Below, one piece after another: positions 1 to 51,133 of a stretch of 51,133 bases of DNA. Each line of letters begins with the position of its first letter. The stretch's first letter is position 1. Both the position numbers and the translations under genes were made by a program. Under the pieces are notes generated by a model that ran no database searches, had not been told where the DNA came from, and saw only the letters and a list, made by a program, of their open reading frames with translations. The DNA is taken from positions 1-51,133 of the forward strand of contig NZ_JALKFX010000047.1 of assembly GCF_023243045.1 (NCBI RefSeq), read 5' to 3'. The stretch is from Frankia sp. AgB32. Its GTDB lineage: Bacteria; Actinomycetota; Actinomycetes; Frankiales; Frankiaceae.

Positions 1-221
1 TTCCACCACCCAAAACAATCATGGACGGCGCGCCAGCACATCGTCCAACGCCAACGACTGTCGCCAATCCGTGCGTGGCCGGGGGGGGGGGGGGGGGGGG
101 GGCCCCCCCCCCCCGGGGGGGGGGCGGGGGGGGGGGCCCCCCCCCCGACCGGGCGGCGGCGGCCCCATCGGGTGTTGCACGAACGGGCCGCCGCCGGCTG
201 GCAGCGGGTGTCCCCGTGACG
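1..221. other. No convincing gene; holds a homopolymer block
   Basis: Nothing here reads as a real protein. The long open frames crossing this stretch depend on runs of Pro/Gly codons from the G and C homopolymers at 81-146. The minus-strand LLM gene ends at 222, so this is its 3' flank. Confidence 0.6.
81..146. repeat. Alternating poly-G/poly-C block
   Basis: Seen directly: 22 G, 12 C, 10 G, one C, 11 G, then 10 C. The blocks are mutually complementary, so the segment could fold into very stable hairpins, and the G tracts could form quadruplexes. It lies about 75 bp downstream of the minus-strand LLM gene. It may be a real structured element, but homopolymers this long with no other bases are also typical of a base-calling or assembly artefact, which I consider more likely. 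Confidence 0.8.
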
Positions 222-1127
222 TCAGAGCGTGGCGCGCACGCCGCTGACGACGTCGAGGGTGCGCGCCCGCTCCGCCGGGTCCCCCAGGACGCTCACGAGC
301 AGCTCGGTCGAGCCGGCGTCGGCATATCGCCGCAGGGCCCGCTCGACGTCGGCCTCGTCGCCGACGACGATCGTCTCCTCCACCCCGCGCAGTCCCTCGC
401 GGTCGAGGACGGCGCGGTAGGCGGGGAAGTCCGCGGCGAAACCGACCTGTCCGGCGACCGCGGTCCGGATGCGGTCCGGATCCGCGGTCACGCACATCCC
501 GACGACGGTCACGACCCGCGGGTCGGGCCGTCCCGCGGCGGCAGCGGCCTTGGTGATCGTCGGCACGATGTGCTCGGCGACCGTCCGCGGCCCGGTCCAC
601 ACCGTCACCGTGCCGTCGGCGAGTTCAGCGGCGATCCGCAGCATCGCCGGCCCGAGCGCGGACAGCAGCACGGACGGCGTGACCGCGACGGACGCGTCCA
701 GCCGGCCCACTGCCGTCACCGTCTCGCCCCGCACGTCCACCGGCTCGCCGCGCAGCAACGGGACCAGCGCGGTCAGGTACTCGCGGATGTGGCGGGCCGG
801 CCGATCGTAGGAGTAACCGAACATCCCTTCGATGATCGGCGGATGACTCGGTCCGATGCCGAGAGTCACGCGTTCGGCGGCGACGGCCTGCGCGGTCAGT
901 GCCTGTCCGGCCAGCGCCAGCGGGTGGCGCGGGTAGGTCTGCACCACGGCGGTTCCGAGCTCGATGCCGGGCACCGCGGCAGCGCCGAGCGCGACGAGCG
1001 TGAGCGCGTCCCAGGACAGCAGCTGCGAGAGGTAGACGCTGTCGAAGCCCGCCCGCGCGGCAGCCCGGATCTCGTCAAGGGCCGCGGCCGGGTTCGCCAC
1101 GGCCCCGAGGTACAACCCAACTTTCAT
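222..1127 (-). CDS. LLM-class F420-dependent oxidoreductase
   Basis: A 301-residue luciferase-like (TIM-barrel) oxidoreductase. The N-terminus MKVGLYLGAVANP, the segment ERVTLGIGPSHPP near residues 85-98 and the C-terminal VERALRRYADAGSTEL pattern are typical of the small actinobacterial F420-using LLM subfamily (family knowledge). The substrate is not predictable. The start ATG at 1127 is preceded by AGGAG about 6 nt upstream, and that ribosome site overlaps the bluB stop codon. Only 3 bp separate the two genes, so translation is probably coupled and the gene falls under the cobalamin riboswitch upstream of bluB. This suggests a link to B12 or flavin supply, but no direct role is shown. Cofactor choice (F420 versus FMN) is inferred from similarity by eye. 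Confidence 0.85.
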   Translation of the reverse strand: MKVGLYLGAVANPAAALDEIRAAARAGFDSVYLSQLLSWDALTLVALGAAAVPGIELGTAVVQTYPRHPLALAGQALTAQAVAAERVTLGIGPSHPPIIEGMFGYSYDRPARHIREYLTALVPLLRGEPVDVRGETVTAVGRLDASVAVTPSVLLSALGPAMLRIAAELADGTVTVWTGPRTVAEHIVPTITKAAAAAGRPDPRVVTVVGMCVTADPDRIRTAVAGQVGFAADFPAYRAVLDREGLRGVEETIVVGDEADVERALRRYADAGSTELLVSVLGDPAERARTLDVVSGVRATL

Positions 1128-1130
1128 GCG

Positions 1131-2039
1131 TCACTCCTGGTCAGTCGGGATGGCGGACGGTGCCGCCGGCACTGGCTGGTGCCAGTCAGCGCCCACCATC
1201 GGGGAAGAACCCCGCGCCACAGATTGACTACATGTTGTCTCAACGTGTCCGCCCCAACGCTCTTCGTGCACGACGTCGGCGAGGGGGCGGCGCCGCGCCC
1301 AGCCGGCACGCTCCAGGTCGGGCTGGGTCTCGAGGTGCGTCACCGGCCCGACGCACAGCCACGCCACCGGGCGCACCCCGGCGGGAATCCCCAGCAGCTC
1401 CCGCACGAACTCCTCGCGGTAGAACGACACCCAGCCGACGCCGAGGCCCGCCGCGGTGGCCGCGAGCCACAGGTTCTCCACGGCCAGGCAGACCGAGTAC
1501 AGCCCGGCGTCGGCGATGGCGTGCCGGCCGAGCACCACCGGCCCGCCGCGGTCGGCGTCGTAGGTGACGACGAGGGAGAGCGAGGACGACAGCACGCCGT
1601 CGATCCGGATCCGCGCGAACCGCTCGGCCCGCGGTCCGCTCAGCGTGGCCGCGAACACCGCCCGTTCGTGCTGGACATGAGCGTGGAAGGCACGCCGGGT
1701 CCGCTCGTCGGTGACGCGGATGAAGTCCCAGGGCTGGGTGAGCCCGACGCTGGGCGCGGCGTGGGCGGCGGCGAGGACGCGGGTGAGTACCTCGGCGGCG
1801 ATCGGCGCCCCGGTGAACTCGCCCCGCACGTCCCGACGCCGGTGCACGAGGTCGTGGAAGGCGAGCGCGGCGGCGGTCGACGCCTCCTCAGGCGAGGCCC
1901 CGCCAGCGGGCGCCGTACCGATGGGCGCCGTGCCGGTCGGAACGGGGCTGGTGGGGAGGTCCGGCGCGCTGGCGCGGACGGGATGACGGTGGCTGGGCAC
2001 GGCAGGCTCCCGCTGTCGGGCCGCCCCGGTGGGCGGCAT
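1131..2039 (-). CDS. bluB: 5,6-dimethylbenzimidazole synthase BluB
   Basis: A nitroreductase-fold enzyme of the BluB type, which cannibalises reduced FMN with O2 to make 5,6-dimethylbenzimidazole, the lower ligand of cobalamin. Diagnostic stretches are RRRDVRGEF near residue 80, AAPSVGLTQPWDFI near 107-120, and the GLGVGWVSFYREE segment near 200-215, followed by the family's GPVTHLETQPDLERAGW tail. The first 65-70 residues are Pro/Ala-rich and poorly conserved, so the true start may be internal. The chosen ATG at 2039 lies 7 bp after the end of a cobalamin riboswitch on the same strand. About 35 extra C-terminal residues follow the normal end. Co-transcribed with the LLM gene downstream. Confidence 0.92.
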   Translation of the reverse strand: MPPTGAARQREPAVPSHRHPVRASAPDLPTSPVPTGTAPIGTAPAGGASPEEASTAAALAFHDLVHRRRDVRGEFTGAPIAAEVLTRVLAAAHAAPSVGLTQPWDFIRVTDERTRRAFHAHVQHERAVFAATLSGPRAERFARIRIDGVLSSSLSLVVTYDADRGGPVVLGRHAIADAGLYSVCLAVENLWLAATAAGLGVGWVSFYREEFVRELLGIPAGVRPVAWLCVGPVTHLETQPDLERAGWARRRPLADVVHEERWGGHVETTCSQSVARGSSPMVGADWHQPVPAAPSAIPTDQE

Positions 2040-2045
2040 CCGTGC

Positions 2046-2220
2046 GAGGCCGGTCTTCGGACTTCCGGATCATCGCCGTACCGCCCGCCTTCCCAGGCCG
2101 CGAAGGCCCAGTGGCCGCGTGGGTACGCGTGGACGGCTGCTCCCCGGTCACCGCGGCGGGCCCGTGCCGGACTCACACCGGCTTCCCGATTCTCCCCGGT
2201 CGCCCGGGGCACCCCGCGTA
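2046..2220 (-). promoter_or_regulatory. Cobalamin (B12) riboswitch controlling bluB
   Basis: Read on the minus strand, the segment has the cobalamin-riboswitch signature in order: GGGAAGCCGGTGTGAGTCCG, then CGGGCCCGCC, GGTGACCGGGGAG, the B12-box-like GCCACTGGG, GGGAAGGCGG, and the 3' element GATGATCCGGAAGTCCGAAG with GACCGGCC. It ends a few bases before the bluB start, so it probably represses translation or transcription when adenosylcobalamin is plentiful. The 5' boundary is approximate. Recognition rests on conserved sequence blocks; no fold was computed. Confidence 0.93.
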
Positions 2221-2649
2221 CGTTGCCGCCGCCGACGGTATCCCCGCCACCGCCACGGAGGCGACGCGGGACTGCCCGACCGGGCCAGTGCGGAGACGTG
2301 CCCGCCGGACCCGACGTCGGCGGGGCCCCGCGGGCCGGATGGGCCTGGCCCAGAAGGCCGCGCCACACCACGGACCATGATGTCGCCTGACCGACAGCGG
2401 AGCCGAAAACCACGCCGTCAAGGCTCCGCGACCGCGCCATTTCGCGCCGGGTATGGTTGCCCCCGGAGAAGGGCCGGATTCCGCGTGACGGCGCCGAGCC
2501 GCTCCATGTCCACCTGGGGGATGAATGACGGGCATCGGCCGATTCCGGAAAGGTGACCGCCTTCCGCGCGGCGTGCCGAGGAGTGCGGCCCCGACCCGCC
2601 GAACCCAGTCCGGGCCCATACAGCCGCACCTGCTGCGCGGACGGCACGG
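2221..2649. other. Intergenic region upstream of the kinase gene
   Basis: No supported gene. It separates the minus-strand riboswitch from the plus-strand kinase and should carry both promoters. I see no strong Shine-Dalgarno motif before the kinase ATG at 2650, and no clear -35/-10 pair. Confidence 0.5.
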
Positions 2650-4734
2650 ATGACGGAATTTCCGGCGGGGCCGGCGGCTCTCCCGGGCGATCCCCCACGG
2701 CCGCGCGATCCATCGCGGATAGGTGAGTACTCCGTGCGCCGCCTTCTTGGCGAGGGCGGCATGGGCACGGTCTACTACGCCCTCACCCGATCCGGCCGGC
2801 CGGTCGCGGTGAAGGTGATCCGGGCGGAGTACGTCGCCGCCCCGGGATTCCGCGAGAGGTTCCTGGCCGAGATCGAGAACGTCCGCCAGATCCAGCAGTT
2901 CTGCACCGCGGCGGTCGTGGACATCGACACGGGCCCGACCCCGTATCTGGTCACGGAGTACGTCGACGGGCCGGATCTGCGCTGCCAGATCACCCAGGGC
3001 GAGACCCTGGCCGAAAACGATGTGAAACGGTTCGCCATCGGGGTGGCGACCGCGCTGTGGGCCATTCACAGCGCGGGGGTCGTGCACCGTGACCTCAAGC
3101 CCGGCAATGTGCTGCTGGCCCCGCACGGCCCGCGGGTCATCGATTTCGGCGTCGCCTCGGCCATCGGCGGCATGAACGCCAACCGCGGCGCCGGGCCCGA
3201 TGTCCCGCAGTGGCTGACCCCGGCGTTCATGGCCCCGGAACAGGCCATGCGGGCCCGGGACAGATCCGGGATCGACATCTCCTTCCCGGCGGACATCTTC
3301 GCCTGGGCCGGGGTGGTGCTGTTCGCGGCGACGGGCCGCGCGCCGTTCGGCGAGGGGGACTTCCTCCACCTGTTCGACGAGGTCGTCTACGGCCAGCCGA
3401 ATCTCGACGGTCTGCCGGCGGATCTTCTGCCGGTCGTGCGCCAGGCACTCGAGAAGAATCCCGCCCGCCGGCCCACCGCCCGTCAACTCCTCGCGAGCCT
3501 GCTGGGCGACACACCGAACGACACGGCCGAGGCCGGGGAGGCCGAAGCGGACCGCGGCTGGGACACCACCGTCGTGGTCGGGCACCAGGCACCGCAGGCG
3601 CAGGTGACCGTCGTGCCCCCGCCGCCGGTCCCCGCCCCGGGGCCGCGTCGGCGGCGGCCAGCGCTGGCAGTTGCCGGTGCGCTGATCGCCGTGGTTCTGC
3701 TCCTGCTCCTGGTGCCCCGCTCGCCGCTGTCGCCCTGGCGCCGTCCGGCGCGTCTGGGCGCCTGCCCGAGCGTCGACGTCTACACCGGGCAGAAGGACAC
3801 GCCGTACTACGCCTACGCCCGGGCACTGCAGCACAACGTGCAACAGCGGTATCCCGGGACGAAGGTCGTCGTCGACGCCACCGACGGCACCGCCGACAAC
3901 CTCGGCCGGCTGCAGGACGCGAACGGCTCGACCTGCGCGCTGGCCGTCGGCCAGCTCAACACCGCCGTCGACGCGTACAACGGCGTGAACCAGTTCGACG
4001 GAAAGGCGCTGCCCACGCTGCGCACAGTCGGCCCGCTCTGGCTGGACCTCCTGCATCTGATGGTGCCCGCCACCTCGACCGTCCACGATGCCGACGAACT
4101 GTGCAACGCGCGGGTCTCGATCGGTTTACCCAACTCCGGCACCTACCAGATCGGTCAGGTGCTGTTCGACAACGTGCTCCAGTGCAATCTCCAGCCGGTT
4201 CCTCTCGGCCTCGAGGCCGCCCTCGCCGAGCTTCGTTCCGGCCACCTCGACGCCGTCCTGTGGGCCGGCGGCGCGCCAACGCCGCAGATCATCGCGGCCC
4301 TCGACAACGGGCTGAAGATGCGCGTTCTCCCGCTGGACGAGTACCTGCCGCCGATGGCAGACAACTGGGACCAGTCCTACGGCTCCCGCCTGGGCACTCG
4401 CTTCGTTTCCGGCGGCGTGTACGAGGACACGGCCATCACCGGCCAGGACTATCCCGATGTCACCCCGGTCAGGACGATCGGCGTGCCGAACGGCCTGATC
4501 GTGAACCAGGCCGCCGACCCCGCACTGGTCGGCTTCGCCGCGCGCGACCTGGTCGAGAACCGGGCCGACTACGAGATGGCGCTGTGGGGCACCAACCAGC
4601 AGGGCCGACATTTCGAGTCACCGGCGCTGGCGATCTCCGCGAGTTCGCTGTACTGCCTGGTCCCGCTGGCGGACGCGGCCAGGAACTACTACAGCGGAAT
4701 CGGTATCAACGCGGACTGCGATCGCCCGCGCTGA
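2650..4734 (+). CDS. Transmembrane Ser/Thr kinase with extracellular TAXI-like binding domain
   Basis: A 694-residue receptor kinase. Residues 27-285 form a complete PknB-type kinase: glycine loop GEGGMGTVYYA (34-44), VAVK lysine at 55, HRDLKPGN with HRD at 146-148, DFG at 165-167 and APEQA near 195. A Thr/Pro-rich juxtamembrane linker follows, then Arg-rich RRRR and one membrane helix at about 337-355. The outer half, about 370-690, resembles the TAXI family of TRAP-transporter solute receptors (VDVYTGQKDTPYYAYARAL, SIGLPNSGTYQIGQVLF, LRSGHLDAVLWAGG, VPNGLIVNQ). The likely role is sensing a small extracellular ligand and signalling by phosphorylation. PASTA repeats, the usual outer domain, are absent. 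One TTA codon occurs at 4126-4128, rare in such a GC-rich genome. The TAXI assignment is by eye. Confidence 0.9.
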   Translation: MTEFPAGPAALPGDPPRPRDPSRIGEYSVRRLLGEGGMGTVYYALTRSGRPVAVKVIRAEYVAAPGFRERFLAEIENVRQIQQFCTAAVVDIDTGPTPYLVTEYVDGPDLRCQITQGETLAENDVKRFAIGVATALWAIHSAGVVHRDLKPGNVLLAPHGPRVIDFGVASAIGGMNANRGAGPDVPQWLTPAFMAPEQAMRARDRSGIDISFPADIFAWAGVVLFAATGRAPFGEGDFLHLFDEVVYGQPNLDGLPADLLPVVRQALEKNPARRPTARQLLASLLGDTPNDTAEAGEAEADRGWDTTVVVGHQAPQAQVTVVPPPPVPAPGPRRRRPALAVAGALIAVVLLLLLVPRSPLSPWRRPARLGACPSVDVYTGQKDTPYYAYARALQHNVQQRYPGTKVVVDATDGTADNLGRLQDANGSTCALAVGQLNTAVDAYNGVNQFDGKALPTLRTVGPLWLDLLHLMVPATSTVHDADELCNARVSIGLPNSGTYQIGQVLFDNVLQCNLQPVPLGLEAALAELRSGHLDAVLWAGGAPTPQIIAALDNGLKMRVLPLDEYLPPMADNWDQSYGSRLGTRFVSGGVYEDTAITGQDYPDVTPVRTIGVPNGLIVNQAADPALVGFAARDLVENRADYEMALWGTNQQGRHFESPALAISASSLYCLVPLADAARNYYSGIGINADCDRPR

Positions 4735-4800
4735 CCGGCGCCGCACGAGCGGTCGCCTGGCAGCCAAACACGGCCCGTCCCGCGCGGGTGTGGCCGGTGT

Positions 4801-4841
4801 GGGCGTCCGTGCCACCCTGCGATCGGGTGACACGGACGCCC
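4801..4841. terminator. Bidirectional terminator hairpin
   Basis: GGGCGTCCGTG at 4801-4811 pairs perfectly with CACGGACGCCC at 4831-4841. After one C/A mismatch, CACCC and GGGTG extend the stem around a 7-nt loop. It sits between the convergent kinase gene (ends 4734) and the secreted-protein gene (ends 4969). There is no T tract, as is common for actinobacterial terminators. Confidence 0.75.
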
Positions 4842-4968
4842 GCCGGACGGGCCGAACGCGGCCACGGGCCGGATCGGCCGGCGATCGGGGTGTCGACGTC
4901 GCACCGTGACACCCAGCGTCGCTCAACCCGTCAGGACGGCCGTGGGCGACGAGCCGCCAGCCCCGGGT

Positions 4969-5334
4969 CTACCAGTGCTGGCCGCCGCGGTGGTCGCCGC
5001 CGCGGTGGTCGCCGCCGCGGTGGTCGCCGCCGCGGTGGTCGCCGGGCCGGCCGTTGCCGGGACCGTTGTTGCGGCGCGGCGGGTTGTGGGGCCGACGCGG
5101 CTGGGGCGCCGGGCGATACACCGGCCCGCGGCCAGGACCGTGGTTGGCGAACCCGTAGCTCCCCGCGTCGCCGGTGAGGTCCTGACCGTTCGGCTGCGCG
5201 AACGCGGCCGACGATGATCCGATGGCTGGTGTCCCGGTGGCTGCCTGCGCCGACGTCGGACCGGCGAGAGTGATTCCCGCCGCCGCGGCGGTCGTCATGA
5301 CGATGAGGCCGATTTTCCTGAAACGCATGCGCAT
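4969..5334 (-). CDS. Small secreted Gly/His-rich repeat protein
   Basis: A 121-residue protein of unknown function. I chose the ATG at 5334 over an upstream in-frame start because it has a strong ribosome site (GGGGAGG) directly upstream and begins with a classic signal peptide: MRMRFRKIGL, a hydrophobic Ala-rich core, and cleavage after TSAQA. The mature chain is short and low in complexity: an Asn/Gly/Asp-containing stretch, a Pro/Arg/Asn-rich middle, and a C-terminus built of four DHRGG units ending in QHW. The His/Asp repeats could bind metal or polyanions (inference). The DNA under the repeat is a perfect 15-bp minisatellite. Confidence 0.75.
   Translation of the reverse strand: MRMRFRKIGLIVMTTAAAAGITLAGPTSAQAATGTPAIGSSSAAFAQPNGQDLTGDAGSYGFANHGPGRGPVYRPAPQPRRPHNPPRRNNGPGNGRPGDHRGGDHRGGDHRGGDHRGGQHW
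4981..5040. repeat. 15-bp tandem repeat, 4 copies, in coding sequence
   Basis: Four perfect copies of GCCGCCGCGGTGGTC (plus-strand reading) encode the DHRGG units at the C-terminus of the secreted protein. The unit is a multiple of three, so copy-number change would keep the frame. Confidence 0.95.
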
Positions 5335-6110
5335 GCCTCCCCTTTCCTCGGGCGGGCCGACAGACGGCCAGCCCGTTTCCTCCCGGACACCTCGACAGCC
5401 GTACCGGACAACCCGGTAAACGTCCCGCGACGACGCGCGAGAACGGCCCGTCAGCGCCTGCCAGGTCATTGGCTGTGGCCGCGCGACGGCCGGTCTGTCG
5501 ATTCATCAACAATAGCCGGCGAACGCGCCTTCGATTCAAGGAAAGAACGTTGCCTACCCGACGCTGTGATTCTTGCCGAACCCGACCCGGCCGGGCGGGT
5601 GGATCTGCTGTCCCACCGCCACACGGCCGCCCCGATCACCTGGCAGTCGAGAATACGATCACCTGAAATGCCGGGTAAACCAGCATGTCCTCCCCTTGCT
5701 TCACGTTCCGGGCGACATCGCGGACCAGGCGATGAGCGGCGCCACCGGGACAGGGTCGGACGGATTGCCGTGCAGCCGGCCGACGCGTCCGGCGGCCCGG
5801 TTGACCCGGTCGAAGAATGTCGGCGCCCGCACCGGCCGAAAGCCGCGGAAAAAGCGCGGGTAGCGGCGCGAAACGAACAGGGCCGGCACTCGCGACCCAT
5901 GATTGTGGCGACGCCATGTGGCGCGAAGACAAAATGCGAGCGCCCGGATGATTCGACGGGTCACCGCAGGACCGCGGATATTCACCCGCGACTCGACGCC
6001 TCAACCATCGCCGCACCGAGGTCGCGCAGGGCCGCGCCGCCCGCGGCGGGCTGACCTCCGCGTGGTGGCAGGTCCTCGGCGGCGGCACCGCCGCGCGAAA
6101 ATCGACCCGC
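5335..6110. other. Intergenic, somewhat less GC-rich, no supported gene
   Basis: Contains the promoter side of the secreted-protein gene and then about 600 bp with no frame that looks like a real protein. Parts of 5480-5960 are visibly less GC-rich than the surroundings (for example the ATTCATCAACAATAGCC stretch near 5500). A minus-strand open frame at about 5701-5985 is not recognisable. It leads directly into a decayed hydrolase gene, so this may be degraded or foreign DNA. Confidence 0.4.
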
Positions 6111-6567
6111 TCGTGGCACCGGCGGACCAGGCGGCGGGCGCCGTCGCGATCGGCCCTGCCCTGGGCGCGGCGATGGGCGCCGCCGCCCAGGGTGATCTGA
6201 CCACCGCCTTCGACACCTTCCTGACGGCGGTGTGCGGACCGCAGTACCGGTCCGTGATCGAGTCCGCGCTGGGCCGAGCCGGCCTGGAACGGGCCGAACG
6301 CGCCTGCGGCTACTGCTTCGCCGGCGAGGTGCCCGCGCTCGCCGGGTGGCATTTCGACGAGGAGCTGGCGCGCCGGATCGGGCAGCCGGTCCATCTCGTC
6401 GCCGGCGGCGCGAGCCCGCGGCCCTCACCCACCGTCTCGTCGATCACCTCGCCACGATGCTGCCCGACACCCGCACCACCGTCGTTCCCGGCAAGAACCA
6501 CCTGCTCCCCCTGCGCGCCCCTGCTGCCCTCGCCGGTCCTCTCCCCACCCCGACCCCCATCTCCTGA
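6111..6567 (+). pseudogene. Alpha/beta-hydrolase remnant, 5'-truncated and frameshifted
   Basis: The C-terminal half of an alpha/beta-fold hydrolase can be followed across two frames. The first frame gives GDLTTAFDTFLTAVCGP, then ALAGWHFDEELARRIGQPVHLVAGG, matching the cap region and the strand before the catalytic acid. At about 6410-6425 the homology jumps to another frame, giving LTHRLVDHLATMLPDTRTTVVPGKNHLLPL, where the NH in PGKNHLL fits the catalytic-histidine region. The nucleophile elbow (GxSxG) half is missing upstream. Both the missing N-terminus and the frameshift argue for a dead gene. Confidence 0.6.
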
Positions 6568-6646
6568 CGGGTCGAGTCCCGCGGACTGTCCGGATCTGGC
6601 GGGAACCTCCGGCGGTCCTACGGCGAGCACGCGCTTGGCCGTCGAG

Positions 6647-7786
6647 CTACGAATGGCTGTCGAAGTAGCGTGCGCGGAGTTCGTCGTAGGTACCGTCGGC
6701 GTGCATCTGCAGCAGCGAGGCGTTGGCCCTCTTGCGCAGGGCACTGCCGGTGGGGAAGGCGATGCCGTAATCCTCGGGTTCGAAGACCTGCCCGGCGAGC
6801 GTCTCCTTCCGGTCGTGGGCGACGTCGACGTGGTGTTGCAGGACGGGCGAGTCGTAGACGATCGCGTCGGCGTTGCCGGCGCGCAGCATCGGGTAGGCAT
6901 CGTCGATGGATGCCACGGTGCGCGGTGAGATGTCGTGGTGGCGCAGGTAGCTCTCCGCCGTGGAACCGCGAACCGTGACCACCCGCTTTCCCGGCAGGTC
7001 GGCGATCCCGGTGATGCCCGTCCGGATGGACCTGACCGTGAGCTGCGTCGTGATGGACGCGGTGAACAGGGACACGAACACCAGCCCGGCGATGAGCCAG
7101 GCGAAAGTGACGATCTTGGCGAACAGTCGTTGCGGTTCGCCAAGATCTCCGGCGAGTCCGACAGCGGCAGCACGGAACATCCCCTCACCCATGCGCCGGT
7201 GCCAGCGGTGTTCGCTGCCGACGCGGGTCACCGCCGAGGTGATCGCGCCGGCGATGACGAGCATGACGAGCAGCACGGCCAGGTAACGCCCGGTGGCAGC
7301 CGAGACGAGGTTTTCCAGCTGGTTGGACAGATCGAGACCGGCGGGCTTGTCGGCGGCGAGGATCTGCAGCCCGGCGTCGAACATCGGGTAGGAGAAGTCG
7401 ACCTCCGCCTCCCGGTCGGCGGTGATCGAGATTCCCGAGATCGCCGCGTCGATGTCGTTGTCCCGGGCCCGGTCGAGGAGGGACCGGATATCCGGGTACC
7501 AGACGTACCGGGTCTGCCAGTCGTTGCGCCGGGCGATGTCGTTCCACAGGTCGATGCTGAAACCCACGTACTCGCCGGTGTCGTCCCGCCCGACGAACGG
7601 GTCGAGCGGCTTGATGCCAACCGTGATCGTGCTGGCGGCAGCACCAGCGGCCATGGGGCGTTTCGCCGCCGGCCCCGACGCGGCCCGCGCGGGCATCTCG
7701 GGCATCGCGGCCGCCAGGAACGCGGCGAGCAGGAGCAGTACGACGATGCGACGACGGGCTGTCCACAGACGCCCATGCGCGGTCAT
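6647..7786 (-). CDS. Ionotropic-glutamate-receptor-like channel/binding protein
   Basis: A 379-residue protein with the split architecture of prokaryotic glutamate-receptor channels. It has an N-terminal membrane or signal segment (RRRIVVLLLLAAFLAAA), ligand lobe S1 (about 53-145, TITVGIKPLDPF ... AAISGISITADREAEVDFS), helix M1 (168-186), a short pore-like loop (about 200-215), helix M2 (226-246) running into SLFTASITTQLT, and lobe S2 (about 258-370). SLFTASITTQLT corresponds to the SYTANLAAF gate motif of the family. The potassium filter TVGYG of GluR0-type channels is absent, so ion selectivity is unknown. The start at 7786 is preferred because it begins just before the signal segment; its ribosome site is weak. 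A non-conducting binding protein is the main alternative. Confidence 0.8.
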   Translation of the reverse strand: MTAHGRLWTARRRIVVLLLLAAFLAAAMPEMPARAASGPAAKRPMAAGAAASTITVGIKPLDPFVGRDDTGEYVGFSIDLWNDIARRNDWQTRYVWYPDIRSLLDRARDNDIDAAISGISITADREAEVDFSYPMFDAGLQILAADKPAGLDLSNQLENLVSAATGRYLAVLLVMLVIAGAITSAVTRVGSEHRWHRRMGEGMFRAAAVGLAGDLGEPQRLFAKIVTFAWLIAGLVFVSLFTASITTQLTVRSIRTGITGIADLPGKRVVTVRGSTAESYLRHHDISPRTVASIDDAYPMLRAGNADAIVYDSPVLQHHVDVAHDRKETLAGQVFEPEDYGIAFPTGSALRKRANASLLQMHADGTYDELRARYFDSHS

Positions 7787-8374
7787 CGAATCGCGCCCAT
7801 CACCACCCGAGTGGACATGGGAACGCTCACATTCCGCGCCAGGCACGGAATGCACCGTTTCCAGGAGGCTGATTTTCTTCTGCGAGTCGAGCGGAAAGGT
7901 GGCCTCGAATATGACCGTCCGACGGCTTCACGCATTCTCCGCGGGGACGGAAACCTGCCACCGGCGAGATCAGGGGGTGCAGGGGACAGGCTGGGGGCAG
8001 GCCTGAACCAGACGAGGCGGGGGGCATACCACAAGTGTGAGGTAAGACGAATTCACCTGTCAATACCGGAGTGTCGCGCCACACGGGAGAAGGGATAGCG
8101 GATCGACAAATGAGACCTCTTTCGCTTTTCGCGCAGAGTGCTCCACATTGCAATTTTTCGTCCGACCTAGACCGACTCGCCGGAGGAACACGCCGTGACC
8201 TGTCGTCGCTCCCCCGCAGGTCCGCCCGACACGCCTCCCGCCAGCCCGTGGGGACGACAGAGACCGAGGTAAAGCCGGCGAACGCCAGCCCGATGGCGAC
8301 ATCCGACCGGGTCGACTGTCGTACCCGGCAGGCCCGCTGCCCGCCGCGACCTCGCCGCACAACTCATCGCCGAC
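7787..8374. other. Intergenic, no supported gene
   Basis: About 590 bp upstream of the receptor-like gene. Short frames here have no recognisable features. The part near 8040-8160 is relatively AT-rich and may hold the receptor gene's promoter, but I cannot assign one. Confidence 0.45.
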
Positions 8375-8402
8375 GCCCAGCCGCCTCGCGCGGCGGCTGG
8401 GC
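8375..8402 (-). terminator. Strong hairpin downstream of the DUF2278 gene
   Basis: GCCCAGCCGCC at 8375-8385 pairs perfectly with GGCGGCTGGGC at 8392-8402 around a 6-nt loop. It lies about 100 bp past the stop of the minus-strand DUF2278 gene and fits a terminator for that two-gene unit. No T tract. Confidence 0.7.
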
Positions 8403-8499
8403 CGTGGACCGGGTTGTCGGCGGTCGCGATCCTCGCCCGCGCGATTCCACTCGTCGCACGGTTGGAGTTCCGGGACCTGGTGCTCGCAGGTTCCCAGGG

Positions 8500-9528
8500 T
8501 CAGAACACCATGGTGATTCCTTCTTCCGCGGCATCCGCGGAGGTGTAGGCGACGCCGTCGACCTTGAGGCCTGCCGGGTCCAGGAGGGTGATGGTGCCGC
8601 CATGGTTGCCGAGCGCGAGTGGCGGCGAGAGCTGGATTCTGATGGCGTCTCCAGCGGCCAGTGCCTCGGCCGGTAGGGCAAGACGATGCCGGTCGCGGTC
8701 GGCGATCTTCCAGCCGGCCAGGTTCACCGACTCCGCCATCGTGTTGATCACGGTGACGGACTCGCGTCCCGGGGCCGCAGCGGCCGGATTGATCAGGGCG
8801 GCCGCGATCCGCAGGCGCTGATCCGGTTCTTCGGAAGCGGGGTGGCCGCCGGGCCGTGCCGGTGGGACGGTGGGCAGGGCGTGGCCGCTGGTGTCGTCGG
8901 TGTGCCAGGTCTGGCTCTGGAATGCCAGAAACACCGCGACCCAGCGGTCCGCGGCCGGGAAATGGAACAGCAGTGCGCCGTCCTGCCACACCCCGTCGTC
9001 CTTGACGAACCTGGTCAGGATGGCGTTGCCCTGGTTCATGTGGATGTCGTGAACACCATTACCAGGCTTGAAGCCGAAAATCTTGTCAGGTGTGTGGGGC
9101 TCGGTTGGCCAGCGTTCACCGAAGACATAGACGCGACTGTCCTGCTCCGCTTCCGCTCGCTGCACGTAGTGGTCGAGCACATCGGCGAGATCGTTGTCCT
9201 GGCCGGGCTTGTCCGCGGGTAGACTGCGTAGTGACCTGCGGTCGAACAGGCTGCCTCGAATGAAGTCCAGCGCCAGCCCGCCGGGCTTGTTCTCCAACAC
9301 GGTGAACCCGTCGTCCAGGGTTTTGAGCCTCTCGAGGACGGGGTTGTCGAAGTCCTCGACGGCAACATACAGAAGTTCCGACGGCGGTAGATCGGACAGC
9401 ACGTTGACGGCAGCGCGAAAATGCCGCTCGCCATCGATGTGGAGCTGATAGTGCGGGGTGTTGTTCCCGCCTTCACGGCGGTGACCGAGTACGCGGCCCT
9501 TCAGGACCCCATATCGTTGCAGAGCCAT
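8500..9528 (-). CDS. DUF2278 (YukJ-like) protein with C-terminal lamin-tail domain
   Basis: A 342-residue protein. The first about 215 residues match the DUF2278/YukJ family: MALQRYGVLKGRVLGHRREG, HYQLHIDGERHFRAAVNV, LALDFIRGSLFD, HYVQRAEAEQDSRVYVFGE, and GVHDIHMNQGN with conserved His/Asp. The last about 110 residues (IAAALINPAAAAPGRESVTVINT ... VNLAGWKIADRDRHRLAL ... GDAIRIQLS ... GGTITLLD) form a lamin-tail Ig-like domain, often found next to nuclease domains in secreted bacterial proteins. The start has an excellent ribosome site (AAAGGAGA, 7 nt). It follows an EEP nuclease gene by 96 bp on the same strand, suggesting a joint DNA-related role. No signal peptide is seen. The biochemical activity of DUF2278 is unknown to me. 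Confidence 0.85.
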   Translation of the reverse strand: MALQRYGVLKGRVLGHRREGGNNTPHYQLHIDGERHFRAAVNVLSDLPPSELLYVAVEDFDNPVLERLKTLDDGFTVLENKPGGLALDFIRGSLFDRRSLRSLPADKPGQDNDLADVLDHYVQRAEAEQDSRVYVFGERWPTEPHTPDKIFGFKPGNGVHDIHMNQGNAILTRFVKDDGVWQDGALLFHFPAADRWVAVFLAFQSQTWHTDDTSGHALPTVPPARPGGHPASEEPDQRLRIAAALINPAAAAPGRESVTVINTMAESVNLAGWKIADRDRHRLALPAEALAAGDAIRIQLSPPLALGNHGGTITLLDPAGLKVDGVAYTSADAAEEGITMVF

Positions 9529-9624
9529 TGTTCGTCTCCTTTCATGCCACCTGGACAGGTGCGGGTTCCCGGATGCGGGAGTGTCGGGACGCGCGTCTCA
9601 CCCGGAGGGCCGGGTGCGCGCTGT

Positions 9625-10623
9625 TCAGACGGTGAGGTCGGCGAGGACGGGTGCGTGATCGGAGTCGCGGGCCGTCCGGCGAGCGGCCGGGTCGCCGGTG
9701 ACGGATGGCAGGGGCCGGTGGACGAGGGCATTGACCTTCCCGAGGCCGGCCAGGAGGGCGTGGCTGATCAGGATGTGATCGATGAGCTCCCTGCGTCCCT
9801 CGTAGATCCGGGAGAAGCGCGTCTCCGCCGGGATGGCCGCGGCGAGGTTCCACAACCGCTGGGCGTCGCCCTGGTCGTGGTGGGTGAAACCGCCGGTGCC
9901 GATTTCGGAGCCGGGTGGCCCGGTGAGAATCTGGGAGCTTGCGGCATGAGGTTCGTCGTTGAAGTCTCCGAGCACAGCGAGACGGTGGGTGTGGCCGTCG
10001 CCGGCGAGGAGCCGGGTGGCGAACGCGCGGACGGTGACGGCTTCGGCCGCGCGGCGGTGCAGGGCGTAGGAGGCGTAACGAGCACGTTCCCCTTCGTCGT
10101 TCGTGGTGAAGCGGCTGCCGCCACCGCTGGCGGGGAAGGACAACAGCTTGGACTTCAGATGGCAGACCAGGATGGTGAGCGGCTGTCCGGAATTCGGGGT
10201 GACAGTGACCGCGAGTGCGCCGCGGCCCATCCTCTGGGTGGTCTTGGCGTCGTCGCGGATGTCGTCGCCGATGTCGTCGCCGATGTCGTCGCCGATCTGG
10301 ACCGGGAGCAGGCCGGCGGGAAAGTCCACGGCCTCGACAACATCCTCCAGGGGGAGACGGGAGAGGACCCCGACGCGAATCGGATGATGCGCGTCGAAAT
10401 GGGTGGACAGCCTGGTGTGCCAGGTGCCGTCCAGTCTGTCGGTCAGGTCGGTGAGCGCGTCGGGGTCGCCGACCTCCTGGACGCCGAGCACATCAACACC
10501 GCAGCTTTTGATGGTCGCCGCGAACGCGGCCAGTTTTCCGTCATAAACGGCCTTGTCGGCGGCACCAAAGTTCCCACCGGGGCGGAAGAGGTTCTCCAGA
10601 TTCCATGTTCCCAGCAGCACCAT
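9625..10623 (-). CDS. Endonuclease/exonuclease/phosphatase-family hydrolase
   Basis: A 332-residue EEP-fold enzyme (DNase I-like). Catalytic signatures are present in order: TWNLENL with the Asn, GVQEVGD with the metal-binding Glu near residue 48, VCHLKSK near 155-160, LGDFNDEP with Asp/Asn near 220, and DSDHAPVLADL with the terminal Asp-His. The start ATG at 10623 has a strong GGGGGAGG ribosome site; an upstream extension would be mostly low-complexity. No signal peptide, so it is probably cytoplasmic. Substrate (DNA, RNA, phosphoinositide or other phosphodiester) cannot be set. A GDDI repeat near residues 110-122 is an acidic insertion encoded by a 12-bp tandem repeat. Transcribed just ahead of the DUF2278/lamin-tail gene. 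Confidence 0.88.
   Translation of the reverse strand: MVLLGTWNLENLFRPGGNFGAADKAVYDGKLAAFAATIKSCGVDVLGVQEVGDPDALTDLTDRLDGTWHTRLSTHFDAHHPIRVGVLSRLPLEDVVEAVDFPAGLLPVQIGDDIGDDIGDDIRDDAKTTQRMGRGALAVTVTPNSGQPLTILVCHLKSKLLSFPASGGGSRFTTNDEGERARYASYALHRRAAEAVTVRAFATRLLAGDGHTHRLAVLGDFNDEPHAASSQILTGPPGSEIGTGGFTHHDQGDAQRLWNLAAAIPAETRFSRIYEGRRELIDHILISHALLAGLGKVNALVHRPLPSVTGDPAARRTARDSDHAPVLADLTV
10259..10294. repeat. 12-bp tandem repeat, 3 copies, in coding sequence
   Basis: Three perfect copies of ATGTCGTCGCCG, with a diverged fourth copy before them, encode an acidic GDDI repeat inside the EEP nuclease. Unit length preserves the reading frame. Confidence 0.9.
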
Positions 10624-11510
10624 TTCTGATCCTCCCCCGAGCGGGCAGCCAAGTCCGCTCCGGATAGTCGGCCGACTGCGAACGATCCGCGAGCCTGGGG
10701 GCGTCCACCGACAATCCGCGTCATCGTTGCAGCTCGGACCGCGTCTGTGAACTCGTCGGGCCGCGACAACAATGCGCTGTCGCTGCGCACACCCGGAGGT
10801 GCACACAACTGAGGAAATGGCATCGCTGCCGTCGTCACCGACACCGGGTAATGGCCTCGACCAGCCGATCAGGCCAAGCGGTTGTACGCGGCGGCATCGT
10901 CCTCGGAGAGACGCTTTCCGATGGTGACCTTCGGGCGATGCCGGCCTTCTCCATGATGTCCGTTCGTTCCGGCGGTGTCCGGCGAGTCGATCACAGACGC
11001 CACACTCGGCGCACACTGGACGCAGTCACGCGACCGCGACTTCAGCGCCAGTCGCGGTGGACGAGCGGGAACAGGGCTAGGCGGGTGCACCATCGTCGCG
11101 ACCTCCGCGGCGGCACCTAGGACATTCCCGCCGCTCCGACTGCCTAACATCTCCTTCCCCGGCGAAAATTCCTGGTGCACCCGAGACTCGTCGATGGAGG
11201 CTCCGGCGACAAAACAGGCCAGGCCTCGCCGGCAACCGGTACTACGACATTATTCTTGTATCGCTCCATGTCGGTGGCGTCTTCGTCACGGGACACCCCA
11301 CCCGGGGTGGATCGAGGCCCTCGCCGCAGGACACGGGCGGACACCCTCGCCGACACCACCGCCCGGCTCCTGCCCAACCGGCTGTTCCGGCCGGCCCGGG
11401 CGATGTGGAACGGCACCAGCCACCAAACCCTGTGACTCGAGGTCTGCATTCACCCCAGCCCGTTGACTCGAACGCAGCGACGGCGGAGCGTGATGATCTT
11501 GATGGTGGGC
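10624..11510. other. Long intergenic region, nothing recognised
   Basis: Nearly 890 bp between the minus-strand nuclease start and the end of the minus-strand SCO6745-family gene. Several short frames exist on both strands, but none has a recognisable motif, good ribosome site or typical codon pattern. A locally AT-rich patch near 11245-11270 could be promoter or degraded sequence. Confidence 0.5.
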
Positions 11511-12392
11511 TCAGCCAGGGGGCTGGCGGGGGTCGGGGACGCCGATCGGGTTCGGCCAGCGCAGGCAGGTGGCAGCGTGCTGGGCGAGGGGGGTCAGCAG
11601 GGTGGCGCAGCGGTCGAGTGCCGCCGGGTTGAGGGAGTCCCAGGGGGCGGCGGCGAGGCGGTCGGTCGTCGCTTCGATGTCGCGCAGGGCCCGCTCCGCC
11701 GTCGGCGTCGGGGCGCCGGTGGCGTCGAGCCAGCCGCGGGTGCGCAGCCGGCCGGCGGCGGAGGTCCACTCGTCGTCGGACCAGCCTCGGACGCGTTGGA
11801 ACTCCTCCCGGCCGACGCCGTCCAGGCCGCTGCGCCAGACGCAGGATTCGGCGCCGTCCAGGCCGGCGGTCACCAGGGCCGCGGCATGGCCGTCGCCGCG
11901 GTGTTCCCGCAGGATGGTCGTGGCCTGCCAGATGATGCCGAGGGGGTCGCCCGGCCAGGGCAGCGCCGCGTTGGCGGCGGCGAGCACGCGGCCGGCCAGC
12001 GGGGCCGCGCCGGCGGCGGTTCGCAGCAGGTCGGCGAGTTCGGCCAGCTGGTTCGGCCCGAGTTCGGCCTCGGCGGGGGCCAGGGCCTCGCGGGCGCCGT
12101 CGAGCCGGGCGGCCAGCGCCATCGCCGGGGTGATCTTCGTCCAGACGTCTGGCAGGGCGCGGCGCACCATGGGCGGCGCGAAGCCGAAGAACGAGCCGGC
12201 GACCGGGGCGGCACCGACCGGGCCGAGCGGCGCGGCGCGACCGGCGAAGTAGCCCCGCCAGAATCCGCGCAGGCCGGTGCGCTCGAACGCCGCGGCGCAG
12301 GCCGGGGCGAAGTAGGTGACGGCGTGCACCGGCTCGAACAGCCGCCACATGCGGCGGGCCGTGGACTCGGCGGGCAGGGTGTCGTCGGGCAT
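11511..12392 (-). CDS. SCO6745-family protein (paralogue 1)
   Basis: A 293-residue member of an actinobacterial family named after Streptomyces SCO6745. Function is not established. Conserved stretches are RRMWRLFEPVHAVTYF at the start, GLRGFWRGYFAGRAAPLG near 40-57, ANAALPWPGDPLGIIWQATTILREHRGDGH in the middle, and RGWLDATGAPT followed by a C-terminal LRWPNPIGVPDPR. The His in HAAALVTAG and the RxW/WRGYF segments are strongly conserved with the paralogue at 16524-17393, which lies in the opposite orientation 4 kb away. The start ATG at 12392 begins right before the shared core. The family appears helical and winged-helix-like near the C-terminus, but that is only an impression. Confidence 0.82.
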   Translation of the reverse strand: MPDDTLPAESTARRMWRLFEPVHAVTYFAPACAAAFERTGLRGFWRGYFAGRAAPLGPVGAAPVAGSFFGFAPPMVRRALPDVWTKITPAMALAARLDGAREALAPAEAELGPNQLAELADLLRTAAGAAPLAGRVLAAANAALPWPGDPLGIIWQATTILREHRGDGHAAALVTAGLDGAESCVWRSGLDGVGREEFQRVRGWSDDEWTSAAGRLRTRGWLDATGAPTPTAERALRDIEATTDRLAAAPWDSLNPAALDRCATLLTPLAQHAATCLRWPNPIGVPDPRQPPG

Positions 12393-12442
12393 GATCTGAC
12401 CCAGGCCGCGCCGCCCGGGTCCGGTCAAGGCACCCCCACCGA

Positions 12443-12478
12443 CTGCCCGCGACCAGCGCTCGCGTCGGTCGCGGGCAG
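12443..12478 (-). terminator. Hairpin terminator after the FMN reductase gene
   Basis: CTGCCCGCGACC at 12443-12454 pairs perfectly with GGTCGCGGGCAG at 12467-12478 around a 12-nt loop. It lies 6 bp past the end of the minus-strand FMN reductase and before the next gene on that strand, so it probably separates the two transcripts. Confidence 0.75.
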
Positions 12479-12484
12479 GTCGCC

Positions 12485-13078
12485 TCAGGCGGGGTACGGC
12501 GTTTCGGCGCGGGCCCGGCGCAGTGCGGTCGCCCACCAGGCGAGCTGGGTGAGCAGGGTGGTGGCGTAGCCGGCGGCGGCGGGGTCGAGCGGGCGGCCAC
12601 CGTCCCAGGTCGTGAAGTAGGCGGGGAACGCCAGTCCGTCGCGGATGGTCACCGCGTGCAGTTCGGTGAGGACGTTCTCCAGGTGCAGCACCGCGTGCCG
12701 CCCGCCGGCCGCGCCGCCGTAGCTGACGAACGCGACCGGCTTCGCGGTCCACTGCGTGAAGTGCCAGTCGATGGCGGCCTTCAGCGACGCCGGATAGCTG
12801 TGGTTGTACTCGGGGGTCACGAGGATGAAGGCGTCCGCCGCGTCGAGCCGCTCGGTCAGGGGGCGCATGCCCTCCGGGCGTGGGTAGGCGTCGCCGGCGT
12901 ACTTCGGCGACGCCGCGGGCAGGCTCAGCGGGAGCTCGACGTCCGCGAGGTCGACCACGTCGACGTCGAAGCCCCCGTGCGCCGCGGCCTGCTCGGCGAC
13001 CCAGGAGGCGACGACCGGGCCGAACCTGCCCTCCCGGACGCTGCCGATGATGATCGCGAGTCTGCTGGTGTCGGTCAT
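12485..13078 (-). CDS. NADPH-dependent FMN reductase (flavodoxin-like)
   Basis: A 197-residue flavodoxin-fold reductase. IIIGSVREGRFGPVVASW (9-26) is the FMN phosphate-binding segment, VTPEYNHSYPASLKAAIDW (about 92-110) is the family signature, and VSYGGAAGGRHAVLHLENVL near 120-140 is the flavin/NADPH contact region. It probably reduces free or bound FMN, quinones or azo compounds with NADPH. The start at 13078 has a GGGGGAC ribosome site. It is divergently transcribed from an XRE regulator 125 bp away, which is likely to control it. Confidence 0.9.
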   Translation of the reverse strand: MTDTSRLAIIIGSVREGRFGPVVASWVAEQAAAHGGFDVDVVDLADVELPLSLPAASPKYAGDAYPRPEGMRPLTERLDAADAFILVTPEYNHSYPASLKAAIDWHFTQWTAKPVAFVSYGGAAGGRHAVLHLENVLTELHAVTIRDGLAFPAYFTTWDGGRPLDPAAAGYATTLLTQLAWWATALRRARAETPYPA

Positions 13079-13203
13079 GTCCCCCACGGTCACGCGCGCC
13101 GCCCGGCCGCGGCCAGACCGGGTCCAGGGTGGCCCCCGCAGGGTCACGATCTCGGGGTCGGCGCCGGTGGGCCGGCGGCCGTCGCGGTCATACAGTGGAT
13201 CAG

Positions 13204-14046
13204 GTGAGCACGCCGCTGGGTGACTTCCTCCGTGCCAGGCGCGACGCGACCCGGCCCGAGGCGCTCGGGCTCGCGGTGGGCGCGCGTCGGCGCGTCCCGG
13301 GGCTGCGCCGGTCGGAGCTGGCGTCGCTGGCCGGCATCAGCGTCGAGTACCTGATCCGGATCGAGCAGGGCAGTGATCGCAACCCGTCTCCCGCCGTCGT
13401 GAACGCGCTGGCGGACGCGCTGCGCCTCGACGTCACCGAGCGGGAGCACCTGCGGCACCTGTCGAAGATCGGCAGCGGCGTGTGCGTCGGCCCGCTCGCC
13501 CAGCCCCGCCCGGACGTCCGCCCGACCGTGCTGGCCCTGCTCGACCAGTTCGAGCCGGGGATCGCGCTGGTCACCAATCGGCTCGGCGATCTCCTCGCGT
13601 TCACCGCGGGCTTCGACCTGCTCGCCCGGCCGTCGGGACTGCTCGACGGGCCCCGGCCCAATCTCACCCGCTACGTGTTCACCGACGCGCGGGCCCGCGC
13701 GGTCTTCCCCGACTGGGGGACGCTTGCCGACGAGCGTGCCTTCGACCTGTGGCTCGGCCCGTCGGCCGAGCGCTCGACCCGGTTCAACGCCGAGCTCGCC
13801 GCGGCGGCCGGTGAGGAGTTCACCCGCCGACGCGACCAGCATGCGCTGCCGGCGCGCGGCCGCCTGCGCTGGGTCCATCCCGCGGTCGGTGAGCTGCGCC
13901 TCGACCGCGAGATCCTCGAACTGCCGCCGAGCGACGCGCAGCAGTTCGTGGCGCTCCTGCCGGGAGACGACGCGACTGCCGACGCGCTGCGCAGGCTGCA
14001 CGGGCAGCACGGGCAGCACGGCACCGTCCTGCGCGCCGTCACCTGA
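13204..14046 (+). CDS. XRE-family regulator with MmyB-like ligand domain
   Basis: A 280-residue transcription factor. An N-terminal helix-turn-helix covers about 8-75 (LGDFLRARRDATRPEALGL, RRVPGLRRSELASLAGISVEYLIRIEQG). The C-terminal part has the MmyB-type sensor pattern: NRLGDLLAFTAGFDLLAR, LTRYVFTDARARAVFPDW and FDLWLG. Such regulators often sit divergently beside a reductase or dehydrogenase and repress it until a small ligand binds; here the partner is the FMN reductase. The GTG at 13204 is chosen because the conserved N-terminus starts there; the ribosome site is weak. A GQHGQHG repeat lies near the C-terminus. Confidence 0.88.
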   Translation: MSTPLGDFLRARRDATRPEALGLAVGARRRVPGLRRSELASLAGISVEYLIRIEQGSDRNPSPAVVNALADALRLDVTEREHLRHLSKIGSGVCVGPLAQPRPDVRPTVLALLDQFEPGIALVTNRLGDLLAFTAGFDLLARPSGLLDGPRPNLTRYVFTDARARAVFPDWGTLADERAFDLWLGPSAERSTRFNAELAAAAGEEFTRRRDQHALPARGRLRWVHPAVGELRLDREILELPPSDAQQFVALLPGDDATADALRRLHGQHGQHGTVLRAVT

Positions 14047-14073
14047 CCGCTGCGCGGTGGGGTGTTCGCCGCG

Positions 14074-14110
14074 CCGCCCGCGCGCCGGTGACCCATCGGC
14101 GCGCGGGCGG
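14074..14110. terminator. Bidirectional terminator hairpin
   Basis: A 14-bp perfect stem: CCGCCCGCGCGCCG at 14074-14087 with CGGCGCGCGGGCGG at 14097-14110 and a 9-nt loop. It lies between the convergent XRE regulator (ends 14046) and the acyltransferase gene (ends 14120). Confidence 0.8.
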
Positions 14111-14119
14111 CCCGGGCCG

Positions 14120-15763
14120 TCAGCGGCCGGCCATCGCGCTCGGCACCGACTCGACGTCGTCGGAACGCGGGAGCTGTCGCGCGGCACGGCCCGCGGGTAC
14201 CAGGACGTCGCGGTCGGCCGGCTCCGGCTGCCGCGAGCGGGCCCTGGCCCGGGCCCGGGCCGCACGGCCGCGTTGGATCGGCCGTTCCAGCAGGTAGTAC
14301 GACGCGGCAGCCAGGGCCACCGAGATGACGGCGACGGCGAGGACGGCCGGCCAGCGGCCGAAGGCGTCGGTCAGGTCGGGGCCCCAGTGCGCCACCACCG
14401 GGAAGTGCCACAGGTAGAAGCCGTAGGAGATCCGGCCGAGCCAGACGAGCGGCGACGCGGCCAGCGCGCGGAACAGCCAGCTCGTCGTCGCTCCCTGCTC
14501 CAGGGCGAGGATGAGGGTGGCGGCGAGCAGCGCGATGACCGTGTAGCCACCGCGGGTCAGCATCGTCGGCGGACCCCAGCCGCTGGGTGCCTTCACCACC
14601 TCCACCGCCAGCAGGGCGAGCGCGATGGTGCCGATGACCGGTAGTGCCGCGACCATGCCTTCCAGGCCACCGCGCCGCCGCGATGCCTCGACCATGCCGC
14701 CCGCCGCGGCCGCGCTGATCGCGGCGTCGGTGTCGCTGTCGGTGTCGCTGTCGCGGCGCGCGGCGCGCAGCCAGGCGGCCAGCGCGCAGCCGACCAGCAG
14801 CGCGTCCGCCCGGGTGTCCAACGCGAAGTACGTTCGCGTCCCCGGGGCCCCGAACGCGACCAGCACGTTGCGCCACAGCATGACGGCGACCGCGCCGCCG
14901 AGCAGCACCGCGGGCAGTCGGTCGGCGATCCGCGGCCGGCGGCACAGCACGATCAGCGCCAGCGGCCAGAGCAGGTAGAACTGCTCCTCCAACGACAGCG
15001 ACCAGGTGTGCCCGAGCCAGCCGGCGCCCGTGCTCTGCTTCACCACCTGGAAGTAGTTGTTCAGATAGATCGTCGAGGAGGCGAGGCTGTCGAGGAACTC
15101 GTCGCGATCACCGGCCGGGCCGATGCCGAGCAGCACGACCCACACGGTGGCGACGAGTACCAGCAGCCAGAACGCGGGCAGCAGCCGATAGGCGCGCCGC
15201 AGGTAGAACCGGGTGAGGGACACCCCGCCGGTACGGTCCAGTTCCGCCAGCAACTGGCCGGTGATGAGGAAACCGCTGAGCACGAAGAACACGTCGACGC
15301 CGAGATAGCCGCCGCCCAGCGAGTCCATGTGGAACACGAGCACACAGAGCACCGCGAGGGCCCGGACCCCGTCCAGCGCCGGGTTGTACCCGGCCGGCCT
15401 GAGTCCGCGCCGCCTCGGGGCGGCTTCCACCGACGGGAGTGTCTCGGTGGGCGCGGTGGCAGCCCGGCTCGCCGGTACCGGATGGCAGTCGTCCGCCAGC
15501 AACCCGTCCGTGGACGAACTGCCACGAGACGACAGACGACGGTCAGGGGACGGACGACTCGGCGCCGACGGATGATCCTCCGCGGACGGATGGCTCAGCG
15601 ACGGGGGACGGCCCGGCGGCGACGACCCGCGCGGCACCGGCGGATGGGACTGGGCCGGTAGGCGTCCTTTCACCGGCGGGCGACGGCGGATGGGCGGACG
15701 GCCCGGGGCCACCACGTCCACGCGACCCTGGCCGCGATCCCGGTCGTGTCGATGCTCTGCCAT
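14120..15763 (-). CDS. Acyltransferase 3 family integral membrane protein
   Basis: A 547-residue OafA/YrhL-type membrane acyltransferase, which moves acyl groups to sugars or other envelope molecules. After a 120-residue disordered Pro/Ser-rich cytoplasmic N-terminus the family hallmarks appear: NPALDGVRALAVLCVLVFHM with the catalytic His near residue 145, GGGYLGVDVFFVLSGFLIT, RFYLRRAYRLLPAFW, and HTWSLSLEEQFYLLWPL. About ten membrane helices follow, ending ISYGFYLWHFPV ... YYLLERPIQR. There is no SGNH domain at the C-terminus. A short DSDTDSDTD repeat lies in a loop. It is monocistronic between two hairpins or intergenic stretches. The long N-terminus may be partly wrong; internal starts are possible. 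Confidence 0.9.
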   Translation of the reverse strand: MAEHRHDRDRGQGRVDVVAPGRPPIRRRPPVKGRLPAQSHPPVPRGSSPPGRPPSLSHPSAEDHPSAPSRPSPDRRLSSRGSSSTDGLLADDCHPVPASRAATAPTETLPSVEAAPRRRGLRPAGYNPALDGVRALAVLCVLVFHMDSLGGGYLGVDVFFVLSGFLITGQLLAELDRTGGVSLTRFYLRRAYRLLPAFWLLVLVATVWVVLLGIGPAGDRDEFLDSLASSTIYLNNYFQVVKQSTGAGWLGHTWSLSLEEQFYLLWPLALIVLCRRPRIADRLPAVLLGGAVAVMLWRNVLVAFGAPGTRTYFALDTRADALLVGCALAAWLRAARRDSDTDSDTDAAISAAAAGGMVEASRRRGGLEGMVAALPVIGTIALALLAVEVVKAPSGWGPPTMLTRGGYTVIALLAATLILALEQGATTSWLFRALAASPLVWLGRISYGFYLWHFPVVAHWGPDLTDAFGRWPAVLAVAVISVALAAASYYLLERPIQRGRAARARARARSRQPEPADRDVLVPAGRAARQLPRSDDVESVPSAMAGR

Positions 15764-16523
15764 CCACCACTCCCATCAATCCGTCGAGCCACCCGTCCTC
15801 TGTCCGTTTTGCACTACTTCTAGCTCCCTAACCTTGGTGCTACCTGTCAGATGGAGCCGACCTTCACCCGCAAGATCGACCATGGGTATCCGAAATATCA
15901 CTCTCGGTGCCCGTCCGGGTGAACGCGGGTGCCGCGGATCGGGCCGTTCCGTCCATGCGAATCCGCGCATGTGCTGCTTGTGGCCGGCGGTCACCCGGCC
16001 CGATCGGCCGCGGGCGGGCCGGCTGGCCTGCCCACTGACGGGATCAGCCGGTCACCCGGTCACCCGGTCACTGCGTGCCCCGGTCGGTAAGCCCCTGCGC
16101 CGGGCGCGGCCCGGCACCCACCCGCGAGGCCGCCAGCAGCAGCGCCGCCAGGCCAGCGGCGTCCCGTGCGGTGCGCCGCGGCCGGGCCGACCATCGGGCG
16201 CCGGCGGGCATCCCTGGAGTCGCGCTCCGTCCACCGGGCCAGCATGGACGCCACGTCCGCCACGCCGCGAGCCGATGTTGACAGTCGGGGTCTCGGGCGT
16301 TCGAGGCCAGGTCGCACCGCCGCCGGCAGGATGCCGCGAACCCTCGGATCACCGCCAGGCGCACATCCACAGAGAGTTCACAGGTCCGGTGATCTACCGA
16401 CGAGGCGGAAGCGTCACCCGCCGAGATCGGCCGTCCCGCGCGACCGCGGAGACCGACCCGGCCACCTCCGTCACCCGCCAGGGCGGCGGGCGCGGGTTGA
16501 ACCTCGCGGAGCCGAGTGGAATC
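15764..16523. other. Intergenic, no supported gene
   Basis: About 760 bp between the divergent acyltransferase and second SCO6745-family gene. It has a short GTCACCCG tandem near 16051-16070 and a relatively AT-rich patch around 15800-15850 that could hold the acyltransferase promoter. Short frames here look like noise. Confidence 0.45.
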
Positions 16524-17393
16524 GTGACGGGAGTGGATGTGGCCCAGCGCATGTGGCGATTGTTCGAACCAGTGCACGGCGTCCCCTACCTCTCGCCGGC
16601 CAGCGCGGCCACCTGGGAGGACGCGGGGCTGAAGGGCTACTGGCGGGGCTACTTCGCCGCCCGGGCCGCGCCGCTGGGGCTGGTCGAGGCCGCCCCCGTC
16701 GTCGGCGCGTTCTTCAGCTTCTCCCCCGCGATGGTGGCCAGGGTGGTGCCGGCGGTCTGGACCCACCTCTCCCCGGAGAAGGCCCTCGTGGTGCGCCTGG
16801 CGGCCGCCCGCGCAGCGCTCGGCCCGGTGGTCGGCGCCCTCGGCGCCGACGAGCTGACCGAACTGGCCGCGCTGCTGCGATCGGTGGTGGAACGCCTGCC
16901 CGTCGCCGGCCGGGTGCTCGGCGCCGCGAACGTCGCGCTGCCCTGGCCGGACGACCCGCTCGGGATCGTGTGGCAGGCCACCACCGCGCTGCGGGAGCAC
17001 CGCGGCGACGGCCACATCGCCGCGCTGGTCACCGCCGGTCTCGACGGCCCGGAGAGCCTCGTCTGGCGGGTCGGCCGGGGCGGCACCGACCGGGCGTTCT
17101 ACCAGCAGATCCGGGGCTGGACCGACGACGAGTGGGACGCGGCGGCCGAGCGCCTGCGTTCCCGCGGCTGGCTCGATGCCACCGGCGCGCCGACCTCGGC
17201 GGCGCTCACCGCCGCCGAGGAGCTGGAGGCGGTGACGGACCGGGCGGCCCGCTCGGCCTGGGACGAGCTCGGCCCGGCGGCCACGGAACGCGTCGCCGCG
17301 CTGCTGGACCCGCTCGCGCGTGCCGCCGCCGGAACACTGATCTGGCCCAGCCCCACCGGCGTTCCCGACCCGCGGACCGCGACGCCTGCCTGA
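16524..17393 (+). CDS. SCO6745-family protein (paralogue 2)
   Basis: A 289-residue paralogue of the protein at 11511-12392, alike from AQRMWRLFEPVHGVPYL through LKGYWRGYFAARAAPLG, LGAANVALPWPDDPLGIVWQ, TALREHRGDGHIAALVTAGLDG and RSRGWLDATGAPT to the terminal IWPSPTGVPDPR. The most conserved blocks are the same in both copies, so they probably keep the same unknown activity. A GTG at 16524 is used; a second in-frame GTG nine bases later is equally possible. The inverted arrangement of two copies around a 4-kb segment suggests duplication with inversion. The conserved-hypothetical gene at 17473 follows by 79 bp and may be co-transcribed. Confidence 0.8.
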   Translation: MTGVDVAQRMWRLFEPVHGVPYLSPASAATWEDAGLKGYWRGYFAARAAPLGLVEAAPVVGAFFSFSPAMVARVVPAVWTHLSPEKALVVRLAAARAALGPVVGALGADELTELAALLRSVVERLPVAGRVLGAANVALPWPDDPLGIVWQATTALREHRGDGHIAALVTAGLDGPESLVWRVGRGGTDRAFYQQIRGWTDDEWDAAAERLRSRGWLDATGAPTSAALTAAEELEAVTDRAARSAWDELGPAATERVAALLDPLARAAAGTLIWPSPTGVPDPRTATPA

Positions 17394-17472
17394 CCCGCGG
17401 CCGAGCCCCGCGCAGACACCGAGCTGGCGAGAACCGGGCTGCCGGCCGCCGGCCGCTGGGTAGATTGGGCGG

Positions 17473-18789
17473 GTGCGGGCGGACGGGGAGTCGGGGTCGG
17501 CGAACCTCGGCGTGGCCGTGTTGTCCGCGGCCGCCATCGGCGGTGCGGCGGGCTCGGCGCTCGCCGCGCACCGCGGCCGGCGGGCCGCCGCCGTCGGCGC
17601 GCTCGCGGGCGCCGCGGCGCTGGCGAGCTCGGAGACCGTCGCGCGGGCCCGGCAGCGTCCCGGCGAGATCCCCGCGCTGTGGCAGCGGATCGCGACCAGC
17701 GCGGCGCTCGTCGCCCCGCTCGGCTGGGCCGCCGGGAAGCTGACCGGCGCCGGCCCCCGGGCGGTCGGCACGACGATCGGAAGCCTCGCCGGGCTCCTCG
17801 GTCTGCGCCCGCAGAAGGTCCTGCTCGGACCGGCGTTCGGCGCGGCGGTGGGCACCCTGCTCGCGGCCCGCGCCCGCCCGGTGCCGCCCGCCGCCGTCGC
17901 CGCTCTCACCATGGCCGCCTACCGGACGGCGTCCCCGGTGCTGTTCCGGGACGCGCAGGTGAGCCTGCTCGCCGAACGGGTTCCGGCGGAACGCCTGCCC
18001 TTCGTCGTGCCGCGCCAGGCCCGCTCCCGTCGGGTCGGCACCGGCTACGTCGAGGAGCTGGCCGACGAACTCGGCGGGCGCTACGCCACCGACGTCGCCG
18101 ACATCGGGATCGTCGCGTCCCTGGACGGGCTGGCCGGGCCGAATTTCGATCCCGCCGGCGTCGACCCGCTGGTCCGCGAGTTCTACGAGCACACCACCCG
18201 GTTCGCCCTCGACATCACCCCGCGCTGGCGGCTGTGGGTGCGCCCCGGCTACCTGCTCTACCGCACCGCCCTGGCCCGCCCGCTGGGCCAGGCCAACGTC
18301 CCGATGAACCAGCGGGAGACCCAGCGCGGCATCCGCAGCCGCATCGACACCATCACCCTGCCCGACGCCGACACCGTGGCGGTCCGCGGCTGGATCCGCT
18401 CGTTCGCCGACACCGACGAGCCGATCTACGTCGGGATCTACACCACCTACCGGCACGGCGACCGTGGCTACGTCAGCGTCGGCTTCCCCCTCCCCCAGGC
18501 CAGCTTCACCGCGACCCTGCTGCCCCGCGCCCGCCCCGGCGGCGGCCTGACCCTGACCAGCAGCAGCGATCTGGAGCACCCCGGCCACTACCTCGCCTAC
18601 CGCGACGAGACCGACGGCAGCCTCACCGCCGCGGCGATCCACGGCTTCGCCGAGGACCTCGACGTCTACGTCCAGGACGGCGAGCTGCGCGCCGAGCACG
18701 CCTTCTCCCTGTTCGGCATCCCGTTCCTCGTCCTCGACTACCGCATCACCCGCAAGCCCGCCGACAGCACCCGTCGTCACCAGGGATAG
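17473..18789 (+). CDS. Conserved protein of unknown function with hydrophobic N-terminus
   Basis: A 438-residue protein I cannot place in a characterised family. Residues 10-155 are rich in Ala/Gly with several hydrophobic stretches that could form three or four membrane segments or amphipathic helices ([49 protein letters not shown]). The rest looks soluble and well conserved in style: [60 protein letters not shown], then a beta-rich tail with [23 protein letters not shown]. Its codon use is typical of the genome. The last 13 bp overlap the end of a decayed SDR gene on the opposite strand. Confidence 0.65.
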
Positions 18790-19357
18790 ACGCCGCCGTT
18801 CTCGTTCAGGAAGACACCCGGACCCTCATCGCGGCGGGCGAGTACCTGGCTGGCGACACGCGCACCGCCCTCCTCCGCGGTGTCGCGTCCGGTGTGGCCG
18901 TTGAGGTCGGTGGCGCAGTGGCCGGGCGAGAGCGCGTTGACGGTGATACCCCGGCGGGCGCAGCTCGTGCGCGTGGATCAGCGTGATCGCGTTCAGCGCC
19001 GCCCTGGCCGAGTTGTAGCCGAGAAGCCGCGCGTATCTCCGCGTCTGCGGGGCGGGATCGGTCAAAAGGCGAAGGTGCCGAGCCCGCTGGAACGTTCCCG
19101 ACGACCGCGTCCCCCGCCTGGCGAAGCAGGCCGACCATCGCGTTCGTCACGGCGACCGCCCCGAAGACGTTGGTCTCGTAGATCTCACGCAGCGCCGCGA
19201 CCGGCAGTTCCGGGGGCGGCCGGCCCTGGTCGCGGGTGATACCGGCGTTGTTGACGAGAACGTCCAGTCGGCCGTGCCGGGAGTCGATGATCCCCGCCGC
19301 GCTCGCGATCGTGGCCTCGTCGGTGACGTCGAGGTGGACGAAGGTCACGTCCAGGTT
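18777..19357 (-). pseudogene. SDR oxidoreductase, 5'-truncated with frameshifts
   Basis: Short-chain dehydrogenase sequence runs across three minus-strand frames. It begins in mid-gene with LDVTFVHLDVTDEATIASAA, continues through LDVLVNNAGITRDQGRPP (the NNAG motif) and YETNVFGAVAVTNAMVGLLRQAG. It then shifts frame to YNSARAALNAITLIHAHEL (part of the YxxxK region, with the expected Lys read as Arg), and shifts again to the end [11 protein letters not shown]. The N-terminal GxxxGxG cofactor site is missing. The truncation point at about 19357 abuts the truncated regulator below. Confidence 0.75.
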
Positions 19358-19362
19358 CTTCA

Positions 19363-19808
19363 CCCGCCCCGGCGCCCGGGAACGGCACGACCCGGTGACC
19401 GGCGAACGGTTCGCCCGCGAGTCGGTCGCGGACCTGCGCGCCGCGGCCGCGCGCCATCCCCGCGACGCCGGCATCCGCGATCTCGTGGCCCGGCTGCTCG
19501 ACGCCAGCGCGGAGTTCCGGCGGCTCTGGGCCGAGCGCGAGGTCCAGGTCGGACGCTCGACCCGCAAACGAATCCGCCACCCGCAGGTCGACTGGCTCGA
19601 CCTCGACTGCACGGCCGCGCCCGGAACCCCCGCCCACCACGCGCTCGGACTCCTGAAAGTCCTCGGAACCCAGTGGTCCGAGAGCTCCGGTCCCGCGCGC
19701 CCGGCACCCGCCGTCACGTCACCCGGGACAGGCTGGAGCGAGACGGGTCAGGCGTGTTCCTCGGACACGTGGACCGCTATCTGCCGGACAAAGTCCGGTC
19801 ATCGGTGA
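19363..19808 (+). pseudogene. C-terminal remnant of an XRE/MmyB-like regulator
   Basis: From about 19370 the plus strand encodes the C-terminal ligand domain typical of MmyB-like XRE regulators: SVADLRAAAARHPRDAGIRDLV, LLDASAEFRRLWAEREVQVGRSTRKRIRHPQVDWLDLDC, and LGLLKVLGTQWSESS. The helix-turn-helix half is absent and no start codon with a ribosome site precedes it. Such regulators are commonly divergent from SDR genes, and here the truncated SDR faces it on the left. One deletion spanning both start regions would explain both remnants. Confidence 0.7.
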
Positions 19809-19850
19809 TGGCGCGGAGCAGGCGCAGCACCCGGACCTGATCGACCACGG

Positions 19851-20243
19851 CTACGGGGTCCGGTCCAGCAGGGCGGCGACGAACTCCCGGTGGGAGCGGG
19901 TGATCCGTGGGAGTTCGTCAGAGTAGATTTTTCTGGTCATCGCTTCCCAGTGCACTCGCGCCGCCGGGTCGTCGTCGAAGAGCAGCTTTCCACCGAGGGC
20001 GACCCTGCCGGCGAGCTCGAGCGGAGCGTTGTCCAGGACGAGGAGGTCGACTCCGGTCGGCAGGAGTACGTCGAAGGAGTTCGGCGGCAGCGGCCCGCCG
20101 AAGTAGGCGGCGACGTCGACGTCCGAGTTCGCCCGCTGGCGCCCGACCGCTCGGCTGCCGTGCAGGTAGGCGAACAGGAAGCCGGCCTGACGCAGCGCGG
20201 TGACAACCTCTGGCGTCACCACGCGTTCGCGGGACTCGTCCAC
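19851..20243 (-). CDS. MNT-type nucleotidyltransferase-domain protein
   Basis: A 130-residue minimal nucleotidyltransferase. The signature LHGSRAVGRQRANSDVDVAAYF (about 28-49) has the GS motif and paired Asp residues of the polymerase-beta fold, and a later VDLLVLD supplies the third acidic residue. Proteins like this act as MntA-type antitoxins that AMPylate a HEPN ribonuclease toxin (family knowledge). No HEPN partner is visible on either side: downstream is the regulator remnant and upstream is a methyltransferase on the other strand. It may be an orphan antitoxin left from a decayed pair or have another target. The GTG at 20243 with GGGG upstream is preferred over a much longer reading frame. 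Confidence 0.75.
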   Translation of the reverse strand: MDESRERVVTPEVVTALRQAGFLFAYLHGSRAVGRQRANSDVDVAAYFGGPLPPNSFDVLLPTGVDLLVLDNAPLELAGRVALGGKLLFDDDPAARVHWEAMTRKIYSDELPRITRSHREFVAALLDRTP

Positions 20244-20422
20244 ACCCCGATCTTCGCAGACGGGATGGCCGCGCGGTGTATCACTCGTGCCCTGCGCCCG
20301 GACCGGGCGCGGCGAGGCACACCGAGGATCACGCGATGTTGTCGGGGTCGCCAAGCAGCCGAGTGGTAGCTCAGCTCGTTGCATCGACTGCGGCGACCAA
20401 CGGCGTGTGGTCGACTGAGGTT

Positions 20423-21082
20423 GTGACCTCCGCAACCGACTGGCGTGCCTGGCACCGGGGATACGCCGACCCGGGGTCGTCGCTGTCGCGGCGGCTGGCT
20501 GCGGTGCGCGGCGAGCTCACGCGGGTGCTGGCCGCACGGCGTGGGCGCCCGACCCGGATGGTGAGCATCTGCGCGGGAGACGGCCGGGACACGCTGCCGG
20601 TCCTCGCTGACGGGTACACCGATGTCGGCGCGGTCCTGATCGAGCTTCACCAGGGGCTGTCCGACGCGGCGCGGTCCGAGGTTGTTCGACTCGGCCTGCC
20701 GGACGTGGAGGTCCGCACGGCCGACGCAGGCAGACTCGACAGCTACGCCGGCGTGCCGCCAGCGGACGTGTTCCTCGCGTGCGGCGTGTTCGGCAACATC
20801 ACCGACGAGGACCTGGACGCGACGGTCGCCGCGCTCCCCCAGCTGCTCGCGGCGGAGGCGACCGTGCTGTGGACCCGCGGCTCCCGCGCGGGCGAGCACG
20901 ACCCGACGCGGTATGCCGGCGACGCCGCCGACCTGGTGCGCGAGGTGTTCGCGCGGCACGGGTTCGTCGAGGACGCCTTCATCCGCCCGGGCGACGCCCC
21001 CTTCCGCGTCGGGGCTCATCGCTTCCGCGGCACGCCACGCAGGCCACAGCCGGGGACGGTGCTGTTCCGGTTCACCCGATGA
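20423..21082 (+). CDS. Class I SAM-dependent methyltransferase
   Basis: A 219-residue predicted methyltransferase of unknown substrate. The start TDWRAWHRGYADPGSSLSRRLAAVR is the usual beginning of this actinobacterial family, so the GTG at 20423 is preferred over an ATG at 20336 that would add 29 atypical residues. Motif I is MVSICAGDGRDTLPVL. The later acidic position is VGAVLIELHQGL, and DVFLACGVFGNITDEDL fits the motif IV region. The closing GTVLFRFTR is a normal strand end. It stands alone between the minus-strand nucleotidyltransferase and the SsuD-like gene. Confidence 0.78.
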   Translation: MTSATDWRAWHRGYADPGSSLSRRLAAVRGELTRVLAARRGRPTRMVSICAGDGRDTLPVLADGYTDVGAVLIELHQGLSDAARSEVVRLGLPDVEVRTADAGRLDSYAGVPPADVFLACGVFGNITDEDLDATVAALPQLLAAEATVLWTRGSRAGEHDPTRYAGDAADLVREVFARHGFVEDAFIRPGDAPFRVGAHRFRGTPRRPQPGTVLFRFTR

Positions 21083-21127
21083 GGACCCCGCCGGCACGGG
21101 TCGCCGGACGTTTCGCGGGCGCTCCGC

Positions 21128-22201
21128 CTACCCGGGCGTCCTGAGCAGGGGCAGCAGCTCGTTGCCCTGCCGCTCGACCTCCCGCAGGTAGGGCGTGTCC
21201 GACAGGACGAAGTGGGTGATCCCCAGGTCGGCGTACCGGCGCAGGGAGTACGCGACCTCCGCGGCCGAGCCGACCAGCCAGGTCGTGCCGGCGCCCTCGC
21301 CGCCGATCCGGCCCGGGGCGGTGTAGAGGTTGTCGTCCAGGACGTCACCGCGCGCCTGTAGGTCGAGCAGGCGCTGCTGGCCGATGGCCTGGAACCGGCC
21401 GGGGTCTTCGGGGAGCTCACCCTGGCGGGCGGCCAGGTCGGCGACCTTGGCCTCGGCGTCGGCCCAGGCCTGTGCGGCGGTGTCCCGGACGACGGTGGTG
21501 ACGCGCAGCCCGAACTCCAGCGGCGGGTGTTCGCGGCCGAGCTTCCCGCTGAGCTCCCGCAGGCGGGCGATGCGTTCGGCGATGTCGTCGCGCGGCTCAC
21601 CCCAGAACAGCTGGACGTCCGCCTCCAGGGCCGCGACCCGCTGCGCCGCGACGGAGGCACCGCCGAAGTAGAGCGTCGGGTGGGGCCGGCCCGGGCGGGC
21701 CTGGACCCGGGGCGCGAGGGTCGAGCCGGTCACCTGGAAGTACTCGCCGCGGTGGGTGACGTCCCGTTCGGTCCACAGCCGGCGGGTCAGTCGCATGAAC
21801 TCCGCGGTGCGGGCGTAGCGCTGCGCCTGGCCCGCCTCGCTGTCGCCGTATGCCGCGAGCCCGTCCTGACCCGAGACGATGTTGACCCGTACCCGCCCGC
21901 CCGAGAGCTGGTCGAGGGTGGCCGCGGCGGCGGAGAAGTGTGCCGGGCGCCAGTAGCCGGGGCGCACGGCGATGAGCGGCTCGAAGCTGGTCGTGCGCGC
22001 CATCAGGGCCGTCGCGACGGTGAAGGTGTCCGGCCGGTTCCAGCCGGCGCCGAGCAGCGCGCCCCGCCAGCCGTGCCGCTCGACGGCGACGGCGTGGCAG
22101 GTCAGCGTGTCGAGACTGTTGTGATCCGCCACAGTGTCATCGCCGCGGTGACCGGGCCGGGCTTCGTTCGGGATGTACCAGAGGTACTCCGCCGTGGTCA
22201 T
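21128..22201 (-). CDS. SsuD-like FMN-dependent alkanesulfonate monooxygenase
   Basis: A 357-residue LLM monooxygenase of the SsuD type, which uses reduced FMN and O2 to release sulfite from alkanesulfonates (family knowledge). Matching stretches are AEYLWYIPNEARPGHRG, GWRGALLGAGWNRPDTF, AVRPGYWRPAHFSAAAATLDQLSGGRVRVNIVSGQD, GDSEAGQAQRYARTAEFMRLTRRLWTE, YFGGASVAAQRVAALEADVQLFWGEP and GITHFVLSDTPYLREVER. All the usual core segments are intact. The ABC transporter genes ssuABC and the reductase ssuE are not adjacent. The start overlaps by 4 bp (ATGA) the stop of a tiny upstream ORF, implying translational coupling. A TnpB element relic lies just upstream and may have changed its promoter. Confidence 0.85.
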   Translation of the reverse strand: MTTAEYLWYIPNEARPGHRGDDTVADHNSLDTLTCHAVAVERHGWRGALLGAGWNRPDTFTVATALMARTTSFEPLIAVRPGYWRPAHFSAAAATLDQLSGGRVRVNIVSGQDGLAAYGDSEAGQAQRYARTAEFMRLTRRLWTERDVTHRGEYFQVTGSTLAPRVQARPGRPHPTLYFGGASVAAQRVAALEADVQLFWGEPRDDIAERIARLRELSGKLGREHPPLEFGLRVTTVVRDTAAQAWADAEAKVADLAARQGELPEDPGRFQAIGQQRLLDLQARGDVLDDNLYTAPGRIGGEGAGTTWLVGSAAEVAYSLRRYADLGITHFVLSDTPYLREVERQGNELLPLLRTPG

Positions 22202-22254
22202 CCGCCGCGCCGCGCCGTCAGCGGCCGTGGCCGGCGGGCATCGGTCGTCGCCAT
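22198..22254 (-). CDS. 18-residue upstream ORF coupled to the SsuD-like gene
   Basis: An ATG at 22254 with a strong ribosome site (CTGGAGAAG, about 6-8 nt upstream) opens the peptide MATTDARRPRPLTARRGG, whose stop TGA overlaps the monooxygenase ATG in ATGA. The monooxygenase itself has no separate good ribosome site, so it is probably translated by re-initiation. The RPLTARR stretch faintly recalls the leader peptides found before actinobacterial sulfur genes, but there are no Cys codons. Confidence 0.45.
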   Translation of the reverse strand: MATTDARRPRPLTARRGG

Positions 22255-22287
22255 GACGTCTTCTCCAGGAACAGTGGAGCCCTCATT

Positions 22288-22390
22288 TGGCATCCTCTCC
22301 GGTCTGAAGGCTGGAGATTCCCGTACCTCGCGATACGGGTTCCTGCTTCACCAACAGATGCCTCCCCGCTCTAGGAGCGGGGTGGTCCCA
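22288..22390 (-). ncRNA. Omega-RNA-like right end of an IS200/IS605-type TnpB element
   Basis: Just downstream of, and overlapping, the TnpB remnant are stacked hairpins: CTCCGGTCTGAAGGCTGGAG near 22294-22313, CCCGTA/TACGGG near 22315-22340, and CCCGCT/AGCGGG near 22367-22384. The first matches the GAATCTCCxGCC-type hairpin usual at the right end of actinobacterial TnpB elements, where the guide (omega) RNA scaffold is encoded. No fold was computed; boundaries are estimates. Confidence 0.45.
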
Positions 22391-22622
22391 CTCCGTCTCC
22401 ACAGGCTGACACCGCGAGCCCCGCGGCCAGGCTGTTGCGCGCCGCGCTCACATCCCGGTCATGGACCACGCCACAATCGCGGCAGGTCCACTCCCGGATG
22501 TCCAGCGGCAGGGATTCGACGAGCGTCCCGCAGGACGAGCAGGTCTTCGAACTCGGATACCACCGGTCGACGACGATCACCTCGCGGCCATACCAGCCGG
22601 CCTTGTATTCCAGCATGATCCG
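22371..22622 (-). pseudogene. TnpB (IS200/IS605-type) C-terminal fragment
   Basis: Only the last about 85 residues of TnpB remain: RIMLEYKAGWYGREVIVVDRWYPSSKTCSSCG, the second zinc-finger pair CRDCG, and the RuvC-III segment VHDRDVSAARNSLAAGLAVSACG with its Asp. The RuvC-I and RuvC-II parts and the N-terminus are gone, so no nuclease can be made. The open frame runs upstream to 22760, but the first 46 codons are not TnpB-like. Confidence 0.85.
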
Positions 22623-22735
22623 TAGATCCCGCTTGGTAGGTGGCCGCCCGGGCCACCCAACCGGCCTTCCCTGCCTGGCCTCGTCGTGACATGCCGTTCC
22701 CCTTCGCGCCGTGACCGGGGAGCCCATGGTCATCT

Positions 22736-22749
22736 TGGTAGCCTTACCA
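22736..22749. promoter_or_regulatory. Candidate MarR operator (palindrome)
   Basis: TGGTA-GCCT-TACCA is a perfect 5-bp inverted repeat 43 bp before the MarR start, in a slightly AT-richer stretch suited to a promoter. MarR proteins often bind palindromes in their own promoter. The arms are short, so this could be chance. Confidence 0.35.
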
Positions 22750-22792
22750 TCCAGCTGCACAATGGTTCAGACGCTAAAAGATCTAGGAAGAC

Positions 22793-23302
22793 ATGTCAAC
22801 AGGGATGCCCGCCGCGGCCAGAGACACCCTCATCGCTCACCTCGCCGAGACACTCGGACGGGACCTCGCCACCAGGACCGTCCTGTTCCACCACCACCTC
22901 GCCGCGCGGCTCGGTCTGTCGGTCACCGACCTCAAATGCCTCGACCTGCTGCGCGCCGCGGACCTGCCGCTCACCGCCAGCAATCTCGCCGACCGGATCG
23001 GCCTCACCGCAGGCTCGGTCACCGGCGTCGCCGACCGGCTCGAGGCCGCGGGGTTCGTCGAGCGCGTACGCGACCCCCACGACCGGCGCCGCTGGGAGCT
23101 CCGCCCGGTTCCGGACCGCCAGCGCGACATCGCGGCCCTGTTCGCCCCCCTCGGCGCCGCGATGGCCGACCTCGCCGCCTGCTACGACACCCACCAGCTG
23201 GAAGCCATCACCAGCTTCCTCACCCGGCTGGCGACGATCCTCGACGGCCAGACCGAGGCGCTGCGCACCACGGTCCCGGCAAAGCCAACAACCCCCGGCT
23301 GA
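22793..23302 (+). CDS. MarR-family transcriptional regulator
   Basis: A 169-residue winged-helix regulator. The core LSVTDLKCLDLLRAADLPLTASNLADRIGLTAGSVTGVADRLEAAGFVERVRDPHDRRRWELRPV contains the recognition helix and the DPxDRR wing that define MarR proteins. Flanking helices provide the dimer interface. The start ATG at 22793 has a GGAAG ribosome site; an in-frame ATG at 22805 is a weaker choice. It could regulate itself, the neighbouring SARP gene (163 bp downstream), or the divergent LLM gene beyond the TnpB relic. Confidence 0.88.
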   Translation: MSTGMPAAARDTLIAHLAETLGRDLATRTVLFHHHLAARLGLSVTDLKCLDLLRAADLPLTASNLADRIGLTAGSVTGVADRLEAAGFVERVRDPHDRRRWELRPVPDRQRDIAALFAPLGAAMADLAACYDTHQLEAITSFLTRLATILDGQTEALRTTVPAKPTTPG

Positions 23303-23464
23303 CGAACGACGACGTCCCCGCTGGACGACGGCCCCGCTGGACGACGTCTGCGCTCGCCGGCGAAGCGGGGACCACAGACGTCGGCCGCTTCGTCCAGGCA
23401 CCCGACGGTGGGTGCTCGGCCGCGGGCCGCGCCGTGGGCGGTCGGCACACCTAGACTGATCAGC

Positions 23465-26400
23465 GTGGTCGTGAGTCTTGTCCTCCTGGATGGGGTGCGC
23501 TGGGAGGGCGCCCCGGTCGTGGGTGACCGGTCGCAGGCGCTGCTGGCGGCGCTGGCGGCGGAGCACGGGCGGCCGGTGCGGGCACGGCGGCTGATCGAGC
23601 TGATCTGGAGCGGGGAGCCGATGGCCAACCCCGCCAAGGGTCTACAGGTGGTCGTCTCCCGAACCAGGGCGGCCTGCGGTGCCGACGCGGTGGTGCGCGA
23701 CGGTGACGGCTACCGGCTCGGCATCGCGTCGGCGCAGGTCGACAGCTGTCTGCTGGGCCAGCTGGTGGCCGAGGCCGCCGGCCTCGTCGCGACGGACCCG
23801 CCGGCCGCCACCGCGCGGGCCCGCGAGGCACTGGAGCTCGGCGCCGCGCTGCCGTCGACGTCCGCGGACGAGCAGGGGGCGCTCGCCGACATCCGCCGCG
23901 CCGCCCGGCGCGACCTGGCGGCGGCCCGGCTGGTGCTGGCCCGGACGGCGAGCCGGACCGGCCGGCACACCGAGGCCCTCCCGCTGCTGGAGGAGGCCCG
24001 CGCGCAGCGGCCCGACGACGAGGATCTGCTGGCCGACCTGCTGCGCAGTGAGGCCGCGGTGCGCGGAGCCGGGGCAGCCCTGCACCGTTTCGAGGGCTAC
24101 CGCCGTGACCTGCGGGAACGGCTCGGCACCAGCCCCGGCGAGGGCCTCGCCCGGGTCCAGCGCGAGCTGCTCGCCCTGGACCAGCCCGTCCGCGACGGGA
24201 TCCAGTACGACGCCAACGCCCTGCTGGGTCGCCAGCGCGACGTCGACCGGCTGCGGGCGTTGCTGGACCGGTCCCGGGTGGTGTCGATCGTCGGGCCGGG
24301 TGGTCTCGGCAAGACCCGCCTGGCGAACCTGCTCGCCCGCGACAGCGCGCTGCCGACGGTGCACGTCGTCCCGCTCGTCGGGGTGATGGCACCCGAGGAC
24401 CTGCTCGGTGAGATCGGTGCCGCGCTCGGTGTCCGCGACTCGATCACCGACCGCCGGACGCTGACCCCCGCGCAGCGCGCCGACCTGCGCGCCCGCGTCG
24501 CCGCGCAGCTCGACCGGCGGCCGGGCCTGCTGCTGCTGGACAACTGCGAGCATCTGGTCGCCGAGGTCGCCGACCTGGTGGCCTTCCTCGTCACGGCCAC
24601 CGCGGACCTGCGGGTGCTCACGACGAGCCGGGCGCCACTGGCGATCAGCGCCGAACGGGTCTACCTGCTCGGCGAGCTGGCCCGCGCCGACGCGATCGAG
24701 CTGTTCTGCCAGCGCGCCGCCGCCGCCCGTCCCACCGTCCGGCTCGACCGCGAGGTGATCGGCCGGATCGTCGACCGGCTCGACGGGCTGCCGCTGGCGA
24801 TCGAGCTGGCCGCGGCGCGGGTCCGGGCGATGTCGGTCGAGGACGTCGACCGACGCCTCGCGGACCGGTTCACGCTGCTGCGCGGCGGGGACCGCTCCGC
24901 CCCGGACCGCCACCGCACGCTGCTCGCGGTGATCGACTGGTCCTGGCGGCTGCTGGCGGAGCCGGAGCGGCGATCGCTGCGCTGGCTGGCGCTGTTCCCG
25001 GACGGTTTCACCCTCGAAGCCGCGGAGATCGTGCTCGGCGCCGCCGGTCATGGTGCGCCCGGATCGTCGCCCGGCTCCGCGGGCGAGGGCGACCCCGTGG
25101 ACACGGTGCAGAACCTCGTCGACCAGTCGTTGCTGAGCGTGCGCGAGTCGGCCGGCGGGGTGCGCTACCGGATGTTGGAGACCGTCCGCGAGTTCGGCCG
25201 GCTGCGGCTGGCGGAGGCCGGCGACCTGGCGTCGGCACGGCGGTCCCTGCGGGACTGGGCGGTCGGCTACGCTGCCCGGCACGGTGACGATCTGTCCACC
25301 GAGCGGCAGTTCGCGGCGATCGACGCGATCGCCGCCGAGGAGACGAACCTCGCCGACGCGCTGCGGGCCGCGCTGGCCACCAGCGACGCGGAGACGGTCG
25401 TGTCGCTGGTGGCGGTGCTGGGTCTGTTCTGGGAGATCCGCGGCGAGCACGTCCGGATGATGGGCCTCATCGACGCGGTCAGCACGACCCTGGCCGGCTG
25501 GACGCCAACACCTGCCACGGCCCGCGCGGCGCCGGCCGCCGGGACCACCGTCGCGAGAACCGCGCTTTTCCTGGGCGACGGGGTGCTGCCCGCGTCGATT
25601 CGCGACCTGCTGGAACGGCTGGCCCCCGAGGCGGCGGCCGATCCGGCGCTGGCCGCTGCGGCACGGGTGCTGCTCGTCCTCGCCAAGGCGACGGCGACGG
25701 ATGGCGATGTCGAGGTGCGGCTCGCGCGGCTGGCGGACGCGCCCGACCGGCACACCCGCCTGCACGCCCTGGTGTGGTTGGCCCATCAGCGGGAGAACGG
25801 CGGCGACACGCAGGCTTCGGCCACGGCCGCCGCCCGGGCACTGGCCCTGGCCTCCGCGGCAGACGGGCCGTGGCTGACAGCCATGCTGCACACCCGGCTC
25901 GCCGATCTGAAGATGCAGCTCGGTGATCTGCCGGCGGCCCGTTCTCACGCCCGGGCGGCCATGCCGGTGCTGGAGCGGCTCGGTGCCGACGACGACACCG
26001 CGCAGCTTCGGGTGCTGCTGGCGATCGACGCCATCAACGACGGCCGGCTCGAGGCAGCCGAGCAGTACCTCGCCCGGATCGGCGCCCCCAGCCACACGCT
26101 GCACAACGGCGCGGTGATGGCGGCGATCGGCCGGGGCGAACTCGCCCTCGCCCGCGGCGACGTGGCCGGCGGTCTGCACCGCTACCTGGACGCGGCGCGG
26201 GAGTTGCGGCTGATGCAGTGGCCCGGTCTCGAACCGACCGGCGTCGAGCCCTGGGCGCTCGTCGGTGACGCGGTGGCGCTGGCCGCGCTCACCTGGCACG
26301 CGAGCGCCACCGAGGACCTCGCCCTTGGCGAGGACCTGTTCCGATCCGGTCTGCTGCGCTGCGTCGAGGCACTGCGCCGCGGCGGGCCCACGATCGACTT

Positions 26401-26848
26401 TCCGGCGTGCGGGACGCTGCTGTACGCGCTGGGCGCCTGGGGCCTCCGCGACGACGGGCCGGCGCGGATGACGGCGCCGGAGGCGGTGCGGCTGCTCGTG
26501 CTGGCGCGACGCTTCTCCTACCTCTCGACGATCCCGTCGCTGAGCTGGGACCGGGCCGAGACGCTCGCCGAACGCCGCGCGCCCGGGGCGCTGCGGGCGG
26601 CCCGGGTGGACACCGACGGCCGACGCCCGGCACAGCTCGTCGACGAGGCACGCGTCCTGGTCGAACGGCTGGCCGGGCGGCTCGACGACGGGTCGCCGGG
26701 CCACGGGTCAGAGGTGACGCTTGTAGCTGACGACCGACAGCGGCATGAAGATCACGACCATGACGAGTCCGATGAGCAGCGTCCAGCCGACCTGCCAGGT
26801 GAGCACGCCGTTGTTGGCCAGGTCCCGCGTGGCGGACACCAGGTGTGA
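23465..26848 (+). CDS. SARP/AfsR-type regulator with BTAD, NB-ARC ATPase and TPR domains
   Basis: A large (1127-residue) transcriptional activator of the kind that controls secondary metabolism. An OmpR-like winged helix comes first (RARRLIELIWSGEP, GLQVVVSRTRAACG, about 20-85). A bacterial transcriptional activation domain follows (about 90-240, ending LGTSPGEGLARVQRELL). Then comes an NB-ARC ATPase with Walker A GPGGLGKTRLANLL, Walker B LLLLDNCEH and DGLPLAIELAAARVRAM, and finally TPR-like helices. The GTG at 23465 is one of two close in-frame starts. The last about 47 codons run antisense through the end of the ABC permease gene and read as low-complexity charged residues, so the original stop has probably been lost. 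It may control the adjacent exporter or the phosphonate cluster 5-8 kb away (inference). Confidence 0.88.
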   Translation: MVVSLVLLDGVRWEGAPVVGDRSQALLAALAAEHGRPVRARRLIELIWSGEPMANPAKGLQVVVSRTRAACGADAVVRDGDGYRLGIASAQVDSCLLGQLVAEAAGLVATDPPAATARAREALELGAALPSTSADEQGALADIRRAARRDLAAARLVLARTASRTGRHTEALPLLEEARAQRPDDEDLLADLLRSEAAVRGAGAALHRFEGYRRDLRERLGTSPGEGLARVQRELLALDQPVRDGIQYDANALLGRQRDVDRLRALLDRSRVVSIVGPGGLGKTRLANLLARDSALPTVHVVPLVGVMAPEDLLGEIGAALGVRDSITDRRTLTPAQRADLRARVAAQLDRRPGLLLLDNCEHLVAEVADLVAFLVTATADLRVLTTSRAPLAISAERVYLLGELARADAIELFCQRAAAARPTVRLDREVIGRIVDRLDGLPLAIELAAARVRAMSVEDVDRRLADRFTLLRGGDRSAPDRHRTLLAVIDWSWRLLAEPERRSLRWLALFPDGFTLEAAEIVLGAAGHGAPGSSPGSAGEGDPVDTVQNLVDQSLLSVRESAGGVRYRMLETVREFGRLRLAEAGDLASARRSLRDWAVGYAARHGDDLSTERQFAAIDAIAAEETNLADALRAALATSDAETVVSLVAVLGLFWEIRGEHVRMMGLIDAVSTTLAGWTPTPATARAAPAAGTTVARTALFLGDGVLPASIRDLLERLAPEAAADPALAAAARVLLVLAKATATDGDVEVRLARLADAPDRHTRLHALVWLAHQRENGGDTQASATAAARALALASAADGPWLTAMLHTRLADLKMQLGDLPAARSHARAAMPVLERLGADDDTAQLRVLLAIDAINDGRLEAAEQYLARIGAPSHTLHNGAVMAAIGRGELALARGDVAGGLHRYLDAARELRLMQWPGLEPTGVEPWALVGDAVALAALTWHASATEDLALGEDLFRSGLLRCVEALRRGGPTIDFPACGTLLYALGAWGLRDDGPARMTAPEAVRLLVLARRFSYLSTIPSLSWDRAETLAERRAPGALRAARVDTDGRRPAQLVDEARVLVERLAGRLDDGSPGHGSEVTLVADDRQRHEDHDHDESDEQRPADLPGEHAVVGQVPRGGHQV

Positions 26849-27565
26849 CACCGGGTTGACCTTGGTGAAGGCCTCCAGCCAGCCGGGCAGCGTCTTGGCC
26901 GGCACGAACGCGTTGGACAGGAAGGTCAGCGGGAAGAGGATCATCATCGAGATCCCCTGCACGCTGCGGGCGCTGCGGGCGACCGTGCCGATCCAGGTGA
27001 ACGCCCACGCGATCGCCCAGCCGGTGAGGACCGCCAGCACGATCGCGCCGAGCACCCCGAGCACTCCCCCGCCGGGCCGGTAGCCCAGGGCCACGCCCAT
27101 CAGGTAGGTCAGGCTCGCCGCGATCAGGTAGCGCACCAGGTCGGCGATCATCGGGCCGGCCAGCGGGGCGATCCGGGACATCGGCAGTGACCGGAACCGG
27201 TCGAAGACCCCCTTGTCCAGGTCCTCCCGCAGCTGCGTCCCGGTGGCCATGCAGGTGGTGAGGACCGTCTGGGCGACGATGCCGGGGATCAGCAGCGGCA
27301 GGTAGCTGTGCACGTCGCCGGAGATCGCGCCGCCGAACACGTAGGCGAACATCGCGGTGAACAGCAGCGGCTGCAGGGCGACGTCGAAGAACTGCTCGGG
27401 GTTGCGGCGCATCTTCTTCAGGGCCCGCCAGGCCATCGCGAAGGTCTGGGAGAGCGTGTCCCCCAGGCCGACGCGGGCCCGGGTGCGGGCGACGATGACG
27501 GCGGGGTCGGTGACCGGTGCCGGTCGTGGCCGCACGGCGGTCGGCTCGGTGAGAACAGTGCTCAT
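26708..27565 (-). CDS. ABC-2 type permease, DrrB-like
   Basis: A 285-residue membrane subunit of a drug/antibiotic exporter. The pattern MAWRALKKMRRNPEQFFDVALQPLLFTAMFAYVFGG followed by SYLPLLIPGIVAQTVL, LREDLDKGVFDRFRSLPMSR, and LTFLSNAFVPAKTLPGWLEAFTKVNPVSHL is characteristic of the DrrB branch. It has six predicted membrane helices. Its ATG overlaps the stop of the ATPase gene by 4 bp (ATGA), so the two are an operon. Its 3' end lies under the read-through tail of the SARP gene on the other strand. Confidence 0.92.
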   Translation of the reverse strand: MSTVLTEPTAVRPRPAPVTDPAVIVARTRARVGLGDTLSQTFAMAWRALKKMRRNPEQFFDVALQPLLFTAMFAYVFGGAISGDVHSYLPLLIPGIVAQTVLTTCMATGTQLREDLDKGVFDRFRSLPMSRIAPLAGPMIADLVRYLIAASLTYLMGVALGYRPGGGVLGVLGAIVLAVLTGWAIAWAFTWIGTVARSARSVQGISMMILFPLTFLSNAFVPAKTLPGWLEAFTKVNPVSHLVSATRDLANNGVLTWQVGWTLLIGLVMVVIFMPLSVVSYKRHL

Positions 27566-28599
27566 CGGGACATCTCCGGGGTGGTGTCGTCGAGGCTGGG
27601 CTGGTCCTGCCCGGGGACGGTTCCGGCGTGGCCGTCCGCCGCCGAGTCGGCGTCGGCGTCGGCGTCGTGGCCGGTGAGGGAGAGGAAGACCTCGTCGAGG
27701 GTCGGCTTGGCGACGTTGACGGAGGCGACCGCGACGCCTGCCTCGCGCAGCGCGATCAGCACGTCGGCGGCCCGGTCGGCGACGTCGAGGGGCACGTTGA
27801 GCCGGCCGGACTCGGGCGTGGCGACCGGCTCCTCGTCGAGCACCCGCAGCACCACCGCGCGGGCGAGCGCCTGATCGGCACCGGGGGCGAGTTCAAGCTG
27901 CAGGGTCGAGTCGCCGACCTGGCTCTTGAGCTGGTCCGGGGTGCCCTCGGCGACCTTGCGGCCGTGGTCGATCACGCAGACCCGGTCGGCGAGCTGGTCG
28001 GCCTCGTCCAGGTACTGCGTGGTGAGCAGCAACGTGCAGCCGTCGTTGACGAGCTCCCGGATGGTGTCCCACATCTGGCCGCGGGTGCGCGGGTCGAGGC
28101 CGGTGGTCGGCTCGTCCAGGAAGATCAGCGGCGGTCGGGTGATGAGGGAGGCGGCGAGGTCGAGGCGGCGGCGCATCCCCCCGGAGAACTCCGAGATCCG
28201 CCGTTCGGCGGCCTCCTGGAGGCCGAACTGTTCCAGCAGCCGCCGGGCGGTGGACCGCGCGTCCGCCGAACGCAGACCCTGTAGGCGGCCGAACAGCCAC
28301 AGGTTCTCGGTGGCGGTGAGGTCCTCGTCGACGGAGGCGTACTGGCCGGTCACGCCGATGAGCTGGCGGACGCGGTGGGGTTCGGCGGCGACGTCGACGC
28401 CGAAGATCTCGGCCCGGCCGCCGTCGATGTGCAGCAGCGTGGCCAGCATCTTGAGCATCGTCGTCTTCCCGGCGCCGTTGGGGCCGAGTACCCCGAAGAT
28501 CTCGCCGTGGCGAACCTCGAGATCGATCTGGTCGACGGCGCGTAGCTCGCCGAACCTCTTGACCAGGCCGTCGGCCTGGACCGCGGGCACAGACGTCAT
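27562..28599 (-). CDS. ABC transporter ATPase, DrrA-like
   Basis: A 345-residue ATPase of the daunorubicin-resistance type, energising export through the DrrB-like partner. Walker A is GPNGAGKTT near residues 39-47, the Q-loop is VTGQYASVDEDLT, the ABC signature is EFSGGMRRRLDLA near 135-148, Walker B is LIFLDEPTTGLDP, and the switch is LLTTQYLDEADQLAD. The C-terminal domain with KPTLDEVFLSLTGH is typical of DrrA. A DADADADS stretch of simple repeats lies near the end. The start ATG at 28599 has GGAAGGA upstream; a longer reading frame exists but lacks this. The substrate is unknown. Confidence 0.93.
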   Translation of the reverse strand: MTSVPAVQADGLVKRFGELRAVDQIDLEVRHGEIFGVLGPNGAGKTTMLKMLATLLHIDGGRAEIFGVDVAAEPHRVRQLIGVTGQYASVDEDLTATENLWLFGRLQGLRSADARSTARRLLEQFGLQEAAERRISEFSGGMRRRLDLAASLITRPPLIFLDEPTTGLDPRTRGQMWDTIRELVNDGCTLLLTTQYLDEADQLADRVCVIDHGRKVAEGTPDQLKSQVGDSTLQLELAPGADQALARAVVLRVLDEEPVATPESGRLNVPLDVADRAADVLIALREAGVAVASVNVAKPTLDEVFLSLTGHDADADADSAADGHAGTVPGQDQPSLDDTTPEMSR

Positions 28600-28851
28600 A
28601 CGAGTTCCTTCCAGGGGATGCGGGGGGGCACGCGCTCCGGGCACGCAGTACGAATGCGGAGTTCGGCCGGAGTTCGGCCGGAGGCGTACCGGCTTGCGGC
28701 GGCTTCGAACGTGTTGGGGTGTTGGGGGGAACGCTAGTCAGCGGCGGTATCACCGCCCCCACACGCCGGTTTCACCAACCTTCAACGGGCGGAGCGGACC
28801 GTGCCGGTCGTCAGGGCCGCGGACGGTCGCCGGGCGGACCTGGGCCGCCGG

Positions 28852-29469
28852 TCAGTCCGGGGAGCCGAACTCGACCACGGCGCGGTCGATGCGGCGGTCC
28901 GGGACGACCCAGATCAGCGCGACGAGGATGTAGCAGGCGGCCGCGATGACGACGCCGAGGTTGCCATGAGGGTCGACGAACTGCGCGGACAGGATCCCGA
29001 CCAGGTAGAACACCGGCGAGATCTTGCCCTTGAGGTCCGCGCCGATGGCCCGCCGCAGCGGCGAGTCAGGGCCGTGCGCCCGGATGACCTCCCACTGCAA
29101 CACGAAGTAGGCGACGGCCGCGACCAGCAGGTTGATCCCGAACAGGACGACCGGGAAACGCGCGTAGTCCGACTCGTCCATCCACCCGGTCGTGAACGGC
29201 AGCAGCGACAGGCAGAACAGCAGGCCGAGGTTCGCCCACAGCACACCGCCGGTCACCCGGCGCGCCAGCTGGAACATGTGATGGTGGTTGTTCCAGTAGA
29301 TCCCCACGTAGACGAAGCTGAGAACGTAGCTGAGCAGGCCCTTGCCCGTGGAGTGCCGCAGGTCCGCGAACGTGTGGCCCTCGGGCACCTTCAGCTCCAG
29401 CACCATGATCGTAATGATGATGGCCAGCACGCCGTCGCTGAACGCCTCCAGCCGACTGGTCCTCACCAC
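28852..29469 (-). CDS. TMEM175-family (DUF1211) potassium-channel-like protein
   Basis: A 205-residue membrane protein of the bacterial TMEM175 family. The first helix carries the hallmark RLEAFSDGVLAIIITIMVLEL, whose FSD motif follows the conserved Arg. Later helices include YVLSFVYVGIYWNNHHHMF and LGLLFCLSLLPFTTGWM, giving six predicted segments. Family members form potassium-conducting tetramers or dimers (family knowledge). A GTG start at 29469 gives VVRTSRLEAFSDG. It stands alone upstream of the ABC genes and on the same strand, with about 250 bp between. Confidence 0.88.
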   Translation of the reverse strand: MVRTSRLEAFSDGVLAIIITIMVLELKVPEGHTFADLRHSTGKGLLSYVLSFVYVGIYWNNHHHMFQLARRVTGGVLWANLGLLFCLSLLPFTTGWMDESDYARFPVVLFGINLLVAAVAYFVLQWEVIRAHGPDSPLRRAIGADLKGKISPVFYLVGILSAQFVDPHGNLGVVIAAACYILVALIWVVPDRRIDRAVVEFGSPD

Positions 29470-29965
29470 GCACCCCTGGCCGCCTCGGCACCAACCATCC
29501 GCGTGGCCACGCCCTTCATCACAGTCCCCATGCCGCTATCAGAGCAGACGGGCAACCGCGCACCACGCGGACGGCTCGACCGGGGCGGCCCCAGGCCGAT
29601 GGCCGTGGACCTTCGGCTGGTCAGAGGAAGATCCACCCGCTGACGCTCCCGGCCGCGACCGCGACGCGACGCGACGGAAAGCGGCTTCGCCGCCGCCAGG
29701 TAACCGACGTGACCACCGGTAGCCGCGAGGGCGACTGGCCCTTGGTGGACGCCGGCCGCCTACGACACCGCGAGTGACCGCCCTATGTCCAAGATATCCG
29801 TTCGTTGCGCGGGAAGGAGGCTTCCTGTCGCCTTGAACGGGCTCCGCGCCCGATGTATCCCCGTCGAAGAAGGAACCGGGACCGCGTCCGCCATCCGGAC
29901 ATCGGGCAGAACGGCCCCTCGGATCGTGACGCTCGGAGCACGCGACCCGGAAGGCGGCCGCGGAT
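29470..29965. other. Intergenic, no supported gene
   Basis: About 500 bp between the TMEM175-like gene start and the end of the serine-hydrolase gene. No convincing frame or hairpin was found. It marks the left edge of the phosphonate region. Confidence 0.45.
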
Positions 29966-31180
29966 CTAGTCGATCACCGCCTGATACACCAGGTTCTTGA
30001 AAGTCCGCTGGTAGACCCGGGCCCGCCAGTATTTCTGGGTCATGAACAGGCCAATCATGTCCTCGGCCGGGTCGACGAAGAAGCTGGTCGACCCGCGACC
30101 GAGCCACCAGTAGTCGCCCGCCGAGCCGAGGACGTCGGACAGTCCCGCCTGTCTGCGCACCGCCACGCCCAGGCCGAAGGTGTACCCGGCCCGCGGCATG
30201 TAGTCGGGGCCGGTGCCGTACAGCGGGCCGAGCTGGTCGGAGGTCATCAGCTCGACCGACTTGCGGCTCAGCACGCGGTGTCCGTCCAGCTCGCCCATTC
30301 CCAGCAACATCCTGGTGAACCGGAGATAGTCCCGGGCACTCGAGAAGGCACCGCTGCCGCCGGAAAGGAAGGTCGGCCGGGAGGTGAGGTCGCGCAGCCT
30401 GGTGTCAGCGGCGAAGGCCGCCGTCGGCTGCACGATCCGGTGAGCACGCTCCGGCGGGACGAAGAATCCCGTGTCGGTCATGCCGAGGGGGGTGAACACC
30501 CGATCGGCCAGCAGCGTGTCCAGGGGCTTGCCGCCGACCACTTCCAGGAGGCAGCCCAGCACATCGCCGGAGCGCCCGTACTCCCAGTGCGAGCCGGGTT
30601 GCATGGCCAGGGGCAGTTTGCCGAACGCGGCGACGAGGTCCCGCGCCGACGTGGTGTAGGCGACGTCGGTGTGGTCGAACGGCCGGATACCCGCCTTCTC
30701 GTACTCCCGCAGGATCCAGGGCGTGCCGTAGTAGCCGCCGACGATGCCGGACGTGTGCCGCAGCAGATCGGCGATGGTGATCTCCCGGTCCACGGCCACG
30801 AGGCGGTGCTCGCCGCCCGGGGTCGACTCGCCCACCGCGAGGTCGGCGAGTTCGGGCAGGAACCGCCCGACGGGATCGCTGAGATCGAAAAGTCCGTCCT
30901 CATGCAGAGAAAGGGCGGCCACACTCGTGACCGGCTTGGTCATGGAGTAGATGCGGAAGATGGCATCCAGGGGGATCGGTGTGCCGGTCGTCGACGACAC
31001 GACGCCGGCCTGCGCGGTATACGCGACCCGGCCCCGGCGATACACGAGGGCCACCGCTCCGGGGAGCTGACCGTCGTCCACGTGCGACCGCATCATCCGT
31101 TCGATCCGGGCGAGCCGGTCGGACGACAGACCGACCTCTTCCGGGGCGGCACGGTCGCCGAGATCCGTTTCTGGTTCCAC
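29966..31180 (-). CDS. Serine hydrolase, class C beta-lactamase/esterase family
   Basis: A 404-residue penicillin-binding-fold hydrolase. The nucleophile is in the SxxK motif IYSMTKPVTSVAAL near residue 80. The second motif appears as YGRSGDVLGCLLEVV (Tyr with Arg-Ser in place of the usual Y-x-N). The C-terminal WLGRGSTSFFVDPAEDMIG fits the third motif region. No signal peptide is visible from the GTG at 31180, which has AAGGGA just upstream, so it may be cytoplasmic like EstB-type esterases. It is divergent from the phosphonate operon, 264 bp away. It could trim an ester or amide on the product, or be unrelated (inference). Confidence 0.82.
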   Translation of the reverse strand: MEPETDLGDRAAPEEVGLSSDRLARIERMMRSHVDDGQLPGAVALVYRRGRVAYTAQAGVVSSTTGTPIPLDAIFRIYSMTKPVTSVAALSLHEDGLFDLSDPVGRFLPELADLAVGESTPGGEHRLVAVDREITIADLLRHTSGIVGGYYGTPWILREYEKAGIRPFDHTDVAYTTSARDLVAAFGKLPLAMQPGSHWEYGRSGDVLGCLLEVVGGKPLDTLLADRVFTPLGMTDTGFFVPPERAHRIVQPTAAFAADTRLRDLTSRPTFLSGGSGAFSSARDYLRFTRMLLGMGELDGHRVLSRKSVELMTSDQLGPLYGTGPDYMPRAGYTFGLGVAVRRQAGLSDVLGSAGDYWWLGRGSTSFFVDPAEDMIGLFMTQKYWRARVYQRTFKNLVYQAVID

Positions 31181-31342
31181 CGCGTCCCTTTTCGTTGAGA
31201 AGAAAGGTCGCTCAGTCGTCCGAGCCGGGTTGGAAGTCTCGATTCGTCGCATCGGGAGCGTACGGCGCCGCGGCGACGCGCGTCCCCGAAGGCGTCCGAC
31301 CGAGGAGATCGCAATGGGACGATTGGCGACCGACCTTGGCTG

Positions 31343-31370
31343 TTGACAGGCCGTCACGATCCGGTTGAAT
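31343..31370 (+). promoter_or_regulatory. Candidate promoter of the phosphonate operon
   Basis: TTGACA at 31343-31348 and TTGAAT at 31365-31370 are spaced by 16 bp, about 75 bp upstream of the panC-like TTG start. The -35 box is perfect, the -10 box imperfect. This is the clearest promoter-like pair in the intergenic region shared with the divergent serine hydrolase. Confidence 0.45.
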
Positions 31371-31444
31371 CGTCGTCGTACGGATCTTGGTCACGTCGCG
31401 GGGTGTGCGGTCGACATGCCCGGACCGACTGTGGAGGCAACACG

Positions 31445-32383
31445 TTGTTGAAAATACTGCGCACGATCGAGGAAGTGCGGCAGCATACGCGTGAATGGCG
31501 CGCCGAGGGCTCCTCCATAGGCTGCGTCATGACGATGGGCGCTCTCCACGAAGGTCACCTGAGCCTTGTCGACGCCGCCCGTAGAGAATGCGACAAAGCT
31601 ATTCTCACCCTGTTCGTCAATCCGCTCCAGTTCGGCCCCACGGAGGACTTCGCCCGCTACCCGAGGACCGAGGAGGCAGATTTCCAGGCGCTGCGCGACC
31701 GGGCGTGTGACGCGGTCTTCGCGCCGGCGACGGAAACCATCTTCCCCTCGGGTGAACGGAGCATGGAGCAGGTCCGCACCCAGATCGTCGTGCGCGGGCT
31801 GACCGATCTGCTGTGCGGCCCGCGCCGCCCGGGGCACTTCGACGGCCTCACCACCGAGGTCCTCAAGATGCTGCACATCGTCGACTGCGATCGCACGTAC
31901 TGGGGAGAGAAGGACTACCAGCAGTACGCCGTGATCCGGGCGATGGTCGAGGATCAGGGACTGCCGGTGGCGGTGGTGCCCTGCCCGACGGCGCGCGACG
32001 TCGACGGACTGGCGCTGAGCAGCCGCAACACCTATCTGGACGCCGCCCAGCGGGCGATCGCGCCGGGGCTTTACGAGGAACTGCGCCGAGGCGCGCGCCG
32101 GATCGCCGAGCAAGGCGTCGACGTCGTCCCCGAGGTCACGGCCCAGCTCGCGGGAGCCCTGCTGGCACGCGGGTTCGACCTGGTCGAGTACGTCGAGGTG
32201 CACACCGACTCTCTCGGCCCGGCCGTCGCGGGCACACCGGTGGAGGCGCTGCGGGTCTTCGCGGCGGTGCGCCTCGGCGGCGCGCGCCTGCTGGACAACG
32301 TCGCCGTCGCCAACGAGGTCGCCGTCGCCAACGAGGTCGCCGTCGCCAACGATGTCGCCGTCGCCAACGAGGCTGGCCGGTGA
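31445..32383 (+). CDS. panC-like: Pantothenate-synthetase-like ligase (PanC family), first gene of the phosphonate operon
   Basis: A 312-residue PanC homologue. PanC adenylates pantoate with ATP and joins it to beta-alanine. Signature motifs are all present: MTMGALHEGHLSLV with the nucleotide-binding HxGH at 35-38, NPLQFGP with Asn59/Gln62 in the pantoate site, LCGPRRPGHFDG (124-134), GEKDYQQ (154-160) with the catalytic Lys, and LALSSRN (189-195). The normally conserved Pro before TMG is Met. The start TTG at 31445 is supported by GGAGG 7-8 nt upstream. The last residues are four VAVANE-type repeats not found in ordinary PanC. Its GTGA overlap with the aldehyde dehydrogenase ties it to the cluster. 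panB and panD are not adjacent. It may be a repurposed amide ligase or a resistance copy. Confidence 0.88.
   Translation: MLKILRTIEEVRQHTREWRAEGSSIGCVMTMGALHEGHLSLVDAARRECDKAILTLFVNPLQFGPTEDFARYPRTEEADFQALRDRACDAVFAPATETIFPSGERSMEQVRTQIVVRGLTDLLCGPRRPGHFDGLTTEVLKMLHIVDCDRTYWGEKDYQQYAVIRAMVEDQGLPVAVVPCPTARDVDGLALSSRNTYLDAAQRAIAPGLYEELRRGARRIAEQGVDVVPEVTAQLAGALLARGFDLVEYVEVHTDSLGPAVAGTPVEALRVFAAVRLGGARLLDNVAVANEVAVANEVAVANDVAVANEAGR
32300..32371 (+). repeat. 18-bp tandem repeat, 4 copies, at the 3' end of the panC-like gene
   Basis: Four copies of GTCGCCGTCGCCAACGAG (one with T for the last G) encode VAVANE, VAVANE, VAVAND, VAVANE. It ends 12 bp before the stop and 8 bp before the overlapping GTG of the next gene. 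Confidence 0.95.
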
Positions 32384-33789
32384 ACGAGATCAGGGGTCTG
32401 TTCTCCGGTGGCCGGTGGTCGCCGGGCGTCGGCGTCGCCGAGGTCCGCAACCCCTACACCGACGACGTGGTGGGCACGGTGGCGCACGCGAACGCGGAGC
32501 AGGCGCTGGAGGCGGTGCGCCGACTCGGTGCCGCTCGGTCCGAGCTGACCGCGTACGACCGCGGCGACATTCTCGCCGCGACGGCGGAACTCCTCCACCG
32601 CGAACGGGCCGAGGTCTCGGCCACGATCTGCCAGGAGTCCGGCCTGGCCATCGCCGACGCCCGGCGGGAGGTGGACCGGGCCACCACGCAACTGCGCTAC
32701 TACGCGGAGGAGAGCAAGCGCATCACCGGCGAGACCATCCGGACCGACGTCACCAGTGCCCGGCAGCGCCGCCTCGCGATCACCACCCGCGAGCCGATCG
32801 GCGTCGTGTGCGCCGTCACGCCGTTCAACCGTCCGCTCAACCAGGTCGTCACCAAGGTCGCCCCGGCGATCGCCGCCGGCAACCGGGTTGTCGTGAAGCC
32901 GTCGGAGAAGACGCCGCTGAGCGCGATCCGCTTCGTGGACGCGCTGCTGCGGTCGGGCCTGCCCGCCGACCTGATCGCGCTGGTGTGCGGCGAGCCCGGC
33001 GAGGTCGTGAACGCGCTGCTGCGGTCCGGCCAGGTCGACATGTTGACGTTCACCGGCAGCACGAGGGTGGGCCGGCTGCTCGCCGCGTCGGCCGGGATGA
33101 TCAGGCAGACCTACGAGCTCGGGGACAGCGGGGCGCTCGTCGTCCTGGCGGATGCGGACCTTCCCGCGGCCGTCGCGGCGGCCACCGCGGGCGCGTTCGC
33201 CACCTCCGGGCAGTCGTGCCGCGGGGTCAAGCGCATCATCGCGCACGCCGACATCGCCGACGAGTTCGCCGCCGCGCTCACCGCCGCCGCGGCGAAACTG
33301 GTGGTCGGCGATCCGGCGGATCCGGCGACCGACATCGGCACCCTGATCGACACCGACGCCGCCCGCGAGGTGGACGACCGGGTGGCCCGGGCCGTCGCGG
33401 CGGGCGCGCGGGTGCTGTCCGGGGCCCGCCGGGTGGGCGCCCAGTACTGGCCCACCGTCCTCGACGACGTGCCGCGGGACGCGGATCTGGTGCGCCTCGA
33501 GACCTTCGGCCCGATCGCTCCGGTGATCCGGGTGACGGGCTTCCCCGAGGCGGTGGAGGTCGTCAACGACACCCCGTACGGCCTGCAGGCGGGGATCTTC
33601 ACCAACAACCTGGACCACGCCCACCGCGCGGCCGAGCTGTTCGACGTGGGCGCGGTCGTGCTCAACGGCGGACCGCAGTTCGAGTCACCCAACATCCCGT
33701 TCGGCGGGGTGAAGGACAGCGGCCTGGGCCGGGAGGGCGCGAGATACGCGATCGAGGAGATGACCAGGGTGAAGACCCTTGTCCTCTGA
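32380..33789 (+). CDS. Aldehyde dehydrogenase, probable phosphonate-pathway enzyme
   Basis: A 469-residue NAD(P)-dependent aldehyde dehydrogenase. Catalytic features are in place: TPFNRPLN with Asn150, VVKPSEKTP with Lys173, the NAD-loop TFTGSTRVG, ELGDSG with Glu246 (the usual second Gly is Asp), and GQSCRGVKR with the nucleophile Cys280. ETFGPIAPVI and IPFGGVKDSGLGREG complete the family. In this setting it most likely oxidises phosphonoformaldehyde to phosphonoformate, as proposed for an aldehyde dehydrogenase in the phosphinothricin pathway; phosphonoacetaldehyde is an alternative substrate. Its GTG start overlaps the panC-like stop by 4 bp. A 67-bp gap separates it from the methyltransferase. 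Confidence 0.9.
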   Translation: MNEIRGLFSGGRWSPGVGVAEVRNPYTDDVVGTVAHANAEQALEAVRRLGAARSELTAYDRGDILAATAELLHRERAEVSATICQESGLAIADARREVDRATTQLRYYAEESKRITGETIRTDVTSARQRRLAITTREPIGVVCAVTPFNRPLNQVVTKVAPAIAAGNRVVVKPSEKTPLSAIRFVDALLRSGLPADLIALVCGEPGEVVNALLRSGQVDMLTFTGSTRVGRLLAASAGMIRQTYELGDSGALVVLADADLPAAVAAATAGAFATSGQSCRGVKRIIAHADIADEFAAALTAAAAKLVVGDPADPATDIGTLIDTDAAREVDDRVARAVAAGARVLSGARRVGAQYWPTVLDDVPRDADLVRLETFGPIAPVIRVTGFPEAVEVVNDTPYGLQAGIFTNNLDHAHRAAELFDVGAVVLNGGPQFESPNIPFGGVKDSGLGREGARYAIEEMTRVKTLVL

Positions 33790-33856
33790 CGCCTCCCACC
33801 AGTCCGGACAGCATCGCGAGCCGGAGAGACCGGGCACTGCGAACCAAGGAGGCTGG

Positions 33857-34639
33857 GTGACCGGCCCTACCGGTGACCGCAAGATCACCAATGCGAAGGC
33901 CGCCGCCTGGGACGGCCTGGGCAGCGCGTACTGGAACCGCGCCTACGACGGTGGGCCGAGCCCCGCGGCCTGCGCCCAGTACCTCGACGGCACGGCCCGT
34001 GGCCAGCGGGTGCTCCTGGTCGGCGCCAGCACGGTTTCCCTCGCCCGCGCGGCGCTCGACGTCGGCGCGGAGCTGGTGGTCGCCGACTTCTCCGCGGTGA
34101 TGCTGGCCGAGCTGGCGGTGGTGCTCCCCGGCGGGGCCGAGTTCGCCCTGGTCGACGTCACCCGCGCCGACGCGCCCTTCGACGCCACGTTCGATCTCGT
34201 GGTGGCCGACCGGCTGCTCAACCGGTTCGTCCTCGCCGAGCTGCGCGCGGCCCTGCGGACCCTGACCGCCGCGGTGCGCCCCGGCGGGCTGACGCGGCTG
34301 AGCTACCGCTCGGGGCTGTACGAGCGGGACCGGGTGGTGCTCGCCGAGGCCGCGCGGCGCGGCGTGCTGACCACCGTCTTCGACGAGGCCGAGTTCGACG
34401 TCGACTACAGCGCGGCGGCGCCGTGGCTCGCCGCGGTGCTGCCCCGGCACGGGGACATCCCGATGGCCGCGCTGATCGACTTCTACGTGGCCAGGGGCCG
34501 GGAACACCGGATCAGACCAGGTGAGCTCGACGAGTTGGCCGCCCAGGTCGTGCCGCCGGGCGTCCACTACGAGACCGCGCACCCACCGGTCCCCGGTCAG
34601 GGCGACGACTTCCTTTTCGAACTCCGCCGCCTGACATGA
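33857..34639 (+). CDS. SAM-dependent methyltransferase of the phosphonate operon
   Basis: A 260-residue class I methyltransferase-like protein. AAAWDGLGSAYWNRAYD opens the domain, and motif I is QRVLLVGASTVSLARAALDVGAELVVADFS, in which the usual GxGxG is relaxed to GASTVS. The acidic Asp ending strand 2 is kept. AEFALVDVTRADAP and FDLVVADRLLNRF fit motifs II and IV. The start GTG at 33857 follows a perfect AAGGAGG. It overlaps the transporter gene by 4 bp. It could O- or N-methylate the phosphonate product, but weak motif I leaves open a non-methylating role. Confidence 0.78.
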   Translation: MTGPTGDRKITNAKAAAWDGLGSAYWNRAYDGGPSPAACAQYLDGTARGQRVLLVGASTVSLARAALDVGAELVVADFSAVMLAELAVVLPGGAEFALVDVTRADAPFDATFDLVVADRLLNRFVLAELRAALRTLTAAVRPGGLTRLSYRSGLYERDRVVLAEAARRGVLTTVFDEAEFDVDYSAAAPWLAAVLPRHGDIPMAALIDFYVARGREHRIRPGELDELAAQVVPPGVHYETAHPPVPGQGDDFLFELRRLT

Positions 34640-35955
34640 TCGTCGACACGGGGACACGGGACTTCCACGTCCTGTGGTGCGGCGAGTCGATCAGCCTGCT
34701 CGGCGACCGGGTGGCCACGTTCGCCGTGCCCACCATCGCGATCCTCACCCTGCACGCGACCGCGTTCCAGGTCGGGCTGCTGACGATGGCCACGTACATC
34801 GCGTACCCGGTCGCCGGTATCGGGGCGGGTCTGCTCGTGGACCGGTTCAGCCGCCGGCGAATGATGGTGCTGGCCGGCGTCGCGCGCCTCGTCCTGTTCA
34901 TGAGTATTCCGGTGGTGGCGCGCTCCGGCGGGCTCACCCTCGGACAGCTGCTGCTGGTCGTCGCGGCGAGTGGTTGTTTCACCCTGCTGTACGACGTGGC
35001 GTTGCAGGGGTATCTCCCCCTCCTGCTGACCGGTGGTGACCTGCCGCGGGGAAACGCCCGGGTGGAGGTCTCGCGCAGTACGTCGCAGGTCGTCGGACCC
35101 GCGCTCGGCGGGGCGGTGTCGGGTGTGTTCGGGGCGAGCACCGCGGTGGGCCTGAACGCGATGTCCTTCCTCGGCTCCGTTCTCGGCGTGCTGTCCGTGC
35201 GGACGCCGGAACCACCGCCCGAGCCCCGTTCGCCGTCGCAGGGCGTGGCGGGCCGGCTCCGGGAGGGCTTCGCGTTCGTCCTTGGCCACGAGCTGCTGCG
35301 ACCGCTCACCTTCTGCGCCGCGATGCGCAACCTCGGCATCACGGTGACCAAGACGGCGATCTTCCTCTACGCCTACCGGGCGCTGCACCTCTCCGCCGGC
35401 GTCACCGGGGTGATCCTGGCCGGTGGAGCGGTGACGGCGGTGCTGGGCGCGGCGGTCTCCGGACGCGTCGTGCGCAGGTTCGGCTACGGCCGGACGCTGC
35501 TGTTCACGGTCGCGGAAGGGGCGACGTGGACGCTCGTGCCGTTCGCCCTGCTGGGCCATCCGGCCCAGGTCCTCGGGGCGATCGTCGCGTTCTCCTCGCC
35601 CTGGCTGGCGATCTGGAACTCCCAGGTGGCCGTCGCGCGCCAGGTGCTGGCACCGGCCCGGTTGCAGAGCCGGGTGCTCTCCTCGATCCGGGCGATCGCC
35701 TGGGGAACCCTGCCGCTGGGATCGCTGCTGGGCGGCGGGCTCTCCCTCGTCCTCGTCGGCGCGTTCGGTGAACGGGCCGGGCTCGCCCTGACGATCGTCG
35801 TGGGTGGCCTGCTCGCGACGAGCGGTGGCGCCTGGCTGCTCGCTCCGGCCGTCCGGAACACGCGCCTGATTCCCCGGGCGCATCCCCACCATTCCGGCGA
35901 ATCGCGGCGGCGATATTCCACCGCGGTAGTCAGCCCCACCATCGGACGTCCGTGA
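34636..35955 (+). CDS. MFS transporter, probable phosphonate exporter
   Basis: A 439-residue major facilitator protein with about 12 hydrophobic segments. SISLLGDRVATFAVP (helix 1) and the loop 2-3 motif GAGLLVDRFSRRRMMVLAG match the EntS/DHA3-type exporters. The second half has GSLLGGGLSLVLVGAFGER. Its ATG overlaps the methyltransferase stop by 4 bp and HEPD follows by 16 bp, so it is inside the operon. Export of the finished product, and thereby self-protection, is the likely role (inference). Confidence 0.88.
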   Translation: MIVDTGTRDFHVLWCGESISLLGDRVATFAVPTIAILTLHATAFQVGLLTMATYIAYPVAGIGAGLLVDRFSRRRMMVLAGVARLVLFMSIPVVARSGGLTLGQLLLVVAASGCFTLLYDVALQGYLPLLLTGGDLPRGNARVEVSRSTSQVVGPALGGAVSGVFGASTAVGLNAMSFLGSVLGVLSVRTPEPPPEPRSPSQGVAGRLREGFAFVLGHELLRPLTFCAAMRNLGITVTKTAIFLYAYRALHLSAGVTGVILAGGAVTAVLGAAVSGRVVRRFGYGRTLLFTVAEGATWTLVPFALLGHPAQVLGAIVAFSSPWLAIWNSQVAVARQVLAPARLQSRVLSSIRAIAWGTLPLGSLLGGGLSLVLVGAFGERAGLALTIVVGGLLATSGGAWLLAPAVRNTRLIPRAHPHHSGESRRRYSTAVVSPTIGRP

Positions 35956-35971
35956 CCGAGGAGCGTCACAC

Positions 35972-37432
35972 ATGCTGTTGGACACATTCAAGGTCGTTCA
36001 CCGGATGAACGCCCAGAAGCTCACCGGTCCTGAACTCGCGATGCGGCTGGCGATCACCGAGGAGGAGCTCGGTCGGCTACTCGCCACCGACACGTTCGAC
36101 GCGGCGGACGATTTCGCCGACCTTCTCGCCAAGCACCTCGAGACCGATCTGCCGCAGCTGTCCGAAAGCGGCGGCGCGAACCACGTGGTGATCCGCTCGG
36201 CGGACGAACTGCGGGCCACCCGCCGGGCCGTGCAACGCGACGGCATTCATTTCTACAACTACTACTCGATGGCGGCGCCGGTCGGCCGGGTGGCGCCGGT
36301 CGTCCTCGACATCCTGTGTCCCGCCGGCCGACTGCCCGCCCTGAACAACGGCCACCTCGAGCCCGCGATCACGGTGAACCTGGGCCCGGGTGACATCCAT
36401 GGCCGCTGGGGCACCGACCTGACCGAGGCGACCTGGCGGCGGATGCGGGCGGGGACCGACGCCGTGCCCTGGGTGGCCGGCGACTCCTACGTGGAGCCGT
36501 CCTACTGCCCGCACACGTACGGTCTGGCGACGGAGCTGCCTGCGAGGATCATCTCCTACACCGGGGCGTCCGGCCTACAGGCTCTGGTCGGGGAGACGAA
36601 CTCCTGGGCCGACCACGCCTTCGAGGCGATGGTGGAGTCGGTGTCCGACGGCGCTCCAGGCGCGATCCTGCGCGGCCTGCTGGCCCGCCGCGGCCACGAC
36701 CTGACCAGCCTGGCGCGGGCGACCGGCATCCCCCGCGGACGTCTCGCCGAGGCCGGGAACCTGACGCTCGACGAGGTGCGCGCGGTGGCCCGGGTGCTCG
36801 CGACGGACTACCGGATCCTGCTCCCCGCGATGCGCGACCACGACGAGGTCGGCAAGACGTTCTGTTCCGTGGACAGCAGCGTGGCGAGCATCCGCCCGTT
36901 CCGCGGCTACGAGGTCGCCTCGCTGGCCGCCGCGCCGCACCTGCCCGACCTGACCGGGATGTTCATGCACGTGCGGCGGGCCACCGGCGACCCGGTGCTC
37001 GATCTCCGCGACTTCGCCGAGACCCACTACCTCGTCCTGGCCGGCGAGATCACCCTGTGGTGGCGCCGGGACGGCGACGGGATCGGCTCCGCGCGGCTGA
37101 CCGCGGACGGCAGTGCCTGGGTGCCGCCGTTCGTCGCGCACGGCTGGTCCGGTTCCGGATCGGTGGTGAAGCTGGGCAGCGGCCGGCATCTGTCCCACGC
37201 CGACCACCTCGAGCTGTCGAGCACCTTCCAGCCACAGTGGCTGCTGCGCCGCGCGCGCCGCGACCGGCTCGGCTGGGGTTACGACACCCGGACCGGGACG
37301 GCACAGTCGGGCGGGACGGCACAGTCGGGTGGGACGGCACAGTCGGGCGGGACGGCACAGTCGGGCGGGACGGCACAGTCGGGCGGGACGGCACAGTCGG
37401 GCGGGACGGCACGGTCGGGTGGGGCGCAGTGA
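35972..37432 (+). CDS. 2-Hydroxyethylphosphonate dioxygenase (HEPD)
   Basis: A 486-residue homologue of HEPD (PhpD) / methylphosphonate synthase. HEPD cleaves 2-hydroxyethylphosphonate with O2 to hydroxymethylphosphonate and formate, using one Fe(II). Compared from memory with the Streptomyces enzyme, the key residues are all visible with a one-residue offset: Lys16, Arg89, Tyr97, Asn125, iron ligands His128 (NNGHLEP), Glu175 and His181 (EPSYCPH), and Ser195. Glu at 175, rather than the Gln of archaeal methylphosphonate synthase, favours HEPD. The two-domain cupin layout is kept (second half from about 218; DFAETHYLVLAGEITLWW). The last about 45 residues are seven GTAQSG-type repeats absent from ordinary HEPD. 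GAGGAG precedes the ATG at 35972. It overlaps the next gene by 4 bp. Confidence 0.93.
   Translation: MLLDTFKVVHRMNAQKLTGPELAMRLAITEEELGRLLATDTFDAADDFADLLAKHLETDLPQLSESGGANHVVIRSADELRATRRAVQRDGIHFYNYYSMAAPVGRVAPVVLDILCPAGRLPALNNGHLEPAITVNLGPGDIHGRWGTDLTEATWRRMRAGTDAVPWVAGDSYVEPSYCPHTYGLATELPARIISYTGASGLQALVGETNSWADHAFEAMVESVSDGAPGAILRGLLARRGHDLTSLARATGIPRGRLAEAGNLTLDEVRAVARVLATDYRILLPAMRDHDEVGKTFCSVDSSVASIRPFRGYEVASLAAAPHLPDLTGMFMHVRRATGDPVLDLRDFAETHYLVLAGEITLWWRRDGDGIGSARLTADGSAWVPPFVAHGWSGSGSVVKLGSGRHLSHADHLELSSTFQPQWLLRRARRDRLGWGYDTRTGTAQSGGTAQSGGTAQSGGTAQSGGTAQSGGTAQSGGTARSGGAQ
37295..37420 (+). repeat. 18-bp tandem repeat, 7 copies, at the 3' end of the HEPD gene
   Basis: Seven copies of GGGACGGCACAGTCGGGC (last base C or T; the seventh has one more change) encode a GTAQSG array. 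It ends 12 bp before the HEPD stop and abuts the overlapping start of the next gene, exactly as the repeat in the panC-like gene does. Confidence 0.97.
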
Positions 37433-38460
37433 GGCGGGGCGCAGTCAGGCGCGTGGTGTACACCGACCCGGCCTGGGCACTCGACCGGCACGGTGAGACA
37501 GACCCGTCGCTGGCGACGATCGAACGCGAGGTGTACGGGGAGGACGTCGAGTTCTCCCTCGGGCTGCGCCGCGACGGCCGGTTCCTCCTCGATGGCGCGG
37601 AGTTCGACCGGCACGTCGCCGGCGCGGACGCGCTGGTCGTCTACCGGGCCCGGGTCAGCCCACGGCTGCTGGACGCGGTGGGCCCGTCCTGCCGGCTCGT
37701 CGCCCGCCAGGGGGTGGGGCTGGACAACCTCAACGCCGAACTCCTGCGCGCGCGGGGCCTGTGGGGCTTTCATGTCCCGGACTACTGCGGCGACGAGGTC
37801 AGCACGCACACCCTGGCCCTGGCGCTCGCCCTCGAACGCGGGGTCTGCGTCCAGGACCAGCTGGTGCGCGACCGGGCGTGGGACATCCACGCCGGTCGGA
37901 TTCCCCGGCGCACCGCGGCGCTGACCGCGGGCATCGTGGGTTTCGGCCGGATAGGCCGGGCCACCAGCCGCAAGCTGCATGCCTTCTACGGGCGGACCGT
38001 GGCCCACGATCCCTACATCCCGGCCGACCTGATGGCCAGCCACGGCGTGGTGCCCGCCGCCTCGCTGGCCGAGCTGTTCGCCGTGTCGGACGTCGTCGTG
38101 CTGCACACGGAGCTGACCGCCGAGACCGAGCGGCTGGTCGACGAGGCCGTGCTCCGGTCGTGTCGGCCGGGGGCCCTGCTCGTCAACACCGCCCGCGGCG
38201 GGCTCGTCGATCTTCCCGCCGTGCTGGCCGCCCTGCGCGACGGACGCCTCGGCGGATTCGCCTCCGACGTCTTCTCCCCGGAGGACCCCAACGACGACGA
38301 GGTCGGTCGGGAGCTGCTGCGCCGTCCCGACGTCATCGTCACGGCCCACCGGGCGTTCCTGTCCGCCGAGTCGGAGCTCAGCCTGCGGCGGCGGGTCGCC
38401 GCCGGAGTGCGGCACGTGCTGCGGGAGGGCCAGCCTCCGCCCGCGGGCCGGGTCGCGTGA
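37429..38460 (+). CDS. D-2-hydroxyacid dehydrogenase, PhpE-like
   Basis: A 343-residue NAD-dependent dehydrogenase of the phosphoglycerate-dehydrogenase superfamily. The Rossmann motif is GFGRIGRA at 171-178. The catalytic triad segments are NTARGGLVD (Arg near 255), the Glu of DVFSPEDPN, and the His of TAHRAF near 307. CRLVARQGVGLDNL and DYCGDEVSTHTLALALALER are typical. A homologue (PhpE) beside HEPD in the phosphinothricin cluster is thought to oxidise hydroxymethylphosphonate, so the same step is proposed here. The start GTG at 37429 overlaps the HEPD stop; an in-frame GTG at 37453 is possible. Confidence 0.87.
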   Translation: MRRGAVRRVVYTDPAWALDRHGETDPSLATIEREVYGEDVEFSLGLRRDGRFLLDGAEFDRHVAGADALVVYRARVSPRLLDAVGPSCRLVARQGVGLDNLNAELLRARGLWGFHVPDYCGDEVSTHTLALALALERGVCVQDQLVRDRAWDIHAGRIPRRTAALTAGIVGFGRIGRATSRKLHAFYGRTVAHDPYIPADLMASHGVVPAASLAELFAVSDVVVLHTELTAETERLVDEAVLRSCRPGALLVNTARGGLVDLPAVLAALRDGRLGGFASDVFSPEDPNDDEVGRELLRRPDVIVTAHRAFLSAESELSLRRRVAAGVRHVLREGQPPPAGRVA

Positions 38461-38498
38461 GCCCACCTGTCGAGACCCGGCCTGTTGGAGGACATGAG

Positions 38499-39359
38499 AT
38501 GCGGCGAATCACGAACAGGACTTTCCGGGACGTGCTGGTGGAGGGCCCGGCCGTGCGGGCCGCGGGCGTCCACGACGCGTTGGGAGCAATGCTGGCCGAG
38601 CAGGCGGGCTTCGCCGCGGTCTGGGCGTCCAGCCTGGGGATCTCCGCGGCGCGGTGCGTGCCCGACGCGAGCCTGCTCACGATGACCGAGTACCTCCAGG
38701 CCGCGGTGCACATGCAACGCCGGGTGGGCATCCCGGTCGTCGCCGACTGCGACACGGGTTTCGGTGACACCCTCAACATCGCCTATCTGGTGCACGAGTA
38801 CGAGGCGGCGGGAATCAGCGCGGTCTGCATCGAGGACAAGCAGTACCCGAAGATGAACAGCTTCGTGCCGGGCCAGCACGCCCTGCTCGACACCGCCGCC
38901 TTCGCCCGGAAGATCTCCATCGCGAAGGCGGTCCAGACCGGCGCCGACTTCTTCGTCATCGCCCGCACGGAGGCCCTGATCAGCGGGCTCGGGGTCGACG
39001 AGGCGCTGCATCGCTGCCACGCGTACGCCGAGGCCGGCGCGGACGCCGTGCTGGTCCACTCCCGGCAGCGGACCAGCGTCGAGGTGGAGGCCTTCCTCGA
39101 CCGGTGGGACGCTCGCGCGCCGGTCGTGGTGGTGCCGACGACGTATCCCGACTGGCATTTCGACGACGCGGTCAAGGCCGGGGTCTCCATGGTCATCTAC
39201 GCCAACCAGGGGCTGCGGGCGACGATCGACGCGTTACGGACGACCTTCGGCTCGATCATCGCGCACGGCGGGTCGGCCCACCTCGAGGCCGACCTGGCGT
39301 CGTTGACCGAGGTGTTCGAGCTGCAGCGGCTCCGGCAGTGGCGGGAGCTGGAAGGGTGA
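38499..39359 (+). CDS. ppm: Phosphoenolpyruvate phosphomutase (PEP mutase)
   Basis: A 286-residue PEP mutase that forms the C-P bond by converting PEP to phosphonopyruvate, the entry step of almost all phosphonate synthesis. The decisive motif EDKxxPKxNS is present as EDKQYPKMNS (112-121), which separates it from isocitrate-lyase-family relatives. The metal and PEP site is ADCDTGFGD (82-90), and FFVIARTEALISGLG follows the normal pattern. The start ATG at 38499 has GGAGG upstream. It overlaps the decarboxylase gene by 4 bp, so the thermodynamically unfavourable mutase product can be consumed at once. One TTA codon is at 39234-39236. Confidence 0.96.
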   Translation: MRRITNRTFRDVLVEGPAVRAAGVHDALGAMLAEQAGFAAVWASSLGISAARCVPDASLLTMTEYLQAAVHMQRRVGIPVVADCDTGFGDTLNIAYLVHEYEAAGISAVCIEDKQYPKMNSFVPGQHALLDTAAFARKISIAKAVQTGADFFVIARTEALISGLGVDEALHRCHAYAEAGADAVLVHSRQRTSVEVEAFLDRWDARAPVVVVPTTYPDWHFDDAVKAGVSMVIYANQGLRATIDALRTTFGSIIAHGGSAHLEADLASLTEVFELQRLRQWRELEG

Positions 39360-40546
39360 TCGACACCGACCGGTTCTGTGCGCGTCTGATCGCGCGCGGT
39401 TTCACCTCCGCCACCGGCGTGCCCTGCTCGTACTTCACCGGCCCGATCGAACGGCTGTCCCGGGACAACCGGTACGTCCCGGCCGCGAACGAGGGCGCCG
39501 CGCTGGCCATCGCCGCGGGCGCGGCCCTGGGCGGCTCGCGGGTCGCCGTGTTCGCGCAGAACTCCGGCCTGGGAAATCTGATCAACCCGCTGACCTCGTT
39601 GCTGATGACCTACGACATCCCCGTGCTCGCGTTCGTGAGCCTGCGCGGCTGGCCCGACCCGTCCCAGGACGAACCGCAGCACGCCGTCATGGGGCGGGCC
39701 ACCTCACGGATGCTCGACGCGCTGGGCGTGGCCTGGTGGTTGTTGACCGCCACGACGACCGACCTCGACCGCGTCCTTGACGAGGCGGAGCGCGAACTGG
39801 CCCGCGGCCGACCCGCGTTCGTCCTGGTCGAGAAGGGAGCCATCACCGGGATCGGAACGGGCGGCGCTGGCAGCGAGGCCGCCCCGGGTGGGCCGGGCGC
39901 GGGCGAGGTGGACGACGGCCGCGCGGCCTGCACCCGCGCCGAGGTCCTCCGAGCGATCCGGCCCGAGCTGCGCGACCTGCCGATCATCTCCACGACCGGC
40001 TACACCTCGCGCGAGCTGTTCGCGCTCGGGGACGCTGACACCCACTTCTACATGCAGGGCTCCATGGGCCACGCCACGGCGCTCGGTCTGGGGCTGGCGC
40101 GGACGGGGCCCGCCACCCGGCCGGTGATCGTCCTCGACGGCGACGGGGCCGCGTTGATGCACCTGGGCACGATGTCGACCGTCGGCTTCAGCGCCCCGGC
40201 CAACCTGGTGCACGTCCTGTTCGACAACGGCGCCTACGAGTCCACCGGCGCGCAGGCGACCACCTCGGCGGCGACCGACTTCGTCGGGATCGGGCTGGCC
40301 TGCGGCTACCGCAGCGCGCTCGCCTGCGCGCGGCCCGAGGACGCCCGGTCCGCGCTGCGCGTGATGCTCTCGACGCCCGGACCGCACCTGCTCGTCGTGC
40401 GGGTGGCGCCGGCCGGGGCCGGCGCCACCGCCCCGGCTCGGGCGACGTCCGCGGTCAGCGCGCCGCGGATATACCGGCGCCTGCGGGCCCGGCTGGCCAC
40501 CGACGGGCCCGACGACGGGGAGACACCGTGTGCCCGCCCGAGCTGA
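39356..40546 (+). CDS. ppd: Phosphonopyruvate decarboxylase
   Basis: A 396-residue thiamine-diphosphate enzyme that decarboxylates phosphonopyruvate to phosphonoacetaldehyde, making PEP mutase irreversible. The N-terminal RGFTSATGVPCSYFTGPIERL is diagnostic, with NEGAALAIAAGAALGG (catalytic Glu) and AVFAQNSGLGNLINPLTSL following. The C-terminal ThDP-binding segment is VIVLDGDGAALMHLGTMS ... FDNGAYESTGAQ. Between the halves lies a Gly/Ala-rich linker near residues 163-185. GTG at 39356 overlaps the mutase stop; its 3' end overlaps the alcohol dehydrogenase by 19 bp. Confidence 0.95.
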   Translation: MIDTDRFCARLIARGFTSATGVPCSYFTGPIERLSRDNRYVPAANEGAALAIAAGAALGGSRVAVFAQNSGLGNLINPLTSLLMTYDIPVLAFVSLRGWPDPSQDEPQHAVMGRATSRMLDALGVAWWLLTATTTDLDRVLDEAERELARGRPAFVLVEKGAITGIGTGGAGSEAAPGGPGAGEVDDGRAACTRAEVLRAIRPELRDLPIISTTGYTSRELFALGDADTHFYMQGSMGHATALGLGLARTGPATRPVIVLDGDGAALMHLGTMSTVGFSAPANLVHVLFDNGAYESTGAQATTSAATDFVGIGLACGYRSALACARPEDARSALRVMLSTPGPHLLVVRVAPAGAGATAPARATSAVSAPRIYRRLRARLATDGPDDGETPCARPS

Positions 40547-41646
40547 TCAACGCGGCGGGTTCCGTGTCGGGGCTGGCGCGGGTGGTGGGGACGGGCCGGC
40601 GCGTGCTGGTGGTGGCCAGCGCCCGCGCGTTCCGGGCGGCCGGGGTGGCGGAGCTGCTGGCGGACAACGACGTCGCGGTGTTCTCCGGTTTCACGCCGAA
40701 CCCGCGCCTGCCCGACGTGCTCGCCGGGTGCCGGTTGCGGGACGGGTGGCGGCCGGAGGTGATCGTCGGTCTCGGCGGTGGCAGCGCGCTCGACGTGGCG
40801 AAGATGGTCCGCCTGCTGCCCGCCGACCCCGAGCGGGCCCGTGCGGCGCTGCACCGCTTCGAGCCACCCGACCAGCGTCCGCCGCTCGTGCTCGTGCCGA
40901 CGACCGCCGGCCCGGGCACCGAGGTCACCCGGTTCGCGACGGTCTTCGACGGCGACACCAAGCTGTCGCTGGACCACGCCGCGGTGCTGGCCGACGTGGC
41001 CGTCGTCGACCCCGACCTGGCGGCGTCGTGCCCGTCGAGCCTCGTCGGAAGCTGTGCCTTCGACGCGCTGTGCCACGCCGTCGAGTCGTGGTGGAGCCGG
41101 CGGTCGACGCCGCGTTCCCGCGAGTTCGCGGGTGAGGCGTTGCGCGCCCTCGTGCCGCTGCTGCGGCGACCGGTGGCCGAGCGGGACGCCGCGTACCGCG
41201 GCACGCTGGCGGGCGCGGCGCTCGCGGCGGGTCGCGCCATCGACCTCACGAGGACGACGGCGGCCCACGCCTTCGCGTACCGGCTGACCACACGGTACGG
41301 CGTGCCGCACGGCGTCGCCTGCCTGCTGAACCTGCGGTGGCTGCTGCCCCTCCACCTGGCGATGGCGCAGCGGCCCGGCGTCGAGAGCCGGGTCGTCGAG
41401 CACGTCACCGACATCGTCGAGGTGCTCGGCCTCGCCGGCCGGGAGCGGACGGACTGCTTCACCGACTGCTTCACCGAATACTTCACGGCGTTCGGCTGGT
41501 CACCCCGGCTGCGGGACTACGGGATCGGCCGCGACGCGCTGCCGTCGCTCGTGGACGCCGGGCTGGCGACCCGGGCCAGGGCGGGGAACAACCCGATCGA
41601 GCTGGACCGGGACCTGGTGCTGCGGGCGATGGCTACCGTCCTCTGA
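40528..41646 (+). CDS. Iron-containing alcohol dehydrogenase, phosphonoacetaldehyde reductase
   Basis: A 372-residue group III alcohol dehydrogenase. The nucleotide motif GGGSALDVAK is at 83-92, VPTTAGPGTEVTRF is the conserved substrate/cofactor segment, and metal ligands appear as the Asp of DPDLAAS, CHAVESWWS, AHAFAYRLT and GVPHGVACLLN. Homologues beside PEP mutase reduce phosphonoacetaldehyde to 2-hydroxyethylphosphonate, the substrate of the HEPD encoded upstream. The GTG at 40528 follows GGGGAGA. A TDCFTDCFTEYFT repeat lies near residue 310. It is the last gene of the operon, and only 27 bp separates it from the convergent dehydrogenase gene. Confidence 0.92.
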   Translation: MCPPELINAAGSVSGLARVVGTGRRVLVVASARAFRAAGVAELLADNDVAVFSGFTPNPRLPDVLAGCRLRDGWRPEVIVGLGGGSALDVAKMVRLLPADPERARAALHRFEPPDQRPPLVLVPTTAGPGTEVTRFATVFDGDTKLSLDHAAVLADVAVVDPDLAASCPSSLVGSCAFDALCHAVESWWSRRSTPRSREFAGEALRALVPLLRRPVAERDAAYRGTLAGAALAAGRAIDLTRTTAAHAFAYRLTTRYGVPHGVACLLNLRWLLPLHLAMAQRPGVESRVVEHVTDIVEVLGLAGRERTDCFTDCFTEYFTAFGWSPRLRDYGIGRDALPSLVDAGLATRARAGNNPIELDRDLVLRAMATVL

Positions 41647-41673
41647 GCGCGGGGACGGAGACGTCCGCCGGAC

Positions 41674-42684
41674 TCAGCCACCGCCCGGCCGGGTGAGCAC
41701 GTACCCCAGTCTCTTGTCGACGACGTTGCGCAGCGGGCTTCCGGACCGCCAGCGCCGGTAGTTGTCGACGAACAGGTCGGCCAGCGTGGGCAGATATCCG
41801 ACGAAGTCGCCGGCCATGTGCGGCGAGATCAGCGCGGTGGGCAGCGACCACAGCGGCGAGGAGGCCGCCAGCGGTTCGGTGTCGACGACGTCCAGCGCCG
41901 CGCCCGCGATGACGCCGTCGCGCAGCGCCGCGACCAGGTCCTCGGTCACCACCAGCGCACCCCGACCGACATTGATCAACCGGGCGGACCGGCGCATCGC
42001 GGCCATCGTCGTGGCGTTGAACATGCCGGCGGTACGCGCGGTCAGCGGAGCGGCCGCTATCACGAAATCCGCGTGCGGCAGCCGCCCGACCCACTGGTCG
42101 AAGCCATGCACCACGCCGAAGTCCGGATCATGGTCGCGCGGTGCCCGCCCGATGCCCTCGACGCGCATGCCCACCGCCCGCAGCATCCGCGCGATCGCGC
42201 GGCCGATAGGCCCGGTGCCCACGATCACCACGGCCCGCCCGTCGATCCGCTCGGTCTCCCGGTGGTGCCAGCGGCGTTCCCGCTGCGCCGCACAGGTGCC
42301 GGGGACGTCCTTGGCGAAGGCGAGCACGAGGCCAAGCACGTACTCGGCCATCGCGCCCTCGAAGACACCCCGCGAGTTGGTCAGCACCACGTCGCCGTCC
42401 CGCAACGCGGAGAACAGCAGGGTGTCCACCCCGGCGCTGGCGATGTGGACCCATCGCGGCGGGTTCGTGGCCGGCCACGCCCCCTCGACCGCCGTGGAGG
42501 TGAAGTCCCACACGAACAGCGCGTCCGCGCCGCGCAGGGCCGCGGGCAGGCCCGCCGCCGTGGTGTAGCGGACCACGGCGGCGGATTGGATCAGCTCCAG
42601 GCCGGGTGGGCGTCGGTCGGCGCACAACACCGCGACCACCGGTCCGCGCGCCGCACCGGGCAGGTCGGGCACCCGGGCGGTCAT
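41674..42684 (-). CDS. Second D-2-hydroxyacid dehydrogenase of the cluster
   Basis: A 336-residue dehydrogenase more like glyoxylate/hydroxypyruvate reductases. The Rossmann motif is VIVGTGPIGRAIARML near 148-163. Catalytic residues sit in INVGRGALV (Arg), ALDVVDTEPLAASSPLW (Glu) and ISPHMAGDF (His). WVHIASAGVDTLL and SRGVFEGAMAEYVLGLVLAFAKD are typical. It is translationally coupled to the aminotransferase (TGATG, 1-bp overlap). It differs clearly from the PhpE-like copy, so a different substrate is expected; reduction of a 2-oxo acid to a D-2-hydroxy acid is the default reaction (inference for this case). Confidence 0.85.
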   Translation of the reverse strand: MTARVPDLPGAARGPVVAVLCADRRPPGLELIQSAAVVRYTTAAGLPAALRGADALFVWDFTSTAVEGAWPATNPPRWVHIASAGVDTLLFSALRDGDVVLTNSRGVFEGAMAEYVLGLVLAFAKDVPGTCAAQRERRWHHRETERIDGRAVVIVGTGPIGRAIARMLRAVGMRVEGIGRAPRDHDPDFGVVHGFDQWVGRLPHADFVIAAAPLTARTAGMFNATTMAAMRRSARLINVGRGALVVTEDLVAALRDGVIAGAALDVVDTEPLAASSPLWSLPTALISPHMAGDFVGYLPTLADLFVDNYRRWRSGSPLRNVVDKRLGYVLTRPGGG

Positions 42685-43901
42685 CACGGGCCGGCGCGCC
42701 CACCCGCGGCCGACCACACCCGCTCGATGCCCGCCAGGAGCTGCGCGTCGGGAATGGTCAGCGGCGGGGCCACCCGGATGCGTTCACCGTGCCGACCCCC
42801 GCTGAACACGAGCACGCCGTCGGTGAACGCCTGGCGCACCAGGTCCCGGCTCGCGACGGCGGTCGGCTCGAAGGACAGCGACGGGCCGATCGCGTGCACC
42901 GCGCGGGCCAGGCCGGCCGTCCGCAGCCGGTCGGCGAGCTCCGCCAGCCGGGTGCCGACCGCCGCGCCCATGCCCGCCACGTCGTTGTCGTCGATGTAGC
43001 GGGTCACCTCGTACGCGGCGGCGGTGCCCAGGGTCCCCGTCTGGAAGGTGTGCGCCAGATACACCGGATCCGCGCCCGCCTCCAGAAAGCGCCTGTACAC
43101 CACGGCCGACAGCGGGTACATGCCGTTGGTGAGGGACTTGCTGTACAGGACGATGTCCGGGTCCAGCCCCCAGGCGGTGGCCGGGCTGAACTCGCCGTGC
43201 CGGAAGAACCCGCACTGGATCTCGTCGGCAATCGTGATCACGCCGGCCGACGCCGCCGAGGACGTCACCTCGCCCAGCCACTCGCGGTCGAGCGGCACGT
43301 AGCCGTTGGCCCCCTGCACCGGCTCGTAGATCAGGCAGGAGATGCCGTCCCAGGCGCGCGGCACGACGCCCGGGGTCAGGTGGACCACCTCGGGGGCGAG
43401 CAGATCGGCGAAGCCGGTGTCGTGCAGGGAGAACCGTCGCTGCACGCTGGTGAGCGCCGCCGCGTCCACGCCGAGACCGTGGAACCCCCCCTCGATCGAC
43501 ATCACCCGGCCCGGGCGGGCGCGGCGGGCCAGTGCCAGCGCGGCCGCCACCGCGAAACTGCCGCCCACCTGGTAGAGGACGCGCCGGCCGGGCGGGTCGG
43601 GCAGCCGGGCGCACAGCCACTGCGCGACCCGGTCCGCGTCCGGGCCGTGGAACAACCCGGTGAGGTCGGACGATCGGGTCAGGGCCCGTTCGATCGCCGG
43701 GTTGCGGTGGCCGAAGTTGACGGCCGCGAACGCCGACATGAAGTCGATGCACCGGTGCGGCGCGCCGGTTTCGCCGACCAGGTCCAGGGTGGCGTTGTCC
43801 GCGTGGACGAGGACGTAACGCTGGTCGAGCACGCCGGCCTCGTCCAGCCGGCTCTGATACGACCGGTCCCCGATCCGCGGCGTGGAGTCGGCGATGGTCA
43901 C
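42684..43901 (-). CDS. Class III PLP-dependent aminotransferase
   Basis: A 405-residue class III transaminase. IDFMSAFAAVNFGHRNPAI opens the fold, GGSFAVAAALALARRA lies near the cofactor phosphate, CLIYEPVQGANGYVP and TIADEIQCGFFRHGEF carry the PLP Asp, and the Schiff-base lysine is in VLYSKSLTNGMYPLSAV near residue 240. A C-terminal RIRVAPPL completes it. In a phosphonate cluster it could aminate phosphonoformaldehyde or phosphonoacetaldehyde to aminomethyl- or 2-aminoethylphosphonate, or supply an amino acid (inference). GTG at 43901 has GGAGGGG upstream. Transcribed with the dehydrogenase, convergent to the main operon. Confidence 0.88.
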   Translation of the reverse strand: MTIADSTPRIGDRSYQSRLDEAGVLDQRYVLVHADNATLDLVGETGAPHRCIDFMSAFAAVNFGHRNPAIERALTRSSDLTGLFHGPDADRVAQWLCARLPDPPGRRVLYQVGGSFAVAAALALARRARPGRVMSIEGGFHGLGVDAAALTSVQRRFSLHDTGFADLLAPEVVHLTPGVVPRAWDGISCLIYEPVQGANGYVPLDREWLGEVTSSAASAGVITIADEIQCGFFRHGEFSPATAWGLDPDIVLYSKSLTNGMYPLSAVVYRRFLEAGADPVYLAHTFQTGTLGTAAAYEVTRYIDDNDVAGMGAAVGTRLAELADRLRTAGLARAVHAIGPSLSFEPTAVASRDLVRQAFTDGVLVFSGGRHGERIRVAPPLTIPDAQLLAGIERVWSAAGGRAGP

Positions 43902-44873
43902 CGCGGCCCCTCCAGACAGTCAGCATCCGGTCGAAGGCCCCGCGCGGCCGAGGTGGGCGGTCGCGTACCGGCGCTCCACGCGAGCCCGTCCGCCGGCCGG
44001 CCGGCGACGTTCAGCGGGGTACCCGTCGGGCTGGGAGGGCAGCCGCGAGAACACCCGCGCCATGGGAGGTACCGGCCGGTCGGGAGCGGCCACGACAGGT
44101 GTTCCCCAGCCCGACCCCGAAAATCTCGGCGTCGAGACGACCATGGCACTGGAATGCAGGGAAGCCGTCGGACTTCTCAGCGGCGGCCGGCATGGATGGA
44201 ATCCTCCAGCTCCTTCGAGGGACTTCGCCAATTTAGTGTGAGTTGCCCGGCCGGCCGCCACAACCAGGCCGCGCACATCGCAATCGCACGATTGCCGGTG
44301 CATCTCGCCGCCAGCGTCGACGCGATACCACAAAAAGTTGCACCTGCCGCAGAGCCGCCATTTCCCGGGCCCACGGATGCCGCGGCGGTATTCCTCCTCG
44401 CCCGCGCATCGGCCCGACACCTATTGTGTGGAGCGCCGGCCACTGTCCATCTACCACGCATTGATCTGTGCGCGGGAGGAACTCGGTCAGCCGATTTCGA
44501 GACCTGTCCCGCTCCGGGCCGAGAACGGTGCCTGCCGTGCCAGAGCGGAGGCGGACATCAAACCGCGGCGGCAGCCGCGCACCGACATCGCTCCCCGTCG
44601 GCGGCCTCGACCCAGCGCACACCCCCCTTCGTCATCGGAACCAGCGTTCTCGCACGGAGGCCACGCCCCCTACGTAACCAACTATGCCCATGGACATACC
44701 CAACATGGCGGGCTATGTTTCGACCAGGTGAGCCGACCAGGTGAGCCGACCAGGTGAGCCGACCAGGTGATCAGCGCTTTCGGCACGTCGACCACCGGCC
44801 GCCCCGGATCCGGGCGGCGGACGTGGCACGGAGCTGGCCCGGTCCACCCGGGCCTCGGCATAGGAGCAAGGGC
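43902..44873. other. Intergenic region right of the phosphonate cluster
   Basis: Nearly 1 kb without a supported gene. It should hold the promoter of the aminotransferase (left side) and of the leader-peptide transcript (right side). Patches around 44280-44340, 44400-44430 and 44650-44720 are less GC-rich. ACATA (44694-44698) and TATGT (44714-44718) form a short inverted repeat just before a 13-bp tandem repeat. No protein family was recognised on either strand. Confidence 0.45.
44721..44770. repeat. 13-bp tandem repeat, about 3.8 copies, intergenic
   Basis: CGACCAGGTGAGC recurs in direct tandem. It lies about 100 bp upstream of the leader-peptide ATG, where an activator or repressor array would fit. 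Unlike the coding repeats, the unit is not a multiple of three. Confidence 0.9.
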
Positions 44874-45077
44874 ATGTCCGGAGCGATGCGCCGCGCACGG
44901 GGCCGCTCCGCGACCTGCGGTCGTGCCCCGGCTGCCGCAAGCGCGCCGGCTCCCCGGGCCGATCTGCCGGCCCGGCTGCTGACCCGGCGTCTGCCCATCG
45001 ATCTTCACCGGTCCTCCAGCTGTCTCTGTCCGGGTGACCGCCGCAACCGGCGAGGTCGCGCCGGTTCGTCGGCCTGA
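44874..45077 (+). CDS. Small leader-peptide-like ORF with Cys codons
   Basis: A 67-residue ORF with a good ribosome site (AGGAG, 7 nt before ATG 44874). Its core ARLLTRRLPIDLHRSSSCLC (residues 33-52) resembles the leader peptides (RRxVDLxRxxSxxC) that precede many actinobacterial sulfur-acquisition operons. Cys codons at 45021-45023 and 45027-45029 are followed 15 nt later by a hairpin. It lies 290 bp before an LLM monooxygenase operon, as expected of a sulfur-responsive attenuator. Known leaders are shorter, so the real start or end may differ. Confidence 0.55.
   Translation: MSGAMRRARGRSATCGRAPAAASAPAPRADLPARLLTRRLPIDLHRSSSCLCPGDRRNRRGRAGSSA
45045..45066 (+). promoter_or_regulatory. Candidate attenuator hairpin after the Cys codons
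   Basis: AACCGGCG at 45045-45052 pairs perfectly with CGCCGGTT at 45059-45066 around AGGTCG. It begins 15 nt after the second Cys codon of the leader peptide, a distance at which a stalled ribosome would affect folding. No T tract follows, so the mechanism could be Rho- or translation-linked. Confidence 0.4.
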
Positions 45078-45367
45078 CCCCCGCCCTGGTCGGTCGCCCA
45101 GGCCGCCGGCCCGGTGTGGCCCTCCCGGGCACGACCCCTCCCCGCCGCCACTTCCCGCCCGGCGCGGCGTCGACGTCGCACCGTCGGGAAGATTCGTCCC
45201 CGATGCCGGCGACGGGCCCGTGCCGCGGTCGGCCGTAACACCCGCCACGACCGCACCGACCTGGCCGCCCTCGGCCGCGACCTTCCCCGAGCTGGCCGCC
45301 GACGGCACCCGTCCGGATCCCCGACGAGCTCCCACCCGCCGACCCGACGCGCGGAAAGGCCCCCGCC

Positions 45368-46537
45368 ATGCCCGAGATCCCGTTGGCCCTGCTCGACCTC
45401 GTCCCGGTCAGCGATGGTTCGACCGCCGAGGCAGCACTGCGCAACACCGTCGATCTGGCCCGCCGTGCAGAGGCCCTGGGCTACCGGCGGTACTGGTTCG
45501 CCGAACACCATCTCAACCCGGGTGTCCTCGGCTCCTCCCCCGCCGTGACGATCGCGCTGGTCGCGGGGGCCACCTCGACGATCCGGCTGGGCTCCGCCGG
45601 GGTGCAGGCCGGCCACCGCACGCCGCTGAGCATCGTCGAGGAGTTCGGCCTCATCAGCGCACTGCACCCCGGCCGGCTGGACCTCGGCATCGGCCGCTCC
45701 ATCAGCCGCCGGGCCCCGGTCGCGAACACTCCGGCCCCGAACGGCGCGGCGGCCACCTACCGGGCGTCGCTCGGCGGCGGGGCGCATGAGACCGAGGAAC
45801 GCACCGACAACGGCCTGCTGCTCCCGAAACGCTTCGACGTCACGAAGCTGATCTCGTCGCCGAAGCTGGGAGCGATGCTGGACCTGCTCCATCAACCCGG
45901 CGCCTACGCCCCGGACTACGGCGAGCAGATCGACGACGTCCTCGCGCTGCTCACCGGTACCTACCAGTCCCCCGGGGGCGTGGCGACCCAGGCCAGCCCC
46001 GGGGAGGGCGCGGACGTGGAGATCTGGATCCTCGGCTCGTCGGGGGGTTCGAGCGCCGAGGTCGCCGGCGCGCGGGGGCTGCGCTTCGCCGCCTCCTACC
46101 ATCACAGCCCGAGCACGGTGCTGGACGCGGTGAACGCCTACCGGGCGGCGTTCCGGCCATCGGCGGAGCTGGCGGAGCCGTACATCTCGGTCTCGGCGGA
46201 CGTCGTCGTCGCCGAGGACGACGAGAGGGCGACCCGGCTCGCCTCCGGTTACGGCCTGTGGGTGCGCAGCATCCGCACGGGTGCCGGGGCGATCCCGTTC
46301 CCCACCCCGGAGCAGGCCGCCGCGCACGTGTGGACCGACGAGGACCGCGCGCTGGTCACCGACCGCACCGAGACCCAGCTCGTCGGCTCCCCGGCGACCG
46401 TGGCCGACCGGCTGGAGCAGCTCCAGCAGGCCACCGGCGCCCGGGAACTGGCCATCACGACGATCACGCACCAGCACACCGACCGGGTCCGTTCCTACGA
46501 ACTGCTCGCCGAGGAATGGCGCCGCCGCCAGCACTAG
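45368..46537 (+). CDS. LLM-class flavin-dependent oxidoreductase (MsnO8/YhbW-like)
   Basis: A 389-residue bacterial-luciferase-like monooxygenase. IPLALLDLVPVSDGSTAEAALRNTVDLARRAEALGYRRYWFAEHH at the start, then RLGSAGVQAGHRTPLSIVEEFGLISALHPGRLDLGIGRS, are characteristic of this subgroup. VEIWILGSSGGSSAEVAGARGLRFAASYHHSP binds flavin in relatives, and LVGSPATVADRLEQL is the usual closing motif. Substrate unknown; genes like this beside other LLM enzymes and peptidases often serve organosulfur breakdown. The ATG at 45368 has GGAAAGG upstream. It follows the leader peptide and precedes a second LLM gene by 61 bp. Confidence 0.85.
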   Translation: MPEIPLALLDLVPVSDGSTAEAALRNTVDLARRAEALGYRRYWFAEHHLNPGVLGSSPAVTIALVAGATSTIRLGSAGVQAGHRTPLSIVEEFGLISALHPGRLDLGIGRSISRRAPVANTPAPNGAAATYRASLGGGAHETEERTDNGLLLPKRFDVTKLISSPKLGAMLDLLHQPGAYAPDYGEQIDDVLALLTGTYQSPGGVATQASPGEGADVEIWILGSSGGSSAEVAGARGLRFAASYHHSPSTVLDAVNAYRAAFRPSAELAEPYISVSADVVVAEDDERATRLASGYGLWVRSIRTGAGAIPFPTPEQAAAHVWTDEDRALVTDRTETQLVGSPATVADRLEQLQQATGARELAITTITHQHTDRVRSYELLAEEWRRRQH

Positions 46538-46598
46538 GCCGGCCAGCCGGTCCCGCTCCGCGTCCCGCAGTGCGCCCGACCAGAAAGCGGTGATCTTC

Positions 46599-47834
46599 AT
46601 GCCCGCATCCGACCCGCTGCATCTCGCCGTCGCCCTGGACGGGGCCGGCTGGCATCCGGCCGCGTGGCGCGAGCCCACGGCCCGGCCGCAGGAGCTGTTC
46701 TCCCCCGGCTACTGGGTGGACCTGGTGACGGAGGCGGAGCGCGGACTGCTCGACTTCGTGACCTTCGAGGACTCCCTGGCCCTGCAGTCCTCGCGGCTGG
46801 ACGCCAGCCCGGACGGCCGCACCGACCAGGTGCGGGGCCGCCTCGACGCGGTGCTCATCGCCGCCCGGGTCGCCCCCCTGACCTCCCACGTCGGCCTGGT
46901 GCCGAGCACCTCGGTGCTCACCACCGAGCCGTTCCACCTCTCCAAGGCCATCGCGACCCTGGACTACACCAGCGGCGGGCGGGCCGGCTGGCGGGTCCAG
47001 GTCGGCCGCCCCGGCGAGGTGGCGCACGTCGGCCGGCGCGCGTTCCCGCCGTTCACCCTCGACACCCTCGACAGTCCCGAGATCCAGGCGTTCGTCGCCG
47101 AGTCGTTCGACGAGGCCGCCGACTTCGTGGAGGTCGTCCGCCGGCTGTGGGACAGCTGGGAGGACGACGCGGAGATCCGCGACGCCGCCACCGGCCGGTT
47201 CGTCGACCGCGAGAAGCTGCACTACATCGACTTCGAGGGCCGCTGGTTCTCCGTACGCGGACCGTCGATCACCCCGCGGCCGCCGCAGGGCCAGCCGCTG
47301 GTCACTGCGCTCGCGCACGCCACCGTCCCGTACCGGCTCGCGGCCCGCGCCGCCGACGTCGTCCACGTCACCCCGCACGACGGCGACCAGGTGCGCGCGA
47401 TCGTCACCGAGATCCGGGACGAGCAGGACCGCGCCGGCCGGGCCGGGCAGACGCTGCATGTCTTCGCCGATCTGGTCGTCGTCCTCGACGACGACGCCGC
47501 CGCGGCCCGGGACCGGCTGGGCCGCCTCGACGGGCTGCTCGACGCGCCGGCCCGCTCCGACGCGACGATCTTCGCCGGCTCCCCCGGCGAGCTCGCCGAC
47601 CTGCTGCTCGACTGGCAGGCCGCGGGCCTGACCGGCTACCGCCTGCGCCCCGCGGTCCTGCCCGACGACCTGAGGGCGATCACCCGCGGGCTCGCCCCGG
47701 AGCTCGCCCGCCGCGGCCGGTTCCGCACCGGCTACCAGGCCACCACCCTGCGCGGGCACCTCGGCCTGCCGCGGCCGGTCAACCGCTACGCCGCCCAGCA
47801 GCCCGCCGAGCGCATCGAGGCCGCGTCCCGATGA
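46599..47834 (+). CDS. NtaA/SnaA/DszA-family FMN-dependent monooxygenase
   Basis: A 411-residue LLM monooxygenase. LHLAVALDGAGWHPAAWRE at the start, LLDFVTFEDSLALQ, STSVLTTEPFHLSKAIATLDYTSGGRAGWRVQVGR, and a C-terminal LAPELARRGRFRTGYQATTLRGHLGL match the NtaA/SnaA/DszA group, which oxidises nitrilotriacetate, pristinamycin precursors or dibenzothiophene sulfone (family knowledge). ATG 46599 is used; a GTG nine bases upstream is in frame. It is directly followed by the C-terminal scrap of another enzyme of the same group. Confidence 0.85.
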   Translation: MPASDPLHLAVALDGAGWHPAAWREPTARPQELFSPGYWVDLVTEAERGLLDFVTFEDSLALQSSRLDASPDGRTDQVRGRLDAVLIAARVAPLTSHVGLVPSTSVLTTEPFHLSKAIATLDYTSGGRAGWRVQVGRPGEVAHVGRRAFPPFTLDTLDSPEIQAFVAESFDEAADFVEVVRRLWDSWEDDAEIRDAATGRFVDREKLHYIDFEGRWFSVRGPSITPRPPQGQPLVTALAHATVPYRLAARAADVVHVTPHDGDQVRAIVTEIRDEQDRAGRAGQTLHVFADLVVVLDDDAAAARDRLGRLDGLLDAPARSDATIFAGSPGELADLLLDWQAAGLTGYRLRPAVLPDDLRAITRGLAPELARRGRFRTGYQATTLRGHLGLPRPVNRYAAQQPAERIEAASR

Positions 47835-47852
47835 GCACGCCACGCAGGCCGT

Positions 47853-47975
47853 GACCCCGGCGGGATCGACGGGTTCGCCGACAAGGTCGTCCCGCTGCCG
47901 CAGGAACGCGGCTCGCCGCGCACCGACTACGAAGGCTCCACACTGGGTGACAACCTTGGCCTCCCGTGGCGCCCG
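47853..47975 (+). pseudogene. C-terminal scrap of a third NtaA/SnaA/DszA-type monooxygenase
   Basis: In the frame beginning at 47859 the translation GGIDGFADKVVPLPQERGSP followed by RTDYEGSTLGDNLGLPW matches the extreme C-terminus of this LLM group (canonical pattern: VVPxLQxRGxFRTxYEGxTLRDxLGL). Nothing upstream continues the domain because the intact paralogue ends at 47834. A tandem copy was probably lost by recombination with its neighbour. Confidence 0.7.
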
Positions 47976-48062
47976 GCGACCGGACACCGCAGGACGTCGC
48001 CGTCCAGCAGCCGCCTCCCGGTCACCGAGCCAGCCGGGGACCCATCACGAAGGGACCATGCG

Positions 48063-49421
48063 ATGCCGAAGCCCGGTGTCGGCGCCGGGACCGATCCGGC
48101 GGCCGAGGTGGTGGCGCTGGCCAGCGAGCTCATCGCGATCGACACCACCAACCTCGGTGATCCTGACCTGCCCGGCACCGAACAGCCGGCGGCGGAGTAC
48201 GTCGCCGCGAAGCTCGCCGAGGTCGGCTACGAGCCGACCTACGTCGAGTCCGGGGCCCGCGGTCGGGGAAACGTCGTCGTCCGGCTGCCCGGCGCCGACC
48301 CGTCGCGCGGCGCGTTGCTGGTGCACGGCCATCTGGACGTGGTCCCGGCGGACGCGAGCGACTGGACGGTCCACCCGTTCTCCGGGGAGGTCTCCGGCGG
48401 CCATGTCTGGGGGCGCGGCGCCGTCGACATGAAGGGCATGGTCGCGATGACGCTGGCCGTCGCCCGCCGCCTTCGCCGCGACGGTGTCGTCCCGCCGCGG
48501 GATCTGGTCTTCGCGTTCCTCGCCGATGAGGAGGCCGGTGGCCTGCTCGGGGCGCGCTGGCTGGTGGAGCATCGCCCGGAGCTCTTCGAGGGCGTGACCG
48601 AGGCGATCGGTGAGGTCGGCGGCTTCTCGGTCACCCTCCCGGGTCGACGCGCCGATCCCTCGACACCCGCCGACCCGGTCCGCGCCTACCTGGTGGAGAT
48701 CGCGGAAAAGGGTTCGATGCTGCTGCGGCTGACCGCTCGCGGCACCGCCGGGCACGGCGCGATGCTCCACGAGGACAACCCGATCGTGACCCTCGCCGCC
48801 GCCGTGACCCGCCTGGCCGCGCACCGTTTCCCGCTGGTCCTGACCGACCCGGTGCGGGCACTGCTCGCCGGCGTCGCGGAGCTCACCGGCGTGCCCTTCG
48901 ACGAACGCGACCCGCAGGCCGCGGTCGACCGGCTGGGGACGCTGGCCCGGCTGGTCGGCGCGTCGCTGCGGGACACCGCCAACGTCACCCGGTTCGACGC
49001 CGGCTACCGGGCGAACGTCGTGCCCTCGGTCGCGACGGCGACTGTCGACTGCCGGCCGCTGCCGGGCCGCGAGCAGGCGTTCGCCCGCGAGCTCGCCGAG
49101 GTGATCGGTCCCGGCGTCGACGCCGTCTGGCGGGCGCTGCCCCCCGTGCACACCAGTTTCGACGGGGCGCTGGTCACGGCGATGGCCCGGGCGATCGACG
49201 GGGAGGACCCGGGTGCGCGGTTGCTGCCCTACCTGCTGCCCGCGAGCACCGACGCGAAGTCCTTCGCCCGCCTCGGCATCCGCCACTTCGGGTTCGCCCC
49301 GCTGCGGCTGCCACCCGATCTGGACTTCACCACCCTGTTCCACGGGGTCGACGAACGGGTTCCCGTCGACGCCCTCACCTTCGGCGCCCGCGTCCTCGAC
49401 CGCCTGCTGCGCGGCTGCTGA
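48063..49421 (+). CDS. M20-family metallopeptidase/deacylase (ArgE/DapE/ACY1-like)
   Basis: A 452-residue dinuclear zinc amidohydrolase. First metal site: LLVHGHLDVVPAD with His/Asp. Bridging Asp: WGRGAVDMKGMVAM. Catalytic Glu pair: FAFLADEEAGGLLGARWLVEH. The dimerisation domain holds LTARGTAGHGAMLHEDNP. The final metal His is in TTLFHGVDERVPV. It probably removes an N-acyl or dipeptide group; in this operon it may process an amide released by the monooxygenases (inference). ATG 48063 has AAGGGA 8 nt upstream; a closer ATG at 48058 is out of frame. Confidence 0.9.
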   Translation: MPKPGVGAGTDPAAEVVALASELIAIDTTNLGDPDLPGTEQPAAEYVAAKLAEVGYEPTYVESGARGRGNVVVRLPGADPSRGALLVHGHLDVVPADASDWTVHPFSGEVSGGHVWGRGAVDMKGMVAMTLAVARRLRRDGVVPPRDLVFAFLADEEAGGLLGARWLVEHRPELFEGVTEAIGEVGGFSVTLPGRRADPSTPADPVRAYLVEIAEKGSMLLRLTARGTAGHGAMLHEDNPIVTLAAAVTRLAAHRFPLVLTDPVRALLAGVAELTGVPFDERDPQAAVDRLGTLARLVGASLRDTANVTRFDAGYRANVVPSVATATVDCRPLPGREQAFARELAEVIGPGVDAVWRALPPVHTSFDGALVTAMARAIDGEDPGARLLPYLLPASTDAKSFARLGIRHFGFAPLRLPPDLDFTTLFHGVDERVPVDALTFGARVLDRLLRGC

Positions 49422-49440
49422 GCCGACACCTACGCGCCGA

Positions 49441-49490
49441 CGCCGGCCCGTCCCGTCCGCCGCGTAGGCGAGGGACAGGACGGGCCGGCG
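49441..49490. terminator. Bidirectional terminator with alternative fold
   Basis: CGCCGGCCCGTCC at 49441-49453 pairs perfectly with GGACGGGCCGGCG at 49478-49490. A competing 8-bp pairing exists between CCTACGCG (49429-49436) and CGCGTAGG (49461-49468). It lies between the convergent peptidase gene and Pro-rich protein gene. Confidence 0.75.
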
Positions 49491-49612
49491 GTGGGACGGC
49501 CCCGGCCGAGCGGAACCGGCAGGTGGCTTCGCGACAGTCGGACAGCGGGGGCACGGCGTCCGATCCTCCGTCGGCGTGGCCGGCTACCGGCGCCCGGCGA
49601 CGGGCACCGCCG

Positions 49613-50647
49613 CTACCGGCGGCCGGTACCGGCGGAGGACGAACCCCGACGCGGGACGAGCGTCGGGCGGGGGCAGCGGGCCCGCCGCGCCCCGGCCGGC
49701 CCGCGGGCGGGCACGGACCCGCCGAACGCGCCCGGCGGCTGCGCCGGGATGCCCGCCGGGGGCACGGCGCCCGGCCGCGGTGTCGCGGGCGGTTGCGCGG
49801 GCGGCGGAACCGCCGGTCGGGACGGATGCCACGGCGGCGGGAGCGGGCCCCGCGGACGTGGCAGCTGCGGCGGCAACGGCGGTAGGGCCTGCCGCTGCCG
49901 GGGCAGCCGTGGTGGCAGCGGGGGCAGCGGCTGCCGCTGCCGGGGCGGCCGAACCGACGGCGCGACCGGCGGCATCGGTCCGGGCTGGGCGAGCGGTCCA
50001 GGCTGGGTAAACGGTCCGAACTGCGCCAGCGGCTCGGGCTGGGTCGGCGGGTCGGACTGGTCCAGCGGTCCGGGCTGGGTCAGCGGTCCGGGCTGGGTCA
50101 GCGGTCCGGGCTGGGTCACGCCGTCCCCGGACGTGGCGTCCGCCGGCCGGCGCGGTGCCCGGCGCGGCACCGGCAGCGTCTGGGCGCCGGTGTCGGCAGC
50201 CGGGTCGGTCTCGGTCAGGTCCTCTCCCGTGATCGGGGCCGGCGGGTTCGCCGCGGCGCCCTCCCCACCGATCCCGCTGAGATCCGTGGCCGGGCCGAGG
50301 GTGGTCCCAGCACCGACGGCCCTGATCATCCCCGCGCTCGGCAGTCCCGCACCGGCGGGCGTGTCCGAGGCGGTGGCCGACTCCCGACCTGGGGTTGCTC
50401 CCAGGGCCGGGCTCGGCGCGTTGCCGGCCGGCGCGTGGTCACGCGAACGAGAGGTTCGCGCGACGCCACCGGACAGCTCGTTCGTGGTCGGCTCCCGACC
50501 GTCGGCGTCAACGCGCGCCGCGGCCCGGAGGGCGGATGGTTCTCGGTCAGATGGGAGCGTGTCCGGCTCGGCCGGGCTGTGCACCAGCGCCGCCGCGGCC
50601 GCGAGCACGACCAGAAATCCCACCAGAATCAGTACCGGCGTCAGCAT
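49613..50647 (-). CDS. Membrane-anchored proline-rich protein of unknown function
   Basis: A 344-residue protein with one N-terminal membrane helix (LTPVLILVGFLVVLAAAAALV, 2-22) and no clear cleavage site, followed by a disordered chain. The tail is Pro/Gln/Arg-rich, with three tandem PGPLTQ units near residues 180-195 and PLPPLPP arrays further on. Such chains usually act as spacers through the cell wall or as scaffold arms. No enzymatic domain is seen. The start at 50647 has GGAAGGA upstream. The sequence is low in complexity, but the ribosome site and membrane segment support a real gene. Confidence 0.6.
   Translation of the reverse strand: MLTPVLILVGFLVVLAAAAALVHSPAEPDTLPSDREPSALRAAARVDADGREPTTNELSGGVARTSRSRDHAPAGNAPSPALGATPGRESATASDTPAGAGLPSAGMIRAVGAGTTLGPATDLSGIGGEGAAANPPAPITGEDLTETDPAADTGAQTLPVPRRAPRRPADATSGDGVTQPGPLTQPGPLTQPGPLDQSDPPTQPEPLAQFGPFTQPGPLAQPGPMPPVAPSVRPPRQRQPLPPLPPRLPRQRQALPPLPPQLPRPRGPLPPPWHPSRPAVPPPAQPPATPRPGAVPPAGIPAQPPGAFGGSVPARGPAGARRARCPRPTLVPRRGSSSAGTGRR
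50063..50116 (-). repeat. 18-bp tandem repeat, 3 copies, in the Pro-rich gene
   Basis: Three perfect copies of CAGCGGTCCGGGCTGGGT (plus-strand reading) encode PGPLTQ-type units; related degenerate units flank them. Confidence 0.92.
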
Positions 50648-50896
50648 CGCCGTCCTTCCCCCCCGAACAGGTCACCGTGGACCCCGCCCCCGCGGCTCAG
50701 GGAAGGAGCGCCGGGCCCAGACGGTCCCGCATCGTCAGATTCCAAGCGGGCAAGTGACACCGTACGGATGGACCACCTGGCTACAGCCCGAAGTGGTCAC
50801 ACGGACCTAGTTAGCCGATCCGGGTCATCGGGGCGTCGATCGGGTGGGCAAGGGGACCCCCGCGGGACCCCCGGGGCCGGTACATTACCGGCCATC
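50648..50896. other. Intergenic, promoter region
   Basis: No gene seen. TACATT at 50881-50886 is a possible -10 box just ahead of the GTG at 50897. The left part should contain the Pro-rich gene promoter. Confidence 0.35.
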
Positions 50897-51133
50897 GTGT
50901 CCAACATGCCTGGTACGGACGATTCGCCCGCGCCCTCCGGCGCGGCGCGCTGCCTCCCTCGCGACGAGTGCGCCAACGGGCCCGCCCGGGCCGTTGGCAC
51001 GATCATCATCCGGCGCCCCGGCGTCCCGGCGGCGCTCGCCGCCGGCCGCCGCCGCGGCCCCAGACCGGCGCCGCCGCCCGGGGGCTCCTTAGTTACGCGC
51101 GCGCTGCTCGCGGGCGTGCAGGTGTCTGGTATT
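50897..51133 (+). CDS. Possible start of a gene running off the window
   Basis: From GTG 50897 (or ATG 50906) the frame stays open for 79 codons to the end of the window. The translation begins VSNMPGTDDSPAPSGAARC and is Ala/Pro/Arg-rich with no recognisable motif. A -10-like TACATT lies about 11 bp before the GTG, which would suit a nearly leaderless transcript. No ribosome site. It could equally be chance in GC-rich DNA. Confidence 0.25.
   Translation, partial: MSNMPGTDDSPAPSGAARCLPRDECANGPARAVGTIIIRRPGVPAALAAGRRRGPRPAPPPGGSLVTRALLAGVQVSGI

What the first reader, a model, noticed from the sequence alone, without database searches (positions are those of the whole stretch)
31445..43901. Phosphonate gene cluster with a HEPD branch but without the phosphinothricin end steps
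Seen: PEP mutase (EDKQYPKMNS), phosphonopyruvate decarboxylase, Fe-ADH, HEPD with all key residues, a PhpE-like dehydrogenase and an aldehyde dehydrogenase in one operon. Established: this set leads from PEP to hydroxymethylphosphonate and on toward phosphonoformate. Inference: carboxyphosphonoenolpyruvate mutase, the CTP-dependent phosphonoformate transferase and NRPS genes are missing, and a PanC-type ligase, methyltransferase and transaminase are present instead, so the product should be a different, possibly undescribed small phosphonate.
Basis: partly seen in the sequence, partly recalled or inferred. Interest (0 to 1): 0.88.

Follow-up and report, generated by a model that had tools for sequence, protein, structure and literature searches.

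The report
Unusual phosphonate gene cluster in Frankia
A nitrogen-fixing plant-symbiont bacterium carries a compact set of genes that should build a small carbon-phosphorus compound by the first steps of the phosphinothricin herbicide route, then finish it with a vitamin B5-type ligase; the product is unknown.

Summary
Positions 29966-43901 carry a 12-gene phosphonate cluster of a Frankia genome: PEP mutase, phosphonopyruvate decarboxylase, Fe-alcohol dehydrogenase, 2-hydroxyethylphosphonate dioxygenase (HEPD; full-length match to PhpD, iron ligands kept), a PhpE-like dehydrogenase, a PhpJ-like aldehyde dehydrogenase, plus PanC, a methyltransferase, an MFS exporter, a second 2-hydroxyacid dehydrogenase, a class III aminotransferase and a PF00144 hydrolase. 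All 12 lie in the same order in three other Frankiaceae genomes; six flanking genes tested were not found beside it there. The phosphinothricin end steps are missing. The aldehyde dehydrogenase groups with a phosphinothricin-type homologue (100/98), so the route probably reaches phosphonoformate. The cluster's PanC is a second copy of a separate lineage that keeps the pantoate and beta-alanine site, unlike other Frankia PanC paralogues. Best reading: hydroxymethylphosphonate, then phosphonoformaldehyde, then an unknown small phosphonate finished by PanC and the aminotransferase. The last step is inference; PanC could instead be a resistant target copy. The cluster probably moved between two Frankiaceae genera. 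A published antiSMASH table counts one phosphonate cluster in each of the three Frankia strains that match; I found no description of it in the open papers searched. New variant of a known kind.

The parts
29966..31357 (-). PF00144 serine hydrolase (beta-lactamase/esterase family); divergent from the operon, conserved next to it in 4 of 4 genomes; role unknown
   Evidence: Pfam 195 bits; 69-84% identical tblastn matches in the same place in three relatives
31445..32383 (+). PanC-type ligase (pantoate--beta-alanine ligase family), second copy in the genome; ends in an 18-base tandem repeat
   Evidence: TIGR00018 over cut-off; second copy; substrate-site residues kept; repeat
32380..33789 (+). 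PhpJ-like aldehyde dehydrogenase, predicted phosphonoformaldehyde to phosphonoformate
   Evidence: PF00171 459 bits; groups with the aldehyde dehydrogenase of a phosphinothricin-type cluster 100/98
33857..34639 (+). SAM-dependent class I methyltransferase; substrate unknown
   Evidence: PF08242, PF13649, PF08241; best PDB match 3iv6
34636..35955 (+). MFS transporter, predicted exporter
   Evidence: PF07690, PF05977
35972..37432 (+). 2-hydroxyethylphosphonate dioxygenase (HEPD); C-terminal tail is an 18-base tandem repeat that the five aligned homologues lack
   Evidence: PhpD 3g7d E 3e-132; ligands invariant; repeat
37453..38460 (+). PhpE-like D-2-hydroxyacid dehydrogenase, predicted hydroxymethylphosphonate to phosphonoformaldehyde
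   Evidence: PF02826; 58% identity to the comparator's PhpE-like protein
38499..39359 (+). PEP mutase, EDK-X5-NS motif present
   Evidence: PF13714; PDB 5unc PEP mutase E 2e-80; motif in 4 of 4
39356..40546 (+). phosphonopyruvate decarboxylase
   Evidence: TIGR03297 over cut-off
40528..41646 (+). iron-containing alcohol dehydrogenase, predicted phosphonoacetaldehyde reductase
   Evidence: PF00465, PF25137
41674..42684 (-). second D-2-hydroxyacid dehydrogenase; in Ca. Frankia californiensis fused to an AMP-binding ligase domain
   Evidence: PF02826; fusion in L006 14032-16581
42684..43901 (-). class III (4-aminobutyrate type) aminotransferase
   Evidence: PF00202; PDB PuuE/GabT; 81-86% identical in three relatives

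Best explanation
It is a phosphonate natural-product cluster. By homology: PEP mutase makes phosphonopyruvate, the decarboxylase makes phosphonoacetaldehyde, the Fe-ADH reduces it to 2-hydroxyethylphosphonate, HEPD cuts it to hydroxymethylphosphonate (plus formate, from established knowledge of HEPD), the PhpE-like dehydrogenase oxidises that to phosphonoformaldehyde, and the PhpJ-like aldehyde dehydrogenase can carry it to phosphonoformate. There the phosphinothricin route is left. The remaining genes (PanC with an intact pantoate/beta-alanine site, 4-aminobutyrate-type aminotransferase, second 2-hydroxyacid dehydrogenase, methyltransferase) finish a small product, most likely an amide made by PanC from a pantoate-like 2-hydroxyacid and an amine made by the aminotransferase (aminomethylphosphonate being the obvious candidate); the MFS protein exports it. 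Shown: gene identities, conserved block, missing end genes, kept active-site residues. Inferred from families: each reaction up to phosphonoformaldehyde and phosphonoformate. Guessed: what PanC, the aminotransferase, the second dehydrogenase, the methyltransferase and the PF00144 hydrolase do.
For: All pathway genes in one tight run. HEPD matches PhpD over its length (E 3e-132), is 52% identical to each of two other HEPD homologues outside Frankiaceae, ligands kept. PhpE-like protein 58% and aldehyde dehydrogenase 49% identical to a Plantactinospora cluster that has PhpG (NF038358, 686 bits, over cut-off) and carboxyphosphonoenolpyruvate mutase (TIGR02319, 557 bits, over cut-off). 12 of 12 genes conserved in order in four genomes; six flanking window genes tested were not found in the stretches held beside the other three clusters. 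Cluster PanC is a second copy, keeps H44, H47, N69, Q72, Y82, R132, K160 and Q164 (M. tuberculosis numbering) in 4 of 4, while the 11 other non-housekeeping Frankia PanC paralogues lost N69, Q72 and R132 in 11 of 11; PMC5772511 (abstract in search listing) names H44, H47, N69, Q72, K160 and Q164 as substrate-binding. For argolaphos a dehydrogenase plus an aminotransferase are proposed to turn hydroxymethylphosphonate into aminomethylphosphonate, which six alp genes made in a Streptomyces host; aminomethylphosphonate is also a shunt product of a phpJ mutant (PMC8976061, passages).
Against: If phosphonoformaldehyde is meant for amination, the PhpJ-like aldehyde dehydrogenase competes with it; the two genes point to different fates. 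The aminotransferase is of another family than the one of argolaphos. PanC could have a role other than making the product. PEP mutase, Fe-ADH and aldehyde dehydrogenase fall below NCBIfam equivalog cut-offs. The aldehyde dehydrogenase tree holds no phosphonoacetaldehyde dehydrogenase of known function, so that substrate is not excluded. No expression or product is known; a Frankia alni nodule proteome reports most secondary-metabolite proteins undetected or underabundant (PMC8951365, passage).
Confidence: 0.6

Rival explanations
1. PanC is a self-resistance copy: the product attacks pantothenate synthetase, and the cluster supplies an insensitive second enzyme. The product is then phosphonoformate or a simple derivative.
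For: The cluster PanC keeps the residues needed to make pantothenate, is of a different lineage from the housekeeping copy (own clade 97/97; 40-49% identical in the aligned parts) and among the 13 genus genomes occurs in 3 of 3 with the cluster and 0 of 10 without (25 of the 26 matches placed in the tree; the 26th, L052, is a fragment). Target copies in phosphonate clusters are known to me from recall (threonine synthase in rhizocticin).
Against: PanC overlaps the aldehyde dehydrogenase gene by 4 bases, which fits assembly equally well; no phosphonate inhibitor of PanC is known to me.
Confidence: 0.25
2. The product contains aminomethylphosphonate as in argolaphos: the class III aminotransferase aminates phosphonoformaldehyde and the aldehyde dehydrogenase acts elsewhere.
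For: HEPD, PhpE-like dehydrogenase and an aminotransferase together, as in the alp cluster; alp also has an MFS protein and a PF00144 protein (PMC8976061 table).
Against: The aminotransferase is class III, not the PRK05764 type of AlpL; none of the amide ligase families of alp (ATP-grasp, GNAT) nor a nucleotidyltransferase beyond PanC was found by Pfam among the 12 genes. The aldehyde dehydrogenase is PhpJ-like.
Confidence: 0.3
3. The end product is phosphonoformate itself or its methyl ester, made by the aldehyde dehydrogenase and the methyltransferase; PanC and the two minus-strand genes serve another pathway.
For: PhpJ-like aldehyde dehydrogenase and a methyltransferase in the same run.
Against: PanC, second dehydrogenase and aminotransferase are conserved with the cluster in 4 of 4 genomes; at E 0.01 the methyltransferase profile matched only 3iv6 and 3e23, and the phosphonate O-methyltransferase DhpI, whose structure I recall, is not among them.
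Confidence: 0.15
4. A worn-down phosphinothricin cluster whose end genes were lost or lie elsewhere in the genome.
For: First six phosphinothricin-type functions are present.
Against: PhpG has no match in the whole assembly, 96% complete; the genes are intact in four genomes as far as aligned; six other genes (hydrolase, PanC, methyltransferase, MFS, second dehydrogenase, aminotransferase) are conserved with the block in 4 of 4.
Confidence: 0.05

Closest known systems
Phosphinothricin tripeptide (bialaphos) type clusters
   Same: PepM, Ppd, Fe-ADH, HEPD, PhpE-like dehydrogenase and PhpJ-like aldehyde dehydrogenase; compared here with a Plantactinospora alkalitolerans cluster
   Different: No PhpF-, PhpG- or PhpH-like protein and no carboxyphosphonoenolpyruvate mutase in the window, no NRPS domains in the 30 translations scanned; PanC, class III aminotransferase and a second 2-hydroxyacid dehydrogenase instead
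Argolaphos (alp) cluster of Streptomyces monomycini
   Same: PepM, Ppd, reductase, HEPD, dehydrogenase, an aminotransferase, an MFS protein and a PF00144 protein (PMC8976061, table in passage)
   Different: Aminotransferase of another family, an aldehyde dehydrogenase present, no ATP-grasp, GNAT or AlpM-type genes, PanC present. Comparison by table only; alp sequences were not at hand
Bacterial PanC, pantothenate synthetase
   Same: Scores over the TIGR00018 cut-off; the eight substrate-site residues checked are kept
   Different: Second copy inside a phosphonate cluster, own clade; Trp at position 157 and Tyr at 165 (M. tuberculosis numbering) in 4 of 4 cluster copies and in 0 of the 22 others
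Dactylosporangium siamense HEPD locus (L008)
   Same: HEPD 52% identical, with PepM, Ppd and Fe-ADH nearby
   Different: NRPS, glycerate-kinase, HAD and amine-oxidase genes; no PanC or aldehyde dehydrogenase match in the 21 kb held

Membership tests
HEPD (2-hydroxyethylphosphonate dioxygenase) | Full-length similarity to PhpD and the His-Glu-His iron site | tested here: met
   E 3e-132 over residues 1-438; H128, E175, H181 invariant in 6 of 6; ligand numbers recalled
HEPD (2-hydroxyethylphosphonate dioxygenase) | Turns 2-hydroxyethylphosphonate into hydroxymethylphosphonate | not testable with these tools
   Needs enzyme assay; a match to methylphosphonate synthase is far weaker (E 2e-5)
HEPD (2-hydroxyethylphosphonate dioxygenase) | Class I or class II motif (Tyr158-Gly179 in AlpG) | not tested
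   AlpG sequence not at hand; motif named in PMC8976061 passage
PEP mutase | EDK-X5-NS motif and PF13714 | tested here: met
   Motif in 4 of 4 cluster homologues; PF13714 over cut-off; motif rule from PMC3848822 passage
PEP mutase | NCBIfam equivalog TIGR02320 over cut-off | tested here: not met
   278.4 bits against 319.55, still its best NCBIfam match
Phosphinothricin-type cluster | Route to phosphonoformate (HEPD, PhpE, PhpJ) | tested here: met
   By sequence only: 58% and 49% identity to the comparator; aldehyde dehydrogenase clade 100/98
Phosphinothricin-type cluster | PhpF, PhpG, PhpH and carboxyphosphonoenolpyruvate mutase | tested here: not met
   No tblastn match in the window except the mutase query on the PEP mutase; PhpG no match in the genome
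Phosphinothricin-type cluster | NRPS genes for the tripeptide | tested here: not met
   No PF00501, PF00668 or PF00550 among 30 window translations scanned; the rest of the window and the genome were not scanned for it
Phosphinothricin-type cluster | Radical-SAM P-methylase | not tested
   No query sequence used
Argolaphos-type cluster | AlpL-type aminotransferase and amide ligases of ATP-grasp or GNAT type | tested here: not met
   Aminotransferase is PF00202 class III; no such ligase domain in the 12 genes
PanC pantothenate synthetase | Family score and substrate-site residues | tested here: met
   TIGR00018 262 against 212.75; residues kept in 4 of 4
PanC pantothenate synthetase | Makes pantothenate | not testable with these tools
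   Needs complementation or assay

The most novel reading that the evidence does not exclude
The cluster makes a phosphonate analogue of pantothenate: the co-opted PanC joins pantoate (or a similar 2-hydroxyacid made by the second dehydrogenase) to aminomethylphosphonate made by the aminotransferase, giving an antimetabolite of coenzyme A synthesis in a plant root symbiont.
Probability: 0.17. Interest if true: 0.78.

Novelty: new variant of a known kind. Interest (0 to 1): 0.55.

Why it matters
Hydroxymethylphosphonate-branch clusters lead to the herbicide phosphinothricin and to argolaphos; a third kind of ending, with a vitamin B5 ligase, would mean a new scaffold and a new way of forming the amide, or a new target with its resistance gene. 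It sits in nitrogen-fixing root symbionts and seems to have moved between genera of them, so the compound may matter for life in or around plant roots. Two of the strains that match, F. alni ACN14a and (by contig count) AgB32, stand in a table of cultivated and type strains (PMC9760358), so the product is within reach.

Tried and rejected
A first mapping script stopped on a missing file name and mixed loci; it was redone. The first PanC alignment misread nine loci that lie on the minus strand (HK_G005, G007, G010; X1_G001, G009; X2_G001, G005, G010, G011); it was thrown away and redone with strands corrected, and no count rests on it. The genus search for HEPD lists 10 of 13 genomes at E 0.001, but 7 of these match only the repeat-rich C-terminal tail (query residues 426-486); 3 are full-length. 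Larger samples: 4 of 393 class genomes, all Frankiaceae, 1 of 396 phylum genomes, the window's own; in both only 4 candidates were scored in each genome shown. Looking for the cluster-type PanC elsewhere gave only the window's own at E 1e-80 among 396. Of the 19 other aldehyde dehydrogenase matches, two were left out of the tree (L072 gave no tblastn match, L073 is a short piece). The methyltransferase profile against the PDB gave two uninformative matches. The promoter scan found none; the terminator scan found 5 against 2.8 +/- 1.7 in shuffles. Literature searches for the cluster, for PanC in phosphonate clusters and for pantoyl phosphonates showed no description; some listings were cut (30 of 229 shown, 20 of 435, 15 of 87, 20 of 46). 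Two PNAS papers that I recalled as surveys of phosphonate genes are not held, so prior mention there cannot be excluded. Two 'pepM' paper hits were PepMap columns. The idea that the block is a worn phosphinothricin cluster was rejected because the other genes are conserved and intact. No structure prediction was run.

Full report
What is there. The window is contig C216 of a 6.68 Mb genome in 274 contigs. In the genome collection its HEPD is closest to those of Candidatus Frankia californiensis (79%) and Frankia canadensis (68%). The contig count, size and the presence of one phosphonate cluster fit Frankia strain AgB32 in Tables 1 and 3 of PMC9760358 (274 contigs, 6.71 Mb; one section and passages read); that naming is inference. 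The single-contig relative G001 (7,497,934 bases) fits F. alni ACN14a in the same tables, also by inference. G002 is F. canadensis (same 27,284-base contig) and G666 is Ca. F. californiensis (same match coordinates).

Genes. Pfam and NCBIfam give, left to right: a PF00144 hydrolase (29966-31357, -), then on the plus strand PanC, aldehyde dehydrogenase, methyltransferase, MFS transporter, HEPD, 2-hydroxyacid dehydrogenase, PEP mutase, phosphonopyruvate decarboxylase and Fe-alcohol dehydrogenase, and on the minus strand a second 2-hydroxyacid dehydrogenase and a class III aminotransferase. HEPD itself has no Pfam match over cut-off and no NCBIfam match at E 0.001; it was named by its PDB match. 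Gaps in the plus-strand run are -4, 67, -4, 16, 20, 38, -4 and -19 bases, so one transcript is likely. Over NCBIfam equivalog cut-off: decarboxylase and PanC. Below it: PEP mutase (278 against 319.6), Fe-ADH, aldehyde dehydrogenase.

HEPD. The protein aligns to PhpD (3g7d) over its whole length, E 3e-132; methylphosphonate synthase matches only weakly (E 2e-5). The PhpD residues K16, R90, Y98, N126, H129, E176 and H182 (numbers recalled, counted on the alignment) correspond to K16, R89, Y97, N125, H128, E175 and H181, all invariant in the six-sequence alignment.

Conservation and borders. tblastn of 18 window proteins against the three relatives' loci finds the 12 genes from the hydrolase to the aminotransferase in the same order and strand in 3 of 3, and none of the six flanking genes tested (ABC pair, TMEM175, two luciferase-like, M20 peptidase) in any. 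The stretches held beyond the block are limited: about 2.0 and 1.7 kb in L006, 3.9 and 3.7 kb in L007 (9.7 kb on the left in L027), 5.5 and 8.7 kb in G001. In L007 the first 53 residues of the PEP mutase are not in the matched frame, perhaps a sequencing error. In L006 the second dehydrogenase is fused in frame behind an AMP-binding ligase domain, an extra activating enzyme; in the other three the second dehydrogenase and the aminotransferase lie within about 80 bases of each other or overlap, with no room for it.

Missing end steps. A Plantactinospora alkalitolerans locus (L009) that the HEPD search brought in has PhpG (NF038358, 686 bits against 545) and carboxyphosphonoenolpyruvate mutase (TIGR02319, 557 against 420), an enolase-like protein and a cytidylyltransferase-like protein (the labels PhpF and PhpH for the last two are mine, from gene order and family). 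Its proteins searched against the window at E 0.001 give: PhpE-like 58%, aldehyde dehydrogenase 48.5%, PEP mutase 43%, decarboxylase 43%, Fe-ADH 37%, and nothing for PhpF, PhpG, PhpH or the metallo-hydrolase; the mutase query finds only the PEP mutase at 30%. PhpG has no match in the whole assembly. No NRPS domain was found in the 30 window translations scanned, one of which was a wrong-frame ORF.

Aldehyde dehydrogenase. In a tree with 17 other aldehyde dehydrogenases of the same genome (of 19 others listed), the four cluster proteins and the phosphinothricin-type one form a clade at 100/98. The closest solved structure is 4i3t (I recall it as phosphonoacetaldehyde dehydrogenase PhnY, the entry says only aldehyde dehydrogenase). 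The tree holds one PhpJ-like sequence and no PhnY, so the preference for phosphonoformaldehyde over phosphonoacetaldehyde is not tested.

PanC. Twelve of 13 genus genomes have PanC-family proteins; G000, G001 and G002 have the cluster copy besides a housekeeping one. With strands corrected, 26 proteins fall into the cluster type (4), the housekeeping type (11), and two further types X1 (6) and X2 (5) (the fragment L052 was left out and the L006 genome's copy added). 'Housekeeping' is my label, from presence in genomes without the cluster. The cluster type forms its own clade (97/97). At the M. tuberculosis positions H44, H47, N69, Q72, Y82, R132, K160 and Q164 the cluster copies have the same residues as the housekeeping ones, 4 of 4 and 11 of 11; X1 and X2 have lost N69, Q72 and R132 in 11 of 11. 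The abstract of PMC5772511 (seen in the listing) names His44, His47, Asn69, Gln72, Lys160 and Gln164 as binding the substrates; the roles of Y82 and R132 are recalled. So this PanC looks like one that still adenylates pantoate. What sets the cluster copies apart are Trp at position 157 and Tyr at 165, beside Gln164 (4 of 4 against 0 of 22). That tells for a pantoate-like acid as substrate, and leaves open whether the amine is beta-alanine (plain pantothenate, hence supply or resistance) or a phosphonate amine.

Transfer. Mean identity over the 12 cluster proteins is 94.0% (91.1-96.2) between Ca. F. californiensis and G001, which belong to different genera, against 76.4% for ArgJ and 69-72% (two pieces) for housekeeping PanC. 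Between the window and G001, of one genus, it is 81.9%, against 88.3% for ArgJ and 86% for PanC. Two housekeeping genes are few, but the reversal is strong: the cluster has probably moved between the genera. Only 3 of 13 genus genomes have a full-length HEPD, 4 of 393 in a class sample, all Frankiaceae.

Prior knowledge. Full-text searches showed no paper that describes this cluster, in listings that were partly cut. PMC9760358 Table 3 counts one antiSMASH 'phosphonate' cluster in ACN14a, ARgP5 and AgB32 and zero in the other eight strains of that table; PMC9194555, seen only as a passage with numbers, counts one in its first two columns. A 2025 survey of actinomycete phosphonates (PMC12723261) has no mention of Frankia or HEPD in its main text (find). 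Argolaphos was compared from passages and a table of PMC8976061. The library holds open-licence papers only.

Reading. The route to hydroxymethylphosphonate I hold at about 0.85, to phosphonoformaldehyde at 0.75, to phosphonoformate at 0.65, and a product other than phosphinothricin at 0.9. The use of PanC is open: assembly of an amide (about 0.5), resistant copy (0.25), other. These are judgements, not computed.

Noticed in passing
window 32299-32372, 37294-37451, 41452-41486: Short tandem repeats (18-, 15- and 12-base units) at the 3' ends of the panC and HEPD genes and near the end of the Fe-ADH gene; the HEPD repeat tail is absent from the five aligned homologues, and it alone matches in 7 other Frankia genomes of 13 searched.
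   Followed up: partly
L006 14032-16581: In Ca. Frankia californiensis the second dehydrogenase of the cluster is fused in frame to an AMP-binding (acyl-AMP ligase-like) domain.
   Followed up: partly
loci L039, L043-L051, L053: Frankia genomes carry two further PanC-like families (X1, X2) that have lost the substrate-site residues N69, Q72 and R132 while keeping H44, H47, K160 and R198; their function is unknown.
   Followed up: partly
L009 8673-20847: Plantactinospora alkalitolerans carries what looks like a phosphinothricin-type cluster with PhpG and carboxyphosphonoenolpyruvate mutase.
   Followed up: partly
L008 1-21329: Dactylosporangium siamense has an HEPD locus with PEP mutase, decarboxylase, an NRPS, a glycerate-kinase-family gene and an amine oxidase; another possible unknown phosphonate.
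   Followed up: no
window 2650-4734: A protein kinase domain joined to an NMT1-like domain (PF16868) in one protein.
   Followed up: no
window 222-1127, 21128-22201, 45368-47834: At least four luciferase-like (PF00296) monooxygenase genes lie within the 51 kb window.
   Followed up: no
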